From contig JAQWUD010000007.1 in the NCBI GenBank assembly GCA_029242325.1, positions 1 to 64,000 on the forward strand: a stretch of 64,000 nt of DNA, read 5' to 3'. The DNA comes from Luminiphilus sp. (lineage in GTDB: Bacteria > Pseudomonadota > Gammaproteobacteria > Pseudomonadales > Halieaceae). Position numbers and translations under genes: made by a program. This document shows positions 1 to 64,000 of this stretch, piece after piece. The first letter of the stretch is position 1. Every line of letters begins with the position of its first letter. The notes below the pieces were generated by a model. It made no database searches, had not been told where the DNA came from, and saw only the letters and a list, made by a program, of their open reading frames with translations.

Positions 1-421
1 ACAAGCGCTGGGTTTAGTTGTCTTTTTCCATGGCGGCAGAGCCGGAATTGAACCCGAGTCATCTCATCGCTACGCCCTGCCCCGGCACTACGAAGCAGCG
101 CTGGCCGAATTTCCAAACCTGCAATTTATTCTCGGGCATGCAGGTGCCCGTGACAGCGAGGCAATGATCGCCCTCGCGGCACGCTACGATAACGCGTGGC
201 TGGGGATCCATGGGCAAAGCCTGACCATGCTGGAAGCCATGATTCAAAATACCGATGTAGATCGCTTGCTGTTTGGCACCGACTGGCCGTTTTATCATCT
301 AGGAGCCTCGCTGGCGAAGGTGCTCATCACCACTGCCACACCCGAGCGAAAGACCCTTCGGCAAAAGATTTTGCGCGACAATGCGATCCATCTTTTCCCC
401 GGGCTATGGAATAACCGCTGA
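1..421 (+). CDS. Amidohydrolase family protein (C-terminal part, cut by window edge)
   Basis: The reading frame is already open at base 2 and ends with TGA at 419-421, so only the last ~139 residues are visible. They contain FFHGGRAG, then a strand ending LQFILGHAG, then RLLFGTDWPF. This order is typical of the C-terminal half of metal-dependent amidohydrolases of the amidohydrolase-2 (TIM-barrel) family, where the HxG and GTD/GSD segments carry metal-site His and Asp. These enzymes hydrolyse or decarboxylate cyclic or aromatic acids and lactones; the substrate cannot be told from this fragment. The next gene starts 143 bases downstream on the same strand. The family is fairly sure, the specific function unknown. 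Confidence 0.75.
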   Translation, partial: QALGLVVFFHGGRAGIEPESSHRYALPRHYEAALAEFPNLQFILGHAGARDSEAMIALAARYDNAWLGIHGQSLTMLEAMIQNTDVDRLLFGTDWPFYHLGASLAKVLITTATPERKTLRQKILRDNAIHLFPGLWNNR

Positions 422-564
422 AAATCGCGTTGCAATTGCGACACTACAATTAGCAAAAGGTGACAGCAACGGCTCAAAAAAGGCGCGCTCTAGAGCTTAG
501 AAGTGGAATCTGCGCTAGTTTCTTAGACAATGTCTCTAAATTTTCTACAAAAGAGGACTTGATC

Positions 565-2400
565 ATGAAGAATCTCATGCTCGGAAGCCTTTGCTGTTTA
601 ACGCTCAGCCTCGCTGTTGCCGATGACCAACCGACACGGGCCTACTTCGGCGATACCCACCTCCATACCTCTTTCTCGCCTGACGCCGGCATGGCCGGCA
701 CCAAAGTCGGTCCTAATGACGCTTATCGCTTTGTCCTAGGTGAGACGGTTACCAGCAGTACAGGACAAGCGGCGACGATCTCGCGACCGCTCGACTTCGT
801 TGTGATCGCGGACCACGCCGAAAATCTAGGGCTGGCAGACGCTATCGCCAATTCGGACCCAGGCTTGCTCTCGGATCCCTTCGGCAAGGAACTTTATGAT
901 CTTGTCATAGCGGGTAAAGGCGTCGATGCTTTTAACGCGCTGGTTCAGAAAATGGCCAAAGGCGCAGAAGCGAAAATCAAGAGCGAATCCATGTTGCGCA
1001 ACGCATGGACCAAAATCATGGAACTGGCAGACCAGTACAATGATCCGGGCGAATTCACCGCTTTTATCGGGTACGAGTGGACCTCGCAACCCGGCGGCAA
1101 CAATCTACATCGGGTAGTGGTTTTTCGCGGCGATAAAGCGAGCGTCGACCCTGTATTACCGTTCTCGCTCTTTGACTCGGAAAACGCGGAAGATCTCTGG
1201 GACTATATGGCAGCCTATGAGAAAGACACCGGTGGTCAGGTACTAGCCATCCCTCACAACGGCAATCTTTCCAGCGGCATGATGTTTGCGCCGCAGTACC
1301 AGACAGATGGCAAACCAATCGATAAGGACTACGCCGAAATGCGGTCCCGTTGGGAGCCCATTATGGAGGTCACCCAATCCAAGGGCACGAGTGAGGCACA
1401 CCCTTTCCTGTCACCCGACGATGAGTTCGCCGATTTCGAAATCGTAGATACGACTAACCTGGGTGGCACCGTTCAGCGAACCACTGACATGATTCAATAC
1501 GAATATGCCCGCTCCGCCCTCAAGATGGGCCTCGAGTTCGAGCAAAGTCTTGGCGCCAATCCGTTCAAATTCGGCATGGTGGGCAGCACAGATAGCCACG
1601 CAGGATTACCCGCAACCCGGGAAGATAACTGGTGGGGCAAAGCACCCTTCCTGGAGCCCAGCCCCAATCGCTGGAAAGATGTACTGATTCGATCCTCCCT
1701 TGACCCGGCTCTTGACCTGACCGCATTGCAGCTCGCCGCATCCGGTTTGGCAGGCGTATGGGCCACTGACAATACGCGAGAAGCCATATGGGACGCCATG
1801 GCGCGAAGAGAGGTATTCGGCACCACCGGTACCCGCTTGCAGATTCGGGTCTTTGGCGGCTATGGCTTCGGTTCCGATGATCTGTCTCAAACCGACCTCG
1901 CTACCAAGGGCTATGCAGCAGGTGTGCCCATGGGTAGCGATCTGACCGATGCACCCGCGGGCGCCAGCCCCGGCTTTCTGGTCGAGGCCATGCGTGATCC
2001 CTTTGGCGCTAATCTGGATCGAATCCAGATCGTAAAAGGCTGGCTCGATGAAAATGGTGCCGCGCAGGAGGAGGTGCACAACGTCGTTTGGAGCAATGCG
2101 GACGTCCGGGCGCTGGATGCCCAGGGCAACCTCACCTCCGTCGGTTCTACCGTGAACGAGATGGAAGCCACTTACAGCAACTCCATTGGCGCGGACGCCC
2201 TCAGAGGATTCTGGCAGGACCCCGATTTTGACCCCGCGCAAAAAGCTTTTTACTACGCGAGGGTTATGGAGATCCCCACGCCGAGATGGCTAGCGTACGA
2301 TCGCAAGAATTACGACCTCTATGACGACATGCCAGAGGATGTTCGCTATAGCTCTCAGGAGCGTGCCTACAGCAGTCCGATTTGGTATTCACCTCGCTGA
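565..2400 (+). CDS. Secreted DUF3604 family protein
   Basis: A 611-residue protein of the DUF3604 family. I start it at ATG 565 because AAGAGG lies 8 bases upstream and the N-terminus then reads as a signal peptide (MKNLMLGSLC, hydrophobic core, likely cleavage after AVA near residue 19). The GTG in frame at 460 would put 35 unlikely residues before the signal. The mature protein opens with GDTHLHTSFSPDAG (H32, H34), and ADHAE follows at about residues 82-86. That is a PHP-like HxH...H metal-site arrangement. It ends with ERAYSSPIWYSPR, a hallmark tail of DUF3604. The biochemical role of the family is not settled; a metal-dependent, probably periplasmic hydrolase is an inference. It appears to be a single gene. 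Confidence 0.88.
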   Translation: MKNLMLGSLCCLTLSLAVADDQPTRAYFGDTHLHTSFSPDAGMAGTKVGPNDAYRFVLGETVTSSTGQAATISRPLDFVVIADHAENLGLADAIANSDPGLLSDPFGKELYDLVIAGKGVDAFNALVQKMAKGAEAKIKSESMLRNAWTKIMELADQYNDPGEFTAFIGYEWTSQPGGNNLHRVVVFRGDKASVDPVLPFSLFDSENAEDLWDYMAAYEKDTGGQVLAIPHNGNLSSGMMFAPQYQTDGKPIDKDYAEMRSRWEPIMEVTQSKGTSEAHPFLSPDDEFADFEIVDTTNLGGTVQRTTDMIQYEYARSALKMGLEFEQSLGANPFKFGMVGSTDSHAGLPATREDNWWGKAPFLEPSPNRWKDVLIRSSLDPALDLTALQLAASGLAGVWATDNTREAIWDAMARREVFGTTGTRLQIRVFGGYGFGSDDLSQTDLATKGYAAGVPMGSDLTDAPAGASPGFLVEAMRDPFGANLDRIQIVKGWLDENGAAQEEVHNVVWSNADVRALDAQGNLTSVGSTVNEMEATYSNSIGADALRGFWQDPDFDPAQKAFYYARVMEIPTPRWLAYDRKNYDLYDDMPEDVRYSSQERAYSSPIWYSPR

Positions 2401-2469
2401 CAGCGAGGCGCAGAACTCTGGGACGTCGGCAATGTGGTGCCTGCGTCTCGGCCTCCACCACATGATCCG

Positions 2470-2487
2470 CCAGCAATCGCTGGTTTT
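2470..2487 (+). terminator. Weak terminator-like hairpin after the DUF3604 gene
   Basis: CCAGC, loop AATC, GCTGG, then TTTT, 70 bases past the DUF3604 stop codon. The stem is only five base pairs, so this is a possibility rather than a call. The 360-base gap up to the monooxygenase also holds an inverted repeat (ATGTGGTG at 2432-2439, CACCACAT at 2456-2463) and an AT-rich stretch around 2625-2690 that could contain the monooxygenase promoter. Confidence 0.3.
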
Positions 2488-2760
2488 GATCGCACCACCG
2501 GCTGCCCGACCCCCGCTCTTTAACAGTTAGTTCAAGAAATTCCCCAAGCGGGCAGCTTGCGAGGACTAAGCCGGCCTCAGCCTGTTTTAGGTAATCCGCC
2601 TTGTCCCACCCGATGTGTTCATCCCTGTTTTTATTTAATTTCTTGCTTTTCGAAACTGTCTGTTCACATTTACGATCTATTATTGAGGAAAGAGTCTGGT
2701 CTTCACCCACCTGATATGGTGGCCCTCGTCGTATCACTCGTTTTACAGAGTAAGCAAGAT

Positions 2761-4215
2761 ATGCAAAGTTCGGCAGAATCGGTCGACGTGCTCATTATTG
2801 GCGCAGGTCTGTCAGGTATTGGTGGCGCGTGCCAGTTACGGTCTAAGTGCCCCAATCAGAGTTTCATGATCCTCGAGTCGCGAGACGCTAGCGGCGGCAC
2901 ATGGGATCTCTTCCGATACCCTGGCATCCGCTCTGACAGCGACATGTACACCATGAGCTATGGCTTCAAGCCTTGGCGCGATGCCGCCGCCATTGCCGAT
3001 GGCGATAAAATTCTTCGCTACATCCGAGAAACCGCCGCGGAGTATGACGTCGAGCAGCACATTCGCTACCAGCATAAGGTCGTTTCCGCGCACTGGTCCT
3101 CACTCGAGAAACGCTGGCGGGTGACCGCTGAGCGCGGCGATACCGGTGAGCAAATCACTGTGAGCTGCAAGTTCATCTTTAGTTGCAGTGGCTACTACGA
3201 CTATGAGTCGGGTTATACACCGGATTTCGCGGGCGTCGATCAATTTCAGGGGCAGCTGTTTCATGCCCAGCATTGGCCCGAAGCGCTCGATTACGCGGGC
3301 AAACGCGTTGTGGTGGTCGGTAGCGGCGCGACCGCGGTCACTCTGGTACCCACCATGTCTCATCACACGAGCCACCTTGTGATGCTGCAACGCTCACCGA
3401 CCTACATCGCCAGCGTCCCGCAGGAAGATCCGACTGCCCGAGTGTTGCGAAAATTCTTGCCCATTAGCTGGGCCTTTCGCCTGACCCGTTGGAAGAAAGT
3501 CCTTTTCCAAATTTACCTGTATCGGCTCTCGCGGAGACGACCAAAAGGCTTGCGCCGCTTTCTCCTTGATCAAGTTCGCGAGGAACTGGGCCCCGACTAC
3601 GATGTGGCGACGCACTTTACGCCTAACTACAACCCCTGGGATCAGCGTCTGTGCGCGGTGCCCGACGGCGACATGTTTGCCGCTATTCGTGAGGGGCGCG
3701 CAGAAGTGGTAACCGATCATATCGACCATTTCACCGCCACGGGGTTGCAGCTCAAGTCAGGCGCGCACCTTGAAGCCGATATTGTGGTGCTCGCGACGGG
3801 ACTCAACCTCAAGTTTGCGGGCGGGGTCGAGTATCAAATCGACGAGAAGCCCGTCGACTTTACCGAGCACTATATTTATCGCGGCATGATGTTCTCCGAT
3901 ATGCCCAACATGGCCTTTACGGTTGGCTATACCAACTCTTCCTGGACACTCAAAGTGGAGCTCACCGCAAACTACCTGTGTCGGCTGCTCAATCATATGC
4001 AAAATCAGGGGCTCGATTATGTTGTGCCACGATTGAAAGACAGCATCAAAGAGGAGCCCTTTCTCGATTTTAATGCAGGATACGTGTTGCGCTCCCGGGA
4101 CCGTTTTCCAAAACAGGGCAACCGGTTACCGTGGAAAAACTATCAGAATTACATCAAGGATTTTATTAGCTTGCGCCTTGGCAAACTGCGCGACAAGGAA
4201 CTGGAGTTCCGCTAA
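2761..4215 (+). CDS. FAD-containing monooxygenase, Baeyer-Villiger/EthA-like
   Basis: A 484-residue flavoprotein monooxygenase that would use NADPH and O2 to insert oxygen into ketones or sulfides. The N-terminal FAD Rossmann motif is GAGLSGIG (about residues 14-21), followed by the family block GGTWDLFRYPGIRSDSDMY. The Baeyer-Villiger fingerprint FxGxxxHxxxWP is present as FQGQLFHAQHWP (about 162-173). The NADPH-binding GSGATA follows near residue 188. The length matches EthA-type enzymes (~490). ATG 2761 directly precedes the conserved N-terminus; in-frame starts at 2557 and 2716 would add non-conserved sequence, though 2716 cannot be excluded. The stop codon overlaps that of the convergent acetamidase gene. 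Confidence 0.88.
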   Translation: MQSSAESVDVLIIGAGLSGIGGACQLRSKCPNQSFMILESRDASGGTWDLFRYPGIRSDSDMYTMSYGFKPWRDAAAIADGDKILRYIRETAAEYDVEQHIRYQHKVVSAHWSSLEKRWRVTAERGDTGEQITVSCKFIFSCSGYYDYESGYTPDFAGVDQFQGQLFHAQHWPEALDYAGKRVVVVGSGATAVTLVPTMSHHTSHLVMLQRSPTYIASVPQEDPTARVLRKFLPISWAFRLTRWKKVLFQIYLYRLSRRRPKGLRRFLLDQVREELGPDYDVATHFTPNYNPWDQRLCAVPDGDMFAAIREGRAEVVTDHIDHFTATGLQLKSGAHLEADIVVLATGLNLKFAGGVEYQIDEKPVDFTEHYIYRGMMFSDMPNMAFTVGYTNSSWTLKVELTANYLCRLLNHMQNQGLDYVVPRLKDSIKEEPFLDFNAGYVLRSRDRFPKQGNRLPWKNYQNYIKDFISLRLGKLRDKELEFR

Positions 4216-5513
4216 TGAGGCGCTTGAACAAAAATATCCAAAGGCAGAATGGCCGTCACCCCAACATTGGGTGCGTCAACTAGCTGAGTAATACGCAGGT
4301 CAACGGCAACGCTAGCGATCACATAAGCCTGATTTCTTGAATAACCATAAGTCGCTACGATATGGTCGATTATTCCATCGAGCGCGTTTCTGGCCGCCAA
4401 TGAAATATCGTTGGGTAGATTACCTAGATCACGCGCTATATCGCTGCCAAGATAGTGCAAGTCAAGATAACTTGTTCCTGGTGTTTTCAAAGGCAGGCCC
4501 GTGACAGCATAAAAGCGCTTCGAGGGGATCTGCAGCACTGACGCATCACCCTCATAGTGAGGTCCTGTCCGCAACGTCGAATATCCCTTGATGACCTCAG
4601 TGGTAACCGTCACGTTGGCTGACATTTCAATGGCCGTGCCGGATACTTCGCCGTCCCCCTGAGCATAATGCAAATCGCCAATCATCAAGCCACAACCAGC
4701 TACCTGACAGGGCAAGTACACAGTTACACCCTCACCCAAATGACGAATGTCCATGTTGCCGCCCTGTTCACGGGGAGGAATAGTCCGGAGACACGCATTC
4801 GCAGCGCTGCCATCTTTGCCACACAACGCAACGGGCGACGCGTCTTCCGGGTATGGCAAGAACACTGTGCCACCTGCATCGTGAAGCTGCTGCTCCCGAG
4901 TCAAAATGGCCTCAAGGTCTCTTCTGCCAGGCAGCGTGGCGACAATCCCAGGAAAGCTGCCATTGGGTATTTGTACGCCTGGTATATCTAAACTAGTGGC
5001 AAACCGGTCTGTCAGCCTCCAAACCGCCACAAACCCCCCATCAACCAAATCACTCATAAATCCACTGCGGCCTGCAAAGGTATAACCGTACTGTCCTGCG
5101 TTGATTTCAAGAATCGTTATTTTCAGGGTATCGCCAACATCAGCTCCCGCTATATGGACCGGTCCAGCCATGGGATGCGCAATACCAAAGCTGCTCCGTA
5201 GGGTCATGAAGCGCTCGGAATCGAGGTCCTGCTCCGCGTCTCGCTGTTGGTCAACAGTTCCCAATACGTCTAATGCATCCCGAGTCTTGAAAATAAGCGT
5301 TTGCCCCTGCTGCGCTATACGCTTCATCGGGATATCCGGGTGGAAGCGATTGATACAGTCCGGGTCAGCGAGGCAATTGGACCCTGCACCTCCAATCACC
5401 AAATGGGTGACGGAGGCCGTATGTTCAATCTGCTCATGCTCGGCTATCGTCAAATGAGATAAACACAGCGCAAAAACCGCAGCAACAATCTCAGATTTCA
5501 ATAACACCCGCAT
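4212..5513 (-). CDS. Secreted acetamidase/formamidase family protein
   Basis: A 433-residue member of the FmdA/AmdA family (Pfam acetamidase/formamidase), enzymes that release ammonia from short amides. Family hallmarks are PPREQGGNMDIRHL followed by GLMIGDLHYAQGDGEVSGT and EMS. Unusually for this mostly cytoplasmic family it has a good signal peptide (MRVLLKSEIVAAVFALCLSHLTIA, cut in two here: charged start, hydrophobic core, cleavage near residue 24). I chose ATG 5513 for that reason; another start at 5549 would add twelve residues. Substrate unknown. It is transcribed alone, converging on the monooxygenase with overlapping stop codons (TAA 4213-4215 and TAG at 4212-4214 on the other strand). 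Confidence 0.85.
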   Translation of the reverse strand: MRVLLKSEIVAAVFALCLSHLTIAEHEQIEHTASVTHLVIGGAGSNCLADPDCINRFHPDIPMKRIAQQGQTLIFKTRDALDVLGTVDQQRDAEQDLDSERFMTLRSSFGIAHPMAGPVHIAGADVGDTLKITILEINAGQYGYTFAGRSGFMSDLVDGGFVAVWRLTDRFATSLDIPGVQIPNGSFPGIVATLPGRRDLEAILTREQQLHDAGGTVFLPYPEDASPVALCGKDGSAANACLRTIPPREQGGNMDIRHLGEGVTVYLPCQVAGCGLMIGDLHYAQGDGEVSGTAIEMSANVTVTTEVIKGYSTLRTGPHYEGDASVLQIPSKRFYAVTGLPLKTPGTSYLDLHYLGSDIARDLGNLPNDISLAARNALDGIIDHIVATYGYSRNQAYVIASVAVDLRITQLVDAPNVGVTAILPLDIFVQAPH

Positions 5514-5572
5514 TATTTGAACACCTGTATCTGAAAAGCAGCGTGCCACCTTCCCACAAACATATCACTTTG

Positions 5573-5630
5573 TCGTGGGTGATTTATAAAATCGCAGTAA
5601 CGCTGGGCGACATCTATTAGTGACCCACGA
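5573..5630. promoter_or_regulatory. Inverted repeat upstream of the acetamidase gene (possible operator)
   Basis: TCGTGGGTGA at 5573-5582 and TGACCCACGA at 5621-5630 are inverted copies matching at 9 of 10 positions. They are about 40 bases apart and lie 60-117 bases upstream of the acetamidase start. AT-rich sequence (ATTTATAAAAT) lies between them. This spacing would suit two half-sites of a regulator, but no regulator gene is adjacent apart from the Lrp-type gene 2 kb away. Confidence 0.3.
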
Positions 5631-5648
5631 ATTGGCTAACTGAACAAC

Positions 5649-5816
5649 TCAATATTGGAGTACGGATTCCAAATTTTGGATGTAAATGCCCAAGGCCGCT
5701 TCGCGAGTCTTAGTGCGTCCAATCAGCATTGACATGACGTCGAAGGTCAGCGGCTGAGAACGCAGGTGCTGAATTCGCAGGGGTAGCAGAGTGATTGAGT
5801 TATCTGGTGATAACAC
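5649..5816 (-). CDS. Small unidentified ORF (55 aa), possible gene remnant
   Basis: Directly behind the stop codon of the class V PLP enzyme, and in the same frame, an open frame runs from GTG 5816 to TGA at 5649-5651. It contains blocks LPLRIQHLRSQPLTFDV and GRTKTREAALGIYIQNL. Codon choice (many CTG, CAG, GCG, GAC) resembles the neighbours more than random intergenic DNA does. I do not recognise a family. It could be the C-terminal remnant of a lost gene, a short downstream gene reading on from the PLP enzyme, or chance. No Shine-Dalgarno is obvious. Confidence 0.3.
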   Translation of the reverse strand: MLSPDNSITLLPLRIQHLRSQPLTFDVMSMLIGRTKTREAALGIYIQNLESVLQY

Positions 5817-5819
5817 GCA

Positions 5820-7457
5820 TCAAGGCTGGGGCAGCGCAAACCAGCGCAATCTCTCTGCCTCGCCTGACAAATTTAAAGCTGTAGCCGACTGTTTAGGCCT
5901 CGAGGTCGTCATAGCTTGCTCCGCTCGAACCAGTAGGTCGCGCAGATTCCATGGCGGCGGACACGCTGCACTCTTCGACTCCAACCGATCGAAGGACAAG
6001 TCCTGTAGGCTAACCGGTAACGACCTAGCTTCATTGTGGAATCGCCACACGCCAGTAGCCATATCAAAATCGTAATAAGACAACAGGCGCCAACCGTGTC
6101 GTGCCACCAGTTCAATCGCCCCCAGCAGATAATCAAATTCTGACTCGCTGATAAAATAATTGAAGTTAAGGCGCACCCAACCCGGACGCAGGATTACGTT
6201 GCCGACGGCTATTTGAGATTGGATAGCGCGGCTATAGCTCATATCCATGCCGAGCAGTGCATGCCCATAGGGTCCGGCGCAGGAACAACCACCCCGCGCC
6301 TGTATTCCAAACAAATCATTCAGTAGCGACACCACGTAACCGTAATGCAAATCTTTATCGCCTAGCTTGAACCGTAACGACAGGATCGACAGGCGCGGCA
6401 CGTCAAGGGGACCAAGAATCTCGAGATTATCGCACCCCGAAAGCCTGGCAATCGCCCGAGAAACAAACGCATGTTCGCGGCGCGCGATCTCTTCAAAACC
6501 GACGTCCTGCTGCAGTTTGAATACCAAACCAGCGCGGATTGATTCCACAATACCCGGCGTTCCGCCCTCTTCTCGGCGCTCAGCGCTAGCTACATAGTGG
6601 TGATCCTCGGGAGTAACGTACGTTACGGTGCCGCCGCCAACAGTGGCTGGTACTGAGTTGTTAAGTAAATGTCCCTTGACGAGCAACACCCCCGGGGTAC
6701 CCGGACCGCCGATGAATTTGTGTGGCGACATAAACACCGCGTCGAGCGGAGAGTGGCTATTCATGTCAATGCGCACATACGGTGCAGCGGCAGCGTAGTC
6801 CCAGAACGCCAGCGCACCGTAGCGCTTCAACATCAAGGTCACCCTAGGCACATCAGTTTTAAGACCGGTGACGTTCGACGCAGCGGAGAAGCTGCCGATT
6901 CGCAGCGGCCGATCGATGTACTTCGCGAGGGCATCCTCTAATGCACCGAGATCGAGTTGACCTTCGCTGTTCAGGGGGATGACCACCACATCGGCGATGC
7001 TCTCGCGCCAAGGCAGCTCATTGGAGTGATGCTCATAGGGTCCAACAAAAACCACCGGGCGCTGCTCCACCGGGATAACGCCGTCCAACCCATAATCGTT
7101 CGATAGGTTTCGGGGCAGCCGCAGGCTCAGCATGTCAATCAGCTTGTTAATCGCCGCCGTAGCGCCGGAACCAGTAAAGATCACTTTGTCTAGGTGGGTA
7201 CCGTTTACCGCCTGACGGATAAGCTCCCGGGCCTGCTCACGCAGCACCGTAGTCTGAGCGCCGGTGAAGGAGGTTTCGGAATGGGTGTTGGCGTAGTAGG
7301 GCAACACCTCGTCGCGAATGAAATCCTCGATAAAACGCAGTGAGCGCCCCGAGGCGGTGTAATCCGCATAAATCAATGGCCGAGGGCCGAAGGGTGTATC
7401 GATGGGGGCGTAATCACCAATGATGGCATCGCGGATTTTCTGGATGAGAGTCGACAC
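5820..7457 (-). CDS. Aminotransferase class V-fold PLP-dependent enzyme (cysteine desulfurase-like)
   Basis: A 545-residue fold-type I PLP enzyme. Visible signatures: YADYTASGRSL near the N-terminus, NTHSETSFTGAQTT (about 57-70), GSGATAAINKLIDM, and the cofactor lysine in SPHKFIGGPGTPG (Lys near residue 246). RGGCSCAGPYGH near residue 386 sits where cysteine desulfurases carry their catalytic Cys loop. It is longer than SufS/CsdA (~400). Activity could be sulfur transfer from a Cys-like substrate or another elimination. The start is GTG 7457; an ATG is not available near the conserved N-terminus. It is divergent from an Lrp/AsnC regulator, which by the usual arrangement probably controls it in response to an amino acid. 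Confidence 0.82.
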   Translation of the reverse strand: MSTLIQKIRDAIIGDYAPIDTPFGPRPLIYADYTASGRSLRFIEDFIRDEVLPYYANTHSETSFTGAQTTVLREQARELIRQAVNGTHLDKVIFTGSGATAAINKLIDMLSLRLPRNLSNDYGLDGVIPVEQRPVVFVGPYEHHSNELPWRESIADVVVIPLNSEGQLDLGALEDALAKYIDRPLRIGSFSAASNVTGLKTDVPRVTLMLKRYGALAFWDYAAAAPYVRIDMNSHSPLDAVFMSPHKFIGGPGTPGVLLVKGHLLNNSVPATVGGGTVTYVTPEDHHYVASAERREEGGTPGIVESIRAGLVFKLQQDVGFEEIARREHAFVSRAIARLSGCDNLEILGPLDVPRLSILSLRFKLGDKDLHYGYVVSLLNDLFGIQARGGCSCAGPYGHALLGMDMSYSRAIQSQIAVGNVILRPGWVRLNFNYFISESEFDYLLGAIELVARHGWRLLSYYDFDMATGVWRFHNEARSLPVSLQDLSFDRLESKSAACPPPWNLRDLLVRAEQAMTTSRPKQSATALNLSGEAERLRWFALPQP

Positions 7458-7611
7458 AGCTCAGTTTTTGCGTCTCGAAATAGAAGATCGCAATGATAGT
7501 GCCGACCCCGCAAAACATTGTTCCGTTTTGTTGTTAGTTTTACGTGAAATGTGAGATATAGTTTCTAGATAAGAATCAATTATGAATTTTTGTGCTTTCT
7601 ATGGCCTAGAA
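7458..7611. promoter_or_regulatory. Divergent promoter region between PLP enzyme and Lrp/AsnC gene
   Basis: The 154-base gap is AT-richer than its surroundings. A tentative + strand promoter is TTGTTA at 7531-7536 with GATATA at about 7554-7559. TTCCGTTTTGTTGTTAG just upstream is a candidate Lrp-type binding stretch. Exact sites are guesses; the divergent layout itself is clear. Confidence 0.35.
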
Positions 7612-8067
7612 ATGGACAAGACTGACCGCAAATTGCTAGCCCACATGCAGGGAGACGCCTCCATGTCTGTAGGGGAGCTCGCAAATCGGATTGGCATCTC
7701 TAAGTCCGCCTGCTGGCGCCGTATCCAGAAACTCGAGGCAAACGGTACTATCCGAAAGCAAGTCACTTTGATGGACCCAGCAGCACTTGGGGTTCCGCTT
7801 ACTGTGTTCATTTCTGTGCGCACCAACCAGCACAATCAGCGGTGGGCAGAACATTTCAAATCCGTGGTAGAGAAGATCCCCGGAGTGCTCGAGGTGTACC
7901 GCATGGGTGGCGAGATCGACTATTTAATCAAAGCAGCGATAGAAGACATGCCTGGCTACGACAGGCTATACCAGGAGTTGATTAAGGCCGATCTCTTTGA
8001 TGTGAGCGCGAGCTTCGTAATGGAGGAACTCAAACAAACGACCGAGTTGCCAATACGTATAAAATAA
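7612..8067 (+). CDS. Lrp/AsnC family transcriptional regulator
   Basis: A 151-residue regulator with the canonical beginning MDKTDRKLLAHM. A helix-turn-helix follows in residues ~15-50 (VGELANRIGISKSACWRRIQ), and a C-terminal RAM/AsnC ligand domain contains GVLEVYRMGGEIDYLIKA. Length is typical (~150). ATG 7612 gives the family N-terminus; an upstream ATG at 7582 would add ten residues. The family senses amino acids and binds as dimers or octamers near its own promoter. Divergence from the class V PLP enzyme suggests that gene is its target and that an amino acid substrate of the enzyme is the effector. Confidence 0.9.
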   Translation: MDKTDRKLLAHMQGDASMSVGELANRIGISKSACWRRIQKLEANGTIRKQVTLMDPAALGVPLTVFISVRTNQHNQRWAEHFKSVVEKIPGVLEVYRMGGEIDYLIKAAIEDMPGYDRLYQELIKADLFDVSASFVMEELKQTTELPIRIK

Positions 8068-8258
8068 GTAGTCAGTGTTCGATGTTTCATACTTGTCTTG
8101 ATGCGGCCAATCGGTCTTGACTTGGTAGAGGTCAGCAGTTCGAGTCAGCCTTGTCTTTTCAACTTCTGAAAATCACATTTCATAAGTCCAATCAAGCTTG
8201 TATTGTCACCTCACGCTTTTCGCTGGGGCCCTGCTCTAATGCACACGCAAACGAGCGG
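8068..8258. other. Non-coding stretch with a tRNA-like fragment
   Basis: No gene is seen. At 8125-8150 the sequence GTAGAG is followed by GGTCAGCAGTTCGAGTCAGCC, which resembles a D-loop box and a T-arm (GTTCGAGTC). The T stem cannot pair properly and no acceptor stem or anticodon arm is present, so at best this is a decayed tRNA 3' end, such as an old attachment site. Confidence 0.25.
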
Positions 8259-8654
8259 TCAAGCCCGAGAAGGTTTACACAGAAAAGGTATGAGATACAG
8301 CCAGCCAATGACCAGTAGAGGTAATATCCGAAAAACAGTCCACCACCCCGATTTACCCACATCATGCAATCGTCTAACCGTAAGCGCGACTGTCGGTACG
8401 GCCATGACGGGCCGATACAGCAGCACCAGCAAGCCTACTTCAGGATCGACGAAACCCATCGGTATATAGTGACCCAGCGGAAGGTCGCGGATGTCCACCG
8501 CTGCAATGACGAGAAATTGGTCAACGAGGGCCACGACGATATACAACTCAATATATAGGAGCATGAAATACTAAAACTCGGGTCGCGACGACCTGCCTTT
8601 GAAATCAAAGCAACGTTGAAAGCCCGCTATCGATGCATGGGCAAAACTGTACAT
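8259..8654 (-). pseudogene. DUF805 membrane protein gene interrupted by an amber codon
   Basis: Reading from ATG 8654 gives MYSFAHASIAGFQRCFDFKG, then RSSRPEF, then TAG (8571-8573), then YFMLLYIELY and onward in the same frame to TGA at 8259. DUF805 proteins share F-x-GR-x-x-R-x-E-F/Y-W near the N-terminus and RRLHD-x-x-KSGWW before the last helices. Here RRLHDVGKSGWW is intact, and the stop replaces exactly the Trp of the first motif, one G-to-A change from TGG. Without the stop the protein would be 131 residues, normal for the family. A 101-residue product from ATG 8564 would lack the motif. Pseudogene is the simplest reading; read-through, suppression or a sequencing error would also fit. 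Confidence 0.75.
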
Positions 8655-9093
8655 GGTTTTCGGTGCATCACGCCGGCTGTCCATTTGTCATATTTTTGTC
8701 GGACCAAAAGTACAGACCAGATAGTCGACTGAAAACTTGCCTTGAAACCAGGCACGAGCCACCAAGTGCTTAACAACAAGGCTACGAAAAAGTAACCTCT
8801 GTATAACGCCGTGTAACACTCACTTTGACATGTAGAGATTGGCGGTTGGACAACCGCAACCTCAAGAACGGTTGGCACGCCCGAGCAAAGCGCAGGCCCG
8901 AAGGGTAAGAGCGCCAGAAGCAATGGCGCTCTTAGATAGCCCGCCTGGCCCTGCCAAGATAAAAGCCTCGCATTTGGGACTTTGATTTTTGTTTGAAGAG
9001 CAACCACGCTCTCAAACTGCCTACGCTAGCGGATAAACCACAATTCAAAAGGTCATTGACCGAGCGCTTTTTGCAGCTATGCCCCCCGAGAGT
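8655..9093. other. Non-coding stretch, no recognisable gene
   Basis: About 440 bases without a convincing gene. A minus-strand open frame spans 8627-9007 (126 codons). It overlaps the DUF805 remnant and has no family signature beyond LLSWQGQAGYLR, faintly like the start of some DUF805 proteins, so it may be a second decayed copy. The stretch holds the perfect hairpin listed at 8906-8934. Confidence 0.4.
8906..8934. repeat. Perfect 11-bp inverted repeat
   Basis: TAAGAGCGCCA (8906-8916), a seven-base loop (GAAGCAA) and TGGCGCTCTTA (8924-8934) pair without mismatch. Neither side has a T-run beyond the stem, so it is not a standard terminator. It may be a relic of a mobile element end or a structured RNA; nothing around it decides. 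Confidence 0.5.
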
Positions 9094-9122
9094 TCAAAAC
9101 GCGAGAGGCTATCGCGTTTTGA
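9094..9122 (-). terminator. Hairpin terminator after the TonB receptor gene (probably bidirectional)
   Basis: TCAAAACGCGA (9094-9104) and TCGCGTTTTGA (9112-9122) form a perfect 11-bp stem around loop GAGGCTA. It begins about 40 bases beyond the receptor stop codon. The A and T runs inside the stem allow termination on both strands; on the plus strand it is followed by TTTGTCTTTT. Confidence 0.65.
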
Positions 9123-9162
9123 TTTGTCTTTTAGGGCACGCAACTATTTCCTCTGGCGAGAT

Positions 9163-11607
9163 TTATTGCCCAAAGTTGTACTTCACAGTAAGCCCGTAGG
9201 TCGCAGGCTGGTTCGGATAACCACTGATACTCCCTGCCTGTGCTACTGATGGAAACGCCGACAGCAGGTACTCGTCATCAAAGATGTTGCGGCCCCAGAG
9301 ATTAAACTCAATCCCATTGTCCCAACTCATGCCGGCACTGGCATTGACCATATTGACTTCCCGTGCTGCTATGGACGCGGGAATATTGTCGACAACCTGC
9401 ACTTTATCTTCGTAGACATGCTCTAGGCGCATATAGGAATAAGCGCCCAACAGCTCAAAGTTGTACGTGATGTTCGTGGTAGTCGAAAGCTCTGGAATGC
9501 CTGCTGGCTGCAGACCCGAAAAATCCGCGGGTCCGTTAACACCTAGAGCGCCTTCAAATGAATCGTAGAGCGGATCCAGCCATGTGGCGGCAAAGCCAAC
9601 GCGCAAGCCGTCAACTGGCAGCCAGGTTACGTCAAGTTCCACCCCATCGGTGGACTGCTTGCCCGCGTTGGCCAGGTTAAAACCTGTGCCAGAGAAAACA
9701 TTAGACTGAAAATCTTCGATCTCTTGCATGAATATAGCCAAGTTCAGCGACACCGTGCTCCACTGCCCTTTCAAACCCAATTCGTAAACCAATGATTCCT
9801 CTGGGTCGGCACGACGCGTTCCAATCGCGAAGTTAGCTGCACCCGGCCCAAAACCAACGTTGGGCAACATAGGATCCCCGTTAGCGAGAAGACGCGCCAC
9901 ATCAGCAGGAACCGGACCACTGTCCTGAGACAAATTCCACGAGGAGGCCTTGAATCCCGTACTAACGCCAGCATAAAAACTCATATCCTGCGTTATGTTG
10001 TAGGACAGTCGCAGCGTGTAAGTGGTATCGCTGTCGTCACTTTTACCATCCTCCACGGAGTTCGGAAAACCAATGACTGGCGGCAAGAACTGCACTGCAC
10101 TCAAAGCCCCCAGCCCCAAGGCATCCAAAGGCAGGGCTCCAAAGAGGTTGTCGTTCACTACCGCAGCAGTGGCTTTCTTTTCAGACTGTGTATAGTTCAC
10201 ACCAGCCGTCAAGGTTAGAGCCTCCGTCAGGTCGAAATCAATCTGCGCAAACAACGACAGAGTCTCGTCATCAAGCGTGTACTTTTCAGACTGGTTACCC
10301 GTGCCTGTCGCGTAGAATGCACCCGCAGGCAAGCCCAAGGCAGCTTCAACGCCACCCAGAGCACCCGGCGCACCCAGTCCGGCTAGTAAGACGTCTACGT
10401 AAGAACGGAAGTCTGGACCGAGTCCGAAGGTCTCATCTTGCTCTACCTCTTCATTGAAGTAGAAGGCGCCCACCATCCATTGCAGTGGACCGTCGCCCGT
10501 TGAGGTGAGTCGCAGCTCTTGGGTAAAGGTATCGATCTTAGTGCCTCTGAAATCACCAGCTTCGGGGAGTATGAGTCGTGCGCTGGTAAAATCGACATCG
10601 CCTGATTGGAATTGATCCAGCGTCCTAAATGCCGAAATAGAGGTCAGGGTGAAACGGTCAAAATCGTAGTCGACGTGTAGAGACGTACCCTGGGTCTCAA
10701 TTTCGTTTCTTGGATCAAAATCCAGATAGTTGGCGTAAGCAAAGGCGTCATTGGAAATCAGGTCACCACCGAGCAGTCGAACAACACCCCCGGTAGGTCC
10801 GTCAACGAGGTTAGCCACACCGCAGCACACCTCATCTATTTCTTCTGCGTCTATAATCAGACGCACTTCCAGACGGGCGGTTGGGTTCCACAACAGCTGG
10901 CCTCGGAAGTTCCAGCGGTCCAGTTCGTTAGAGTCGGTACCCAGCGTCAGATTATCAAAGTAACCATCGCGTTCGTTCATGCTACCAAACAGACTGAAAG
11001 CGACGTTTTCGGACAATGGGCCGGTTATATCTCCACGGACGATAGTCTGATCGTAGTTACCCACTGTGGCGCCAACCGAACCACTGATCCCATTCAGGTC
11101 AGGTTTTGCAGTGGTTACGCTAATAACACCGGCAGACGCATTCTTGCCAAACAGCGTGCTTTGCGGCCCACGCAAAACCTCGATTCGCTCTAACTTTGGC
11201 AGGTCAGCAAGCGCGCTTCCTACCCGCGAGCGGTAGACACCATCGATGAATACACCCACAGACGGCTCAATGCCTGCATTGTTCGCACCGTTACCGAACC
11301 CGCGGATAATGAAGTTTGTCTGCGCACTGCCCTGTAATTGGGTGACACGCAGGCTGGGAACCAAAGTCTGCAAGTCTTTAATGTCTAAAACTTGCGCCTG
11401 CTCGATCGTTTCTGAGGGAACAACGGAAACGGCGATGGAGACCTCTTGCAAAGTTTGTTGGCGCTTTGCCGCGGTCACCACCACCTCCTCGAGCATGCCA
11501 GGGTTTTGTGCGACCGCTGGAAGTGCTGCAGGAAGCACGAGCGCCGCAGTTACAACGGCTTGGGGGAGTACCTTATGGAACAGGTTCACTACGGATACAT
11601 CAGGCAT
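9163..11607 (-). CDS. TonB-dependent outer membrane receptor
   Basis: An 814-residue receptor. The N-terminal signal peptide runs to ALPAVAQ (about residue 34). A TonB-box-like LEEVVVTAAKRQQTLQEV follows (about 39-56), then the plug domain with RGFGNGANN, FIDGVYRSR and IEVLRGPQSTLFGKNASAG, and the beta-barrel ending in aromatic residues (YGLTVKYNFGQ). It would take up a large or scarce nutrient using TonB energy. The sequence resembles receptors for carbohydrates or complex organics in marine proteobacteria, but the ligand is not readable. No transporter or enzyme gene is in an obvious operon with it. The upstream region is long (414 bases to the previous terminator) and contains a sizeable folded element. 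Confidence 0.93.
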   Translation of the reverse strand: MPDVSVVNLFHKVLPQAVVTAALVLPAALPAVAQNPGMLEEVVVTAAKRQQTLQEVSIAVSVVPSETIEQAQVLDIKDLQTLVPSLRVTQLQGSAQTNFIIRGFGNGANNAGIEPSVGVFIDGVYRSRVGSALADLPKLERIEVLRGPQSTLFGKNASAGVISVTTAKPDLNGISGSVGATVGNYDQTIVRGDITGPLSENVAFSLFGSMNERDGYFDNLTLGTDSNELDRWNFRGQLLWNPTARLEVRLIIDAEEIDEVCCGVANLVDGPTGGVVRLLGGDLISNDAFAYANYLDFDPRNEIETQGTSLHVDYDFDRFTLTSISAFRTLDQFQSGDVDFTSARLILPEAGDFRGTKIDTFTQELRLTSTGDGPLQWMVGAFYFNEEVEQDETFGLGPDFRSYVDVLLAGLGAPGALGGVEAALGLPAGAFYATGTGNQSEKYTLDDETLSLFAQIDFDLTEALTLTAGVNYTQSEKKATAAVVNDNLFGALPLDALGLGALSAVQFLPPVIGFPNSVEDGKSDDSDTTYTLRLSYNITQDMSFYAGVSTGFKASSWNLSQDSGPVPADVARLLANGDPMLPNVGFGPGAANFAIGTRRADPEESLVYELGLKGQWSTVSLNLAIFMQEIEDFQSNVFSGTGFNLANAGKQSTDGVELDVTWLPVDGLRVGFAATWLDPLYDSFEGALGVNGPADFSGLQPAGIPELSTTTNITYNFELLGAYSYMRLEHVYEDKVQVVDNIPASIAAREVNMVNASAGMSWDNGIEFNLWGRNIFDDEYLLSAFPSVAQAGSISGYPNQPATYGLTVKYNFGQ

Positions 11608-12021
11608 TAGTCTTCACCATATTACTGAGTAAAATTTCAGCGCCGAAGTCTAGACAAATAGACGAGACAGTTAGGGCAGAATTTTTGAGTAATACTGCCA
11701 GCCGTAGTGGTGGCATTCGCAAAATATCCGCCAATTGCTGCTAAAGGGATTCGTTGGAATGGCTGCGCAACTAAAATCGATCCACCCCTGAACGAGCACC
11801 CGCAATACACCGTGCTGGAGAGCCTTTCAGCATCCTTGCTGATCAAAGAGTAACGACTTGGCTTCCTTTCCAAAAAAAAGACAGGGCATACAAAATGGCC
11901 GCGCGTCCCCAGCCGTTGATGGCGGGCTTTTTACGCCCTTGATGGGCGTGCCCACACACCACTGTCATCAGCGGCTTTTAACGCGCCTCGCGCAGAGTGC
12001 TACCCACACTATGACATGACA
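11608..12021 (-). promoter_or_regulatory. Long upstream/leader region of the TonB receptor gene with a folded element
   Basis: No gene is seen. An outer 11-bp stem is formed by AGCCGTTGATG (11911-11921) and CATCAGCGGCT (11966-11976) with one G-U wobble. Inside lie GGGC/GCCC (11924-11927 with 11950-11953) and ACGCCC-TTGAT-GGGCGT (11933-11949). On the receptor strand a run of eight T follows at about 11871-11878. I recognise no known riboswitch consensus. It could be a regulatory leader for the receptor or, on the plus strand (TTTT follows the outer stem), a small RNA. Confidence 0.35.
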
Positions 12022-12047
12022 TAAAAAACCCCGCACAAGGCGGGGTT
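12022..12047 (-). terminator. Rho-independent terminator of the 173-aa exported protein gene
   Basis: On the minus strand AACCCCGC, a 5-base loop and GCGGGGTT are followed by a T-run (six A at 12023-12028 on the plus strand). It starts about 20 bases after the stop codon at 12066. Confidence 0.9.
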
Positions 12048-12065
12048 CGTCTGTCACTACAGCGC

Positions 12066-12587
12066 TTACTCTACTCGCTTCACCATGGCACTGGCCGTCA
12101 TGATAGTGCGATCGGGACGCATCACGGTGTACTCGTACTTAAACTGGCTCTCATCCTCGGGCATGACTGAAAGAGACCACGAATCAACGTACTCGTCTTT
12201 CCCCTCCTCAAGGCCGCTCTCTTCTGCGTCCGTTTTGAACCTGATCACGCCACCCTCCACAGAGACCAGTCTCGATACCGGCTTGTTCATCAGTCCACAA
12301 TAATGAGTTGAAACCACTGTGCCTTCCTGAACATTGAAGATATTGAGCATCTCAACGTCATCCTCGCTACTCTCTTCCAGCAGGGCACTCCCGTTGGATT
12401 TACTCGTGTAGTTCAGCCGCAGATTCACCGAGGTCCCATCAGACTTGGCCAGCGTGCCCTGCCACTGGCCTTCGAGTTGCATCAAGCCCGCAAAAGCCTG
12501 CTCTGTCATGGCGTCGTTTGCCGCGACAAACCCAGGTAAAACCAAGCCAAGCAGTACCCCAATACTTTTACGTATCATCGCATTCAT
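12066..12587 (-). CDS. Exported hypothetical protein (173 aa)
   Basis: A small protein with a signal peptide (MNAMIRKSIGVLLGLVLPGF, cleavage near VAA-ND at residue 24). The mature part begins with FAGLMQLEGQWQGTLAKSDG and contains many short beta-like stretches and acidic patches. The LxGxWxG start resembles lipocalin- or DUF1579-like beta-barrel proteins, but this is only a resemblance and I assign no function. GGAG 11 bases upstream of ATG 12587 supports the start. A strong terminator follows. The neighbouring lipoprotein gene ends 17 bases upstream on the same strand, so both may be co-transcribed. Confidence 0.75.
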   Translation of the reverse strand: MNAMIRKSIGVLLGLVLPGFVAANDAMTEQAFAGLMQLEGQWQGTLAKSDGTSVNLRLNYTSKSNGSALLEESSEDDVEMLNIFNVQEGTVVSTHYCGLMNKPVSRLVSVEGGVIRFKTDAEESGLEEGKDEYVDSWSLSVMPEDESQFKYEYTVMRPDRTIMTASAMVKRVE

Positions 12588-12603
12588 ATCTCACTCTCCA
12601 TTC

Positions 12604-13377
12604 CTATCGACGAATAGCCGTTGCAGCAAAAGTGTAGTTTTGGCAATTCAGCATGGCATTCCAGGCGGCCTGTAATGTCGAGCCATTCCAGCTCTCAGAG
12701 CCTGATTGCGCCGCTGCCTCGCCGGTAAACAGGTCTAACCAAACAACATCCGCATCAGCCAATTCGAACTGTGGCTCCATGATCCAGTATCCGTAGTCGC
12801 TGGACGCGCTCTCGTCGAGCCAGGCGTCATAATCAGCCCTGAAAGCATCCAAGCTGGCCTGATCGTGGCCTTCATTAAAATTACAGAAATCAAAGCTGGG
12901 GATAAACGTGCCGCCCTCTGGCGTATTGCTGACATCGCTGTCACGGCCCGCTGCAGGCTTAAAGCTATAGACGTTTTCGGGCTGATAACTCAGCGCCCCA
13001 TCTAGCTCGGCAGCCCAGCCCTCAATCTGATTGGTGTTCCAGTCCGCCCAACCTGCCTCTCGGGCCTCAGCTGAGGGCCACATGAGCACCCAAATAAAAT
13101 CGTAGTCGTCCGTCTCGAATTGCGGTTTGAGTACGTTGGCACCCATCATGTCGTAACCGCCTGCGTCGATCCGGGCATTCCAGCGCGTCACGATATCGGC
13201 GAGCTGCTCATCAGTCATATCAGCTGCGGCGGTATTCCACACATAATCGACAATGACATCATTTGCTGGCGCGCTAGCCTCGGCAGGCGCTGCCGGCATC
13301 TCACTGGCGGGCTCCTGACTCTGACCACATCCCACCAACAGTGCGAATGACGCTAGTACAGTAATTAGCATTTTCAT
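12604..13377 (-). CDS. Predicted lipoprotein of unknown function (257 aa)
   Basis: ATG 13377 with AAGGGG upstream starts a lipoprotein signal: MKMLITVLASFALLVGC, with the lipobox LVGC giving lipidated Cys17. An Ala/Pro/Glu-rich linker follows (residues ~20-45). Two similar halves come next, each with a D-x-W and WMEPQFE/VLKPQFE-type motif (NVLKPQFETDDYDFIWVLMW in the first, IMEPQFELADADVVWLDLF in the second). That suggests an internal duplication, perhaps a dimeric alpha+beta barrel (EthD/ABM-like) arrangement. No enzyme family is recognised. It is probably co-transcribed with the following 173-aa exported protein. Confidence 0.72.
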   Translation of the reverse strand: MKMLITVLASFALLVGCGQSQEPASEMPAAPAEASAPANDVIVDYVWNTAAADMTDEQLADIVTRWNARIDAGGYDMMGANVLKPQFETDDYDFIWVLMWPSAEAREAGWADWNTNQIEGWAAELDGALSYQPENVYSFKPAAGRDSDVSNTPEGGTFIPSFDFCNFNEGHDQASLDAFRADYDAWLDESASSDYGYWIMEPQFELADADVVWLDLFTGEAAAQSGSESWNGSTLQAAWNAMLNCQNYTFAATAIRR

Positions 13378-13822
13378 ATTGACCCCTTTTTTGGTTTTCA
13401 CGAAACACGTAGTAATCAGAGTAGAACAGGATGCGAGCAGGGTCTCAAGTTGGCACCCACACCCAACAAGTGCCCGCTTGGCGTCCTTCAACCGGCGATA
13501 TACCGTAACTGAAGTCCTTGGCGGACACCACTGATCTATAGAGAGACTTGCCTCGCAGGCTATGTCGTCACATTTTTGGGGGTTGTCTGAGCGTGCCCCC
13601 CTCCACAGCGCATTGCCCTCCCGAGCAAAAACTTGCATCGATGTTTGCCGTTTTTTCTGGCGCAGGTGATTCAGGATTCGTTCGATGACCCCCTGGTCTT
13701 CGCTACCAGCGACGACTCTACCAAAGCCGCAATATCTCTCTTCGCATCGGGCATTCGTCTCTTTACCGAGCATCAAGCCCGGTCGATACAGTACAATCCA
13801 CGAAAAACCAAAACCGATCGCT
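13378..13822. other. Intergenic region with a possible transposase remnant
   Basis: No intact gene in 445 bases. On the minus strand at about 13651-13728 the frame reads [19 protein letters not shown] followed by NHLRQKK. It resembles the RVIAxIEDPxVIxxILxHL tail of IS91-type transposases, where a zinc-binding region precedes this block. No other part of a transposase is visible. The frame joins on to the lipoprotein gene by chance. The stretch separates two divergent genes and should hold both promoters. Confidence 0.3.
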
Positions 13823-15508
13823 ATGACAAACTCTCAACCGTTATACATTCACCATTCAGGCCCCTCGCTACTTGAAACGCCGCTCCTCAACAAGGGCAGC
13901 GCTTTTTCACGGGAGGAACGCATCGATTTTAATCTGACCGGCCTGCTACCACCTCGGTACGAGACAATTTCCGAGCAACTGGACCGGGCGTATCGCCAAT
14001 ACTCGACCTATCAAGAGGCCATCAACCAACACATCTATCTGCGCGGTATCCACGATAACAACGAGACGCTCTTTTATGCCCTCGTCAGCCAATACCTCGA
14101 GGAAATGATGCCCATCATCTATACCCCCACGGTCGGGGATGCCTGCGAACAATTTTCGGATATCTATAGAAGCTCCCGAGGGCTATTTCTCGCGTGGGAG
14201 GAACGCGGGCAAATTGATGACATTCTGCGAAACGCCACCAAAGACAAAGTCAAAGTGATCGTGGTGACCGACGGCGAGCGAATACTCGGGCTCGGGGATC
14301 AGGGCATCGGCGGTATGGGCATACCCATCGGCAAACTCTCTTTGTACACCGCTTGCGGTGGCATCAGTCCCGCTTATACGTTACCGGTCATGCTCGATGT
14401 GGGCACCAATAATGAAACGCTGCTGAACGACCCCATGTACATGGGAGCGCGACATCCCCGCGTGAGCGAGGACGAGTATGACGCGTTTATCGATCTGTTC
14501 ATGCACGCTGCAGAACGTCGCTGGCCCGGGGTTTTGATTCAGTTTGAGGATTTTGCGCAGGCAAACGCCATGCCGATCCTGAATCGCTATCGGGAGCGCT
14601 TCTGTTGTTTCAACGATGACATTCAGGGCACCGCCGCGGTCACTCTGGGAACGCTTTTGGCGGCCTGCCGCGTGTCCGGGAAGTCCCTGAAAGAGCACCG
14701 TATCGCTTTTGTCGGCGCCGGATCAGCAGGTTGCGGCATCGCCGAAATGCTCGTTCGAAAGATGGTAGAGGAGGGTCTAAGCGATGAAGCAGCCCGTCGT
14801 CAGGTATTTATGGTGGACCGTCATGGCCTTGTCACGAGGGGAATGAACGACTTGCAGGATTTTCAGCTCTCACTCGCTCACAGCAGAGACAACATCGCCC
14901 AGTGGTCCTGTGACGGAGAGTGGGCCAGCCTTGAAGAAGTAGTGGCCCAGGCACACCCGACCATACTCATTGGCGTATCGGGGCAGCCCGGCCTGTTCAC
15001 TGAATCGATTATCAAGGGCATGCTGCAGCACAGCGAGGCTCCGATTATTTTCCCGCTGAGCAATCCTGTGAGTCGGGCCGAAGCCACTCCGGAAAATATT
15101 GTTCAGTGGACGAATGGCAAAGCCATTATTGCAACAGGGAGCCCCTTTCAGCCCGTGAGTCACAACGGCGCCCTTCACCGCGTGGCCCAGTGCAATAACA
15201 GTTATATTTTTCCGGGCATTGGACTCGGCGTATTGGCCGTGCGGGCAACCCGCGTGAGCGATGAAATGCTGCTCGCCAGCAGTGAGATTCTGGCAGAGGC
15301 CTCGCCAAAGGCTGCGGCGACGGGTGAGGATCTCCTACCCCCTCTGCAACAGATCTCGGAGGTCAGCAAATTGATCGCGTTTGCAGTCGCAAAGGTAGCG
15401 CAGACACAAGGGCACGCACTGAAAATCTCCGATGCCCAACTCCATGCCCGCATCGACCAGATTTTCTGGACCCCTCATTATCGCACCTACAAACGCATCA
15501 GCCTGTAG
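13823..15508 (+). CDS. maeA: NAD-dependent malic enzyme
   Basis: A 561-residue malic enzyme, which decarboxylates L-malate to pyruvate with reduction of NAD. Length matches E. coli MaeA (565). Seen in order: [32 protein letters not shown] with the catalytic Tyr, [20 protein letters not shown] with the following catalytic Lys region, [22 protein letters not shown] (metal ligands), and the Rossmann motif [13 protein letters not shown]. The C-terminal signature [14 protein letters not shown] is present. ATG 13823 was chosen because it starts just before the conserved region; the longer frame from 13685 adds unrelated residues. No clear Shine-Dalgarno is seen. It would feed pyruvate and NADH from TCA intermediates. 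Confidence 0.93.
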
Positions 15509-15558
15509 CGAGCAACGCCCACGTTAAAGGAGCCTGAAACCCATTAACCCGCTATGCC

Positions 15559-16428
15559 TCACTCGGTAAGATTTTTCTCAAGCAACGCGAACAGATCTTG
15601 CACCGAGGAACTGCCCTTCTCCTCTCCCGCAGCATCGAATTGCCAAAGCATGCCGTCGAGATCAGGATTGGCAAAGTAGACAATGCCTTGGCGCACCGGA
15701 TCCGAAGATTGCTGACTTAGCACCCGGTGCACCACAGCGCCCACCGAGTGGTCTGAGTGGGCAGTTATGAAATGCAGCGCCTCGCCAAAGTTGATCACGA
15801 GATGACCGGGGAGGACCGGCACGCCCACAAACTGACCCTCGATCTCAACCTGAAGACCGGGAGCACTGGCATCGAGAATCGTCACGAAGCCATAGTCTGT
15901 GTGGGGGCGGAGTCCCCAGTCTGGGTGGCGGGTGTCGTAGTGGACGAAATTCAGAAATGCGGTTCCACCCCCCGAAGCGTAGCCCCCTGATGCTGGATCC
16001 CACAGGACCTCGGGAATGCCTGATTGATGCAACACTTCGCGCATGATGGCGATGCCAATCGCATCAAGTTGGCAGCCAAACTCCTTAATCGCTTGCGGAT
16101 AGTGCTGATCCCAGCGTTCGCGGCTCAACGCAAGCTTGGTTTGCTGGTTATTCTCAAGTGCAATGAATCCCTCGAGTTCTCCGTACTGCGGGATTTGACG
16201 ATAGGAGCTATCCGGCGCGATGAGTTCACGGCCAAATGCACGTGCGCCGTCGAGTGTCAGGTTGTCTGGCGTTTTGAGATAAAAAAGGCCGAGATCCCAG
16301 GCACGATCAAGATCGTTCGTAGAGGAGAAAATCAAGCGGTGCGCGAATGAGGCCTCATCCCCTGAGAGAGAGGCAATCGGGATATCCGCTTGCAGCGGCG
16401 CGGCTTCTCGGCCTAATGTCATTACCAT
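15559..16428 (-). CDS. 2-oxoglutarate/Fe(II)-dependent oxygenase, isopenicillin N synthase-like
   Basis: A 289-residue member of the IPNS/2OG-Fe(II) oxygenase superfamily. An N-terminal DIOX_N-like part contains PIASLSGDEASF and AWDLGLFYLKTP. The double-stranded helix core carries RPHTDYGFVTILDA (HxD iron ligands near residue 177), PGLQVEIEGQFVGVPVLPGH, and the distal His in VVHRVL (near 233). RQGIVYF supplies the conserved Arg near 248 for the 2OG carboxylate. Such enzymes hydroxylate, desaturate or cyclise small molecules; plant hormone and antibiotic enzymes belong here, and the bacterial substrate is unknown. It converges on the malic enzyme gene with a 50-base gap. Confidence 0.85.
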   Translation of the reverse strand: MVMTLGREAAPLQADIPIASLSGDEASFAHRLIFSSTNDLDRAWDLGLFYLKTPDNLTLDGARAFGRELIAPDSSYRQIPQYGELEGFIALENNQQTKLALSRERWDQHYPQAIKEFGCQLDAIGIAIMREVLHQSGIPEVLWDPASGGYASGGGTAFLNFVHYDTRHPDWGLRPHTDYGFVTILDASAPGLQVEIEGQFVGVPVLPGHLVINFGEALHFITAHSDHSVGAVVHRVLSQQSSDPVRQGIVYFANPDLDGMLWQFDAAGEEKGSSSVQDLFALLEKNLTE

Positions 16429-16582
16429 CTACCCTTTATAAAAACAGCGGCGTGCTTTGCCGCAGTGCAATGTCTCATTTGGCGCGCAGGTTATATGAGA
16501 TCACATAAGCCCCGCTAAACCCTCAACTGAGCTTGGTAAACCGCACTAGGTAATTGCTGGCAGTCATGGTTTCCGCTAACAG

Positions 16583-18016
16583 TCAATCACTTATCCAATT
16601 GCCATGAAAGCCCGGCGGAATCCGATGTGGGATGTGCACCGCGCCAACAGGCCCTTGTTCAATATTAAGCGCGTCAAAAAACTGAAGCTGCGTCGCCTGA
16701 TTACTTGCATCGATTACCAGACCCATCAACCAGCCTTCGGCTTCCGATACCTGATCTGACCGCGGCACAAAGACAAATTCGCCGCCCACTAAGCCGTCGC
16801 CAAAGCGGTAACTGCGCTTCTCTCCGGTCTTCAGGTCGTGGTGATACAGCGCGTTATCCGCCACGAAATTTGAGACAGTCTCACCAGGCTGACTGACTAC
16901 CCAGGCATGCCGGTAAGGCTGGCCGAAGCAGCGCTCGTCGATTCGCGGGAACTCCTGTGGCGAGCGATCGATTGATATGCGGCTGACCTTTCGCGCGACA
17001 GGGTCAACATGCCAGCGCTCGAAGCCGCAGGGCACCCCGTTTGGCCCATCGGATCCGTGAGCGAACATGCTTTCATAGGCGCAGCAGTCGATGGTTACGC
17101 TACCGTCGGCATTCTCGAAGCTGTTTGCCGCGTGAAAAACGTAGCAGGGATCAATCTCGCACCAGATAATGTGGTCCACACTACCGTGACGGGGAAGCAG
17201 ACCAATACGCGCTTGATGGTTTTGATTCCAGCGGTATGGGAAATTAAATCCCTGAACCAGTGCTGCCAGTGAAATGGTTACTGGTAGGTCAAACACGATA
17301 ACGTAATGCTCAGTGATACTGCACTCGTGCACGGATGGCCCATCTTTCACAGCGATTGCACGCTCTGAAACCACTTCTCCATCTTTGTTGATCACAATAT
17401 GCCAGAGCGTGTTCTGCTCCTCTGACTTGTAGGTAATGGCGTGCCACTCGCCGGTTTTAGGATCCTCGTGAGGGTGTGCACTGAACGCCGTGCTGAGACT
17501 CTCATTAAAATTAGTGGAATATTTCGTGTCGAGGTTTTCATCCAACTCAAATGGAAACGGCCCAGACTCCACCAGCGCGAGCGTTTTACCCGCCAGCTTG
17601 AGCACATTGGTATTTACCGTATCGCGCTTGCCCCGTCTCGGCCCCCCGGCCGCGACCGGGCCGCCCTTTTGCTCAAGATCGTGCGCTTTAATGAACCGAT
17701 TGCGGTACCACTCAGCCTTACCATGTGCGACGCGGATACCGTGGACCATCCCATCACCCACAAACCAATGATGCCCCCGAGGATCGGGTTTGAATGGATT
17801 GGGGCCAATACGCGCATATTTTCCGGTGAGCGCAGTTGGGATCTCTCCTGTGACTTGTAGATTTTCGAGCGTTAACTCCTCCCTCATAGGCTCGTGAATG
17901 CCCGTGAGAAACAGATGCTTACGAAAAGGGTTCTTGAGTTGACGACTCATTGCTGCAGATGCGTTTAAAACATTGGTGACAGCACTGCGTATTTTTACTT
18001 CCACCTCGCTTGCCAT
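16583..18016 (-). CDS. Carotenoid cleavage oxygenase family protein
   Basis: A 477-residue member of the RPE65/CCO family, non-heme iron enzymes that split double bonds of carotenoids, stilbenes or related compounds. Four iron-binding His are visible in their usual contexts: SAHPHEDP, PSVHECSI, CYVFHAANSFE and, at the C-terminus, PPGFHGNW. The start of the domain, GKYARIGPNPF followed by HWFVGDGMVHG, is also typical. ATG 18016 is used; a TTG nine bases further upstream is the alternative, and ATG 17956 is possible. The four CrtI-like flavoproteins elsewhere in the window make a carotenoid-like substrate tempting, but they are 11 kb or more away. Confidence 0.9.
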   Translation of the reverse strand: MASEVEVKIRSAVTNVLNASAAMSRQLKNPFRKHLFLTGIHEPMREELTLENLQVTGEIPTALTGKYARIGPNPFKPDPRGHHWFVGDGMVHGIRVAHGKAEWYRNRFIKAHDLEQKGGPVAAGGPRRGKRDTVNTNVLKLAGKTLALVESGPFPFELDENLDTKYSTNFNESLSTAFSAHPHEDPKTGEWHAITYKSEEQNTLWHIVINKDGEVVSERAIAVKDGPSVHECSITEHYVIVFDLPVTISLAALVQGFNFPYRWNQNHQARIGLLPRHGSVDHIIWCEIDPCYVFHAANSFENADGSVTIDCCAYESMFAHGSDGPNGVPCGFERWHVDPVARKVSRISIDRSPQEFPRIDERCFGQPYRHAWVVSQPGETVSNFVADNALYHHDLKTGEKRSYRFGDGLVGGEFVFVPRSDQVSEAEGWLMGLVIDASNQATQLQFFDALNIEQGPVGAVHIPHRIPPGFHGNWISD

Positions 18017-18311
18017 AGATGCCAACGCTGTTTGCAGGTCTGAATTTCAGGTTAACACTAAATTCGCAGCTCCCTCCACACACTGACGTCCGAATGACGT
18101 CACCCAACAGGCTGTTTATGTGTCCTAGCATTTTCTCTGCCAAGGGCTTTATGGGCCAATCAATGAGCCCAACGCCTCCCCCCCTCAAAATCGGCTGGCT
18201 CGATGGCTGTAGGAAAGTCTTGAGACGCGGAGCTGACCAATCGAAGACAGTGAGATCCCATGGTGCTAGTGTTCTACCCATTTCTGCACAGCCAAGAGAT
18301 AGGAGCGGTTT

Positions 18312-19916
18312 TTGAGCAACGACACTTTGCAACGCCCAGAGGATGCCCAGCCAACCAGCGGCTTACTGGGCTGGATCGAACGCAAGGGAAATCAATTACC
18401 CGATCCCGTGTTTCTGTTTTTTTGGTTCATTCTGTTTCTGATTGTTATCTCGGTAATTGCCAGCCTGACTGGCGTGTCAGCCACGCACCCTACCGAGATT
18501 GACCCAGTCACCGGCGGCCAGCGCATCATTTATGCGACCAGCCTGCTGTCGTCCGAAAATATTGCGCGGTTATGGATCGACATGCCCAAAACCTTTACCC
18601 ATTTCCACCCCTTGGGCTATGTGCTGGTGGTCATGCTGGGCACAGGCGTTGCAGAACGTTCAGGATTGTTTGCCACCGCCATGCGCGCGGGCGTGCGTGA
18701 CACACCCCATGCGCTACTGACTCCGCTGGTGGTGACCATTGGCATGCTGGGCAATCTCGCCGCCGACGCCGCCTATGTGGTGCTCATTCCATTGGCAGGC
18801 ATTTTGTTCCATGCGGCAGGCCGACATCCGATCGCAGGCATTGCGGCCGCGTTCGCAGGCGTATCAGGTGGCTTCTCGGCCAACCTCCTACCCGGGCAAT
18901 TGGATGCATTGCTGTTCGGCATCACCGAGGCTGCGGTCGAAACAGTATTCGGCGACTTCAGTGCCAATATCGCCGGAAACTGGTTTTTTATCGCAGCCAT
19001 GACGGTGATCTTTGTACCGGTCATCTGGTTTGTTACGGACCGAATGATCGAGCCGAGACTGGGTGCCTTCAGCCCGACAGAAGGATCGCTCAATGCCAGC
19101 ACCGATGCCGCCGCACCGCTCTCCGCATCAGAGCGAAAAGGCCTGACATACGCGGGCTGGGCGACCCTATTCGTCATCGGCCTGTGGCTATTTTTCGTCT
19201 TCGGCCCCGGCACACCGCTGGTCGATGAATCCGCCTCGGCTGAGGCGCAGCTGACCCCTTTTTATCGCAGTCTGGTAGCGGCCTTCTTTTTGCTGTTCCT
19301 GCTGACCGGGTGGGCATACGGCAAAGGCGCCGGGAGCATCGGGGACCACCGCGACTTGGTAAAGATGATGACCAGCGCCATGGAAGATCTGGCCTATTAT
19401 TTGGTGCTGTCCTTTGCCGCGGCGCACTTTGTCGCCATGTTTGCCTGGTCAGGGTTAGGCTTGATTCTGGCGGTGCATGGCGCTGACTTTTTAGCCTCTA
19501 CTCAACTGCCAGCCTGGGTATTGCTGACCGCCATTATTCTCATTTCCGCATTGCTCAATTTGTTTGTCGGCTCGGCCAGCGCCAAATGGGCACTGATCGC
19601 CCCGGTGATGGTGCCAATGCTGATGCTGCTGGGCATTTCGCCCGAAATGGCCACCGCCGCCTATCGAGTGGGCGACAGCGCAACCAATATCATCACGCCA
19701 TTGATGGTGTACTTCCCGTTGATCCTGATTTTTTGCCAGCGTTGGCAACAGAGCTTTGGGCTGGGCAGTCTAGCGGCCACCATGTTGCCCTACTCGGTTG
19801 GCCTCATGGTCGCGGGGTTACTTATGACCATCGGTTGGGTAGTATTGGACATTCCATTAGGTCCGGGCGCTGGGGTATTTATTGATGTGCCGGGCGCCCA
19901 TCTGACCGGCGGGTAG
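18312..19916 (+). CDS. AbgT family transporter
   Basis: A 534-residue inner-membrane carrier of the AbgT (p-aminobenzoyl-glutamate transporter) family, with roughly 11-13 hydrophobic segments. Family features: an N-terminal cytoplasmic stretch GWIERKGNQLPDP before the first helix, MLGNLAADAAYVVLIPLAG, AAFAGVSGGFSANLLPG, and later NLFVGSASAKWALIAPV and GDSATNIITPLM, two conserved pore repeats. Known members import p-aminobenzoyl-glutamate or export sulfonamides. The start is TTG 18312: AGGAG lies at 18301-18305, six bases upstream, and no ATG or GTG fits. A weak start codon with a strong ribosome site suggests modest expression. Single gene. Confidence 0.92.
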   Translation: MSNDTLQRPEDAQPTSGLLGWIERKGNQLPDPVFLFFWFILFLIVISVIASLTGVSATHPTEIDPVTGGQRIIYATSLLSSENIARLWIDMPKTFTHFHPLGYVLVVMLGTGVAERSGLFATAMRAGVRDTPHALLTPLVVTIGMLGNLAADAAYVVLIPLAGILFHAAGRHPIAGIAAAFAGVSGGFSANLLPGQLDALLFGITEAAVETVFGDFSANIAGNWFFIAAMTVIFVPVIWFVTDRMIEPRLGAFSPTEGSLNASTDAAAPLSASERKGLTYAGWATLFVIGLWLFFVFGPGTPLVDESASAEAQLTPFYRSLVAAFFLLFLLTGWAYGKGAGSIGDHRDLVKMMTSAMEDLAYYLVLSFAAAHFVAMFAWSGLGLILAVHGADFLASTQLPAWVLLTAIILISALLNLFVGSASAKWALIAPVMVPMLMLLGISPEMATAAYRVGDSATNIITPLMVYFPLILIFCQRWQQSFGLGSLAATMLPYSVGLMVAGLLMTIGWVVLDIPLGPGAGVFIDVPGAHLTGG

Positions 19917-19993
19917 CTATATCACGCGCACACGGCAAGCGATCCGGTACCGGTTCTGGCTAGTAGCGCCAGCATAGATGTTGAGGACTTAAT

Positions 19994-20845
19994 ATAGCGC
20001 ACATAACGCACCTCGCCTCGGATTGTCATACTGATGACCTCATCGAGGTACTGGAGCGCGATGGGGCCGCGATCGTTGACGGCTTTGTCAGTGACACGTG
20101 GTTAGCTGAATTCAATCGTGCGATTCAAACCTCGATCAATGAATACGAGCCCTATGACTATGGCGAGCCCGAGGCGCAGGATTTTCTGGGGCGCCAGACC
20201 GTGCGCCTGAACGGACTCATCACCAAGGCGCCAAACTACATCGATCTCATCTCTGATGACCGGCTACTTGCTGTCATGGACCACTTTCTGGCACCCAACT
20301 GCGGTCAGTACCGGCTGAACTCCAGCGAGATCATTGAAATCCACGGTGGCGAGACCGCTCAGGAAATCCACTGGGACGACGTGATTTGGCCGGCCCACTT
20401 TTGGGCGCCCGATAAGCTGTTGCAGTTCAATGTGATGGTGGCAGCCACTGACTTCACCGAATCTAACGGCGCCACTCAGGTAGTACCGGGCAGTCATACC
20501 TGGGATCACGAATCGCGCACAGCCAAGCCCGAGGAAATCACTCAGGCGACAATGAAAGCGGGCAGCGCCGTGTTCATCCCGGGAAAAACGCTGCATGGTG
20601 GTGGCACCAATACCGACGGCACCCAGCGTCGGGCCATTGTGGCGTCGTATGTGCTGGGTTGGTTACGGACGCAGGAAAATCATTTTCTGCACAACACCAT
20701 AGAACAAGCGCGAGCGTGGCCTGAGCGAGTGCGCCAACTCTTGGGTTATGACCTGTATGCCCACTACGACGAGAACATTCAGGGAGGCCCGCTGGGCTAT
20801 TATGAATACGGTAGCCCCAGCGCTTTATTTGAGGCGGATGCCTAG
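19994..20845 (+). CDS. Phytanoyl-CoA dioxygenase (PhyH) family protein, apparent AUA start
   Basis: A 2OG-Fe(II) dioxygenase with EIHWDD (HxD ligands, His126), PGSHTWDHESR and PGKTLHGGGTNTDGTQRR (distal His201 and the 2OG-binding Arg). The first standard start is GTG 20201, but in-frame family-like sequence extends 69 codons upstream (LIEVLERDGAAIVDGFV, EYEPYDYGEPEAQDFLG), back to a stop at 19982-19984. In that interval the only codon with a good ribosome site is ATA 19994: GAGGA at 19983-19987, six bases spacing, giving (M)AHITHLASDC. Total 283 residues, normal for PhyH. Either translation begins at AUA, or an ATG has mutated. It may hydroxylate a small organic acid; the substrate is unknown. 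Confidence 0.8.
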   Translation: MAHITHLASDCHTDDLIEVLERDGAAIVDGFVSDTWLAEFNRAIQTSINEYEPYDYGEPEAQDFLGRQTVRLNGLITKAPNYIDLISDDRLLAVMDHFLAPNCGQYRLNSSEIIEIHGGETAQEIHWDDVIWPAHFWAPDKLLQFNVMVAATDFTESNGATQVVPGSHTWDHESRTAKPEEITQATMKAGSAVFIPGKTLHGGGTNTDGTQRRAIVASYVLGWLRTQENHFLHNTIEQARAWPERVRQLLGYDLYAHYDENIQGGPLGYYEYGSPSALFEADA

Positions 20846-20923
20846 GAGTCCAGAGACTTGTTGGGGCGAGAGCTGCACCGCAGGCACCAATAACATTCGG
20901 GCGATGCGCGATCACCCACACTA

Positions 20924-20949
20924 AAAAGCCCGGCGATTGCCGGGCTTTT
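20924..20949. terminator. Bidirectional Rho-independent terminator
   Basis: AAAAGCCCGGC, loop GATT, GCCGGGCTTTT form a perfect 11-bp stem with A and T tails on either side. It lies between the convergent PhyH gene (ends 20845) and thiolase gene (ends 20969) and can serve both. Confidence 0.93.
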
Positions 20950-20968
20950 GGACTATCTAAAGGGGCGC

Positions 20969-22210
20969 TTAGACGCGCTCAATAATGATCGCTGGCGCCA
21001 TGCCGCCCGCAGCGCACATGGTAATCAGCGCGTAGCGGCTGCCCCGACGCTCAAGCTCGTCCAGCGCCGTGCCCACCAAAATAGAGCCGGTTGCGCCGAT
21101 GGGGTGACCCAACGCCATTGCACCGCCATTAATGTTGACCTTTTCTCGATCGAGATCGAGCCTGCGGATAAAGCGCTCAGCCACAACAGAGAACGCCTCA
21201 TTGATTTCCCACACGTCGATATCGTCTTTGGCTAGTCCGGCTTTCGTCAGGACTTTCTCTGCCGCCGGCACCGGCGCATTCAACATCAGCGTGGGACAGT
21301 CGCCCATGTTTGCCGTCGCGACAATCCGTGCCCGAGGTGTCATGCCACTTTTTTCCATGTAAACCTCTGAGGCCAGCAACAACGCCGCCGCGCCGTCGAC
21401 CACGCCAGAAGAATTGCCCGCATGATGAATGTGATTAAACTCCGTGATCTCGGGATATTTCTGCTGGATCAGAGCGCCGTAGGTAGTGCCCGCCTCGTCG
21501 ACCGACACGTCTCGCACCATGCTGAAGACCGTTTTCAGCTCCGACAAACCCTCTTTGGTGGTTTCGGGGCGAGGGAACTCCTCGTGATCCAGCGCGACGG
21601 TGCCGTCCGGGTTCTTTACCGTGATCAACGACTTGTCAAAGCGACCCTCAGCGATCGCCCGCGCAGCGCGTGCCTGACTCACCAACGCCAGGGCATCAAC
21701 CGCGCCGCGATCAATGCCCTCGAGCGTGGCGATGGCATCGGCACAGACTCCCTGCTGTGACTGCGGATGCATGGCGCGCAGCGCGAGGTTGCCCGAGTCG
21801 ATCATCGGCGGCTGGGCAGGATCTGCAATCTGACCGTGGTAGCTCATCATTTCCGTACCACCCGCAATCACCAGATCTTCCATGCCAGACATGATCTGCG
21901 CCGCGGCGAGGCTCACGGTGGTAATACCTGATCCGCAAAAGCGGTCTAATGTAACGCCGGAAGAGCGCACATCGTAACCCGCGTTCAGTGCCGCCATACG
22001 GCCCAGATCGCCGCCCTGCTTACCCGTTTGAGAGGACGTGCCCCAGATGATGTCGTCGACCTCTGCCGTATTGAGGTCATTTCGCTCTGCCATCGCTGCG
22101 AGCACGGTAGAACCCAAGTAAGAGGGATGCAGATGGGCAAGCGCGCCCTTCCCCACTTTGCCGATCCCGCGGGGGGTGCGACACGCATCAACAATATAGG
22201 CATTTCCCAT
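20969..22210 (-). CDS. Acetyl-CoA acyltransferase (thiolase)
   Basis: A 413-residue thiolase that cleaves or forms 3-ketoacyl-CoA. Start MGNAYIVDACRTPRG; nucleophilic Cys in DRFCGSGITTVSLAAA (about residue 90); GGTEMMSYHG; catalytic His in GGAMALGHPIGATGS; second Cys in MCAAGGMAPA near the end. Of the paralogue types it most resembles the FadI/AtoB-like acyltransferases of marine gammaproteobacteria that accept medium or branched substrates. The AMP-dependent acyl-CoA ligase gene lies 113 bases upstream on the same strand. A ligase-thiolase pair suggests activation and beta-oxidation of an acid, although the hydratase and dehydrogenase are not adjacent. Confidence 0.92.
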   Translation of the reverse strand: MGNAYIVDACRTPRGIGKVGKGALAHLHPSYLGSTVLAAMAERNDLNTAEVDDIIWGTSSQTGKQGGDLGRMAALNAGYDVRSSGVTLDRFCGSGITTVSLAAAQIMSGMEDLVIAGGTEMMSYHGQIADPAQPPMIDSGNLALRAMHPQSQQGVCADAIATLEGIDRGAVDALALVSQARAARAIAEGRFDKSLITVKNPDGTVALDHEEFPRPETTKEGLSELKTVFSMVRDVSVDEAGTTYGALIQQKYPEITEFNHIHHAGNSSGVVDGAAALLLASEVYMEKSGMTPRARIVATANMGDCPTLMLNAPVPAAEKVLTKAGLAKDDIDVWEINEAFSVVAERFIRRLDLDREKVNINGGAMALGHPIGATGSILVGTALDELERRGSRYALITMCAAGGMAPAIIIERV

Positions 22211-22323
22211 GGTCTTTCTCCTGAAACATCTGGCTGTGGCGCCCGATGGCGCCTGTTATGACTATTAAGGGCTGCCGCAGCAGCAAAAACGAACCCGCAC
22301 GCTACTTGGCGCGGTGAGGGGGG

Positions 22324-23913
22324 TCAAGTATCTGATACCAGCTGGCGCAGTGCGGTTTTCAGAATCTTGCCGATGTGGCTACGGGGTAGCTCATCGAGCT
22401 GCTGGAGCGCCGAGATGCGCTGGGTTTTGCCCAGCTCGGTATTGGCGCGAGCACAGACCGCGGGAAGATCCAGCTCAACCCCGCCAGCCGCGACCACAAA
22501 CCCCAGCGGCGTCTCGCCCCATTGCTTAGAGGGGATGCCGATCACGGCCGCATCCACCACCTCGGGCTGCTTAAGCAGGGCCTCCTCGAGATCACGGGGA
22601 TAAATGTTGAAGCCGCCGGAAATGATCATGTCCTTAGAGCGGCCCAGCAGGGTGACGAAGCCGTCTTTGTCGACGCGGCCGATATCACCCATGCGCTGCC
22701 AACGCTCACCGTTGTCGTCGTACCAACTGGCCTCTTCGGTTTTTTGGGGTTGGTTCTGGTAGCCCGACATCATGGTGGTCGAGCGGCCCACCAGCTCGCC
22801 AATCTCACCCGCGGGCAGCCTATTCAATTGCTCGTCAATCGTGAGCACCTCGCTCCCGCCCCAGGGGATGCCCACGGTGTGGAGCTTGTCGAGGTTGGTA
22901 TCGGCGCGGAGTAGGCACACCACGCCGCCCTCGGTCATGGAGTAGATCTCGATCAAGGCCCCCGGCATGCGGCGCACTACCTCGGCCTTGAGTTCCGCCG
23001 AAAACGGTGCGCTGGTGCAGTATTTCAGGGCCAGGCTTGAGAGGTCGTATTCATCGAAGTACGGGAAGTCCATCAAGCGCTGATACTGCACCGGCACCAG
23101 AATCGTATGCGTTGCCCGATGTTGCCGGGCCAACTCCAGCCAGCGGGCGCAATCAAACTTGCGCATCAGCACCGCGGTGCCACCGTAGGCCATGGTGGCC
23201 ACAAAAATTCCTAACGTGGTGTTGGAGTACATCGGCGTTGACAGCAACGTGGCTTGCCCAACGGCGCCCAACCCGCTCTCCTCACCAATGGCCATTTGAT
23301 ACCAGCGCATCTGACGGCTGTGCACGATCCCTTTTGGGGTGCCAGTGGTACCACTGGAATAAATAATGTTGTAGGGATCCTCAGGCCCAGTGACGACCTC
23401 GGTCGGCGCGACACCTTCGTTGGCCATCCAGTCAAGCAGGAAGGGAGCGCCGGCTGATTCATCAGCCGCGTCGATCATCACGTGGCGCAAGGCAGGCAGT
23501 CCCACACCACTATCCGCCAGCTCGGCCCGCTTGATGTGGTCGATAAACAGGTGTCCTGCGCCGCTGTCCGCCATCATGGCCGCTAGCTGTTGCGGTGTGG
23601 CCGATGTGGTGAGCGGCGCGGCGCACCCGCCTGCAATAATCGCCGCGAGATACACCAAGGCATAGCGGACAGTCGTAGTACCCAGAATAGACACGGCCTG
23701 ACCCTTCCCAAGCCCTTCTGCTTGTAATTGGGCAGCGATGCGATTTACCAGCGCAGCTGCCTCGGCCCAAGTCAGCTTCTCCTCCCCGTCGTCCAGTGCA
23801 ATGCGATCTGGCTGGTTCAGGGCATGGGCATTTATGAGCCAAGCCAACTGCCCAAAAGGCTGCTTCAAATATTCTATCGTGCCAGGATGCGGCGCGGGGG
23901 TATCTGGAGTCAT
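22324..23913 (-). CDS. AMP-dependent acyl-CoA synthetase/ligase
   Basis: A 529-residue ANL-family ligase that activates a carboxylic acid with ATP and CoA. Motifs: IIYSSGTTGTPKGIVHSRQ (P-loop-like, about 176-194), EIYSMTEGGVVC, GDIGRVDKDGFVTLLGRSKD, MIISGGFNIYPRDLEEAL and the C-terminal adenylation lysine in RSHIGKILKTALRQ. The beginning, with IEYLKQPFGQLAWLINAHA, is unlike long-chain FadD and closer to ligases for cyclic or short branched acids. This is inference. It lies upstream of the thiolase on the same strand and probably shares its pathway. Confidence 0.9.
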   Translation of the reverse strand: MTPDTPAPHPGTIEYLKQPFGQLAWLINAHALNQPDRIALDDGEEKLTWAEAAALVNRIAAQLQAEGLGKGQAVSILGTTTVRYALVYLAAIIAGGCAAPLTTSATPQQLAAMMADSGAGHLFIDHIKRAELADSGVGLPALRHVMIDAADESAGAPFLLDWMANEGVAPTEVVTGPEDPYNIIYSSGTTGTPKGIVHSRQMRWYQMAIGEESGLGAVGQATLLSTPMYSNTTLGIFVATMAYGGTAVLMRKFDCARWLELARQHRATHTILVPVQYQRLMDFPYFDEYDLSSLALKYCTSAPFSAELKAEVVRRMPGALIEIYSMTEGGVVCLLRADTNLDKLHTVGIPWGGSEVLTIDEQLNRLPAGEIGELVGRSTTMMSGYQNQPQKTEEASWYDDNGERWQRMGDIGRVDKDGFVTLLGRSKDMIISGGFNIYPRDLEEALLKQPEVVDAAVIGIPSKQWGETPLGFVVAAGGVELDLPAVCARANTELGKTQRISALQQLDELPRSHIGKILKTALRQLVSDT

Positions 23914-23987
23914 GGAATCCTCGGGTACATATCACTTTCAATCAGGCTGACAGCGTTGTACCACGAGAAGTTTGGCTATGGCAGAGC

Positions 23988-25289
23988 CTAGGCTCGGGCG
24001 CGCGAGGGCCTTCTGTTCTGACCACCGCGTCTCGCTGGCTGACCATCGCCGTTTGAGGAGGACGCACCTCGGCGCTGATGGGCACCGGTTTTTGCCTTTG
24101 CTTTTCTCGGAGGGCGCTTACCGCTTGTTTTGACCTCTTTTGTGGGGAGTCGGTGCTCAGGCTCAAACCCGTCTATCTCCTGGCGCGGTATCGACTTCTT
24201 GATCAGCTTCTCGATCTTTTGTAGCTGCGATACCTCATCAGCGCTAACCAGTGACAGTGCGATACCTGTCTCTCCTGCGCGACCGGTACGACCAATACGG
24301 TGTACATAATCTTCTGCCACGTGAGGCAGATCAAAGTTCACCACCCGCGGCAACTGCTGAATATCAATACCTCGCGCCGCAATATCAGTTGCAACCAGCA
24401 CCTGCAGCCGGCCATCCTTGAACTGCTTCAGTGAGCGTGTCCGGGCACCTTGCTTTTTATCGCCATGAATCGAGTCACTGCTGATGCCCGCTTTGGATAA
24501 CTGACGCGAGATCTTGTCCGCACCATATTTGGTTCTGGAAAACACCAGCACCTGGCCCCATTGCTCACTCTGCACAAGATGCTTGAGTAAATCTGTTTTT
24601 CGCGCCTTATCGACGGAGTAAACCTGCTGATCTATGCGGCTCACGGTGGTATTGGCTGGGGTCACCTGTATTTTCTGCGGCTTATGCAAAAACTCTCCTG
24701 CCAACCCCTCGATATCACGTGAGAAAGTCGCGGAGAACATGAGTGTCTGACGCTTTGCCGGCAGTTCGGCATGGACTCTTCTCATGGCCGGGATGAAACC
24801 CATATCAAGCATCCTGTCGGCCTCATCCAACACCCACATTTTCACATGGTCTAGGCGCAGCGCGCCCTGCCCCAGAAGGTCCAGTAAGCGACCAGGCGTG
24901 GCAACCAGAACATCGGTTCCCCTAGCGAGGTTTCGTATCTGGGGGCGAATATTGACGCCGCCGCAGACCATTTGGCTGTTGAGCTTGATACCCGAGCCGT
25001 AAGATTTGATTGAATCGGCAATCTGGGCTGCCAACTCACGAGTTGGCGTGAGAATCAGACACGTCACGTCTTTGGGCCCCGGTCGACCCGCACCTTTTAA
25101 CAACTGCAGTATTGGCAGTGTGAAAGCCGCGGTTTTTCCCGTTCCCGTTTGGGCCGCAGCCATTAAGTCACCGCCGGCGAGCACAAGTGGAATCGCCTTG
25201 GCCTGAATCGGCGATGGCTTCTCGTAACCCTTGGCAGTAATATTTTGAATAAGCTTGGTATTCAGACCCAGCTCGCTGAATGCGGTCAT
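23988..25289 (-). CDS. rhlE: DEAD-box ATP-dependent RNA helicase, RhlE-like
   Basis: A 433-residue DEAD-box helicase. Motifs in order: Q motif GYEKPSPIQ, AAQTGTGKTAAF (motif I), PTRELAAQ (Ia), TPGRLLDLL, VLDEADRMLD (II), SATFS (III), then the second RecA domain with VLVATDIAARGIDI (V) and YVHRIGRTGRAGE (VI). The C-terminal ~75 residues are basic and rich in Arg, Lys and Pro, a typical RhlE-like RNA-binding tail. It acts in RNA structure remodelling, ribosome assembly or RNA decay. The gene stands alone, with 299 bases of apparently empty sequence upstream (25290-25588). Confidence 0.92.
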   Translation of the reverse strand: MTAFSELGLNTKLIQNITAKGYEKPSPIQAKAIPLVLAGGDLMAAAQTGTGKTAAFTLPILQLLKGAGRPGPKDVTCLILTPTRELAAQIADSIKSYGSGIKLNSQMVCGGVNIRPQIRNLARGTDVLVATPGRLLDLLGQGALRLDHVKMWVLDEADRMLDMGFIPAMRRVHAELPAKRQTLMFSATFSRDIEGLAGEFLHKPQKIQVTPANTTVSRIDQQVYSVDKARKTDLLKHLVQSEQWGQVLVFSRTKYGADKISRQLSKAGISSDSIHGDKKQGARTRSLKQFKDGRLQVLVATDIAARGIDIQQLPRVVNFDLPHVAEDYVHRIGRTGRAGETGIALSLVSADEVSQLQKIEKLIKKSIPRQEIDGFEPEHRLPTKEVKTSGKRPPRKAKAKTGAHQRRGASSSNGDGQPARRGGQNRRPSRARA

Positions 25290-25588
25290 TGTTAGCTCTA
25301 TTTTAGGTGTCGCAAGACAGGAAAGGAGTCAGGCTGCGCGACGTGCTCACAGACCCTGACGAATCGCGCGAAGTATGAGTGGGTCAGCCCACAATACAAG
25401 CTTTATTTCGCTGTACTATCTACTGGTTAAGCAAGCTACTCGCTGTATGCGTGTTGGCAGAGGCTTTCGCACTAGTGAGTGTTCACGCAACCCAAGCGCT
25501 CTTACTTAGGTGATGGGAGCCCGCACCGAAGTGGGAGCAAGCCGCTGTAGCCTGAATCCAAAAAAAGTGTCGCACGCAATGGCTTAGC

Positions 25589-26956
25589 TTATGAGGTTTG
25601 CTTGATCGCAGAGTGGCCGCGCCACATCAGCAACAGCGCCAAGGGCAGAAAAACCGCACCTACAAGTGAAAGTGACGCACCAACTGCCTGTGCATCCTGA
25701 AAGATATAATCAGTCGCCAGCGCCACACTGGCGGGACCCAACGCCAAGCCGATCAAATTTGTGCTCAGCACATAACAACCCGCCATCAACCCCCGCATTT
25801 CGTTGGGGGAGGCGTTCTGCAGGCCGGTGGCGAACAACGCCAAAGGAAAGGTCACAAGATAACTTGCCCCGGCAATGAGTATCAGCGCCGAAGCGAGCGA
25901 CTCAGCCAAACCTGCCGCAATGATTACGGGCAAAAGAAGGCAGGTAGATACGATCGATGCAATCAGCGGGGCGCGGGCGCCATGACCACGCTGCGCCAGC
26001 CAGCGTGACATCACCGGACCACTCAATACTCCTGCCGAGCCCGCTACCAGTGCAATCGCGCCGTAGTAACGCCCCGCCTGTAAGATCTCGAGACCGTGCA
26101 CGCGGATCAACAAGCTCGGTACCCACGCTTGCAAGGCATACAAAACCAAAACGATGAACGGTGCGCCCAACAGGTAGGCGCCAAATATTCCCCGTCGGGG
26201 CCGCACATAGTGCAGAACCTCTGTCCAACTCAAGGAACTGGCAGTTTGAGAGAGCCGCTCGGTACGCTGAGGCTCTCTCAGCACCGGTAGCAGACACACC
26301 ATGCACAACCCCGGGATCGCCACCAGCATAAAAGTGAGCTGCCACGGCGCCAACACTCCCATGATTGGCACTTCGATGACGCCCAATCCGCTTGCCCAAC
26401 TCACCACTTCGGCGCCCAATATGAGCGAGAGTCCTCCACCTAAATAAGGCCCCATCAAAAAGATACTCACCGGGAGTGCACGTTTTTCTTCGGGGAAGTA
26501 GTCTGCCAATAGCGACCACGAGGCGGGTGTCACACTCGCTTCACCCGCCCCGACACCCATGCGCGCTGCCCCCAACTGCCAGAAGTTTTTGGCCAAGCCA
26601 CAGCTCACACAACTCACCGTCCAAACGAGAATGCCGATCACCAACACGCGGATACGGTTGGCGCGGTCCACCACACGGCCAAGCGGAATACTCAATATGA
26701 CGTACGGCAGCACAAATGCCAGACCCTGAAGAAAGCTGACCTCCGAATCCGACAAAGACAGGTCGCTACGTATCGGGTCGACGAGCAGGTTAATGATTTG
26801 CCGATCGATAAACGAAAACGTGTAAGTTGCCGTTAAGAGCGCAAGCGTCCACCACGCTGCCGCCTGTCCGTTGCACCGGTTACTGGATAACATGCATTCG
26901 CAACGCTGATTCATCAGCACGCTGACGATCGTGTAATCGCCCCTTGGCGTCGCCAT
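25589..26956 (-). CDS. MFS transporter, spinster-like
   Basis: An inner-membrane secondary carrier of up to 455 residues with about 12 hydrophobic segments. The N-terminal half has TYTFSFIDRQIINLLVDP and LSDSEVSFLQGLAF, and between TM2 and TM3 IPLGRVVDRANRIRVLV, the MFS DRxxRR-like loop. RMGVGAGEASVTPASWSLL in TM4 is characteristic of the spinster/sugar-phosphate-like MFS group. Substrate unknown. The start is uncertain: ATG 26956 has no clear ribosome site, and ATG at 26914 or 26893 would drop non-hydrophobic residues. A VOC-family gene begins 70 bases away in divergent orientation. Confidence 0.87.
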   Translation of the reverse strand: MATPRGDYTIVSVLMNQRCECMLSSNRCNGQAAAWWTLALLTATYTFSFIDRQIINLLVDPIRSDLSLSDSEVSFLQGLAFVLPYVILSIPLGRVVDRANRIRVLVIGILVWTVSCVSCGLAKNFWQLGAARMGVGAGEASVTPASWSLLADYFPEEKRALPVSIFLMGPYLGGGLSLILGAEVVSWASGLGVIEVPIMGVLAPWQLTFMLVAIPGLCMVCLLPVLREPQRTERLSQTASSLSWTEVLHYVRPRRGIFGAYLLGAPFIVLVLYALQAWVPSLLIRVHGLEILQAGRYYGAIALVAGSAGVLSGPVMSRWLAQRGHGARAPLIASIVSTCLLLPVIIAAGLAESLASALILIAGASYLVTFPLALFATGLQNASPNEMRGLMAGCYVLSTNLIGLALGPASVALATDYIFQDAQAVGASLSLVGAVFLPLALLLMWRGHSAIKQTS

Positions 26957-27026
26957 TCAGGATCATTTGCCTATTCTGATTGTGCTGCCATAGAGCGCAG
27001 GTCACAGACTAGCAGAGGATGGCAAC

Positions 27027-27542
27027 ATGACGACAGAGCGCATTATTCAAAACGCCTACTATGTTTCGGATATTGATGAGGGCATCGCGCTATTCCACCG
27101 GTTTTGGGGAATCGGGCCTTTTTTTGTAAGGCGCCACATCGAACTGGAGAATGTGACGTATCGGGGGTCAGCCTCGGAGCTGGATATTTCGGCCGCCTAC
27201 ACGCAGTCAGGCGACATAATGATAGAGCTGGTGACGCAACATAACGATGCGCCATCAATATTCAGGGATCGATTCGCAGTGAACGAATCGGGCTTTCATC
27301 ATGTTGCGCTTGATTTCGGAGACCATGATGCCAGGGTCGGTCACTTCAACGGGCTCGGTTTTGCATCAGTCACGAGTTTTAACACCGGTGAGGGTCGCGG
27401 CGCGACTTATTTGGATACCTTTGATTTACTCGGACACGCCACTGAGATCTACCGCGTGAACGACAGCCTGAGAAGGCTCTACGCCATAGTCAGGAGCGCG
27501 GCCGAAACCTGGGATGGACAGGATCTGACTGTCGAGCTCTAG
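27027..27542 (+). CDS. VOC family protein (glyoxalase/dioxygenase fold)
   Basis: A 171-residue vicinal-oxygen-chelate protein. The N-terminal half has IIQNAYYVSDIDEGIALFH and GIGPFFVRRHIE; the second half has GFHHVALDFGDHDARVGHFN and ATEIYRV, with the metal-type His and Glu of the fold visible (FHHVAL, ATEIY). This GPFF/HHVAL pattern is common in a group of bacterial VOC proteins linked to steroid, ring-cleavage or CoA-ester (methylmalonyl epimerase-like) metabolism, but the exact reaction is open. AGAGG lies eight bases before ATG 27027. Divergent from the MFS carrier. Confidence 0.82.
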   Translation: MTTERIIQNAYYVSDIDEGIALFHRFWGIGPFFVRRHIELENVTYRGSASELDISAAYTQSGDIMIELVTQHNDAPSIFRDRFAVNESGFHHVALDFGDHDARVGHFNGLGFASVTSFNTGEGRGATYLDTFDLLGHATEIYRVNDSLRRLYAIVRSAAETWDGQDLTVEL

Positions 27543-27544
27543 TC

Positions 27545-27564
27545 AGCAAAGAGGCTACTTTGCT
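27545..27564. terminator. Small hairpin between convergent VOC and cupin genes
   Basis: AGCAAAG, loop AGGCTA, CTTTGCT form a perfect 7-bp stem lying exactly in the 21-base gap and touching the cupin stop codon. There is no T-run, so terminator function is only suggested by position. Confidence 0.35.
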
Positions 27565-27862
27565 TACAATCCCGAGCCGTCCGCCGAATAAATGACCCAA
27601 ATTTTGCGATAGCCACTGGTCTCCCACACCCCCGTCCATTCCTTTGGAATGGTCACCGCCTCTCCGGCGTTCACGGTGACCGCAGACCCATCAGCAGAGG
27701 TGAGCGTCACGCTGCCTTCGAGAAAAAGCATGAACTCGTCAACGCCGTAGGGCTCGGTAATATCGAAGCGTTGCGAACCAGCCTTGTACATGCTCGACGC
27801 AAACCTGCCAACAACATGACACTCAAGTAGATTTTGAAACCTGAACTAAGCAATTTTTTCAC
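27564..27862 (-). pseudogene. Cupin-domain gene, apparently frameshifted near its N-terminus
   Basis: The 75 codons from ATG 27791 encode a good cupin core (EPYGVDEFMLFLEGSVTL, then AGEAVTIPKEWTGVWETSG and KIWVIY), as in DUF861-type cupins. Family-like sequence continues upstream in the same frame (GRFASSMYKAGS) but no start codon exists before a stop at 27846-27848. In another frame, AAAAGGAG at 27871-27878 precedes GTG 27862, which encodes MKKLLSSGFKIYLSVMLLAG, a plausible export signal. The two frames differ by one nucleotide, so one base lost between about 27800 and 27835 would have split an exported cupin gene. If the signal-like ORF is chance, the gene is simply N-truncated. Converges on the VOC gene. 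Confidence 0.55.
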
Positions 27863-28128
27863 CTTTCAATCTCCTTTTACCTGTCAGAACAAAAACTCAT
27901 CTTACCGAGCGCCCAGTGCAGTGTTCGTAAGTTTATTTTTTAATGTCACACCACAGCAAACAAAAGCACGGCTCTCAGGCACCACACGAGGAGCGATCTT
28001 CTCAACCTGTATTCAAGAATACATTAGCAGCGAATATTGGGGGTGCCTGTCCAGCATCAGTGCGCGCGCGGCATATGAGATAGACTCCTGTCATCGACAC
28101 AATGTCTTGCTCATTGATTGGTTACTCT

Positions 28129-29568
28129 ATGAACCCCAATAAGCGCACTCGGCCCGTCACGGATCTAGCGATATGGCTATTGGTCGTCCACTCGCTACTG
28201 AACGCAACAGAGGCCCCAGCCTCTGAGGTCGCAGAGCTCAAACCCAACATCGTCTTGGTGTTGATGGACAATTTTGGTTGGGGTGAAGTCGGGGTTTACG
28301 GCGGCGGTGTGATGAGGGGTGCACCCACTCCCAATATCGACAGCATTGCTGCGCAGGGGATGCGGTTAACCAACTTTAACGTGGAAGCAGAGTGCACGCC
28401 CTCACGCTCTGCCTTGTTAACCGGGCGCTATGGTATTCGCACGCGACAACGAGAGAATAGCCCTCCCCGAGGAGTCTGGTATGGCATCACAAAATGGGAG
28501 ATCACGCTCGCAGAGCTGCTCGAGGAGCGTGGCTACGTATCAGGTATTTTTGGCAAGTGGCATCTGGGAGATACAGAGGGCCGCTTCCCTACAGATCAAG
28601 GATTCGATGAGTGGATCGGCATTCCCCGATCGTCGGATCGTGCGTTTTGGCCTGACAGCAATAGCTTCCAGCCTGACGCCCATCCCGATATTCGTTTTGC
28701 TCACGTGATGTCCAGTAGTAAAGGCGAAAAGCCAAAAGATATCGAGGTCTTTGATCGCGCCAAACGCACCGTGATGGACCGCGAGATTACGGACAATACA
28801 CTGGAATTCATCGAAAGGCAGGCGGCGGCCAAGCAGCCGTTTTTTGCCTTCGTCACCTATACCCAAACCCATGAACCGGTGGATCCGCACCCTGATTTTT
28901 ATGGCCGCACCGGTCATGGCAGCTTTGCGGACGTACTCGCGCAGACGGATACCTACGTGGGTGAACTGCTAGCGAAATTGGGCGATCTGGGGCTCGCTGA
29001 TGACACGATCTTTATCTTCACTTCGGACAATGGCCGTGAGGGTGTACCCCGCTCCTTCGGGTTCACGGGACCATGGCGCAGCGGCATGTTCTCTCCGTAC
29101 GAGGGATCCTTGCGGGTGCCTTTTATCATCCGATGGCCTGACAAGATCCCTGCCCAACGCGTCTCCAACGAAGTCGTGCATCAGCTTGACGTCTTTCCGA
29201 CCCTCGCCAAATTTGTGGGAGCCGAGACACCTAATGATCGCGTCTTGGATGGAGTCAATCAGTCCGAATTTTTTATGGGTAAAACTGACGCCTCCGCGCG
29301 TGAGAGCCTGGTCATCTACATCGGCAACACGCTCTTTGGGGCTAAGTGGCGCAACTGGAAGATCTTGCTTAAGGAAATGGACTCTGACACCTATGCAGTG
29401 AAGGAAATAGCTTATCCCTCTATATACAACCTGATCGTTGATCCGAAAGAGGAAGTGCCTGAGCTGAATTACCTTAACGATACCTGGGTCGACTTCCCGT
29501 TGTATCAGGTGATCGAGGACCACGAGGCCTCACTAGCGAATGATCCACAATTGCCTGTGAGTGATTAG
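28129..29568 (+). CDS. Sulfatase (arylsulfatase family), probably exported
   Basis: A 479-residue sulfatase that would hydrolyse sulfate esters. PNIVLVLMDNFGWGEVGVYG starts the domain. The active-site motif is CTPSRSALLTGR with Cys89 as the formylglycine precursor (C-x-P-S-R, the modification motif used by FGE). GIFGKWHLGD follows, and FTSDNGRE supplies late metal ligands. The first metal motif is DN rather than DD, as in a known subgroup. A hydrophobic N-terminal stretch (LAIWLLVVHSLL) suggests export. ATG 28129 gives a better signal peptide than ATG 28102; no ribosome site is obvious for either. No sulfatase-maturating enzyme is in the window. It stops six bases before a convergent gene. 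Confidence 0.9.
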   Translation: MNPNKRTRPVTDLAIWLLVVHSLLNATEAPASEVAELKPNIVLVLMDNFGWGEVGVYGGGVMRGAPTPNIDSIAAQGMRLTNFNVEAECTPSRSALLTGRYGIRTRQRENSPPRGVWYGITKWEITLAELLEERGYVSGIFGKWHLGDTEGRFPTDQGFDEWIGIPRSSDRAFWPDSNSFQPDAHPDIRFAHVMSSSKGEKPKDIEVFDRAKRTVMDREITDNTLEFIERQAAAKQPFFAFVTYTQTHEPVDPHPDFYGRTGHGSFADVLAQTDTYVGELLAKLGDLGLADDTIFIFTSDNGREGVPRSFGFTGPWRSGMFSPYEGSLRVPFIIRWPDKIPAQRVSNEVVHQLDVFPTLAKFVGAETPNDRVLDGVNQSEFFMGKTDASARESLVIYIGNTLFGAKWRNWKILLKEMDSDTYAVKEIAYPSIYNLIVDPKEEVPELNYLNDTWVDFPLYQVIEDHEASLANDPQLPVSD

Positions 29569-29574
29569 AATCGT

Positions 29575-31164
29575 CTACCGGCCTCGCAACATCATCTTTG
29601 CAGCATTGCGACCCGGTAGCCCTGTCACGCCGCCGCCGGGATGCGCACCTGAACCGCATAAAAAAACGTTCTCTACCGGCATGCGATAAGACGCATGACC
29701 GGGTATGGGCCGCATTGAGTAAAACTGGTCGAGATGCAACGCGCCATGAAAGATATCGCCCCCAACCATGCCAAGGTCACGCTCAATGTCGAGCGGCGTC
29801 TTGATCTGGCGGCCCAGCACTGACCGTTTGAAGTTGGGTGCGTATGCGTCAACGGTATCAATGATCTGATCAGCAACTTGTTCTCGGACATCATCCCAGC
29901 TTTGTCCATTAGGTAAGTGACGCTGAAAGTGCTGACAGAAAAGGCTGGCCACGTGCGCACCCGGTGGTGCGAGCGAGTCATCCTGCGTGGTGGGGACCTG
30001 CATCGAGATCACGGGGCGTTGCGCCCAGCCGAATCGCTTGGCATCCAGATAGGCTTGCTCAATGTATGCCAATGACGGCGAGACCTCGATTGCCCCCTGA
30101 AAATGCGCCTCGCCTCGCCCAGCCATCGAGGTGAACTGTGGTAACTCAGATAAGGCAACGTTCATGCGGAAGGTCGCTGAATGACTGCGGTAACCCTCTA
30201 TGCGGCGCCGATCTTCATCGCTCAACAGACCAGGATCCAGCATTTTTGTCAGCAACGTTTGCGGGTGTACATTGGCAGCAATCTGTCGGGCATAAAAGGT
30301 GCGGCCGTCGGCCAACGTGACACCCACAGCTTGCTGCCCCTCCACCAAAATTTCATCGACAGGTGTGCCGACCTCTACGACGGCACCCTGCGCTTGCGCG
30401 TAGCGTGCCATGGCATCACTAATGGCACCCATACCGCCTTTGGCAATGCCCCATGCGCCGGCTCGTCCATTGACCTCACCGAAGGCGTGATGCAATAAAA
30501 TGTAGGCTGTACCTGCCTGGTAGGGACTGGCAAAGTTGCCGATTACACCCTCCAGTCCGAGTACGCCTTTTAGCGCTTCTCCTTGAAACCAAGAATCGAG
30601 ATAATCGCCCAGCGAGCTGGTCAACAAGGTCGCCAGCACCTTTTGTGAGTGCGAGCCCAACTTTCTGGCGACGTTGCCGGCCGATAGCAATTGCATAAGG
30701 TCGCGCCACCCCCCACCAAAATCGGGAGGTGACTGAGTCGCCAACTCCCTCAAGGCAATCGCCACCGCACTGATCTCTTGCTCAAATTGGTCGATGCGCT
30801 CAGCGTCGCGCTGCGAAAATCTCGCAATCTCCGCCCGAGCCTGCGTATCGTCCCGGGACAGCAGCAAATGATCATTTTCGAGCAAACTGAGTGTGCCGGC
30901 AGGTCGCTCCATGATCTCCAGTCCGTGCCGCTCAAGTGACAGATCACTAATAACCTGCGGGTGCAGCAGGCTCACGGAATAGGAATAAACAGAGTTGCGG
31001 AAGCCCGGATGGAACTCTTCTGTGACCGCAGCGCCCCCCAATATTTCGCGAGCCTCAAAAAGCCGCACCGACTTACCTGCTTTTGCGAGGTACCCGGCAC
31101 AGGCTAAGCCATTGTGGCCCCCACCAATAATGATGACGTCGGTGTCGGGATTGTGAGCTGTCAT
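29575..31164 (-). CDS. Phytoene desaturase-like FAD-dependent oxidoreductase (paralogue 1)
   Basis: A 529-residue flavoprotein of the CrtI/phytoene-desaturase-like group. The FAD motif GGGHNGLACAGYLAKAG is at residues ~13-29, then LGGAAVTEEFHPGFRN, a block GEVNGRAGAWGIAKGGMGAI near the middle, and the C-terminal FAD block FLCGSGAHPGGGVTGLPG. True carotenoid desaturases share the fold, but this branch (HPGGGVTG ending) is widespread in bacteria without carotenoid synthesis and is uncharacterised. It is head-to-head with paralogue 2, to which it is clearly most similar; the pair probably arose by duplication and inversion. It converges on the sulfatase gene. Confidence 0.87.
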   Translation of the reverse strand: MTAHNPDTDVIIIGGGHNGLACAGYLAKAGKSVRLFEAREILGGAAVTEEFHPGFRNSVYSYSVSLLHPQVISDLSLERHGLEIMERPAGTLSLLENDHLLLSRDDTQARAEIARFSQRDAERIDQFEQEISAVAIALRELATQSPPDFGGGWRDLMQLLSAGNVARKLGSHSQKVLATLLTSSLGDYLDSWFQGEALKGVLGLEGVIGNFASPYQAGTAYILLHHAFGEVNGRAGAWGIAKGGMGAISDAMARYAQAQGAVVEVGTPVDEILVEGQQAVGVTLADGRTFYARQIAANVHPQTLLTKMLDPGLLSDEDRRRIEGYRSHSATFRMNVALSELPQFTSMAGRGEAHFQGAIEVSPSLAYIEQAYLDAKRFGWAQRPVISMQVPTTQDDSLAPPGAHVASLFCQHFQRHLPNGQSWDDVREQVADQIIDTVDAYAPNFKRSVLGRQIKTPLDIERDLGMVGGDIFHGALHLDQFYSMRPIPGHASYRMPVENVFLCGSGAHPGGGVTGLPGRNAAKMMLRGR

Positions 31165-31332
31165 GGTCTAAACCCCCGCTAATGTTTTGGTATTGTAAAG
31201 GCACTCGAATACATCGACATACGTGCCTGCACGGAAGCATACTGGCGCAGCACACATCAGACCCGCGGAGCACACTACTGTTGGATTTTCCTTCAAAGAG
31301 AGTCTTGCAGTGGAAGAGCAACTGAGTTGTCT

Positions 31333-32916
31333 ATGAGTCATTACGACGCCATCGTCATCGGTGCGGGCCATAACGGTCTCACCACAGCCAATTATCTCGC
31401 CAAAGGCGGGATGAACGTCTGCGTTCTTGAGCAACGCCCTGTAGTGGGTGGCGCGGCGGTCACAGAAGAGTTCTGCCCTGGATACCGTAATTCGACGTTT
31501 TCCTACGTCGTGAGCCTGCTGCGGCCTGAAGTCATCCGAGATTTACAGCTAGCCGATTACGGGTATGAGGCTATTACGCTGGAGAACGCGCTCTACATAG
31601 ACTCTACTGGTGATCATTTGCTACTCACCGCCGATGAGCAGTTCAACCGGTCGCAGTTCGAGAAATTTTCTAGAACAGACTTTCAGGCCTATGAGGCATT
31701 CGAACACTCCGTGGATGAAATCGGGCAGCTGCTGGCCAAGCAATGGCTGAGTGAGCCACCCAAGCTAGGCGAACAAGGGGTCGGAGATCTGCTGGCAATG
31801 CTCAAAATGGGCGTTGATGTGTTCCGGCTTGATTCGGAGGCCCGCTGGCGCCTAATGCAGTTTTTTATCGGCGCACCTGAGACGATTATCGATCGCTGGT
31901 TTGAAAGCGACAAAGTGAAGTCGATGATCGCCGCACACATTATGCCCGCCAACTATGCGCCCCTGAGCCAGCCCGGCGCCAGTCTGGCCATGCTTCACCA
32001 CGCCGTCGGCGAGGTGAATGGCCGAGCAGGCGCTTGGGGCATTGTCAGAGGCGGCATGGGCGGTATTACCCAAGCGATGATGAGGTCGGCATTGGCACGC
32101 GGCGTAGCGGTGCGCACCGATGCCGCGGTACACCGCATAGATGTGTCGAATGGTAGGGTTACAGGCGTCACCCTTGCCTCGGGCGAAGCGCTGACTGCGC
32201 CTGTGGTGGCAGCTAATACAGATCCCAAGCGCACGTTTTTTACACTATTGGGCGAGGAGCATTTGCCGGAAGACTTTAGTCGCGACCTGAAGAGCTTCAG
32301 ACAGGAGTCTGCGTCATTGCGAATGAATCTTGCGCTGTCTGATCTTCCAGAGTTTGCCGCCCTACCCGGCGCGGAGGGCCCACATCATCGAGCTAGCATC
32401 ACCATGATCGAAAGTGCCGATCATTTAAATGCCGCATTCCATAGTGCCAAACGGGGCGAGCCTGCGGACCCGCCAATTATCGAGGCAATTATTCCCAGCG
32501 CGCTGGACACTACATTGACCGACACGCCGGGCCACCATGTGATGAGCCTATTATGCAAATACATGCCTTACGACCTGAATGGCGGTCGCTCATGGGACGA
32601 TGAAAAAGACCGCGTCGTGGAGCATATTTTTCGCTACGTTGAGCACTTTATCCCTCGCTTGAGGGAGATCACTGTGGGTTACCAGTGCCTTACTCCACTG
32701 GATCTTGAGACGATGCTTGGGATGACGCGCGGCGATATCTGCCACGGCAGGCTGGAACCCGATCAGCTCTTTAATATGAGACCGCACCCCAACGCCGCAC
32801 AATACGCGACACCGGTGAAAGGGCTCTACTTGTGTGGTTCAGGCGCCCACCCCGGCGGCGGCGTGACTGGTGCGCCGGGACACAATGCCGCGCGACGCAT
32901 ATTGAAAGATGCCTAA
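31333..32916 (+). CDS. Phytoene desaturase-like FAD-dependent oxidoreductase (paralogue 2)
   Basis: A 527-residue paralogue of the gene at 29575-31164. IGAGHNGLTTANYLAKGG opens the FAD domain, VGGAAVTEEFCPGYRN follows, the middle block is GEVNGRAGAWGIVRGGMGGI, and the end is LYLCGSGAHPGGGVTGAPG. ATG 31333 starts directly at the family N-terminus; a TTG six bases earlier is in frame. The 168-base gap to the divergent paralogue should hold both promoters. It converges on the sodium symporter gene (21-base gap). The substrate is probably an amine, amino-acid derivative or lipid; nothing in the protein decides. Confidence 0.87.
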   Translation: MSHYDAIVIGAGHNGLTTANYLAKGGMNVCVLEQRPVVGGAAVTEEFCPGYRNSTFSYVVSLLRPEVIRDLQLADYGYEAITLENALYIDSTGDHLLLTADEQFNRSQFEKFSRTDFQAYEAFEHSVDEIGQLLAKQWLSEPPKLGEQGVGDLLAMLKMGVDVFRLDSEARWRLMQFFIGAPETIIDRWFESDKVKSMIAAHIMPANYAPLSQPGASLAMLHHAVGEVNGRAGAWGIVRGGMGGITQAMMRSALARGVAVRTDAAVHRIDVSNGRVTGVTLASGEALTAPVVAANTDPKRTFFTLLGEEHLPEDFSRDLKSFRQESASLRMNLALSDLPEFAALPGAEGPHHRASITMIESADHLNAAFHSAKRGEPADPPIIEAIIPSALDTTLTDTPGHHVMSLLCKYMPYDLNGGRSWDDEKDRVVEHIFRYVEHFIPRLREITVGYQCLTPLDLETMLGMTRGDICHGRLEPDQLFNMRPHPNAAQYATPVKGLYLCGSGAHPGGGVTGAPGHNAARRILKDA

Positions 32917-32937
32917 AAAAACGCCTAAAAAGAAAAC

Positions 32938-34689
32938 TCAGGCATGACTTGCGGCCACGGGAGACGCGCTGGGCGTGTACCGCCGGCGAATCACCCGCCA
33001 CGCAACAACCCCTAACGGCATATGGATAACCAGTGGACCGATGACGAACCACGGCTCTGCTTGACTCCAATCAATGCTCTGACCTATCTCGATAATGCCC
33101 GCACCGAGCTGATAAGGCTCCACATAAAAATGAAGCAGTAAGAATGGCATCAGACATCCATAAACAATCAGAAGAAGGGGCGCCAGTAACGTGATGCGCG
33201 TCGCGCCCCGATCGAGATCGACCTCGGGAGTTTGATGAAGTTGGGTCCGGTAGTGTCGCTCTTGCTGCGAAATAACATCACCTTTGGAGCCCAAATAGGC
33301 CAGCAGAATAGAGGCAACAATGCCCAGCAAAACGGGCTCAAGATAGCTCGGTAAGTCGATCACCCCTAAATAATCCAGAGCCGCCGGTACGATATTGGCT
33401 AGCAGGCCCGCGAGCATGCCCCAACGCGCCCCCCGCGCTGTGATCGATTGACTCCAAATGCTCATTAGTCCAACTGGACCCCAACTTGACGCAAAGACCG
33501 TCCCGATAAACAGCGTAATCCAGAAAAGGTTGTGCGGTAGGAAAAGGCTCAGCACAAGCACCACAAAGCTAATCAGCGCCATGGCCAGACGCGTCCGACC
33601 CAAGCTTTCAGTATCTTTATGGATACCAAGGTCTTTGCTTGCACTGAAGCCAATTAGCGACAGAAAAGTCGATGCCGATGACAACGCGGCACAGACGATA
33701 CCTGCGACCAATAACGCGCCTAGATAGGTTGGCACCAGATGAGTTGCCGCCCAAATCAAGACTGTTTCTTCATCGTCGATGTTCGGGTTCGCGAGGTTGA
33801 CAAAACCGCCAGCACCGTGGATCGCAATTTGCAAAAAGATCACTACCAGTACGGTATAAATAGAGGCGCGTAACACGACGTGTTCGCTCTTTGCCATCAG
33901 GTGACGGCTGGATTGCCAGGGACTTACTGCAAAAACAAGACTCCACGACAGGTCGATCAACACAAACCAAATAAAGAAGTCCAATGCCGTTGGCCAGGGG
34001 GTCCCCTCTCCGATAACGCCGTGCCAACTTGTTATACCAGGCTTCACGTCCTGCCGCGTCAGATCTTGGATGGTCTGCGAGATGCCCCCAAAGCCCTCCA
34101 CGAGATGGAGTACTAAGAAGAAAGACGCGCCGGTGAACAGGAGGAACATCAGCGTGTCGGTAATCACTACACCTTTGGAGCCGGCGTACAGCGTGAAAGT
34201 CGAATAACTCAGCCACGCGATCACGACGCCCTCGGCGTAGCTGATGCCGGTAAGATCAGAGAGCAACAGAGCAGCCCCCTGCGTCACCACTAGCAAGTAT
34301 CCTCCCAGACCCAATATCACCGTCCAACCAGCGATGCGCTGTACCTCTGACGATGCAAAACGGTCTCCAAAAAAAGCGGCAACGGTGGTCGCTCTGCTCC
34401 GCCTCAGAAATGTGCCAAAAAATAGTGCGCCGTAGACATAACCCGTCACCGTGAGCCCGGGGAGCAATAGGTAAGGGCCCAGTTGGCCTGCATAGGTGAA
34501 GCCGGCCTCGCCCATGAAGACTGTCGTGCTCATGAGGCTCGCGACAAGCGTTCCGATAATGAGAAACGTGGGCGCGCGCCGGCCTGCTACGTAGTAATCC
34601 TCCAGCGTTTTCACACGGCGGCCCGCATAGCTGCCGATAAGGACGAAAATGAAAACGAAACAAGCGATGGTCGTAGCGAATATCGTCAC
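32938..34689 (-). CDS. Sodium:solute symporter (SSS) family protein
   Basis: A 583-residue carrier of the SSS/PutP-like family with 13 or more hydrophobic segments. Signatures: FVLIGSYAGRRVKTLEDYYV, AGRRAPTFLIIGTLVASLMS, FMGEAGFTYAGQLGPYLLL and later VAGIVCAALSSASTFLSLIG, a sodium-site helix of the family (TM8 with consecutive Ser). Substrates of the family include proline, pantothenate, choline-like and other organic solutes. It lies between flavoprotein paralogue 2 and the PuuA/PuuB-like genes, so import of an amine or its precursor is a reasonable guess. GTG 34689 is the start; a large hairpin sits directly upstream. Confidence 0.9.
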   Translation of the reverse strand: MTIFATTIACFVFIFVLIGSYAGRRVKTLEDYYVAGRRAPTFLIIGTLVASLMSTTVFMGEAGFTYAGQLGPYLLLPGLTVTGYVYGALFFGTFLRRSRATTVAAFFGDRFASSEVQRIAGWTVILGLGGYLLVVTQGAALLLSDLTGISYAEGVVIAWLSYSTFTLYAGSKGVVITDTLMFLLFTGASFFLVLHLVEGFGGISQTIQDLTRQDVKPGITSWHGVIGEGTPWPTALDFFIWFVLIDLSWSLVFAVSPWQSSRHLMAKSEHVVLRASIYTVLVVIFLQIAIHGAGGFVNLANPNIDDEETVLIWAATHLVPTYLGALLVAGIVCAALSSASTFLSLIGFSASKDLGIHKDTESLGRTRLAMALISFVVLVLSLFLPHNLFWITLFIGTVFASSWGPVGLMSIWSQSITARGARWGMLAGLLANIVPAALDYLGVIDLPSYLEPVLLGIVASILLAYLGSKGDVISQQERHYRTQLHQTPEVDLDRGATRITLLAPLLLIVYGCLMPFLLLHFYVEPYQLGAGIIEIGQSIDWSQAEPWFVIGPLVIHMPLGVVAWRVIRRRYTPSASPVAASHA

Positions 34690-34694
34690 AATAT

Positions 34695-34735
34695 GCGTCT
34701 CAGGAGCGCAGATGCCTCAGGCATCTGCCAGACGC
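34695..34735 (-). promoter_or_regulatory. Nested palindrome directly upstream of the symporter start
   Basis: GCAGATGCCT, one base, AGGCATCTGC (34708-34728) is a perfect 21-base palindrome. It is enclosed by GCGTCT (34695-34700) and AGACGC (34730-34735), also a perfect match. The structure ends six bases before the GTG start on the minus strand, over the place where the ribosome site should lie. It may be an operator or an RNA hairpin hindering translation. Confidence 0.55.
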
Positions 34736-34975
34736 TTCTGTCTGCACTGTCGGCTCGAGTTCTGCGCACTACTCCTGCCTTTGCCATTGGCTAACCTGCA
34801 TCAAGTAAGTCCTCATGTAGGGTACGCCATTCCGAACAGCCATGACTGCGAGCATATGGGCTGAGAAGCACTGAAGCGACCATAACACCTACAATTGCGC
34901 ACTGAACAGGATCACGCGGAACGTCTGCGGCAAAGCGACGCGTGGTTCGCCTTTACATCAAGCGGAGAACGACAA

Positions 34976-35347
34976 ATGACGGAAATCAGTATTCAAAAAA
35001 CACCCGCAACGCTAACGGATCTCGAGGAGTGCGAATCTTTTGGGGAGCCGGTAGGCGCACTGCCCTTGCAAACCAATGCGGGCTTTTTTGAGAGCGAGCT
35101 TGCAAAAGGTCAGCTTTACACCGGCACCTGGGAGTGCGAGCCCGGCACATTGGAGCTTGATCTCGAACTGACGGAATTCTGCTACTTGCTGGAAGGCCAC
35201 TGGAGGTTCACTTCCGAGACGGGTGTTGTCTCAGAGGTCAGAGCAGGCGATAGCTGGGTCTTCCCCAGAGGCTGGAAAGGCACTGCCGAGGTGATTGAAA
35301 AAGTCCGTAAAGTTTACGCCATGATGGTTCCGGACGACGCGGGATAA
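34976..35347 (+). CDS. Cupin domain-containing protein (DUF861-like)
   Basis: A 123-residue single-domain cupin. GQLYTGTWECEPGTLELDL, TEFCYLLEGHWRFTSETG and VRAGDSWVFPRGWKGTAEV form the two cupin motifs, of the cupin_3 (DUF861) type seen in ureidoglycine aminohydrolase-related proteins. GGAGAA nine bases before ATG 34976 supports the start. Small cupins of this type frequently accompany PuuA/PuuB-like polyamine genes; here the PuuB-like gene converges ten bases downstream. Catalytic role unknown. Confidence 0.85.
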   Translation: MTEISIQKTPATLTDLEECESFGEPVGALPLQTNAGFFESELAKGQLYTGTWECEPGTLELDLELTEFCYLLEGHWRFTSETGVVSEVRAGDSWVFPRGWKGTAEVIEKVRKVYAMMVPDDAG

Positions 35348-35357
35348 AAGGCAGCCG

Positions 35358-36659
35358 CTAAAACAGATCCAGCAGTTTGTAATACGCCATCCCTGCAGCC
35401 AGCAGTGGTCTGCCGAAAGCCCGCCCTCCCGGGAAGGGCAGATGAGGTATGGACGCTACCATATCGAAACGATTGGTTTCGCTGGCAATACTCTCGGCGG
35501 TTATCTTGGCCATGATGTGGGTCGGCGCCACGCCGTGGCCAGAATACGCCTGAATATAGCGAATGTTAGGCGCAAGCTTGCCGAGCTGCGGCATGCGATT
35601 GATGCCAATGCCGATCCAACCACTCCAAGCGAAGTCCACTTTGATATCTTCAAGATCTGGGAATACATTACGCATCTTTTTGCGCATGACCGAGACCAGA
35701 TTTTTGGGCTCCATACCGGTGTAGTTAGAAAGACCACCAAACAACATACGGCGGTCCGACGAGAGTCGGAAGTAATCCAAAGCAGTTCGCGGATCACACA
35801 CGGCGACATCACCCGGCAGCAACTTATCGGCCAGCGTCTCCGAGAGCGGTTCGGTGGCTATAACCGAGCTCGCCGAGGGTAATACCCTTGCGCTGAGTTT
35901 TGGAATCAACTTACCCATATAGGCATTGCCCGCAAGTACAACGTGCTTTGCCGTCACACGACCTTGCTCAGTTCTCACGATCGGCTTGTCCCCGGGCACT
36001 ATTTCAAGCGCCCGAGTTTGCTCAAATATCCGTGCGCCACGACTGACCGCTGCTGCTGCCTCGCCGATGCAGAGGTTCAGAGGGTGGATATGGCCGTTGG
36101 CCGTGTTGTGAAGACCTCCGAGATACCGGTCAGAATTCACGAATTCCTTGAGCTCGCTGGCATCGAGCAGTGTGTAAGGATGGGGGTTACCGATCGTTTT
36201 TTCCCAGTCACGCCACTCAGCAAAATTTTTCATGTGCCGGGGCTTTAGCGCCACGTCGCAATAACCCCACTTCAGATCACAATCGATACTGTAGTTTTCG
36301 ACGCGCTCTTTGATGATGTCGCGCGCCTCAATACCCATTTGATAGATGGTATTGATGCCCTGCTCACCAATCGACCTCTTGAATCGCTCTGGAGTATGGC
36401 CAATACCACCAATGATTTGTCCGCCATTGCGCCCGCTCGCGCCCCACCCGATTCGATTGGCTTCAATCAGTACCACCTCGTGGCCCCGCTCTGCGAGCTC
36501 AACCGCCGCATTCACCCCGGAAAAACCGCCTCCGACGACCACGACGTCACACTCAATCGCTTCAGTCAGCGTGGGGTACTCTGTCGCGGGCCTGCGCGAT
36601 GCCGCATAGTACGATCCAGTATGCTCAGAAGAATCCTGTATCGCTCGCAGTCCAAACAT
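35358..36659 (-). CDS. FAD-dependent amine oxidoreductase, PuuB-like
   Basis: A 433-residue DAO-fold flavoprotein. Its N-terminus, with HTGSYYAASRRPATEYP, closely follows that of gamma-glutamylputrescine oxidases (PuuB). The FAD site is VVVGGGFSGVNAAVELAERG (about residues 40-59), and IGWGASGRNGGQIIGGIG is the covalent- or tight-FAD loop typical of the group. The C-terminal YSGHGVAPTHIMAKI is also conserved. Expected reaction: oxidative deamination of a gamma-glutamylated amine with release of ammonia and H2O2. It is divergent from the PuuA-like ligase gene (178-base gap), as expected for a polyamine or ethanolamine-type pathway. Specific amine unknown. Confidence 0.85.
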   Translation of the reverse strand: MFGLRAIQDSSEHTGSYYAASRRPATEYPTLTEAIECDVVVVGGGFSGVNAAVELAERGHEVVLIEANRIGWGASGRNGGQIIGGIGHTPERFKRSIGEQGINTIYQMGIEARDIIKERVENYSIDCDLKWGYCDVALKPRHMKNFAEWRDWEKTIGNPHPYTLLDASELKEFVNSDRYLGGLHNTANGHIHPLNLCIGEAAAAVSRGARIFEQTRALEIVPGDKPIVRTEQGRVTAKHVVLAGNAYMGKLIPKLSARVLPSASSVIATEPLSETLADKLLPGDVAVCDPRTALDYFRLSSDRRMLFGGLSNYTGMEPKNLVSVMRKKMRNVFPDLEDIKVDFAWSGWIGIGINRMPQLGKLAPNIRYIQAYSGHGVAPTHIMAKITAESIASETNRFDMVASIPHLPFPGGRAFGRPLLAAGMAYYKLLDLF

Positions 36660-36837
36660 GTAGCTCTCTCCAACGGCAGAATAAGGTGGGTAGTGGGCGG
36701 ACCCAGCACCGTTTGCCTTATCATCAGAGCAGATTGTATCGAACTTGATCCATCACCGAATGGCGGCCTATACGACTGGTAGACAAACGCGGTTGCCGCC
36801 CTAAGCTTGACGCTATGGGTGACAAGAGAGATAGACA

Positions 36838-38220
36838 ATGAATTATGCCGACGCGGCAGAATTGGAACATTTCTTAACGGCGTATCCTGATACTCAGGTG
36901 CTGGAACTGCTGATGCCCGACATATCGGGGATTTTGCGCGCCAAGAGAATCCATCGCTCCGAGTTCTCAAGACTCTTCGACGGCACCTTTCTGACACCTC
37001 GCTCAGCGCCATTGCTTGGCGCGAGAGGGGATTGGTATGACGAGATACCCCTCTCAGAGCTTGGGGGCGACCCCGATCAAATCATCCTGCCCGTCTCGGG
37101 AACCCTGGCGCCTGCGCCCTGGTATGACTCACCGGTCGCACAGGTCATGGTGGCCTATACCCAAGACAATGGTGAATTGGACTGGGTAGACCCCCGGCAG
37201 CCATTGGAAAAGGTCCTCGCCTGTTATGCCGAGGGTGGGCTCTCAGCGACCGTCGCAACGGAATTGGAGTTCTATCTGCTGGCAAATACCGACGACAGCC
37301 GCCCTATGCCCCTCAAAGGAAACATTCCCGGTACGAATCTCGAGCAACAGGGCATTCAATACTGCATGGCCGATGACCTGTTCGACTGTGATGCATTCTT
37401 GAACGACGTCAGAATCGCCAGTGAATTGCAGGGCGTACCGCTGACCACGCTACACGGTGAATTCTCCCCGGGACAATGGGAAATCAATACGTTGCATCAG
37501 CCCGACGCAGTGGTCGCCGGAACTCACGCGCTCCTGCTCAGGCGTATTGTGAAAGGCGTCGCAAGAAAACACGGTTACGGCGCCACTTTCATGGCCAAGC
37601 CTTTTGGTGAGCTGGCCGGCAGCGGCATGCACATTCATGCCAGTGTCTATGACAAGGACGGCAACAATGTCTTCGCGGATCCCGAACCAGTGGAACCCCC
37701 TCGCTTGATGCCGCGACTGCGGCATGCCGTGGGCGGTCTGGGTCAATTGCTGGACGAATCCATGCTCTGCTTTGCACCCCACGCCAACTCTTATCGGCGG
37801 TTTAGGGCAGGCGCATTGGCGCCCTCGGGAAAAAGCTGGGGATACGATCATCGCGAAGTCGCATTGCGCGTCCCAAGATCAACAGAGCACAACCGCCGCA
37901 TTGAGCACCGTGTGGCTGGCGCAGAGGCTAATCCGTATCTCGTGCTGGCCGCGGTCTTGGCAGGCATTCATCACGGACTGCAGCAGGCTATCGACCCTGG
38001 TGAACCGGTGCCGAGAGACGCTGATCTCTCTGAGGATGACACAACGCTGCCAGCGCGTGTTGACAAAGCGATTGAACTGTTCGCCGGCAGCGACATTCTA
38101 CCCGGCTACTTCGGTGACGAATTCGCTCAGATTTATACTGCCATCAGGCAAGGCGAGAGCAACGCCTATCATGCTCAGGTACCAGATCTCGATTACGCCT
38201 GGTATCTCAGAGCCCTTTGA
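36838..38220 (+). CDS. Glutamine synthetase family protein, PuuA-like (gamma-glutamyl-amine ligase)
   Basis: A 460-residue glutamine synthetase-fold ligase. ATELEFYLL and GQWEINTLH carry metal and glutamate ligands, GSGMHIHAS the nucleotide and glutamate site, NSYRRFRAGALAPSGKSWG the phosphate-binding loop, and RIEHRVAGAEANPYLVLAA the C-terminal signature. Length and low similarity to GlnA (no adenylylation Tyr loop is seen) place it with PuuA-type gamma-glutamylputrescine or ethanolamide synthetases. It would attach glutamate to an amine using ATP, protecting it before oxidation by the divergent PuuB-like enzyme. ATG 36838 follows AGAGAG. The downstream regulator gene converges 14 bases away. 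Confidence 0.85.
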   Translation: MNYADAAELEHFLTAYPDTQVLELLMPDISGILRAKRIHRSEFSRLFDGTFLTPRSAPLLGARGDWYDEIPLSELGGDPDQIILPVSGTLAPAPWYDSPVAQVMVAYTQDNGELDWVDPRQPLEKVLACYAEGGLSATVATELEFYLLANTDDSRPMPLKGNIPGTNLEQQGIQYCMADDLFDCDAFLNDVRIASELQGVPLTTLHGEFSPGQWEINTLHQPDAVVAGTHALLLRRIVKGVARKHGYGATFMAKPFGELAGSGMHIHASVYDKDGNNVFADPEPVEPPRLMPRLRHAVGGLGQLLDESMLCFAPHANSYRRFRAGALAPSGKSWGYDHREVALRVPRSTEHNRRIEHRVAGAEANPYLVLAAVLAGIHHGLQQAIDPGEPVPRDADLSEDDTTLPARVDKAIELFAGSDILPGYFGDEFAQIYTAIRQGESNAYHAQVPDLDYAWYLRAL

Positions 38221-38234
38221 ACCTCTCAGGTTTG

Positions 38235-38999
38235 TTACTGAATGAGACGGCGATACGATCCTGGAGTCTGACCGGTGACTTTGCGAAAGGCGCTGTAAAA
38301 AGTGGAGGTAGAGTTAAAACCAACTTCCAAGGCGATATCGAGAATCGCCACTCGGGATCTGGTATCTGACTGCATCAACTTGATGGCAGCCTCCACGCGC
38401 CTCTGATTGATGTAATCAAAGAAAGTCGTTTGCAAACCGGCATTAATCGTTTGGGACACATGATTGACCGAGGTGTTCAAGCAATCGGCAAGCTTAGGGA
38501 GCGACAAGTCCGGGTCAAGATATAGCTGTTTCTCCAGCATCAGGTGTTCCAGTGCCTCGAGCAGTTGCGCCATGACCTCCGTTCGCAGGCCAGACTTAAC
38601 ATATCTGACGGCGCTCTCGCCTCCTTGGCCACGGGACAACTCTGTGCGCACCTGATAGTAGTCGCGAATTTCAAAGGCCGAGTTACCGCGCAAGGTAATA
38701 AACTCGGCACCGTGCCAGATTTCTGCCCGACTATCAGGCACCATAGGCTTGCCACAGTACTGAAATGCGATGGTTTTTCCGTTGGAGAGGATATCGCCCG
38801 CAACCTCATAAAAAGAATGGTCGCTTTGAAAATACTCGACCAGCTCCTCAAAGAGGGCTTCTTTATTCATGGCCTCTTGAAGAACCTCATCAATATAGTG
38901 ACCGTTTGAGCAAAGATGCTCCGTGACAGAACCAGCATCCCGCTCGTTCCAAGCTTCGAGATAACTCGCTACGAAAGACGTGGCTGTAACTTTTTTCAT
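38235..38999 (-). CDS. AraC family regulator with N-terminal SnoaL-like domain
   Basis: A 254-residue protein with an unusual layout. Residues ~1-110 look like a SnoaL/NTF2-like small-ligand fold (FVASYLEAWNERDAGSVTEH, then IDEVLQEAMNKEALFE and WHGAEFITLRGN). The C-terminal ~100 residues are an AraC DNA-binding domain with two helix-turn-helices (LADCLNTSVNHVSQTI; DIALEVGFNSTSTFYSAFRK followed by TGQTPGSYRR). Normal AraC regulators sense ligands through cupin-like arms; here the NTF2-like domain probably does so. ATG 38999 is chosen because the TTG further upstream adds twelve poor residues. It converges on the PuuA-like gene and may regulate the local amine genes. Confidence 0.82.
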   Translation of the reverse strand: MKKVTATSFVASYLEAWNERDAGSVTEHLCSNGHYIDEVLQEAMNKEALFEELVEYFQSDHSFYEVAGDILSNGKTIAFQYCGKPMVPDSRAEIWHGAEFITLRGNSAFEIRDYYQVRTELSRGQGGESAVRYVKSGLRTEVMAQLLEALEHLMLEKQLYLDPDLSLPKLADCLNTSVNHVSQTINAGLQTTFFDYINQRRVEAAIKLMQSDTRSRVAILDIALEVGFNSTSTFYSAFRKVTGQTPGSYRRLIQ

Positions 39000-39220
39000 G
39001 AATTCTGCCGCTATCCTGGCGAGAAAACCAGACAATCATAGTGAGTGAATGACTGCATCCAAGCAACCCTTCCCCAATCTTTGAGCCTATGGGGCGCTAT
39101 AGCAACATATGCTCAGTCCAGTAAGGTTTACAAAAACGACTCTAGATCGTCATGCGCATCGAACAATGCCAAAATTCCTGAGGGTCGTAGACTCACTGAC
39201 TGGGTCAAAGGGTTAGGCAT

Positions 39221-40081
39221 ATGAGCACAAAGACATCATGGTGGCAGGCGCTGGGCCTCAAACAGCGATTAAAACTCATCGTCTACGCCCTTCTTCTCGT
39301 CAACTTTGCCCACTACATCGGCAACGATGTCGAACAAGCGCAACATACATTTCACTCGGGATGGCGTTGGTACGACTGGACCAGTACCTTCGCCACCACC
39401 TTGGACGAGCTTGGCTGGTTCATACTGCTTTTCCTCCTTGAGCTAGAGACCTATGTGCTCTCAGACGACGCGTTTACCCGCGGTCGGGTTATAGCGATGA
39501 ACGTTATTCATTTCATCTGCTACGTCGCGATTGGCCATGCGGTCTTTGCTTTTGGGGAGTACCTTGTCGACTTGGCAGGCGCGGTTCATCACTTGGATAC
39601 AACGCTTTGTGCCTTCGCTAACGAAGGCCTGTCGTTTACTCGTAACCTCGCTTACTGGGAGCTCGATGCCAGCAATTGCGTAAAATTATCTAAAAGCAGT
39701 GAGTTTTACGTTTTTTCTCAAGGTCAGGTCATCAGTGACGCTGTAGGCATGACAGTGGAGCTTGAACTTGCTTGGGCCGATCTTATTGAAGTCGTCGTTT
39801 GGCTGTTCGTTCTGTTCTTCATTGAGATGCGGATCCGATTGCAGGATCGCGGTATCAGCAGCAGTCGGCTCCTGTCGTTTGCGACAACCACTAAGGGTTT
39901 CCTGTACGGCATCTTATGGTGCCTTGCCGGATATTGGGCGTATCGCGGTCACTGGATATTTGCCTGGGATGAAGCGCTTTGGATTCTCGGTTTCATGGCG
40001 ATCGGCATGAATCTCTCCGACTGGCAAAAAGAGATCGCCCAGGCAACGACACCTAATGGGGAAGTCGGAAGGAGCAACTGA
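39221..40081 (+). CDS. Multi-pass membrane protein of unknown function (286 aa)
   Basis: About six hydrophobic segments can be seen: LKLIVYALLLVNFAHYIG, LGWFILLFLLELETYVL, MNVIHFICYVAIGHAVFAFG, LIEVVVWLFVLFFIEM, FLYGILWCLAGYWAYRG and LWILGFMAIGM. Acidic residues sit inside several of them (ELET, EYLVD, FFIEMR), which suggests ion or proton handling, but no family motif is recognised. A soluble loop with four Cys or Asn-rich pieces (residues ~128-165) separates TM3 and TM4. No clear partner: the upstream regulator diverges, and the downstream GcvT-like gene converges 21 bases away. Confidence 0.8.
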   Translation: MSTKTSWWQALGLKQRLKLIVYALLLVNFAHYIGNDVEQAQHTFHSGWRWYDWTSTFATTLDELGWFILLFLLELETYVLSDDAFTRGRVIAMNVIHFICYVAIGHAVFAFGEYLVDLAGAVHHLDTTLCAFANEGLSFTRNLAYWELDASNCVKLSKSSEFYVFSQGQVISDAVGMTVELELAWADLIEVVVWLFVLFFIEMRIRLQDRGISSSRLLSFATTTKGFLYGILWCLAGYWAYRGHWIFAWDEALWILGFMAIGMNLSDWQKEIAQATTPNGEVGRSN

Positions 40082-40102
40082 TCGGGGCAACTCGGCCTTG
40101 TT

Positions 40103-41326
40103 TTAGAGGAGACCGGGAGGCGTGAGCCTCGCTCGCTCAGGAGACCAGAACGGTTTGCTCTGGATAGTGCATCGCGCGACCTTGTGGTGGTGCCGCAACT
40201 CGCGCTGATAGTAAATTTCTGCCCAGATCTCGCCCTTCAGTGCTGCGGTATCAATCATCGCTAGCGCGATATTGGCCTTAACCGCTGGGGACCACATTGC
40301 CGAAGTCACGTAGCCAATCTCGCGCGAACATTTCTTATCGCTATATAAAATCGACTCCTCTGCCGGCTTGTTCCCCTCGATATTCAACTTGGTCAGAACC
40401 ACTTCTGGGCCGTTGAGTTTTTGTTCCAGCAACGCCGCTCGTCCGTTGAAATGCGGTTTTTTGAAATCCACCAGCCATCCGAGATCCAGCTCAAACGGCG
40501 TCTGGTCGTACTCGAAATTAACAGTCTTGAGCGCCTCGTTAAATTCCATGTAAGGCATGATAAATCCCGCCTCAAGACGCGCCATATTGGTGGCGGATTC
40601 ACCATAGGGCTGGATACCAAAGTCTGCGCCGGCGTCATACAGAGCATCCCAAAAAGGCAAGGCTAGCTCCGGGTCAATCCACAGCTCGTACCCTAAATCC
40701 CCGGTAAATCCCGTCCGGGACACCATGAGCGTGCCACCCAGAAAAGGGAAGTGACCAATGTCGAACGGTTTCAGACCGGCAACTCCATCGAGCCCCATAC
40801 GCTGCAATACAGCAAAACTGGTTGGCCCCTGTAGAGACAAGGCAGCCCAGTCCTCCGTAGCGTCTGTGACCTCAACGTTTGTAAATCCAAAGGCGCTTTT
40901 GCGAAGCCAAGCTAAACAGGGACTGCCGCACGTCAACAAATAACGATTCTCTTCGAGCCGGAAGACCGTACCATCGTCAATCAACCTGCCCGAGTCAGTG
41001 CACCACGCCACATAGGTCACGCGATTATCTCTGAGCTTATTCAAATCTCGGGTCACCAAGCGATTGAGCATGCGCAGCGCATCGTCACCCTCGATCAAAT
41101 ATTTCTGCATCGGACAAATGTCGTAGGTGCCACAGGTGTTGCGAATGCAGAAATACTCGTAGTCGACATCGTAATAATAGTCGGCAAACTTGAAGCCATT
41201 CCATGACGACCACGCATCCCGAAGATTCAGCACCTTCTCGCGGTCATGAAAATAAGAGACCTTGAGGCGTTCTCCGGCGAATGGGTCACTGGTATCGCTT
41301 CTGAGGATATCGGTCCTATTCGTCAT
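40103..41326 (-). CDS. GcvT-like aminomethyltransferase family protein
   Basis: A 407-residue folate-binding GcvT-fold protein. FCIRNTCGTYDICPMQKYLI at the N-terminus, ALSLQGPTSFAVLQRMG, SRTGFTGDLGYELWI and MARLEAGFIMPYMEFNEAL in the folate-binding region, and a C-terminal GCV_T domain with REIGYVTSAMWSPAVKANIA. It would move a one-carbon unit from an N-methyl or S-methyl donor to tetrahydrofolate. The start is ATG 41326 with AGAGGA eight bases upstream; it overlaps the end of flavoprotein paralogue 3 by 11 bases, so translation is coupled. Last gene of the 44479-40103 operon. GcvT itself is possible, but no GcvP/GcvH are present, so methyl group transfer in a catabolic operon is preferred. 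Confidence 0.83.
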   Translation of the reverse strand: MTNRTDILRSDTSDPFAGERLKVSYFHDREKVLNLRDAWSSWNGFKFADYYYDVDYEYFCIRNTCGTYDICPMQKYLIEGDDALRMLNRLVTRDLNKLRDNRVTYVAWCTDSGRLIDDGTVFRLEENRYLLTCGSPCLAWLRKSAFGFTNVEVTDATEDWAALSLQGPTSFAVLQRMGLDGVAGLKPFDIGHFPFLGGTLMVSRTGFTGDLGYELWIDPELALPFWDALYDAGADFGIQPYGESATNMARLEAGFIMPYMEFNEALKTVNFEYDQTPFELDLGWLVDFKKPHFNGRAALLEQKLNGPEVVLTKLNIEGNKPAEESILYSDKKCSREIGYVTSAMWSPAVKANIALAMIDTAALKGEIWAEIYYQRELRHHHKVARCTIQSKPFWSPERARLTPPGLL

Positions 41327-42938
41327 AGAAGTCATCCTCTGGCACGGTGTTGGGCTTGCGCAAATCGCGCAAAATCTCCCGAGCCGCGTTGGCGCCACAC
41401 GCCGATGAGACGCCGCCGCCGGGGTGGGTGGACGAGCCACACATATACATCTTTTTTAACGGCATGCGGTATTGCCCGTAGCCGGGAAACGGCCGATTAA
41501 ACAGCAGCTGATCTATTGTCAGCTCACCTTGAAAAATATTGCCCTCGGTGAGGCCGATCTCATTCTCGATCTCATGAGGCGTCCGGACCTCGGCATGCAC
41601 GACCAAGTCTTTGAATCCTGGCGCGTAACGTTCAATCTTGTCGATGACGGTTGCGCCAAAAGCATCACGCTTCTCTGGCGTCCAGTCGCCGTCGGCCAGC
41701 GTTGGCGGGCAATACTGGATAAACGTCGACATCCAGTGGCAGCCCGGGGGCGCCACGGTTGGGTCCCAGGCCGACGGAATCACGGCCTCTATGAAGGGGT
41801 CATCTGACCAACGACCGCGCTTCCAGCAATCATAAGCGCGTTCCATCGTTTCCATGGAACCCGTAAAACCCTGTCCGCCGCGATTGATATACCGATTGTC
41901 AGGCACATGAGTGAACGTGGGCATGCCGGAAAGCGCGATATTGACCTTACCCGACGAGCCGCGAATCTTGAAATTTGTTGCGCGCTCGTAAATGCCTTCA
42001 GGCAGATCCGCGCGGTCCATAATCTTGGTAAAGGTGCGTTTCGCGTCAAGGTTGGACACCACAATATCGGCGAACACTTCATCGCCGTTTTCGAGCGCCA
42101 CACCAACCGTGGCACCGTTCTTAACTAAAATCTGGTGCACCGGCGCCTCTGTGCGGATTTCTCCGCCATGCTCGGTCAGCGCCCCTGCCAATGCATGGGA
42201 AATCGCCCCCATTCCGCCTCTAGCGAGTCCCCAGGCACCCACATTACCGTCGACGTCACCCATGACATGATGCAGCAATATATAAGCGGAACCCGGCGAA
42301 TAAACGCCCAAAGCAGTACCAATAATGCCAGGGCTCGCCATCGCCGCTTTGATCAAGTCATCCTCAAAGTAGTCGTGCAGAAAATCCGCCGCGCTCATTG
42401 TGAAAAACCGAATATATTCGTAAAGCTCCCGCTCCCCAAGGTTCCAGAACTGTTTGGCCATCCAAAGGAGTTCTGAAATATCACGTGGCTTGAAAGAACT
42501 GGGGTCAGGCGGTGTCCTCAACAAGGTTTTGCGGATCAGCTGCGCATATCTGCCAAGGTCCGCCTGAAAGCGCGACATCGCGTCGGCGTCGTGGGGTGAG
42601 TGGCGGCGAAGTTCCAGATAAGCCGCCGCCTCGTCGGGATAATCAATCAGCACCCGATCACCACGATCACTGAAATTCACGGTGCCCAGATAAGGGACTA
42701 GCAGCAGTCCATGGCGCGTGAGATCCAAATCACGGTGAATCGATTGCCGCATCATTGAGCAAACATAGGAGCAACTGGAATAGAACCAACCCTCATGCAT
42801 CTCACGGGTTACCGCGGCGCCGCCGATATAGTCGTTCTTTTCCAGCACCACGACGCTTAAGCCGGCCCTGGCTAAATAGGCCGCAGCTGTCAGACCATTG
42901 TGTCCCGCACCTATAATGATCGCATCGTAGCGCTTCAT
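41316..42938 (-). CDS. Phytoene desaturase-like FAD-dependent oxidoreductase (paralogue 3)
   Basis: A 540-residue flavoprotein. IIIGAGHNGLTAAAYLARAG, YIGGAAVTREMHEGWFYSS, GDVDGNVGAWGLARGGMGAI and the end MYMCGSSTHPGGGVSSACG place it in the same family as paralogues 1 and 2, with larger differences (a CSYVCSMMRQS stretch replaces SYVVSLLRP). Its ATG overlaps the stop of paralogue 4 (ATGA, 42935-42938) and its 3' end overlaps the GcvT-like gene. Three proteins made from one tightly coupled transcript probably act on the same substrate, perhaps as a heteromeric enzyme. Confidence 0.87.
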   Translation of the reverse strand: MKRYDAIIIGAGHNGLTAAAYLARAGLSVVVLEKNDYIGGAAVTREMHEGWFYSSCSYVCSMMRQSIHRDLDLTRHGLLLVPYLGTVNFSDRGDRVLIDYPDEAAAYLELRRHSPHDADAMSRFQADLGRYAQLIRKTLLRTPPDPSSFKPRDISELLWMAKQFWNLGERELYEYIRFFTMSAADFLHDYFEDDLIKAAMASPGIIGTALGVYSPGSAYILLHHVMGDVDGNVGAWGLARGGMGAISHALAGALTEHGGEIRTEAPVHQILVKNGATVGVALENGDEVFADIVVSNLDAKRTFTKIMDRADLPEGIYERATNFKIRGSSGKVNIALSGMPTFTHVPDNRYINRGGQGFTGSMETMERAYDCWKRGRWSDDPFIEAVIPSAWDPTVAPPGCHWMSTFIQYCPPTLADGDWTPEKRDAFGATVIDKIERYAPGFKDLVVHAEVRTPHEIENEIGLTEGNIFQGELTIDQLLFNRPFPGYGQYRMPLKKMYMCGSSTHPGGGVSSACGANAAREILRDLRKPNTVPEDDFYDE

Positions 42939-44479
42939 GCGAGAATTTCCTTGGCGGCGTTGCGACCGGGATTCCCGCTCACGTCACCAGCAGGATGACA
43001 TCCAGCACCGCAGAGATAGAGGCCTGAGATAGGTGTCGCATACTGCGCAGCCTCATATGTGGGCCGCATCATCAGAAGTTGATCGATAGCAGGCTCGCAG
43101 TGATGCCAATGACCATTTGTCACACGGTACTGCGCGGCCAAGTCCTGTGGCGTTAGCAACTCACTGGCGAGCACTAATTCCTGAATGCCGGGAGCATAAC
43201 GCTCCAGCTCCCGCAGCACCGTACTCAGCAACTCAGCCCGACTATCAGGCGTCCAACCCGACTTAAGGTCATAGGGCACGTACATCACATTGGCCACCAG
43301 CACGTGCTGCCCCTCGGGTGCCAAACTGGGCTCTTGCAGAGAAGGAACTAACACCTCCATCACCGGCGACGCCGGTAGCTCTTCGTACTTAGCGGCATCC
43401 CATGCAAATTCAATGCTGTCCATGGTGGGTGCAATAATGAGTCTTCCCTGTGGCGAGTCGAGGCCCTGAAAGGCGGGTAGCCCCGATAGCGCCAGATGTA
43501 TTCTGGCGACGTAACCCCGATTACGCAGACGCCGAATACGATTTGTGAATTCAATTTCGAGGTGTTGAGCACCGATCAGCTTGAGGAACGTCGTCTGCGG
43601 ATCTGCGCTAGATACCACGCGATCGCTGAGCAACGCCTCGCCACTTTCCAGCTCGACGCCGGTGCAATGCTGACCGCTCTCATCGCCTGCGATCTGCACT
43701 GTCTTCACAGTGCAGTCGGTCCTGATAGTCACCCCGGCTTGAACCGCAGCCCGCTCCAGAGCGCGCACCAGCCCTGGCATACCGTCTTTCGGAATAACAT
43801 GCTGGCCCGCATCTTTACCTGCCATCCGATTCAACAAAGTGAAAACGGCTTGGTTGGGCGATCGGGGTGCCAACTGCGAGCCCACTAGGGCGTCCCAGCA
43901 CAACGCCGCCTTCAGTCCGTCATCTGAAAAGTGTTCGTCCAGCAAATCGCGCATGGGTAACGTTGCAACACGAAAGAACTCCAACATATCGTCCTTACCC
44001 AGTAAGCGCAGCTTGAGTCCAAGCTTGCCGAAGGTCATGAGGTCTGACAGACCTGTCGCTCCAACTCTCGGCATGGTCCGCTCCCAGAAGGGCGCCAGCG
44101 CCGCTGCAAACTTTTTCAGCATGGTGACGTACTTCGAATACGCTTCGGCGTCATCATCCGCGGCGCCGCTCAGTGACTCGGCGTTGATCGACGGGGGGGT
44201 GCCAGATAAAGACAAGGGTCTTAGGGGGAGCGGCTCGGTGCCAAATGCCAACCCATGGGTAGCCAAGTCCAATTCCCGAATGAGCGAACGCGGCATCGCA
44301 TACAGTGTTTGCGCCAGCGCGGCTTTAAAACCGGGATAAAACTCCCGCTCAGCCGCCATGCCACCCAAAGTTGGGCCGGCCTCGAGAAGTGTTACCCGCT
44401 GACCAGCACGTGCCAACAGGATGGCGCAAACCAACCCGTTGTGCCCTCCGCCAATAATGATCGTATCCTGACCCACCAT
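42935..44479 (-). CDS. Phytoene desaturase-like FAD-dependent oxidoreductase (paralogue 4)
   Basis: A 514-residue flavoprotein, first gene of the three-gene operon. IIGGGHNGLVCAILLARAGQ is the FAD motif; LGGMAAEREFYPGFKAALAQ replaces the GGAAVTEEF block; the end reads LYLCGAGCHPAGDVSGNPG, with HPAGD in place of HPGGG. It is the most diverged of the four copies and may have a different partner role or substrate face. A 170-base gap separates it from the ferric-reductase-like gene upstream on the same strand, so a promoter there is likely. Confidence 0.86.
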   Translation of the reverse strand: MVGQDTIIIGGGHNGLVCAILLARAGQRVTLLEAGPTLGGMAAEREFYPGFKAALAQTLYAMPRSLIRELDLATHGLAFGTEPLPLRPLSLSGTPPSINAESLSGAADDDAEAYSKYVTMLKKFAAALAPFWERTMPRVGATGLSDLMTFGKLGLKLRLLGKDDMLEFFRVATLPMRDLLDEHFSDDGLKAALCWDALVGSQLAPRSPNQAVFTLLNRMAGKDAGQHVIPKDGMPGLVRALERAAVQAGVTIRTDCTVKTVQIAGDESGQHCTGVELESGEALLSDRVVSSADPQTTFLKLIGAQHLEIEFTNRIRRLRNRGYVARIHLALSGLPAFQGLDSPQGRLIIAPTMDSIEFAWDAAKYEELPASPVMEVLVPSLQEPSLAPEGQHVLVANVMYVPYDLKSGWTPDSRAELLSTVLRELERYAPGIQELVLASELLTPQDLAAQYRVTNGHWHHCEPAIDQLLMMRPTYEAAQYATPISGLYLCGAGCHPAGDVSGNPGRNAAKEILA

Positions 44480-44649
44480 CTTTTTTCGCCTGTGTTCTCC
44501 CGTTCACTTCCGTGCAGCGCATCCCGCGCGGTCGGGCACGGGCTCAGACACCCGCGCGCCGGGTCACCTTACCGACGATGAAGACATTGTGGCCACTGAT
44601 CCTATAGGGGACCAACGGCGCGACCACGCTTTGACCCACGGTCCGTTGA

Positions 44650-45564
44650 TCACGCAATAGCGCGATACTGGCGACGGTTAAGAGAATAATTGCCTGTGGC
44701 CACCCAAACGCCCGACGCCATCATGAGTAAAGGCGCGAAGGGTTCAAATGGCCAAAAGGGCAGCCACAATTCCAATTCGGCGGACCAGGCCGGCTCCAAT
44801 AAGGCGCTTGACAACGCCGGTTGCCATAAATGACCGGACCCCGCGAGTACAAGGGAACACAGCACCACGACGCCGCCCAATAACGGCCTTACCCCGATCT
44901 CATAGACCACAACTCGATCCTTGCCCCAGGCCAAGATTCGCAGCGCAAACGCTGTAAATCCCAGTATATAAAAAAGGACATCAAACCAGTGCTGTGTCTG
45001 GTAATAGAAAACGTTCCACCAATAGACACTGTAGGGATAAGCCCACAGAAAGATCACGCCGCTCAGGTGCAGAAAGCGCCATTGCTCTGTTGTGATGTGA
45101 CGCCGAAAAACGCCAAACGAGGTCGCAGTCATCGCAGCAAGAAATAAATAGCCGCTGCTACCCTCAAGTTCGTCACGAAGTAGGTAGATCTCTCCGTAGT
45201 AGTGTGCCGAGTGGGAGAAGGACACAATAAAAATGAAGGCGCCCTGCCAGGCCATGGCGACAGCAAAGCTCAGGCCTATGTATCGCCGATTACGCAGCAA
45301 CCAACGCGTCAAACGGCCTGGAAACAGCCGAACCAAGGCTGAAGTAGCAATCACCAGAAAAATGAACGGTACTGCCCATCTCACGGAGTACTGGATCATC
45401 GCTGACAGATCCTGAGGCGATGACAAGTCCGCCGATGCCAACCGCAACAGCATAAAAGTGGTGATCACTGCAGATACAACTGCAAACAACCGCCACCCAT
45501 TCGGCCACGCTACAAGCACTTTGATCTCCTCTTCACTCATGACAGGCTCGACCAAGCGTGCCAT
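44650..45564 (-). CDS. Ferric reductase-like transmembrane protein
   Basis: A 304-residue membrane protein with about seven helices. LLRNRRYIGLSFAVAMAWQG and SFSHSAHYYGE, followed by WRFLHLSGVIFLWAYPYSVY, resemble ferric-reductase/MsrQ-type domains in which pairs of His hold b-type haem. Only some of the expected His are obvious here (HSAH, FLHL), so the haem claim is tentative. It would move electrons across the inner membrane. A small membrane ORF and a Tat-exported flavoprotein diverge from it and could be its redox partners. ATG 45564 is used; ATG 45540 is an alternative start. Confidence 0.65.
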   Translation of the reverse strand: MARLVEPVMSEEEIKVLVAWPNGWRLFAVVSAVITTFMLLRLASADLSSPQDLSAMIQYSVRWAVPFIFLVIATSALVRLFPGRLTRWLLRNRRYIGLSFAVAMAWQGAFIFIVSFSHSAHYYGEIYLLRDELEGSSGYLFLAAMTATSFGVFRRHITTEQWRFLHLSGVIFLWAYPYSVYWWNVFYYQTQHWFDVLFYILGFTAFALRILAWGKDRVVVYEIGVRPLLGGVVVLCSLVLAGSGHLWQPALSSALLEPAWSAELELWLPFWPFEPFAPLLMMASGVWVATGNYSLNRRQYRAIA

Positions 45565-45654
45565 TGTGTCAATGTTGACTGAAGTTAGCGTGTGGAAGTA
45601 CGAATTGCTTCTTAGCTGGTAGGCTAGGAGTGGAGTTGTGGGGACCCGTGAGCG

Positions 45655-45861
45655 ATGCGTAAATTACAGTGGGCGGTAGTCTGGAGTGGGGTTCTATTAC
45701 CCTGGCTGGCAGCGCTCTACCTGCACTATTGGCTCGATCAGAGTGACTCATGGTCACCCGAGCAACCGTATCGCGGGCTGATATCAGTGTTAATACTGGC
45801 ACTGGGTATGGTGATCAGCTTTGTCCTGCATGGCCGCCTGAAAGCAGGGCTGGGTAAATGA
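45655..45861 (+). CDS. Small two-helix membrane protein (68 aa)
   Basis: The 68 codons give two hydrophobic segments (LQWAVVWSGVLLPWLAALYL and LISVLILALGMVISFVL) separated by a short polar loop (DQSDSWSPEQPYRG) and a basic end, typical of a real small membrane protein rather than a chance frame. It starts at ATG 45655. Its stop overlaps an ATG (45858) for a 38-codon frame of doubtful value. The Tat flavoprotein gene follows 96 bases later, so the two may be co-transcribed. Function unknown. Confidence 0.6.
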   Translation: MRKLQWAVVWSGVLLPWLAALYLHYWLDQSDSWSPEQPYRGLISVLILALGMVISFVLHGRLKAGLGK

Positions 45862-45957
45862 CGACCGCTGTCTTTCGCGAATTGCCCCATAAGCCGTCTG
45901 CTCCAATAGTCAGTACCCCGACCTGTACTTTCCAGACTATTGAAGAACGCGAGAAAA

Positions 45958-47853
45958 ATGAAAAAACCATCTGATAACCGGCTGGGCATGCAACACGCCA
46001 TTACGCGACGGGATTTCGTGCAGGGCGCAGCCGTTGCCGCAGGTGCGGCGGTGCAAGCAGGCACGCTGAGCTTGTCTAACGTAGCGACTGCGAGCGCTTC
46101 AGTCAGCGAGGGTGCTCAGGGCGCGATGCTCTCCGACTACCCACCGATCAAAACCGGCATGCGTGGCTCACATCCGGGCGCCTACGAAATTGCTCATGCG
46201 CTCGCGCGTGAAGGAGCCAAATTCCCCACCCCCGAACCAACAGAAGAGCACTACGACTTGATTGTGGTCGGTGCTGGAATTTCAGGGCTCGCAGCAGCTC
46301 ACTATTACCAACAAAAATTCGGACCTAATGCAAAAATATTATTGCTAGAGAACCACGACGACTTTGGCGGCCACGCCAAGCGCAACGAATTTCACCAAAG
46401 CGGCGACATGGTGCTTTCTCTCGGTGGCACCCACAATCTAGAGTGGTGGCAATTTAGCGAGACTGTGAGCGCTTTTATGGCAGCACACGGCGTTGATCAC
46501 AAAGCCATGCAACAGCAGATGGACTTCGCCTACGGACGGGACGCGCCCAACAGCCCGGCGATGTGGTTTGATGAGGAAACCTACGGCGTGAGCCGACTTA
46601 TAACCAACTTCAATCTGTCAGCAAAACTCACCGCTGAAGACATCGACAAGGTCCCGATTTCAGATGACGGCCGAGAGTCACTTAAACGATTCTACGACAG
46701 CGCACCTCGCCTCGAAGACTGGACAGAGGCTGAAGCTGAAGACATGTTGTCGAGCATCAGCTATCCCCAATTTCTCCGACAGTATGGTGGTTTAATTGAT
46801 GACGCGGTGCAGCTTTTCGACAAGGAGGAGCATGGATCGTGGGGTTTGGAAATGCGTGCCATTTCAGCAGCTGAGGCTATCTGGGAGGGGTACCCGGGCG
46901 CCCACCTTTTCGGCGAGGGCTGGAGTAAGGATAGTTTCGAATATCCAGTAGCGATGTGGCCGGACGGTAACGCCAGTCTGACGCGCCTGATGGTGGCCAA
47001 GCTCATGCCACACTCGGCCCCGGACGTAACGGCAGATAACGTCGCCATCGCGCGCTTCGATTACTCAGCGCTGGATCAGGAATGGGCCGACGTGAGGTTG
47101 CGCCTGAATTCAACGGTCGTTGGTGTCGAAAATACCAATGAGGGCGTCTCAGTAACCTACGCGTCACCCGCAGGAGCACTCAAACAAGTCTCAGCTCGAC
47201 ATAGCGCACTGGCCTGCTACCACAGCATCATCCCTCACCTGTGCCCCGCTATGGCTGACACACAGAAAGCTGCGCTGAAGTATCAGGTCAAATTTCCAAT
47301 GATTTTGACCAATGTACTGCTTCGCAATAGCGAAGCGCTGGACAAACTTGGCGTTGACGCCATCGCCTGTCCCGGCAGGCTGCACGCGAGATTATTCCTT
47401 TTCAAAGGACTCCATACCGGCGGCTACGAACGCCCTGATAATGTCGAAGAAGCTGTATCACTCGTTTTTTGGGGATCAATTTCGCCCCCCGAGGACGCCA
47501 TTGATCTTCGCAGTCAGCTTAGAGGATCACGTCAGAAGTTACTCGAGCTCAGCTTTGAGGACTTTGAACGCGAGGTGCGGACGGTACTTGACGGCTTATT
47601 GGGCCCAGCGGGCTTCGACGTGTCAGAGGATATTCTGGCGATCACCGTGAATCGATGGCCACACGGCTATTCCTATGAATACATGCAGCTATGGGACCCA
47701 GAGTGGGGGCCCGGTGAGGCGCCACATGAAATTGCCCGTCAACGGTTCGGTTCTATTGTGATCGCCAACGCTGACGCAGGCGCCTCAGCCTACACCCACG
47801 TCGCCATTGATCAGGCACATCGAGCTGTTGCTGATTTATTGGATGAAACTTGA
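45958..47853 (+). CDS. Tat-exported FAD/NAD(P)-binding oxidoreductase
   Basis: A 631-residue protein. A twin-arginine signal is visible: ITRRDFVQGAAVAAGAAVQA (RRDFV, then hydrophobic Ala-rich core), so a folded flavoprotein is moved to the periplasm. The mature part has DLIVVGAGISGLAAAHYYQQ (about residues 100-119) and LLENHDDFGGHAKRNEF, the FAD-binding start of an amine-oxidase/protoporphyrinogen-oxidase-like fold, and a late block HVAIDQAHRAVADLL. A 40-residue helical region follows the signal. No CxxCH haem motif is seen. Substrate unknown; an electron acceptor might be the ferric-reductase-like membrane protein encoded divergently. ATG 45958 is chosen; an in-frame TTG at 45940 is possible. 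Confidence 0.85.
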   Translation: MKKPSDNRLGMQHAITRRDFVQGAAVAAGAAVQAGTLSLSNVATASASVSEGAQGAMLSDYPPIKTGMRGSHPGAYEIAHALAREGAKFPTPEPTEEHYDLIVVGAGISGLAAAHYYQQKFGPNAKILLLENHDDFGGHAKRNEFHQSGDMVLSLGGTHNLEWWQFSETVSAFMAAHGVDHKAMQQQMDFAYGRDAPNSPAMWFDEETYGVSRLITNFNLSAKLTAEDIDKVPISDDGRESLKRFYDSAPRLEDWTEAEAEDMLSSISYPQFLRQYGGLIDDAVQLFDKEEHGSWGLEMRAISAAEAIWEGYPGAHLFGEGWSKDSFEYPVAMWPDGNASLTRLMVAKLMPHSAPDVTADNVAIARFDYSALDQEWADVRLRLNSTVVGVENTNEGVSVTYASPAGALKQVSARHSALACYHSIIPHLCPAMADTQKAALKYQVKFPMILTNVLLRNSEALDKLGVDAIACPGRLHARLFLFKGLHTGGYERPDNVEEAVSLVFWGSISPPEDAIDLRSQLRGSRQKLLELSFEDFEREVRTVLDGLLGPAGFDVSEDILAITVNRWPHGYSYEYMQLWDPEWGPGEAPHEIARQRFGSIVIANADAGASAYTHVAIDQAHRAVADLLDET

Positions 47854-47973
47854 GTTTCGCCAGCATTCCGGCGATCCAAAGACTGACGCTGTGGCCTATG
47901 GACAAAGTGGGCATGCCGGATACGTTCTGGAGATCGCCCTCCCGAACGAGGCGGCGTGTTCAAACAGCGCTCG

Positions 47974-49746
47974 TCACTCGGGCAAAGATCCCTGCATGAC
48001 CTGTCCCTGCATGACCACTAAGGAGGGCTGTAAGGCCCAGATGCTCTGAGGATCCATCTCAAAAAGATCTTGATCCAACACCACGAAATCGGCTTCCTTA
48101 CCCACCTCGATTGCGCCCTGCGCGCCTTCCAAACGCAGCTGGTAAGCACCGTTGCGCGTGTAGCCGGCCAGAAGTTGCTCAAGTTCGAGCCGCTCTGTAA
48201 CAGGCGCACGAATGCCGTCATTCTCAGATTGCCACCACTCTCTTGGATACTGCCGGGTATGTCCGGTCTGGATACCCAGATAAGGACTGACGTAGGTAGG
48301 CAACATATCGCCCCCCCACCATTCATCGCTAGAAAACGTCACGCGAGCACCAGTCTCGAACACCGTCCGGGCTTGATACATCGCGTCATACCGCGCAGGG
48401 CCCAATAGGTCGCGAACCACTGGATTTGACTCTACCCCAAACCACCATGGTGAAAAGTTCGCGATCACGCCCAGCGCCTCAATACGCTTCATATCTGAAG
48501 GATCAATCAGTGCTAAATGGGCTATGGTGACACGGGGATAGAAGGCTTCCGCTACTTCGGCATGAGCCGCCTCTAAGGCATCGAGTACAGTGCGAGTCGC
48601 GCGATCACCAATGCTATGCACCATGAGATCAAGTTTTTCCTCATGGAGCTCCAGCAAGAGCGCCGTCAGCTCCTCTGTCGTTAGCAGTGGCTCAGTCGCA
48701 ATGCCACTCCCTAAATACGGCTCAGTATAGGAGGCTGACTGATTGGCGCTGATGCCGTCCATGAACACCTTTACCGCATTGAAGCGGAGCAATGACCCAC
48801 CATACTCGCGGCGATAGCGTTTCACCTCTGCGACAGCTCTTTTGGCGCGCTCCGGAGTGAAAATCTGGTAGGTCCCGTAATACCTCAGCGGCAGGCGCCC
48901 CTGCTTTTCAAGCGACGCGATGACACTGTAAACGTGATCCCCGTAACCTTTATTGCCGGCATCAAAAATCGCGGTCAAACCATGGCCACTCATAACGCTC
49001 AGTATGTCGGCCACTGCGTCTTTATGGCGTTGAATCTGACTCGAATCGACCAGAGCAAACTGCTCAGAAAAATGCTGAACACCTGCCCCCTCCTTGACCC
49101 AACCGGTCGGGTTACCCTGTCCGTCTCTGGCGTACATCGCCAGACCAGGCTTCGGATCGGGAGTGGCGCCATCAACCCCCAGTTCAGACAATGCTTTTGA
49201 ATTTAGCCAGAAATCGTGGGCTGTCTCGCTTTCAAACCACACTAGGCGATCAGGGAGAATGGCATCCAGTGTTTCTTTTCTGGGGCCCTCACTACCGTTG
49301 ACAAACATCGCTGTTGGCCAGCAACAAAGACGTAGCCATTTCTGTTCCGGATGCTTTTCAGCATATTGTTTCACCGACGCCAAAAGGGCTTCTTTAGTAT
49401 TGCCCGAGACCTCTCCGAAATTTTCGACGTTAACGTAACCGGGGTGAGCATGGCCATCGATGAGACCCGGCACCAGCAATCGTCCTTGAAGATCTATACT
49501 CAAAGGGGCCTGAATAGGCTCAGCTCCCTTGTTGTCACCTACGTATACAAACTTACCGTCCGATATCGCGAGCGCTTCCGCCCACAGTTGCTGTGTGTTT
49601 GATGTAAATATCTTGGCGTTCCTGATAACAAGATCTGCGCTAGGAAAAGTGATCGCCTTATCGCTTTGGGACTCACTGGCTCCATATGCATACCCCGACA
49701 TAAACGTCAGAAGCGATACCGCAAAGATTTTTTTTAAAAGGACCAT
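47974..49746 (-). CDS. Secreted amidohydrolase, YtcJ-like (amidohydrolase family 3)
   Basis: A 590-residue amidohydrolase with signal peptide (MVLLKKIFAVSLLTFMSGYA, cleaved near YGA-SES). DLVIRNAKIFT begins the composite domain; VPGLIDGHAHPGYV supplies HxH, AVKVFMDGISANQSASYTEP the lysine region, MVHSIGDRATRTVLDAL and IAHLALIDPSD the next metal His, and FSSDEWWGGDML the final Asp. This is the YtcJ/amidohydrolase_3 layout: metal hydrolases for cyclic amides, imidazoles or similar; mostly of unknown substrate. ATG 49746 gives a signal peptide, whereas the 49890 start would add non-signal residues. It follows the Tat flavoprotein in convergent orientation. Confidence 0.88.
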   Translation of the reverse strand: MVLLKKIFAVSLLTFMSGYAYGASESQSDKAITFPSADLVIRNAKIFTSNTQQLWAEALAISDGKFVYVGDNKGAEPIQAPLSIDLQGRLLVPGLIDGHAHPGYVNVENFGEVSGNTKEALLASVKQYAEKHPEQKWLRLCCWPTAMFVNGSEGPRKETLDAILPDRLVWFESETAHDFWLNSKALSELGVDGATPDPKPGLAMYARDGQGNPTGWVKEGAGVQHFSEQFALVDSSQIQRHKDAVADILSVMSGHGLTAIFDAGNKGYGDHVYSVIASLEKQGRLPLRYYGTYQIFTPERAKRAVAEVKRYRREYGGSLLRFNAVKVFMDGISANQSASYTEPYLGSGIATEPLLTTEELTALLLELHEEKLDLMVHSIGDRATRTVLDALEAAHAEVAEAFYPRVTIAHLALIDPSDMKRIEALGVIANFSPWWFGVESNPVVRDLLGPARYDAMYQARTVFETGARVTFSSDEWWGGDMLPTYVSPYLGIQTGHTRQYPREWWQSENDGIRAPVTERLELEQLLAGYTRNGAYQLRLEGAQGAIEVGKEADFVVLDQDLFEMDPQSIWALQPSLVVMQGQVMQGSLPE

Positions 49747-49958
49747 GGTGCTCTGCCTGTTCGATTGTCGCCGCCAGAAACGGCTTACCGTGCGTTTTTT
49801 CTTGTTTTGTAGGCACATGCTGGATGGGCACTCGGCGACGTTGCTTTCACATTGCACTAATTCCCGCCATATCACACTGCGCTTAGGCATCCTCGTTCAT
49901 TTTATTATAAGGTTAAAGGTAATATGTTGAGCAAAAACCTCCACCAGCAGGATTGAGA

Positions 49959-50408
49959 ATGACCATGATGCAACACAGTTGCCAGTGCCCCTGCGGTGCC
50001 AATCAATTTTCAGCTCACGGAAAACCCATCGTCCGATTCTTCTGCCACTGCACGATCTGCCAAGAGAAATATGATGCATCCTTTGCGGATGTGACCTTAT
50101 TCAAACTGCCAGCGATGACATTACCTGAGCAGGCGATCACCTTTGGGAAGTACAAACGTTTTGCAGCCATTGACCGGGGTATTTGTGACGCCTGCCAAAA
50201 ACCCGTGATAGCGAAGATGGGTGCCGGGGAGAAAGGCTATGCGTTTATCTCAACACAGAATTTTGTCAGCCCCGAGGCGCTGCCTACGAGCACGATGCAT
50301 GTGTTTTACGGGACACGAACTGAAGATGTCGATGACTCGCTGCCAAAATACCATTCGTGGCTGAGCAGCCAGTGGGCGTTTCTCAAACTACTGAGGTCGG
50401 CGGCCTAG
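49959..50408 (+). CDS. GFA family protein (glutathione-dependent formaldehyde-activating-like)
   Basis: A 149-residue Mss4/GFA-fold zinc protein. HSCQCPCGANQF provides C-x-C-x-x-C, FFCHCTICQE another CxC...C set, and ICDACQKP the last zinc Cys pair, in the spacing typical of GFA proteins. Some members help formaldehyde react with glutathione; most, including this one, have no known substrate. AGGA precedes ATG 49959 at seven bases, so it is favoured over the TTG at 49953. It converges on the universal stress gene (10-base gap). Confidence 0.83.
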   Translation: MTMMQHSCQCPCGANQFSAHGKPIVRFFCHCTICQEKYDASFADVTLFKLPAMTLPEQAITFGKYKRFAAIDRGICDACQKPVIAKMGAGEKGYAFISTQNFVSPEALPTSTMHVFYGTRTEDVDDSLPKYHSWLSSQWAFLKLLRSAA

Positions 50409-50418
50409 CACTTACGTA

Positions 50419-51285
50419 CTAAAGGTGCACCGTCACGGTGGGCACGCGGGAAGCCCGCAATAAATCATTGGTCTTGCTGCCCAGTAACAAACTCTTCAAC
50501 GGGCTGCGACTGTAGGCCCCCATCACCAGTAGATCGATTTCTCTCTCAGCAATCGCCTGTGTAATTTTCTGCTCGGGATCACCCGGTAAATACGCCGTTT
50601 CAGTAGCAAACCCTTTTTCTGCCAGCGTGCTTTTGGCCCACTCCAGGTGTCTGGTTGCCTCGTTATTTTGCTTACCTGACATTACGACGTGCACCGGCAA
50701 ATCGGCGAGCGCAGGATTACCGGCGATCAGGCTGATACAACTGCGCGTCATGCGCTTACCGTCATAGGCAACCAAAAGGCTTTTTGGCTCAGTAAACGCG
50801 TTAGCTACAGTAAGAATCGGCCGCCGAATTTTGCGGCTGATGCTCTCCACGTGCCGGCCCAGATCGCGCTCGGTGTGCGCGGCCGACTTACCGCGACGAC
50901 CCAAGACATATAGCGCCACATCTTGTTGCTGCTCTTCGAGGGTTTCCAGGAGCTGCCCGTAGCGCTGACGAACATCGACCGCGATACGCTCACGCTGCTC
51001 ACACCGCTTTTTCAGTTCATTGAGAAATATCCGGCCTTGCTCGCGCGTTTCACGGGTGCGCTCACCCTCTTCCTCAGCAAGCTGGTTTAACAAGTTCTCC
51101 TGCGCATCAAACCCTATTGCTCCGCTATGATCGTCGCTGGTAGCGGTCTCCTGATGACGATCAATAATGTGCAGTAACTCCATCGGCAAAGAAAACTTCT
51201 CTGCTGCCCAGGCACTGTAATCAGCAACGGACTCTGCGTAGGGCGACTGATCAACGCAGGCAAGCACCTTTTTGGGCAGTTTCAT
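50419..51285 (-). CDS. Universal stress protein, tandem UspA domains
   Basis: A 288-residue protein made of two UspA domains. The first starts KKVLACVDQSPYAESVADYS and ends with LGRRGKSAAHTERDLGRHVE; the second has LLVAYDGKRMTRSCISLI and GAYSRSPLKSLLLGSKTNDL, which includes the G-x-x-G-x9-G-(S/T) ATP-binding signature. Such proteins support survival under starvation or oxidative stress and often modulate a neighbouring transporter. The stop of the upstream SulP gene lies nine bases before this start, so they form an operon. An ion-flux-linked role is inferred from that pairing. Confidence 0.92.
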   Translation of the reverse strand: MKLPKKVLACVDQSPYAESVADYSAWAAEKFSLPMELLHIIDRHQETATSDDHSGAIGFDAQENLLNQLAEEEGERTRETREQGRIFLNELKKRCEQRERIAVDVRQRYGQLLETLEEQQQDVALYVLGRRGKSAAHTERDLGRHVESISRKIRRPILTVANAFTEPKSLLVAYDGKRMTRSCISLIAGNPALADLPVHVVMSGKQNNEATRHLEWAKSTLAEKGFATETAYLPGDPEQKITQAIAEREIDLLVMGAYSRSPLKSLLLGSKTNDLLRASRVPTVTVHL

Positions 51286-51294
51286 ATTGGCGAC

Positions 51295-52770
51295 CTATTG
51301 AGGCAGGAGCAAATCTTCAGCTCCCTCCTTGTCGTGCAAACCGAAGCGATCCACCATTGTGGCGCTAGCCTCGTTAAGCCCGATTACTTCCACGTCTGCG
51401 CCCTCACGTCGAAACTTCAGCACCACTTTGTCCAATGCACTGACTGCAGTGATATCCCAAAAATGCGCGCGACTCACATCGATACGGACAGTATCGATAG
51501 CCTCCTTAAAATCAAATGACTGCGAGAATCGGTCAGCGCTGGCGAAAAAGACCTGCCCCAAAACCGTGTACGCCCGAACGCGACCCTCATCCTCTGACTG
51601 GGATCGAATCACCAGAATACGACCGACCTTGTGCGCAAAAAAGAATCCCGAGAGGAGCACACCAGACAATACACCCTGCGCAAGATCATGGGTGGATACC
51701 GTTACCGCCACCGTCACCATCATTACAAAGCTAGAGCTCGGTGGATGCGTCCGCAGGTTTCGGATTGAATCCCAATTAAAAGTGCCTATCGATACCATGA
51801 TCATAACGGCGACCAGTGCTGCCATCGGTATCTGGCGCACCCAGTCGCTGAGGAACAACAGCAACAGCAGTAAAAATATGCCGGCGCTGAGCGTAGACAG
51901 CCGACCGCGACCGCCAGACTTCACGTTGATGACCGATTGGCCAATCATCGCACAACCCGCCATTCCACCGAGAAAGCCGCTGGCAATATTGGCGACACCC
52001 TGCCCCACGCACTCGCGGCTCTTATTGCTGTGGGTATCCGTTAAATCGTCCACAATGGTGGCCGTCATCAGCGACTCGAGGAGCGCCACGACCATCAGGG
52101 TGACCGCGTAGGGAAAGATGATCTCGAGGGTCTCCAAATTGAGCGGGATATCGGGAATCAGGAACACCGGCAAGGTAGACGGCAGATCGCCCATATCCCC
52201 CACTGTGCGCACGTCGATACCAAAATACATCGATACAGCCGTCAGCAGAACTATGGCGACCAGTGGTGAGGGCACCGCACGCGTAATGAGGGGTAGGCCA
52301 TAGATAATCCCGAGCCCCGCGGCCGCCATGCCATACACCGCATAGGGAACATCGGTCAGCTCGGGTAACTGCGCCATAAAAATCAGGATCGCCAGCGCGT
52401 TCACAAAACCCGTCACCACCGAGCGCGAGACAAAGCGCATCAGCTCTCCGAGACGCACCCATCCCGCGATGATTTGCAGGGCACCGGTAAGAATCGTGGC
52501 GGCAAAGAGGTATTCGAGGCCATGCTCTTTAACCAGCGTCACCATCAGCAGTGCCATGGCGCCCGTAGCGGCAGAAATCATGCCAGGCCGACCGCCCGCA
52601 AACGCAATGACCACCGCTATGCAAAATGAGGCATAAAGGCCTACTCGCGGGTCTACCCCGGCGATGATGGAGAAAGCGATAGCCTCAGGTATCAGCGCCA
52701 ACGCGACGACCAACCCCGCTAATAAATCGCTGCGGACATTGGAGAACCACTCCTGACGAAGTTTGTTCAT
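51295..52770 (-). CDS. SulP family anion transporter with STAS domain
   Basis: A 491-residue SulP carrier. It opens with [20 protein letters not shown] and [19 protein letters not shown], typical of TM1-TM3. [20 protein letters not shown] is the conserved SulP block in the middle. A cytoplasmic STAS domain occupies the last ~100 residues ([18 protein letters not shown], then [20 protein letters not shown]). Family members carry sulfate, bicarbonate or other oxyanions with sodium or protons; marine bacteria use some for bicarbonate. It is translated with the tandem Usp gene directly downstream. The divergent DmdA-like gene starts 267 bases away. Confidence 0.92.
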
Positions 52771-53037
52771 AATAGAAACCAGTTGAGGATGTGCTGGATT
52801 GCCATGGCGATACGGCCGAATAAGCCTTCCGGATTGTTCTCAGACACTTCTCAACGCCCATACCCACGTCCCAAAGCCGCTGTTTCACTCAAACCCAAGC
52901 TGGGGGCCACAGTTGATCTGGCCGAAACAAGACCGCCTCGTAATCCAGTTAGCCCCGTGAACCATACAAAGAGGCATCTAGCCTTGGCGAACTCACTTTC
53001 ATAACGGGCCAACACCCACGATATTATAAGGGACACT

Positions 53038-54198
53038 ATGGCAGTCACCCCACGCAAAGAATTTGGTTTTGGCACCCAGATTCGCAAATCCCCGTTCTTT
53101 GACGCCACGGTTCGCTGGGGTGCGACCGATTTCTCGGTATACAACCACATGTATATCCCCCGATCTTTTGGCGACCCGGAGGAGAATTTCTGGAATCTAG
53201 TAAACGACGCCATCTTGTGTGACGTCGCCGTGGAACGCCAAGTCGAGATTATCGGCAAAGACGCTGCCGAGTTCGTCCAGCTTCTTACGCCACGGAACCT
53301 CTCGCAATGCGCGGTAGGCCAATGCAAATACGTGCTGATCACCAATGCGGCTGGCGGTATTTTGAATGATCCCGTATTGCTTCGAGTGGAGGAAGATCGC
53401 TTTTGGCTGTCGCTGGCAGATAGCGACGTCTTGCTCTGGGCACAAGGCGTAGCCACTCACGCGGGTCTGGACGTCGAGATTCGGGAACCCGACGTTTCCC
53501 CGTTACAACTTCAGGGTCCTAAAAGTGGCGACATTATGGCCGCTCTTTTTGGAGAATCGATTCGTGAACTGAAGTACTACTGGCTCGATCGGCTTGAGCT
53601 GGATGGTATTCCATTGTTGATTTCCCGAACCGGCTGGTCAAGCGAGTTAGGCTATGAGCTGTATTTACTCGATGGTAGTCAGGGCAATGCGCTATGGGAA
53701 AAGTTGATGGCCATTGGCGAACCTCTCGGTTTAAAACCAGGGCACACCTCGACAATTCGTCGCATAGAAGGCGGCATGCTCTCCTACCATGCTGACTTGG
53801 ATGCCGGTGTTAATCCCTTCGAACTGGGCCTCGACCGGCTCGTAGACCTCGACATGGCTGCCAACTTCATTGGCAAAACTGCCCTTCAGCGTATTCAGCA
53901 GCAGGGTGTGCACCGGCGACAAGTGGGCGTCGAAATCGATGGTAATGCACTGCCTGGAGCCAACACGCAATTCTGGCCCGTGAAACGAGGAGGTCATCTC
54001 GCGGGCAAGGTGACTTCGGCCGTTTATTCACCCAGACTCAAAAAGAACATCGCGCTGGCAATGGTCATGCAGGAACACAGCGCCTTGGACACCGAGTACG
54101 AGATTGAAGTGGCAGGCGAGGTGCGCCGAGCCCAAGTTGTGGCCAAACCTTTTTACGACCCGAATAAACGCATTACGGCGGGTGCGACACTGAGCTGA
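53038..54198 (+). CDS. DmdA-like / GcvT-fold methyltransferase (possible DMSP demethylase)
   Basis: A 386-residue GcvT-fold protein that resembles dimethylsulfoniopropionate demethylase more than glycine cleavage T. Support: YNHMYIPRSFGDPEENF, CDVAVERQVEIIGKDAAEFV, QLLTPRNLSQCAVGQCKYV, NDPVLLRVEEDRFWLSLADS and DVLLWAQGVA, then EIREPDVSPLQLQGPKSGD, in the same order as DmdA, including YNHM and NDPVLL. SRTGWSSELGYELYL and RIEGGMLSYHADL follow. DmdA moves a methyl group from DMSP to tetrahydrofolate, giving methylmercaptopropionate. Relatives with other substrates exist, so I leave the symbol empty. AAGGG precedes ATG 53038, and a tentative -10 (TATTAT) lies 20 bases upstream of that. The convergent ligase could act next. 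Confidence 0.75.
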   Translation: MAVTPRKEFGFGTQIRKSPFFDATVRWGATDFSVYNHMYIPRSFGDPEENFWNLVNDAILCDVAVERQVEIIGKDAAEFVQLLTPRNLSQCAVGQCKYVLITNAAGGILNDPVLLRVEEDRFWLSLADSDVLLWAQGVATHAGLDVEIREPDVSPLQLQGPKSGDIMAALFGESIRELKYYWLDRLELDGIPLLISRTGWSSELGYELYLLDGSQGNALWEKLMAIGEPLGLKPGHTSTIRRIEGGMLSYHADLDAGVNPFELGLDRLVDLDMAANFIGKTALQRIQQQGVHRRQVGVEIDGNALPGANTQFWPVKRGGHLAGKVTSAVYSPRLKKNIALAMVMQEHSALDTEYEIEVAGEVRRAQVVAKPFYDPNKRITAGATLS

Positions 54199-54324
54199 GG
54201 CGATGGTCGCGGCACTGCCGATCACGCAGGACTCGCTTGGGCCCGCGAATGTTAATAGCTGCATCCAGACCCAAGGTTCATGCAGCACATCCGCGCACCT
54301 ATGTCTGAGTCGTGAGGTGAACGG

Positions 54325-55950
54325 TTACTGCAGAGACTCCACGCGCTGGCGGAGCACCATCTTGCGAATCTTCCCGGTAGAGGTTTTAGGGAGGCCCTCA
54401 AACACGATGCGTTTAGGGCTCTTGAACCCAGCCAACTGCCCACGCGTATGCTCAATTAAGGCTTCCTCAGTGAGCTCAATCCCCTCCGTGAGTTCTACAA
54501 ACGCACAAGGGACCTCGCCCCACTTATCGTCGGGCATCGCCACCACCGCCGCGCAGGCCACGGCCGGGTGGCTGTAGAGCGCATTTTCCACCTCTATCGA
54601 CGAGATATTTTCTCCCCCAGAGATAATGATGTCCTTGGAGCGATCCCTGATCTCGATATAACCGTCGGGGTGTTGAACCGCCAAATCACCAGACCAGAAC
54701 CAGCCGTCGGCGAAGGCCTCTGCCGTCGCTTCGGGCTGCTTGAAATATCCCTTCATCACGATGTTCCCCCTGAAGGCAACCTCTCCCTGCGCTGCGCCAT
54801 CCCAAGGCACCGGCTGTCGCGTGTCAGGGTCGAGCACCAGAACATCTTCCTGCAACTCATAAGCGACCCCTTGCCGCGCTTTCAGCCGGGCCTGCTCTTC
54901 TTCACTCATACTTGCCCAGGTTGCCCGTTCTGCGCACACGACCGCGGGTCCATACACCTCAGTCAGACCATATACGTGAGTGACAGAAATCCCCATGCTC
55001 TCCATCGCGAGAATGGTCTGCGGTGGTGGGGGCGCCGCCGCCGTCATCATGCGCACCGACTGTTTAAAGGCCTGCCGCTCACGCTCCGCCGCGTTGGTAA
55101 TCATTGACATGATGATCGGAGCGCCACACAGGTGTGTCACACCGTGGCGTGCAAACGCATCGTAAATCCCAGCGGCTGAAGGACTCCGAAGGAAGACATG
55201 AGTCCCTGCCAAAAGCGTGACGGTCCACGGGAAGCACCAGCCGTTGCAATGGAACAGGGGCAACGTCCAGAGGTAAATGGGGTGGTGAGGCATCTCCCAC
55301 GTGACCACATTATTGACCGCATTGGTCCACGCACCGCGGTGGGAATAGACAACGCCCTTTGGTTGCCCAGTCGTACCAGAGGTGTAGTTGAGGGCCAGGG
55401 CATCCCATTCGTCATCGGGCGGCATGTAGGGAAATTCGAGAGAGCCCTCCAGTAGCAGCGCCTCATAAGTCAGCTCACCGATGCACGGACCGCCGGGCCC
55501 CTCTGGATCTTCGATATCGACGATCAGCAGCTCTCGCCCCGAGCACTCCACCGCATCCCGAGCCAGCGCCGAGAATTCGGTGTCCACCAGCAGGACCTTG
55601 GCCTCTCCGTGCGCCAGAACGTAACCAAGGGTTGCTGCATCGAGCCGCACGTTATTGGCGTTAAGCACGGCTCCCAGCATCGGGATCGCTAGGGCGCACT
55701 CAAGTGCCTCGGGAATATTGGGCGCGATCAGTGCAACCGTATCGCCCTGCCCAACACCTCGTCCGTCAAGCGCAGAAGCGAGCCGTTTGCAGCGCGCGGC
55801 GACTTCGGCCCACGTGCGCCGAATACCCCCATGAATTTGTGCAGGGAGGTCGGGGTATACCCGCTCGGTGCGTTTGAGAACTGAAACAGGGGTCAGCGGA
55901 GCAAAATTGGCGGCAGTCTTACTGAGCTCGGGCCCAGTATAAATATTCAT
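54325..55950 (-). CDS. AMP-dependent acyl-CoA synthetase (possibly DmdB-type)
   Basis: A 541-residue ANL ligase. Motifs: LNYTSGTTGQPKGVVYSHRG, HVYGLTEVYGPAVVCAERA, WFWSGDLAVQHPDGYIEIRD, RSKDIIISGGENISSIEVEN and the C-terminal Lys in TSTGKIRKMVLR. Its N-terminus (LTPVSVLKRTERVYPDLPAQ) is like the short/medium-chain ligase group that includes methylmercaptopropionyl-CoA ligase DmdB. Placed convergently with the DmdA-like gene (126-base gap), it would fit the next step of DMSP demethylation. DmdC and DmdD are not in the window, and other acids are possible. Confidence 0.88.
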   Translation of the reverse strand: MNIYTGPELSKTAANFAPLTPVSVLKRTERVYPDLPAQIHGGIRRTWAEVAARCKRLASALDGRGVGQGDTVALIAPNIPEALECALAIPMLGAVLNANNVRLDAATLGYVLAHGEAKVLLVDTEFSALARDAVECSGRELLIVDIEDPEGPGGPCIGELTYEALLLEGSLEFPYMPPDDEWDALALNYTSGTTGQPKGVVYSHRGAWTNAVNNVVTWEMPHHPIYLWTLPLFHCNGWCFPWTVTLLAGTHVFLRSPSAAGIYDAFARHGVTHLCGAPIIMSMITNAAERERQAFKQSVRMMTAAAPPPPQTILAMESMGISVTHVYGLTEVYGPAVVCAERATWASMSEEEQARLKARQGVAYELQEDVLVLDPDTRQPVPWDGAAQGEVAFRGNIVMKGYFKQPEATAEAFADGWFWSGDLAVQHPDGYIEIRDRSKDIIISGGENISSIEVENALYSHPAVACAAVVAMPDDKWGEVPCAFVELTEGIELTEEALIEHTRGQLAGFKSPKRIVFEGLPKTSTGKIRKMVLRQRVESLQ

Positions 55951-56039
55951 GTCGAACTCCCCTCTGCTCGAGGCTCACTCCCTGCCGCGCAGAATAGCGC
56001 TGATCGGCCTCTAATAAGTCCAGTGTAGCGTGGCAGGTA

Positions 56040-56651
56040 TCAGGCGGAAAACGCCCTGGCGCAGGCCGGTCTCGTCATTAACCGATCAGCATAGGCACTC
56101 AAGCTGGGGAACGCCTCGTCAGTGATGATTCCCAGTCGCTTGGACATAATACCGGCGTGCCCGAGCATGGTATCGGCAGCCGAAAAATCGCCAATTAAGT
56201 AATCGCGACCATCCATTGCTGCTTCCACTGGCGCCCAGGCCTTGGCCAACAGTCGCTCCGCTTGGCCGCGAACATTCTCGTCCTGCCGCTCAGGAGGAAG
56301 CAACACCGTGTGAACCACAATCGTGTTCACAGGCGGCATGACCATACCTTCACAATAATGGAACCACTGCAGATACTCGGCAAATCGCGGGTCATCTGAA
56401 CCCGGCTTCAAGCCCCCGTTTTTATGTCGCTCGAGAATGTACTCGGCAATGGCACCAGACTCATAAATAGACACTTCGCCATCTTCCAATACCGGTATGC
56501 GGCCCAGCGGGTGACGCACACGGTGCTCGTCGGATTTCAAATCCTTGGGGTGGAAATCCATGCGGTTGAGCTCGTACTCGAGACCCAATTCTTCAAGCAA
56601 CCAGAGGCTGCGGCTGGCACGGCTGTTGGGAGCAAAATGAAGTTTCAACAT
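56040..56651 (-). CDS. Glutathione S-transferase family protein
   Basis: A 203-residue GST. Thioredoxin-like N-terminal half: MLKLHFAPNSRASRSLWLLE, then HPLGRIPVLEDGEVSIYESG with the cis-Pro VP and the E-S glutathione contacts. The all-helical C-terminal half has YLIGDFSAADTMLGHAGIM with the N-capping motif. AGAGGA eight bases upstream decides ATG 56651 over the longer frame from 56759. Detoxification or a small isomerase-type reaction; no linked substrate genes except the neighbouring ligase 89 bases upstream on the same strand. Confidence 0.9.
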   Translation of the reverse strand: MLKLHFAPNSRASRSLWLLEELGLEYELNRMDFHPKDLKSDEHRVRHPLGRIPVLEDGEVSIYESGAIAEYILERHKNGGLKPGSDDPRFAEYLQWFHYCEGMVMPPVNTIVVHTVLLPPERQDENVRGQAERLLAKAWAPVEAAMDGRDYLIGDFSAADTMLGHAGIMSKRLGIITDEAFPSLSAYADRLMTRPACARAFSA

Positions 56652-56773
56652 GACAAAATTCCTCTCGCATTGGTGAGATAGCTCGGGTGATACAGCGACG
56701 CTTATACAGCAGCCACCATGGCGTAACTGTGCGACTGATATTGGCACGCATAATGCCAATATTTAACCCCAAA

Positions 56774-57850
56774 CTAAGCTTCATCCATGGGTGTGTCGGA
56801 AAAAGGCAAACGAGCCGATGCATGATCACCCTGATTGATTAACCGCACACCCAAACCAATCAGCCGTACCGGCTTCGCTTTGCGCTCCCACCCCTCGGCT
56901 AGCAACGAACGGTAGTCAGCTTCGATCGCCTTGGTGCCCACGCGCTCAACCGTGGTCGTAGTGAAGTCATTGAATTTGAGTTTAACGAAGGCTTTATCGA
57001 TCACATGCCATGCCTTGGCGGCTTCAATCCGCTCCATCAGGTTGACATAGAGCTGCTCGACAATGGGCGCCCACTCCGCCGGACCACTGACATCCTCGGA
57101 GAAAGTCCGCTCCACGCTCACCGATTTACGTACCCGGCTTGGCTGCACGGGGCGCTCGTCTCGGCCCCGGGCACGTTCATGCAAGACAACACCAAACTTT
57201 CCAAACCGACGGCGCAAATCGTACAGGCTCCACTCCCTTATGTCCGAACAGGTTCTGAGCCCATAGCGGTGCATTTTGCCAGCTGTAACAGCGCCCACAC
57301 CGGGGATTTTTTGCACAGGCAAAGCGGAGACAAACGCATCAACATCATCTGGCGGGACGACAGTAAGACCGTCGGGCTTCTGCCAGTCCGAGGCGACCTT
57401 GGCAATGAACTTGTTGACCGACACACCCGCCGAAACCGTTATCTCCAGCTGCTCACGCACCTGCTGCCTAATGGCCTTCGCGATACGAGTGGCAGTGCGT
57501 TCCTCATCAGACATCTCGCTGACGTCGAGGTAGGCCTCATCCAGTGACAGCGGTTCAATGACCTCGGTGAAGTCGGCGAAGATACCGCGCATGATCTTCG
57601 AGGCTTCCCGGTACTTGTGCATTTGTGGCGGCACAACGGTCAGTTGGGGGCAAAGTCGCATCGCCTGCGCGGTGGGCATGGCAGAACGCACGCCATAAGC
57701 CCGTGCATCGTAATTACAGGTCGTGAGCACGCCGCGCCGCTCGGCACTGCCTCCCACAGCCATCGGGATGCCACGCAGCTCGGGGTGATCCCGCATCTCG
57801 ATCGCGGCATAGAAGCAATCGGCATCAATATGAATAATCTTGCGCTGCAT
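56774..57850 (-). CDS. dinB: DNA polymerase IV (Y-family translesion polymerase)
   Basis: A 358-residue Y-family polymerase. Catalytic acidic residues in IIHIDADCFYAAIEMRDHPE (start of the palm) and SLDEAYLDVS, the helix-hairpin-helix region IPGVGAVTAGKMHRYG, the little-finger region LRRRFGKFGVVLHERARG, and SVERTFSEDV. It copies past lesions with low fidelity. ATG 57850 is used because the family starts at this point; an upstream TTG is not likely. No CTGT-N8-ACAG LexA box is visible upstream, so SOS control is not supported by sequence. The GST gene follows on the same strand. Confidence 0.95.
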   Translation of the reverse strand: MQRKIIHIDADCFYAAIEMRDHPELRGIPMAVGGSAERRGVLTTCNYDARAYGVRSAMPTAQAMRLCPQLTVVPPQMHKYREASKIMRGIFADFTEVIEPLSLDEAYLDVSEMSDEERTATRIAKAIRQQVREQLEITVSAGVSVNKFIAKVASDWQKPDGLTVVPPDDVDAFVSALPVQKIPGVGAVTAGKMHRYGLRTCSDIREWSLYDLRRRFGKFGVVLHERARGRDERPVQPSRVRKSVSVERTFSEDVSGPAEWAPIVEQLYVNLMERIEAAKAWHVIDKAFVKLKFNDFTTTTVERVGTKAIEADYRSLLAEGWERKAKPVRLIGLGVRLINQGDHASARLPFSDTPMDEA

Positions 57851-58000
57851 GCCGCGAGAGTACACCGAATCCAACAAACCATCTCCAAACCCCGTAGTTC
57901 AGGATGATGCACTCCAGAGAGGACCTCGCTAATGCGCAAAGGCTTCGCTTTTGGCAAAAATAGCGCTACCCTCTAATGACATCGAGTCTGGGAGTAATGC

Positions 58001-58129
58001 GTGAAAAGTGGCGTCATTTTCGGAGTAGTTTTGGCCATCATCATCGGAGCGATCATTGTTTCCCATCAACTTTCAGAGAGCGGCAACGATCACTTCGACA
58101 AGGCTGGGGAAAACTGGAAGCAAAACTAA
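58001..58129 (+). CDS. Small single-helix membrane protein (42 aa)
   Basis: A 42-codon gene, too short for most annotation. GTG 58001 has GGGAG six bases upstream. The product has one clear transmembrane segment (MKSGVIFGVVLAIIIGAIIV), then a polar tail SHQLSESGNDHFDKAGENWK ending QN. The hydrophobic-then-polar design and good ribosome site argue for a real gene. Function unknown; it may be a small membrane regulator. The AhpD-like gene follows 86 bases later on the same strand, and dinB diverges. Confidence 0.6.
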   Translation: MKSGVIFGVVLAIIIGAIIVSHQLSESGNDHFDKAGENWKQN

Positions 58130-58215
58130 TCCCAGCGTCTGGTTGATGGACTTGGAATTGGGCAAAGAGCGCCTCGCGATAGCCCCTTTTTGACTCAAGC
58201 ATTGAGGCGAGGACA

Positions 58216-58812
58216 ATGACAAGAATTTCGCCGGTCAAACCCTCGGCGGTACCTGAGCTTGCCACACTAATGGAGCAGGCCAGCTCCTCCATGGGGTACC
58301 TGCCCAACGATGTACTGAATATGGGGCACTGGCCAGCGCTGCTAGAGAGCCTAGGTCCGTTAGTCCATACCGTGCTTCAAACTGGAGAAATCGACCCCCT
58401 CCTCAAGCGGCTGATTGGCATCGTCAGCAGTCGCACACAAGGTTGTACCTACTGCACTGCACATGCGGGCTTCGGAGCAGACCAGCTTGGCGTTGAGACC
58501 GAAAAAATTGTCGCTGTCTTCGAGTTCGAAACCTCACCGTTGTTCAACGATGCCGAGCGCGCCGCACTGCGTGTAGCTTGGCATGGGGCGCTGCAGCCCA
58601 ATGCCGTCAGCGACGAGGACTTTGCGGCACTGCAGACCCACTTCACAGAGCGACAAATTGTTGAAATCGTTGCAGTGCTCTCACTCTATGGATTTCTCAA
58701 TCGCTGGAACAGCACCTTGAAAACAGAGCTAGAAGCGCCGCCCAACACTTTTGCCAGCTTGATCCCAGATGCCGCCACTCCTTCAGCACGGGCGGACTTC
58801 AGCGCATTATAG
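58216..58812 (+). CDS. Carboxymuconolactone decarboxylase/AhpD-like family protein
   Basis: A 198-residue CMD-family protein with the AhpD-type redox motif GCTYCTAHAGFGADQLG (CxxC then His), so a peroxidase-related or alkylhydroperoxidase-like role is more likely than decarboxylation. The family helix LLKRLIGIVSSRTQ precedes it and NDAERAALRVA follows. GAGGA upstream of ATG 58216 supports the start. It converges on the cupin gene (13-base gap). Whether it partners with a thioredoxin reductase here is not visible. Confidence 0.87.
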   Translation: MTRISPVKPSAVPELATLMEQASSSMGYLPNDVLNMGHWPALLESLGPLVHTVLQTGEIDPLLKRLIGIVSSRTQGCTYCTAHAGFGADQLGVETEKIVAVFEFETSPLFNDAERAALRVAWHGALQPNAVSDEDFAALQTHFTERQIVEIVAVLSLYGFLNRWNSTLKTELEAPPNTFASLIPDAATPSARADFSAL

Positions 58813-58825
58813 ACAGCAAACTTTG

Positions 58826-59305
58826 TTACTGAGGCAATAACGGCGCCTCGCCTGCCTGCACTTTCTCAAAGTGAGCTTCGAGAATCTCGCTACCGAGCGT
58901 TGAGCCATCGTTACTGCCCAGCTTGATAGCTGGCCAGGCGCCGGTGGCGAACACAAACAGCACCGTGGCACCCTCTGGTCCGGCGACTAAGGGTCCGTAG
59001 CCGCGATTGGCCAGACCGATTCGAATATCGCCGGCGTCATGCCAGGTGGCCCCCACTCTCTGTGATCCCTCGAGAATGATTTCGGTGTAGTCGCAGTCGT
59101 GAGTGTGCGCCTCAATCGTACAGCCGGGTGGGTAGAACACCTTGAAGACGGTAGGTGATTCCTGACGCGTAGGGTCGCCAACGCGATACATTGATGAGAT
59201 CACGCCGGTAGGGAGCACGATTTTGTCGAGATCCTCCCAATTTAGCGCGAAGTGGCCTTTTCGCTCGAGGGCTTCTTTTATTTGCTGATCTCTGGCTTGT
59301 GCCAA
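58826..59305 (-). CDS. Cupin domain-containing protein downstream of agmatinase
   Basis: A 159-residue cupin with VFYPPGCTIEAHTHDCDYTE (metal-type HxH...E) and RIGLANRGYGPLVAGPEGAT. It begins nine bases after the agmatinase stop and is clearly in the same operon, so it probably handles a guanidine- or polyamine-derived compound or senses it. No known pathway enzyme has exactly this pairing as far as I can tell from sequence. Confidence 0.83.
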   Translation of the reverse strand: MAQARDQQIKEALERKGHFALNWEDLDKIVLPTGVISSMYRVGDPTRQESPTVFKVFYPPGCTIEAHTHDCDYTEIILEGSQRVGATWHDAGDIRIGLANRGYGPLVAGPEGATVLFVFATGAWPAIKLGSNDGSTLGSEILEAHFEKVQAGEAPLLPQ

Positions 59306-59314
59306 GATATCCCC

Positions 59315-60259
59315 CTATCTCTCCGTCCGTGCAAATAAGCACAGTTGCTGCAACGCCACCGTAGCGGCCGCCAGTGAGGTAATCGCACCAACATCGTACT
59401 GGGGTGCCACCTCAACAACATCCATTCCAACGAGATGGATACCGCTGAGGTGCTGCAAAATCTGCATCGCCTGATGTGTCGACAAACCGCCCACAACAGG
59501 TGTGCCCGTACCCGGTGCAAAGCTAGGATCCAGGCAATCGATATCAAAAGTCAGATAGCAGGGCCGGTCACCCACGATGCCTTTGACCTGCGAGGCCAAA
59601 TCGGCGGGTTTCATATCGTGAACGGTGGGTGCGTCATAGACATTGAAACCATGGTTGTCGTCGTTGTGGGTGCGCAGACCAATTTGCACTGAATGCGAAG
59701 GAGAGATCAGTTTTTCCTGTGCCGCGTGATAAAACATTGTCCCGTGGTCAATTCGCTGACTCTCTTCAGCCCACGTATCCGAGTGGGCATCGAAATGTAT
59801 GAGCGAGAGCTCGCCATATCGCTCAGCATGGGCCCTGAGCAAAGGATAGGAAACAAAGTGATCGCCCCCGATTGATAGCAGTGCTGTATCGGTCGACAGG
59901 ATCTGCCGCACACACTGGTAGATCTCCTCTGGTGCTCCCGCCGGATTGCCGGCATCAAAATCACAGTCGCCATAATCCACTATTGTCAGTTCGTCTAATG
60001 GCGAGAAGCCCCATCCCATAGCCTTTCCTTCCCAGGCCAGACTGGCAGATGCCTCGCGCACCGCGCGAGGGCCAAACCGACTCCCGGGGCGGTTGGTTGT
60101 CGCTAGGTCAAAAGGAATGCCCAGAACCGCCACATCAGCCTCAGCGAGATCACGTGAGTAACGGCGGCGCATAAAACTGACGATGCCACCGAAGGTATGC
60201 TCGTCAGTCACGCCACGAAGACTTTCTCGCAATAGCGCCTGATCAGGGGGTGAACTCAT
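59315..60259 (-). CDS. speB: Agmatinase/ureohydrolase family protein
   Basis: A 314-residue ureohydrolase. The binuclear manganese site is present: SIGGDHFVSYPLL, SLIHFDAHSDTWAE and LTFDIDCLDPSFAPGTGTPV (GDH, DAHSD, DIDCLDP). It hydrolyses agmatine to putrescine and urea, or a related guanidino compound; length and the GTGTPVVGG loop are like SpeB, although other ureohydrolases (guanidinobutyrase, proclavaminate amidinohydrolase) share them. Putrescine could enter the PuuA/PuuB-like enzymes 22 kb away. First gene of an operon with the cupin. A perfect palindrome (CGCTGATCAGCG, 60334-60345) lies in the gap to the P450 gene. Confidence 0.85.
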   Translation of the reverse strand: MSSPPDQALLRESLRGVTDEHTFGGIVSFMRRRYSRDLAEADVAVLGIPFDLATTNRPGSRFGPRAVREASASLAWEGKAMGWGFSPLDELTIVDYGDCDFDAGNPAGAPEEIYQCVRQILSTDTALLSIGGDHFVSYPLLRAHAERYGELSLIHFDAHSDTWAEESQRIDHGTMFYHAAQEKLISPSHSVQIGLRTHNDDNHGFNVYDAPTVHDMKPADLASQVKGIVGDRPCYLTFDIDCLDPSFAPGTGTPVVGGLSTHQAMQILQHLSGIHLVGMDVVEVAPQYDVGAITSLAAATVALQQLCLFARTER

Positions 60260-60363
60260 GGCGTATGTCCTGCTGTGTCAATTGGTTCAATGGCAAGTTA
60301 ATCACAGAACACGGCCGAAAACAGGGTGGAACGCGCTGATCAGCGACTGCTCGACGACTGCCC

Positions 60364-61752
60364 TCAGTGAGTCGAAACCACCACGGGCCGCTTGCCGTTT
60401 TTACCGTAGAGGTTGACCTGAAGGCTGGAAATCGCGTGCACCAATATGATCGGCTCGATTTTCTGCTTGCCGGTCCAGTAAATGTTGGGGAAGCGCTCGA
60501 GAATGCGCTCGTAAGCCATCTTGAGCTGCAATTGCGCCACGCGGTTACCAAGGCAACGATGAACGCCGTGACCAAAGGCGAGGTGTTTGTCGACGTTGTC
60601 ACGCATCATGTCGAAATTGTCAGGATCGGGGAATACAGCTGGGTCTCGATTCGCCGCGCCGTACCACATAATGACCTTTTCATCTTTGGCAATTCGCTGC
60701 CCGGCAATCTCAGTATCTTCCATGGCAGTGCGGCGCATATGCATGACCGGCGACACCATTCGCAAAGCTTCGTGAGACATGCGCTCGATCAGTGTGGGGT
60801 CATCGAGCACCATCTGCCGCTGCTCGGGAAATTGTGTAAGCAGCCGGATGGTGCCTGACAGAGAGTTACGCGTGGTGTCATTGCCCGCAAAAATGATTAA
60901 AAGCCAGGAACCGTCAAGATAGCTCTGGGAGAGTGGCTTATCACCCAGGGTTGCGTTGGCAATAGTGGTCAGCAAGTCCTCCCGCGGATTCTGGATCCGA
61001 TCCGCCATTACCCGCTCCCCATAGCTGAACATGTCATGGAGAATTTTCTCAAATCGGAAAGGAAAGGACGGCTCTGCCAACAGCATCCGAAACGGGTGGG
61101 TGATGAACTGTGGTGCGAGTTCCAGGTAATGCATCCACTTGATAATATCGGCGCGGTCTTCTTCATCTACGCCGAGCATTTCACATAAAGTGAACATGGG
61201 TAACTCGATAGAGAACAGCTTGGCAAAATCTACAACCGGCCCCTGACGCTCCATATTGTCGAGCAGGTCGTCTATTTTTCGACCTACCTTCTCTTTAAGC
61301 GTTTCAATATACGCCGGGAAGAAAAAAGCCGCCTGCTGAGTGCGCAGATCTCGGTGCAGATCGGCATCGAGATTGATCAAAGAGTTGTAGGCGGCATACA
61401 TTAGCCGTTCAGCCTTACCCTTGTCATTGCGCAAGACACTCATATTGATACTGCCGCGTTGAGACGAAAATATTTGCGGGTTGAGCTCGACGTGCCTCAC
61501 ATCGTCATAACGCACCACCGACCAAAATCCAGATGACGGCTTTTTAATCTGTGACCACATTACCGGCGCGTCTTCGCGCATGCGGCGATAAAAATCGAAA
61601 GGCTGGCCGCGCGTCCAGCTGTGGGTCACGCCCAGCTTAAAGTCTGGCAGCCGGGGGTATATCTCCTCGAACATCGGATCTCGAGCACCTGCGTCCAGCA
61701 AAATATTGTCGCTGACAGCAGGATGATGTTGCGTGGGTTGAGCGCTATTCAT
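60364..61752 (-). CDS. Cytochrome P450
   Basis: A 462-residue bacterial P450. I-helix FAGNDTTRNSLSGTIRLL (oxygen-activating AGxDTT), ExxR in ERMSHEALRMVSP, and the haem loop HLAFGHGVHRCLGNRVAQLQ with the Cys ligand (FGxGxHxCxG) are all present. N-terminal part is soluble, with no membrane anchor. Needs ferredoxin or similar donor, not encoded nearby. Typical of CYP families (for example sterol or terpene/alkane hydroxylases) in marine proteobacteria. It is upstream of speB on the same strand, with a 104-base gap. Confidence 0.95.
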   Translation of the reverse strand: MNSAQPTQHHPAVSDNILLDAGARDPMFEEIYPRLPDFKLGVTHSWTRGQPFDFYRRMREDAPVMWSQIKKPSSGFWSVVRYDDVRHVELNPQIFSSQRGSINMSVLRNDKGKAERLMYAAYNSLINLDADLHRDLRTQQAAFFFPAYIETLKEKVGRKIDDLLDNMERQGPVVDFAKLFSIELPMFTLCEMLGVDEEDRADIIKWMHYLELAPQFITHPFRMLLAEPSFPFRFEKILHDMFSYGERVMADRIQNPREDLLTTIANATLGDKPLSQSYLDGSWLLIIFAGNDTTRNSLSGTIRLLTQFPEQRQMVLDDPTLIERMSHEALRMVSPVMHMRRTAMEDTEIAGQRIAKDEKVIMWYGAANRDPAVFPDPDNFDMMRDNVDKHLAFGHGVHRCLGNRVAQLQLKMAYERILERFPNIYWTGKQKIEPIILVHAISSLQVNLYGKNGKRPVVVSTH

Positions 61753-61937
61753 GGTGTTTCCGAATTGGCGGGGCGAGTGCGACCTGTCCCCCTGTATGAG
61801 GGGCCATGTTAGGGATATTCGGTGAAAAGTACAGTTCAGATCAAAGCGCTGAAAAGTGAATTAGCCCAGCTACCTCAGACTGAATCGATCAAACAAGTTA
61901 CGCCGTATACTCTAAGCGCCACTTTTAAGGAACCGCT

Positions 61938-62861
61938 GTGCGATCCCTGATTCTACTCATCATTTTTCTGTCTGTGCCCTGTTTAGCGAAGGCCGAATAT
62001 TCCCGCGCTTATCTGGACAGTTATCCATTAGAAACCGCCCGTGTAGGAGAACTTGATATCGCCTACCGGATTGTCGGGCCCGGGACCGACAAGCCGAAAG
62101 CGGTTGTTATCATGGGGCTCGGCGGCTCCAATGTCGCCTGGGGAGATGCGCTAATTTCCGGCCTGACCAATGGCGGATACGAAATACTCATACTGGATAA
62201 TCGCGACACCGGGGGCTCAACGCGCTTTGACGACTGGGGGCAGCCACTGCTGTGGTGGCAGCTCCTCAAATACCGTTTTGGCTTCTCGGTGAATGCGCCC
62301 TACACCCTGAACGATATGGCGGCTGATATCGCGGGACTAATGGGGCAGGTTGACTATGAGGAAGCGCATATTATTGGCGCCTCGATGGGCGGCATGATTG
62401 CCCAGATTGTTGCGGCTCAATATCCCGACAAAACCCGCAGCCTAATCTCCATTATGTCCACCACCAATGCTCCGCACCTACCGCCACCCAGTGCAGAGGC
62501 CGAAATGAACCTGCGAAATCTTGCGACAGGAGACGCAAAAGAAGGGCGCGAGCAGTCGCTTCGCGACAGAGGCTTCTATCCAGAGTCGATGCGGCGCCAC
62601 CTGATGGCCATTTTTAAAACGGGCGACCGTTCACGCGAGACCGCTACAATTAGCGCGCCTACACTTGTCTTACATGGAGCCGATGATGGTCTGGTCCCAC
62701 CAGAACATGGGCAACATACCGCGGAGCTGATTCGAGGCGCGGATTTTCTGTTGATCGACGGTATGGCCCACAATATGCCCGAAAAGATTATTCCTATCCT
62801 CGTTAGAGAGATGACCGACCATATGGATCATGTTGAGACATTGCCAGTGGTGAGTCGATAG
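61938..62861 (+). CDS. Exported alpha/beta hydrolase
   Basis: A 307-residue alpha/beta hydrolase with signal peptide (MRSLILLIIFLSVPCLAKA, cleaved near AKA-EYS). Oxyanion region MGLGGSNVAWGDAL, nucleophile elbow HIIGASMGGMIAQIVA (GxSxG with Ser), acid in LHGADDGLVPPEHG, and His in GMAHNMPEKI. Fits a secreted esterase or lipase-like enzyme. GTG 61938 is the start, with AAGGA five bases upstream. It is divergent from the P450 gene and converges on a TonB receptor gene. Confidence 0.88.
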   Translation: MRSLILLIIFLSVPCLAKAEYSRAYLDSYPLETARVGELDIAYRIVGPGTDKPKAVVIMGLGGSNVAWGDALISGLTNGGYEILILDNRDTGGSTRFDDWGQPLLWWQLLKYRFGFSVNAPYTLNDMAADIAGLMGQVDYEEAHIIGASMGGMIAQIVAAQYPDKTRSLISIMSTTNAPHLPPPSAEAEMNLRNLATGDAKEGREQSLRDRGFYPESMRRHLMAIFKTGDRSRETATISAPTLVLHGADDGLVPPEHGQHTAELIRGADFLLIDGMAHNMPEKIIPILVREMTDHMDHVETLPVVSR

Positions 62862-62926
62862 TCATCGGCACGCTGAACGGTGGCCGAAGCGAGTTGCGCC
62901 TCAAGACGCCACCGCTCCGGCACTGA

Positions 62927-64000
62927 TCAGAAATCCAGACGGACACGCACGCCCAGGTTACGACCTGGCAGTGGTACCTGATCCTTTACAAAAGACGCAT
63001 GGTTACGTGCCGCCTCATCGATCAGATTGCGCGCAAACGCGGTGAGGGTGAGCCGTGTAGAATCATTGAGCCCGTAAGACCAGGAGGCATCGGCATTCAC
63101 CAACGTAAAACCATCCGTAGTGGATTCGCCCAATGCGACATTGTTCTGACGCTCCACGTCTTTCACCAGCAATTTGGCTGAGAAATCATCGAGCGTGTAG
63201 CGCGCAGTGAACATGTTCCTCACAGGCACAATGCGCGGGACATCTCCTCCGCCTCGGGTAAACTCCGCGTTGACCTCATCACGGCCTAGCGTTAACTCAA
63301 GTTGGCCGCGCGGCAATTCAAAACGGGTGCCAATTTCGATCTCATAGCCCGTGAACTCGGCATCCTGCTGCCAGTACTCTGAGAGAATCAGACCACCATG
63401 GTCAAAATGTTCATCATCATGGTGCTCATCATGACCCTCTTCGTGATGTTCACCCTCATAATCTTCTTCCATGTGTGCTGCGTGCTCGTCCTCAAGTTCA
63501 TCGCGCAAATAGATGTAATTGTCGACCCGGTTGTAGTAGATCGAGGCGGATCCAAACCACCCGTGCAAATCAAAGTTAAAGGCCAGATCGATATTGTCGG
63601 AACGCTCTGTGTCCAGCGCAATGTCGCCCAGCTCATAACGGCTAGCGGCCAAGTGCTCACCATTCATGAACAACTCGACGGCCGATGGTGTTTTACTGAC
63701 ACTGGCAAGACTTAAGGACAAGGAGGCATGCTGATTCAAGTCACGGCGCAGTGTTGCAGCGGCACTGAACACTTCATCACTGAATGACGCTGGCTCATAA
63801 ACCATCTCGCCCTCACCGTGCTCTCCATGATCACCTTCATGGTCACCCTCGTGTTCATCTTCGTGTTCATCTTCGTGTTCATCTTCATGATGAATTTCAG
63901 CGATCAGACCATCGCGCTCAACATAATCAAAGCGCAGACCCAGATCCAGCGTTGCAAAACCCAGATCATCAGAGCTGAAGAATCCCAACGTAGTCTCGGT
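62927..64000 (-). CDS. TonB-dependent receptor, C-terminal part (cut by window edge), His/acidic-rich
   Basis: The frame is open to the edge, so the N-terminal plug is outside. The visible ~357 residues form a beta-barrel that ends RNLGVRVRLDF with a terminal Phe. Two long extracellular-loop candidates are extremely rich in His, Glu and Asp: EIHHEDEHEDEHEDEHEGDH at about 63810-63900 and EEDYEGEHHEEGHDEHHDDE at about 63400-63480. Such loops point to divalent metal capture, as in ZnuD-like zinc receptors. That is inference; repeats could also act as surface metal buffers. PSAVELFMNGEHLAASRYE is typical of the TonB barrel. Confidence 0.85.
   Translation of the reverse strand, partial: TETTLGFFSSDDLGFATLDLGLRFDYVERDGLIAEIHHEDEHEDEHEDEHEGDHEGDHGEHGEGEMVYEPASFSDEVFSAAATLRRDLNQHASLSLSLASVSKTPSAVELFMNGEHLAASRYELGDIALDTERSDNIDLAFNFDLHGWFGSASIYYNRVDNYIYLRDELEDEHAAHMEEDYEGEHHEEGHDEHHDDEHFDHGGLILSEYWQQDAEFTGYEIEIGTRFELPRGQLELTLGRDEVNAEFTRGGGDVPRIVPVRNMFTARYTLDDFSAKLLVKDVERQNNVALGESTTDGFTLVNADASWSYGLNDSTRLTLTAFARNLIDEAARNHASFVKDQVPLPGRNLGVRVRLDF
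63851..63886. repeat. 12-base tandem repeat (three exact copies) in the TonB receptor gene
   Basis: GTGTTCATCTTC occurs three times head-to-tail at 63851-63886. On the coding strand it encodes repeated Glu-Asp-Glu-His units. Degenerate copies flank it. A multiple of three keeps the frame, so copy number can change by slippage without breaking the gene. Confidence 0.9.

Follow-up and report, generated by a model that had tools for sequence, protein, structure and literature searches.

In this study, we describe a fixed module of three genes that recurs as one operon in many proteobacteria and encodes two CrtI-like flavoproteins, PDS3 and PDS4, together with a GcvT-like folate-binding protein. 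We document its genes and their overlaps, a near-obligate co-occurrence, the folds as read from sequence, conserved residues and the genomic company that the module keeps. We consider it likely that the three proteins are subunits of one folate-coupled oxidative N-demethylase. No description of a PDS3-PDS4-GcvT module was found in the literature searched, preprints and most subscription papers lying outside that search.

The operon and its recurrence in proteobacteria

The window is a stretch of 64,000 nucleotides from a Luminiphilus sp. genome (contig JAQWUD010000007.1). As the original prediction had stated, four CrtI-like flavoproteins lie within positions 29575-44479, two of them as a divergent pair and two joined by an ATGA overlap, with a further overlap of 11 bases leading into the GcvT-like gene. 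Compared in pairs, the four are 32-41% identical (over 521-533 columns). The features are the following:

29575..31164, minus strand: PDS1, CrtI-like flavoprotein without adjacent GcvT here; recurs near window-type modules
31327..32916, plus strand: PDS2, CrtI-like flavoprotein read divergently from PDS1; ATG 31333 is the probable start
32938..34689, minus strand: sodium:solute symporter family protein; recurrent neighbour
34895..35347, plus strand: cupin (Cupin_3) protein; recurrent neighbour
35358..36659, minus strand: DAO-type oxidase-like protein; recurrent neighbour; best NCBIfam match L-pipecolate oxidase, 187 bits, below the cut-off of 600
36838..38220, plus strand: glutamine-synthetase-like protein; recurrent neighbour; best NCBIfam match gamma-glutamylputrescine synthetase, 187 bits, below the cut-off of 650
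38235..39035, minus strand: AraC-type regulator; recurrent neighbour
39221..40081, plus strand: 286-aa protein, membrane-like by its sequence, no Pfam match; convergent with the GcvT-like gene; recurrent neighbour
40103..41326, minus strand: GcvT-like folate-binding subunit, 407 aa from ATG 41326; 11-base overlap with PDS3
41316..41326, minus strand: 11-base overlap, PDS3 stop and GcvT-like start
41316..42938, minus strand: PDS3, 540 aa; CrtI-like module flavoprotein and most conserved subunit
42935..42938, minus strand: ATGA overlap of 4 bases, PDS4 stop and PDS3 start
42935..44479, minus strand: PDS4, CrtI-like flavoprotein of 514 aa; opens the operon here; second flavoprotein of the module, fast evolving

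The GcvT-like reading frame is open from 41440; ATG 41326 is its likely start, and the frame has another ATG nine bases upstream that may serve instead. PDS2 probably starts at ATG 31333 rather than at TTG 31327, because homology begins there.

We searched 398 genomes with one profile per subunit, taking the GcvT subfamily at 428 bits or more (the next class scores 257 bits) and PDS3 at E-values of 1e-150 or below. The GcvT subfamily was found in 11 genomes and PDS3 in the same 11, the two genes standing side by side; at these thresholds, the remaining 387 genomes have neither. Among 130 PDS3 genes from fetched loci, some of them redundant, PDS4 is adjacent in 128 and the GcvT-like gene in 120, and only two of the ten PDS3 genes without adjacent GcvT have room for the gene and truly do without it. 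The original prediction would have fallen had the GcvT gene been mostly missing; these two exceptions, and none in the 398-genome survey, leave it standing. At 97 of 125 junctions, the PDS3 and PDS4 frames share 4 or 8 bases, and short overlaps recur in relatives. The arrangement is more than chance, since these three genes are neighbours in almost every relative whose stretch leaves room for them. The distance matrices of PDS3 and GcvT are correlated as well (r=0.73 over 84 modules; none of 2000 permutations as high), an effect that shared descent alone also gives. The carriers are marine gammaproteobacteria and alphaproteobacteria including Shinella, Rhizobium and Rhodobacterales; Shinella, Phyllobacterium, HTCC2080 and NOR5-3 are among the carriers in culture. 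In current annotation, the flavoprotein genes of the module go under the name NAD(P)/FAD-dependent oxidoreductase. In one genome (G406), an apparent PDS4-GcvT fusion of 867 aa proved to be a chance open frame, the genes being separate and overlapping.

Family tests of the subunits

The GcvT fold assigned to the partner protein in the original prediction is borne out by matches to PF01571 (187.5 bits, cut-off 25.6) and GCV_T_C (38.1 bits, cut-off 25.9). The protein belongs to the aminomethyltransferase (GCV_T) fold family by its Pfam folate-binding domain, catalytic Asp and folate Glu. The DD at the place of T. maritima D95/D96 and the Glu of GYE at that of E195 are both kept in all 19 module GcvT-like rows; we take the former to hold the catalytic Asp of T-proteins and the latter to be the folate Glu. 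The protein nonetheless scores below the T-protein models NF001567 (201.9 bits vs 300) and TIGR00528 (149.7 bits vs 235.85). It also differs at the GARD stretch common to three aligned T-proteins (1woo, 1yx2, 1v5v), where all 19 module proteins have A-L, the form of the TMAO demethylase Tdm, S-L or A-T; the Arg of GARD may be what defines T-proteins. In the window's genome, no canonical T-protein was recognised among the GCV_T matches that were read, all but a short one (C31) of nine; those of them outside the genome's two modules look DmdA-like or DMGDH-like by eye.

By profile, the GcvT-like protein fits the GcvT domain of TMAO demethylase best (9q5a, 1.1e-69), while the curated model of that enzyme gives 220.4 bits against 1100 and is matched at positions 388-760 only. 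The soxA model likewise covers only the GcvT part (139 bits vs 1164). DmdA and LigM are GcvT-fold demethylases that work without a flavoprotein, and both families are matched by the GcvT-like protein. Together with the distinct DmdA-like gene that the window also holds, this would suit an arrangement in which the flavoproteins, as oxidases or desaturases, act on some other C-N or C-C position of an amine and the GcvT-like protein demethylates a different molecule or group, for instance an O- or S-methyl, rather than the flavoprotein product. We regard this as rather unlikely: the DmdA (144 bits vs 410), LigM (66 vs 580) and syringate demethylase (69 vs 800) models fit poorly, and co-occurrence, gene overlaps and correlated divergence, the last with the reservation about shared descent made above, favour one enzyme.

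In a tree of 55 rows, PDS3, PDS4, PDS1 and PDS2 each fall in a separate supported clade, so that recent copying of a single gene does not explain the four. PDS1 and PDS2 belong to other clades than PDS3 and PDS4 and are outside the GcvT module. PDS3 is 58-90% identical to 15 other aligned rows (A2). The partner flavoproteins have a CrtI-like fold with a near full-length match to the CrtO model. Single-chain structure models reached pLDDT values of 76 and 72, a middling confidence that does not carry statements about the active site. No DAO-fold flavin domain was detected in the module flavoproteins, the best DAO match of PDS3 covering residues 5-54 only.

In fold, PDS3 is nearest to carotenoid desaturases (4rep, 4dgk), followed by one uncharacterised oxidoreductase and then by amine oxidases. 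The best NCBIfam matches of all four flavoproteins are CrtO and crtI_fam, with the FAD motif present. These likenesses could suggest carotenoid or isoprenoid desaturase or ketolase genes of CrtI/CrtO type with the GcvT-like gene as an unrelated passenger, but the four proteins stay far below the curated cut-offs (221-278 against 1000 for CrtO; 100-121 against 238.1 for crtI_fam), no carotenoid gene was recognised in the part of the neighbours that we annotated, and PDS3 is nearly always accompanied by the GcvT gene. We therefore find a carotenoid function very improbable.

Genomic company and proposed reaction

Within the window's family, 16 of the 18 GbcA-like Rieske matches of at least 240 bits have a module GcvT gene within 10 kb (0.21 expected). 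The 240-bit cut was picked after the table had been seen; when it is dropped, the figure is 19 of 66, against 1 of 24 in other families, where none of the six strong matches is near a module. No GbcA-like match in 32 genomes reached the GbcA cut-off. BetI-type regulators are near the module in 18 of 23 cases in the window's family (0.30 expected) and in 11 of 37 in other families (0.14 expected), and 12 of the 29 matches near modules reach the BetI cut-off. PurU, which frees THF from formyl-THF, is near the module in six of 20 matches (0.21 expected) and apart from it in the other 14. Polyamine-type ABC importers and class III aminotransferases stand beside modules in relatives and in annotated isolates. 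Altogether, the relatives' neighbours point to the breakdown of N-methyl amines or polyamines, not to carotenoids. That the GcvT-like protein runs synthetically, or has a regulatory or folate-sensing role like YgfZ/IBA57 and supports iron-sulfur or redox repair by the flavoproteins, is scarcely credible: the fold is common to them, but YgfZ/IBA57 matches (4.7e-14 and weaker) rank far below T-protein and demethylases (3.9e-31), none of the 19 rows departs from the Asp and Glu, and the neighbours are catabolic.

The original prediction saw in the CrtI-like flavoproteins and GcvT a possible undescribed demethylase or methylamine-type oxidase. PDS3 is seldom without GcvT and the neighbours of related modules fit, while PDS1 and PDS2 are outside the module, no Rieske, BetI-type gene or PurU adjoins the copy in the window (the last not found in the window's genome either) and the reaction is one that we infer; because of these three points, the idea is supported only in part.

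For the folate-coupled N-demethylase, we infer complex formation, reaction, electron acceptor and substrate along the following lines. The CrtI/PYROXD2-type FAD pair, with PDS3 as the likely catalytic subunit and PDS4 as its partner, would take two electrons from the N-CH3 of a secondary or tertiary amine. A methylene-iminium or formaldehyde-level unit would then be handed to tetrahydrofolate on the GcvT subunit, yielding the demethylated amine and 5,10-methylene-THF. Substrates would most likely be N-methylated di- or polyamine-like amines, or betaine-like cations. In many relatives, the Rieske enzyme beside the module may first demethylate a quaternary nitrogen, and different module copies may serve different substrates or successive methyl groups. 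Homarine catabolism as a known host pathway was set aside, as no title among the papers listed names such a cluster.

We take human PYROXD2 to belong to the same flavoprotein family as PDS3. In two studies (PMC3169529, PMC13352909), its variants track trimethylamine, dimethylamine and N2-acetyl-N6,N6-dimethyllysine. This evidence is genetic association, and in one cohort of the latter study the dimethyllysine signal was no longer significant once diabetes had been adjusted for (PMC13352909). We can only tentatively propose a three-subunit class of folate-coupled N-demethylases built on the CrtI/PYROXD2 family, in which supercluster paralogues might strip successive methyls off a multiply N-methylated polyamine-like cation after the Rieske enzyme, and PYROXD2 might by extension be a mitochondrial N-methylamine (methylamine or dimethyllysine) oxidase. 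If the N-demethylase reading is right, folate-coupled oxidative demethylation would have a second, independent type of flavin partner, and the genes that now carry the label NAD(P)/FAD-dependent oxidoreductase would encode enzymes that demethylate methylated nitrogen compounds, a class of weight in marine nitrogen and C1 cycles. Human PYROXD2, linked to trimethylamine and methyl-lysine levels, would also gain a testable chemical role.

Comparison with known systems

In SAR11 C1 metabolism, one study describes other GcvT-like genes, one of them beside a monomeric sarcosine oxidase gene, and the word "phytoene" is absent from its main text (PMC3160333).

Compared with CrtI/CrtO enzymes, PDS1-4 share the fold and FAD motif and differ by their missed cut-offs and, in the module, by the GcvT partner. 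Dimethylglycine oxidase/dehydrogenase and sarcosine dehydrogenase couple flavin oxidation of N-CH3 to THF on a GcvT-fold domain, to which a flavin part of DAO fold is fused. The GcvT-like protein matches these enzymes (1pj5, 5l46, 4pab), whereas the flavin part of the module is a separate CrtI-like pair, an unrelated flavoprotein. SoxBDAG sarcosine oxidase and N-methylglutamate dehydrogenase are also multi-subunit demethylases, with the GcvT domain in the alpha subunit (1vrq, 2gag), but no module gene is SoxB-, SoxD- or SoxG-like over its length. Tdm resembles the module in its C-terminal GcvT domain, while the module protein is without the N-terminal Tdm domain. Finally, glycine betaine catabolic clusters combine GbcA, BetI, dimethylglycine and sarcosine oxidation and PurU; the same kinds of neighbours surround related modules, but their GbcA-like proteins are below the cut-off and a polyamine-type importer and an aminotransferase lie alongside.

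A three-gene module with two of four CrtI-like flavoproteins

The original prediction described four CrtI-like flavoproteins with ATGA and 11-base overlaps leading into a GcvT-like gene, and this arrangement is indeed present in the window, whose host contig is 83 kb long in a 2.76-Mb assembly of 96.5% completeness. The four flavoproteins (514-540 aa, pairwise identity 32-41%) and the GcvT-fold protein are encoded as follows:

29575-31164 (-), PDS1, CrtI-like flavoprotein
31327-32916 (+), PDS2, CrtI-like flavoprotein
41316-42938 (-), PDS3, CrtI-like flavoprotein
42935-44479 (-), PDS4, CrtI-like flavoprotein
ATG at 41326 (-), GcvT-like, GcvT-fold protein of 407 aa

The ends of PDS4 and PDS3 share the ATGA, and PDS3 overlaps the GcvT-like gene by 11 bases. 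The view of the four paralogues as one group stands only for part of them: PDS3, PDS4 and the GcvT-like gene form a module, to which PDS1 and PDS2 do not belong. In a 55-row tree PDS3 and PDS4 are separate clades (22 rows each, support 100/100), while PDS1 and PDS2 lie in other clades with two plasmid CrtI-like proteins.

A GcvT profile and a PDS3 profile were each searched against 398 genomes sampled from the phylum; matching tallies of size, quality and genus, together with shared handles, indicate that both searches used one sample. Full scoring was limited to three to four candidates in each genome. With the GcvT profile, 11 genomes gave 12 places scoring at least 428 bits; the class below these reached 257 bits, in frames 780 to 1085 aa long like those of TMAO demethylase. 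With the PDS3 profile, the same 11 genomes gave 11 places (E at most 1e-150), one fewer because the second PDS3 of the window's genome is cut by a contig end. At these thresholds, neither was found in the other 387 genomes. PDS3 and GcvT touch in the window and are 1.56-1.89 kb apart in the other ten genomes, where PDS4 occupies the gap in all nine that were fetched. Since seven of the 11 carriers belong to one family (f52), the independent events are fewer than the count.

In the window's family, Halieaceae, GcvT-like matches at E 1e-30 or less, a threshold that also lets in other GcvT-fold enzymes, occur in 44 of 100 genomes. We examined 33 stretches around selected matches and one continuing the window's contig, and the three genes adjoin in every stretch long enough to show it. 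Identity of GcvT to that of the window falls into three levels: type A (68-98%), type B (53-57%) and type C (44-51%). Scanning public genomes with the PDS3 alignment and keeping the best 80 of 580 matches gave 79 loci, all from gamma-, alpha- or betaproteobacteria as far as they could be placed. Among 130 PDS3 genes in the pooled loci, a partly redundant count as some genomes entered twice, PDS4 is adjacent in 128 and GcvT in 120. Of the ten without adjacent GcvT, five reach contig ends (L080, L094, L107, L116, L129), two are cut by the stretch and carry on in other loci (L075 in L086, L027 in L026), and one (L024) has a GcvT but failed the adjacency test because PDS4 in its type B module is broken across two frames (L024:7746-9277 (+)); the true exceptions are L109 and the second PDS3 of L082. 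Being seeded with PDS3 and keeping the best matches, the scan is biased to close kin, a bias absent from the 398-genome test; the predicted link of PDS3 to the GcvT-like gene appears in both.

Coupling is frequent. The 125 PDS3/PDS4 junctions include 57 with an 8-base and 40 with a 4-base overlap. In the order PDS3-PDS4-GcvT, PDS4 and GcvT overlap by 4 bases in 37/82, and in the window's order, PDS4-PDS3-GcvT, the 38 junctions are variable, running among those listed from a 20-base overlap to a 90-base gap. Homologue distances across 84 modules correlate at 0.73 (PDS3-GcvT), 0.68 (PDS3-PDS4) and 0.67 (PDS4-GcvT); no permutation of 2000 was as high, and shared descent alone also yields such correlations. 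In seven of eight genomes, types B and C are 7-11 kb apart; the eighth is divided between contigs. One genome (G059) has all three types in a span of about 27 kb.

Features of the subunits

All four flavoproteins carry an N-terminal FAD motif and a common C-terminal motif, and score far under the CrtI and CrtO cut-offs. The nearest folds to the PDS3 model (pLDDT 72, with weak stretches at 203-236 and 461-488) are gamma-carotene desaturase and CrtI, followed by an uncharacterised oxidoreductase (3ka7), then nicotine oxidoreductase, putrescine oxidase and monoamine oxidases.

The GcvT-like protein is below the curated cut-offs of GcvT, DmdA, TMAO demethylase and SoxA. Its profile best matches the C-terminal domain of TMAO demethylase (9q5a, 1.1e-69), with T-proteins next, and Foldseek places T-proteins, DmdA, sarcosine oxidase and dimethylglycine oxidase at the top ranks for its model (pLDDT 76). 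In alignment with the T. maritima T-protein, D96 is matched by the second D of an invariant DDGT in the GcvT-like protein, and E195 by the Glu of a GYE; both residues are kept in 19/19 module rows. We take this Asp to be catalytic and this Glu to be folate-binding, roles that fit the PDB title of 3gsi, a D552A mutant of dimethylglycine oxidase with THF. The GARD stretch present in three aligned T-proteins is replaced in 19/19 module rows, as it is in TMAO demethylase.

The window's genome has nine GCV_T matches (contigs C4, C20, C22, C23, C25, C30 and C31): two of module type, two DmdA-like (one by eye), a short match on C31, and four in proteins of 807-921 aa whose GcvT parts are DMGDH-like (by eye). 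Leaving the short match aside, no canonical T-protein was recognised among the nine in this 96.5% complete assembly. One DmdA-like gene lies in the window at 53038-54198 (+) (377 bits, cut-off 410), adjoining an acyl-CoA synthetase at 54325-55950 (-) (PRK08162, 840 bits, cut-off 677).

On a Shinella sumterensis plasmid (L148:7995-10746 (+)), a distant CrtI-like flavoprotein (40% to PDS1) lies immediately upstream of an annotated gcvT with 29% identity to the window's GcvT-like protein, among acyl-CoA and 3-keto-5-aminohexanoate cleavage genes. The same two families may have been paired here independently.

Genomic company of the module

Window-type loci recurrently contain PDS1, PDS2, a glutamine-synthetase-like protein resembling gamma-glutamylputrescine synthetase and a DAO-type oxidase resembling L-pipecolate oxidase (both below cut-off), an AraC regulator, a cupin, a sodium:solute symporter and a 286-aa protein of unknown family. 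This protein and a second one have no match in Pfam; both, putative membrane proteins judging by their sequences, recur beside the module in relatives:

39221-40081 (+), 286-aa protein without Pfam match
44650-45564 (-), protein without Pfam match

A 637-aa flavoprotein at 45940-47853 (+), whose sole match is the N-terminal FAD motif, recurs near the module in L047, L050, L051 and L052. The window also encodes an agmatinase at 59315-60259 (-) (447.6 bits, curated cut-off 302), and the genes most similar to it lie near modules in L026, L029, L044 and L048.

The company is clearer in type C loci and alphaproteobacteria, where searched representatives name BetI-type TetR regulators, GbcA-like Rieske oxygenases, PotF- or PotD-like and other ABC importers, and class III aminotransferases. 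The window's genome itself carries a second module, of type C, at one end of contig C30; 62 bases separate it from a GbcA-like Rieske gene. In the annotated isolate Fuscovulum ytuae, an aminotransferase, both flavoproteins, an aminomethyltransferase, two ring-hydroxylating dioxygenase alpha subunits and a polyamine ABC importer are co-directional; Parasedimentitalea marina and Rhizobium sp. SL42 have similar sets. Between type B and type C modules, a BetI-type TetR regulator is fused to a GNAT acetyltransferase domain:

L024:15081-16184 (+), BetI-type/GNAT fusion
L026:12669-13871 (-), BetI-type/GNAT fusion

We compared all matches with module positions in 32 module-bearing genomes, within 10 kb of the module GcvT; expected fractions presuppose random placement, and the related genomes counted are not independent. 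GbcA-like Rieske matches of at least 240 bits, a cut chosen after inspection of the table, lie within the limit in 16/18 cases in the window's family (expected 0.21) and 0/6 in other families. For all 90 matches of any score, the counts are 19/66 and 1/24, the single other-family match (G420) being immediately behind the GcvT gene; five more in other families lie 12-14 kb away, beyond the limit. BetI-type matches (E 1e-15) lie within it in 18/23 cases in the window's family (expected 0.30) and 11/37 in other families (expected 0.14). For PurU the count is 6/20 (expected 0.21), each of these from the window's family, and 15 of the 32 genomes, the window's included, gave no PurU match at E 1e-50.

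Proposed activity and known parallels

Altogether, we infer that the simplest account of the module is an oxidative N-demethylase. Where a Rieske enzyme is present, it would act first, on a quaternary nitrogen; an N-CH3 group would then be oxidised by the flavin, and the C1 unit passed to THF on the GcvT subunit, THF being recovered by PurU where the latter is present. The class III aminotransferase and polyamine-type importer nearby suggest a di- or polyamine-like cation as substrate.

Human PYROXD2 is presumably a member of the same flavoprotein family. Its variants track urinary trimethylamine and plasma dimethylamine, and its expression in fat tissue is negatively correlated with trimethylamine, with no such effect on expression seen in whole blood (PMC3169529). 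In a second study, variants also track the missingness of N2-acetyl-N6,N6-dimethyllysine, an association not significant in one cohort once diabetes was adjusted for (PMC13352909). Human genetics lends independent support, of a kind, to the N-demethylase account.

No description of the module was found in the limited literature collection searched. Its proposed working mode is the same as that of dimethylglycine dehydrogenase or sarcosine oxidase, and would be a familiar type of chemistry; what would be new is the flavin partner, the set of subunits and the context.
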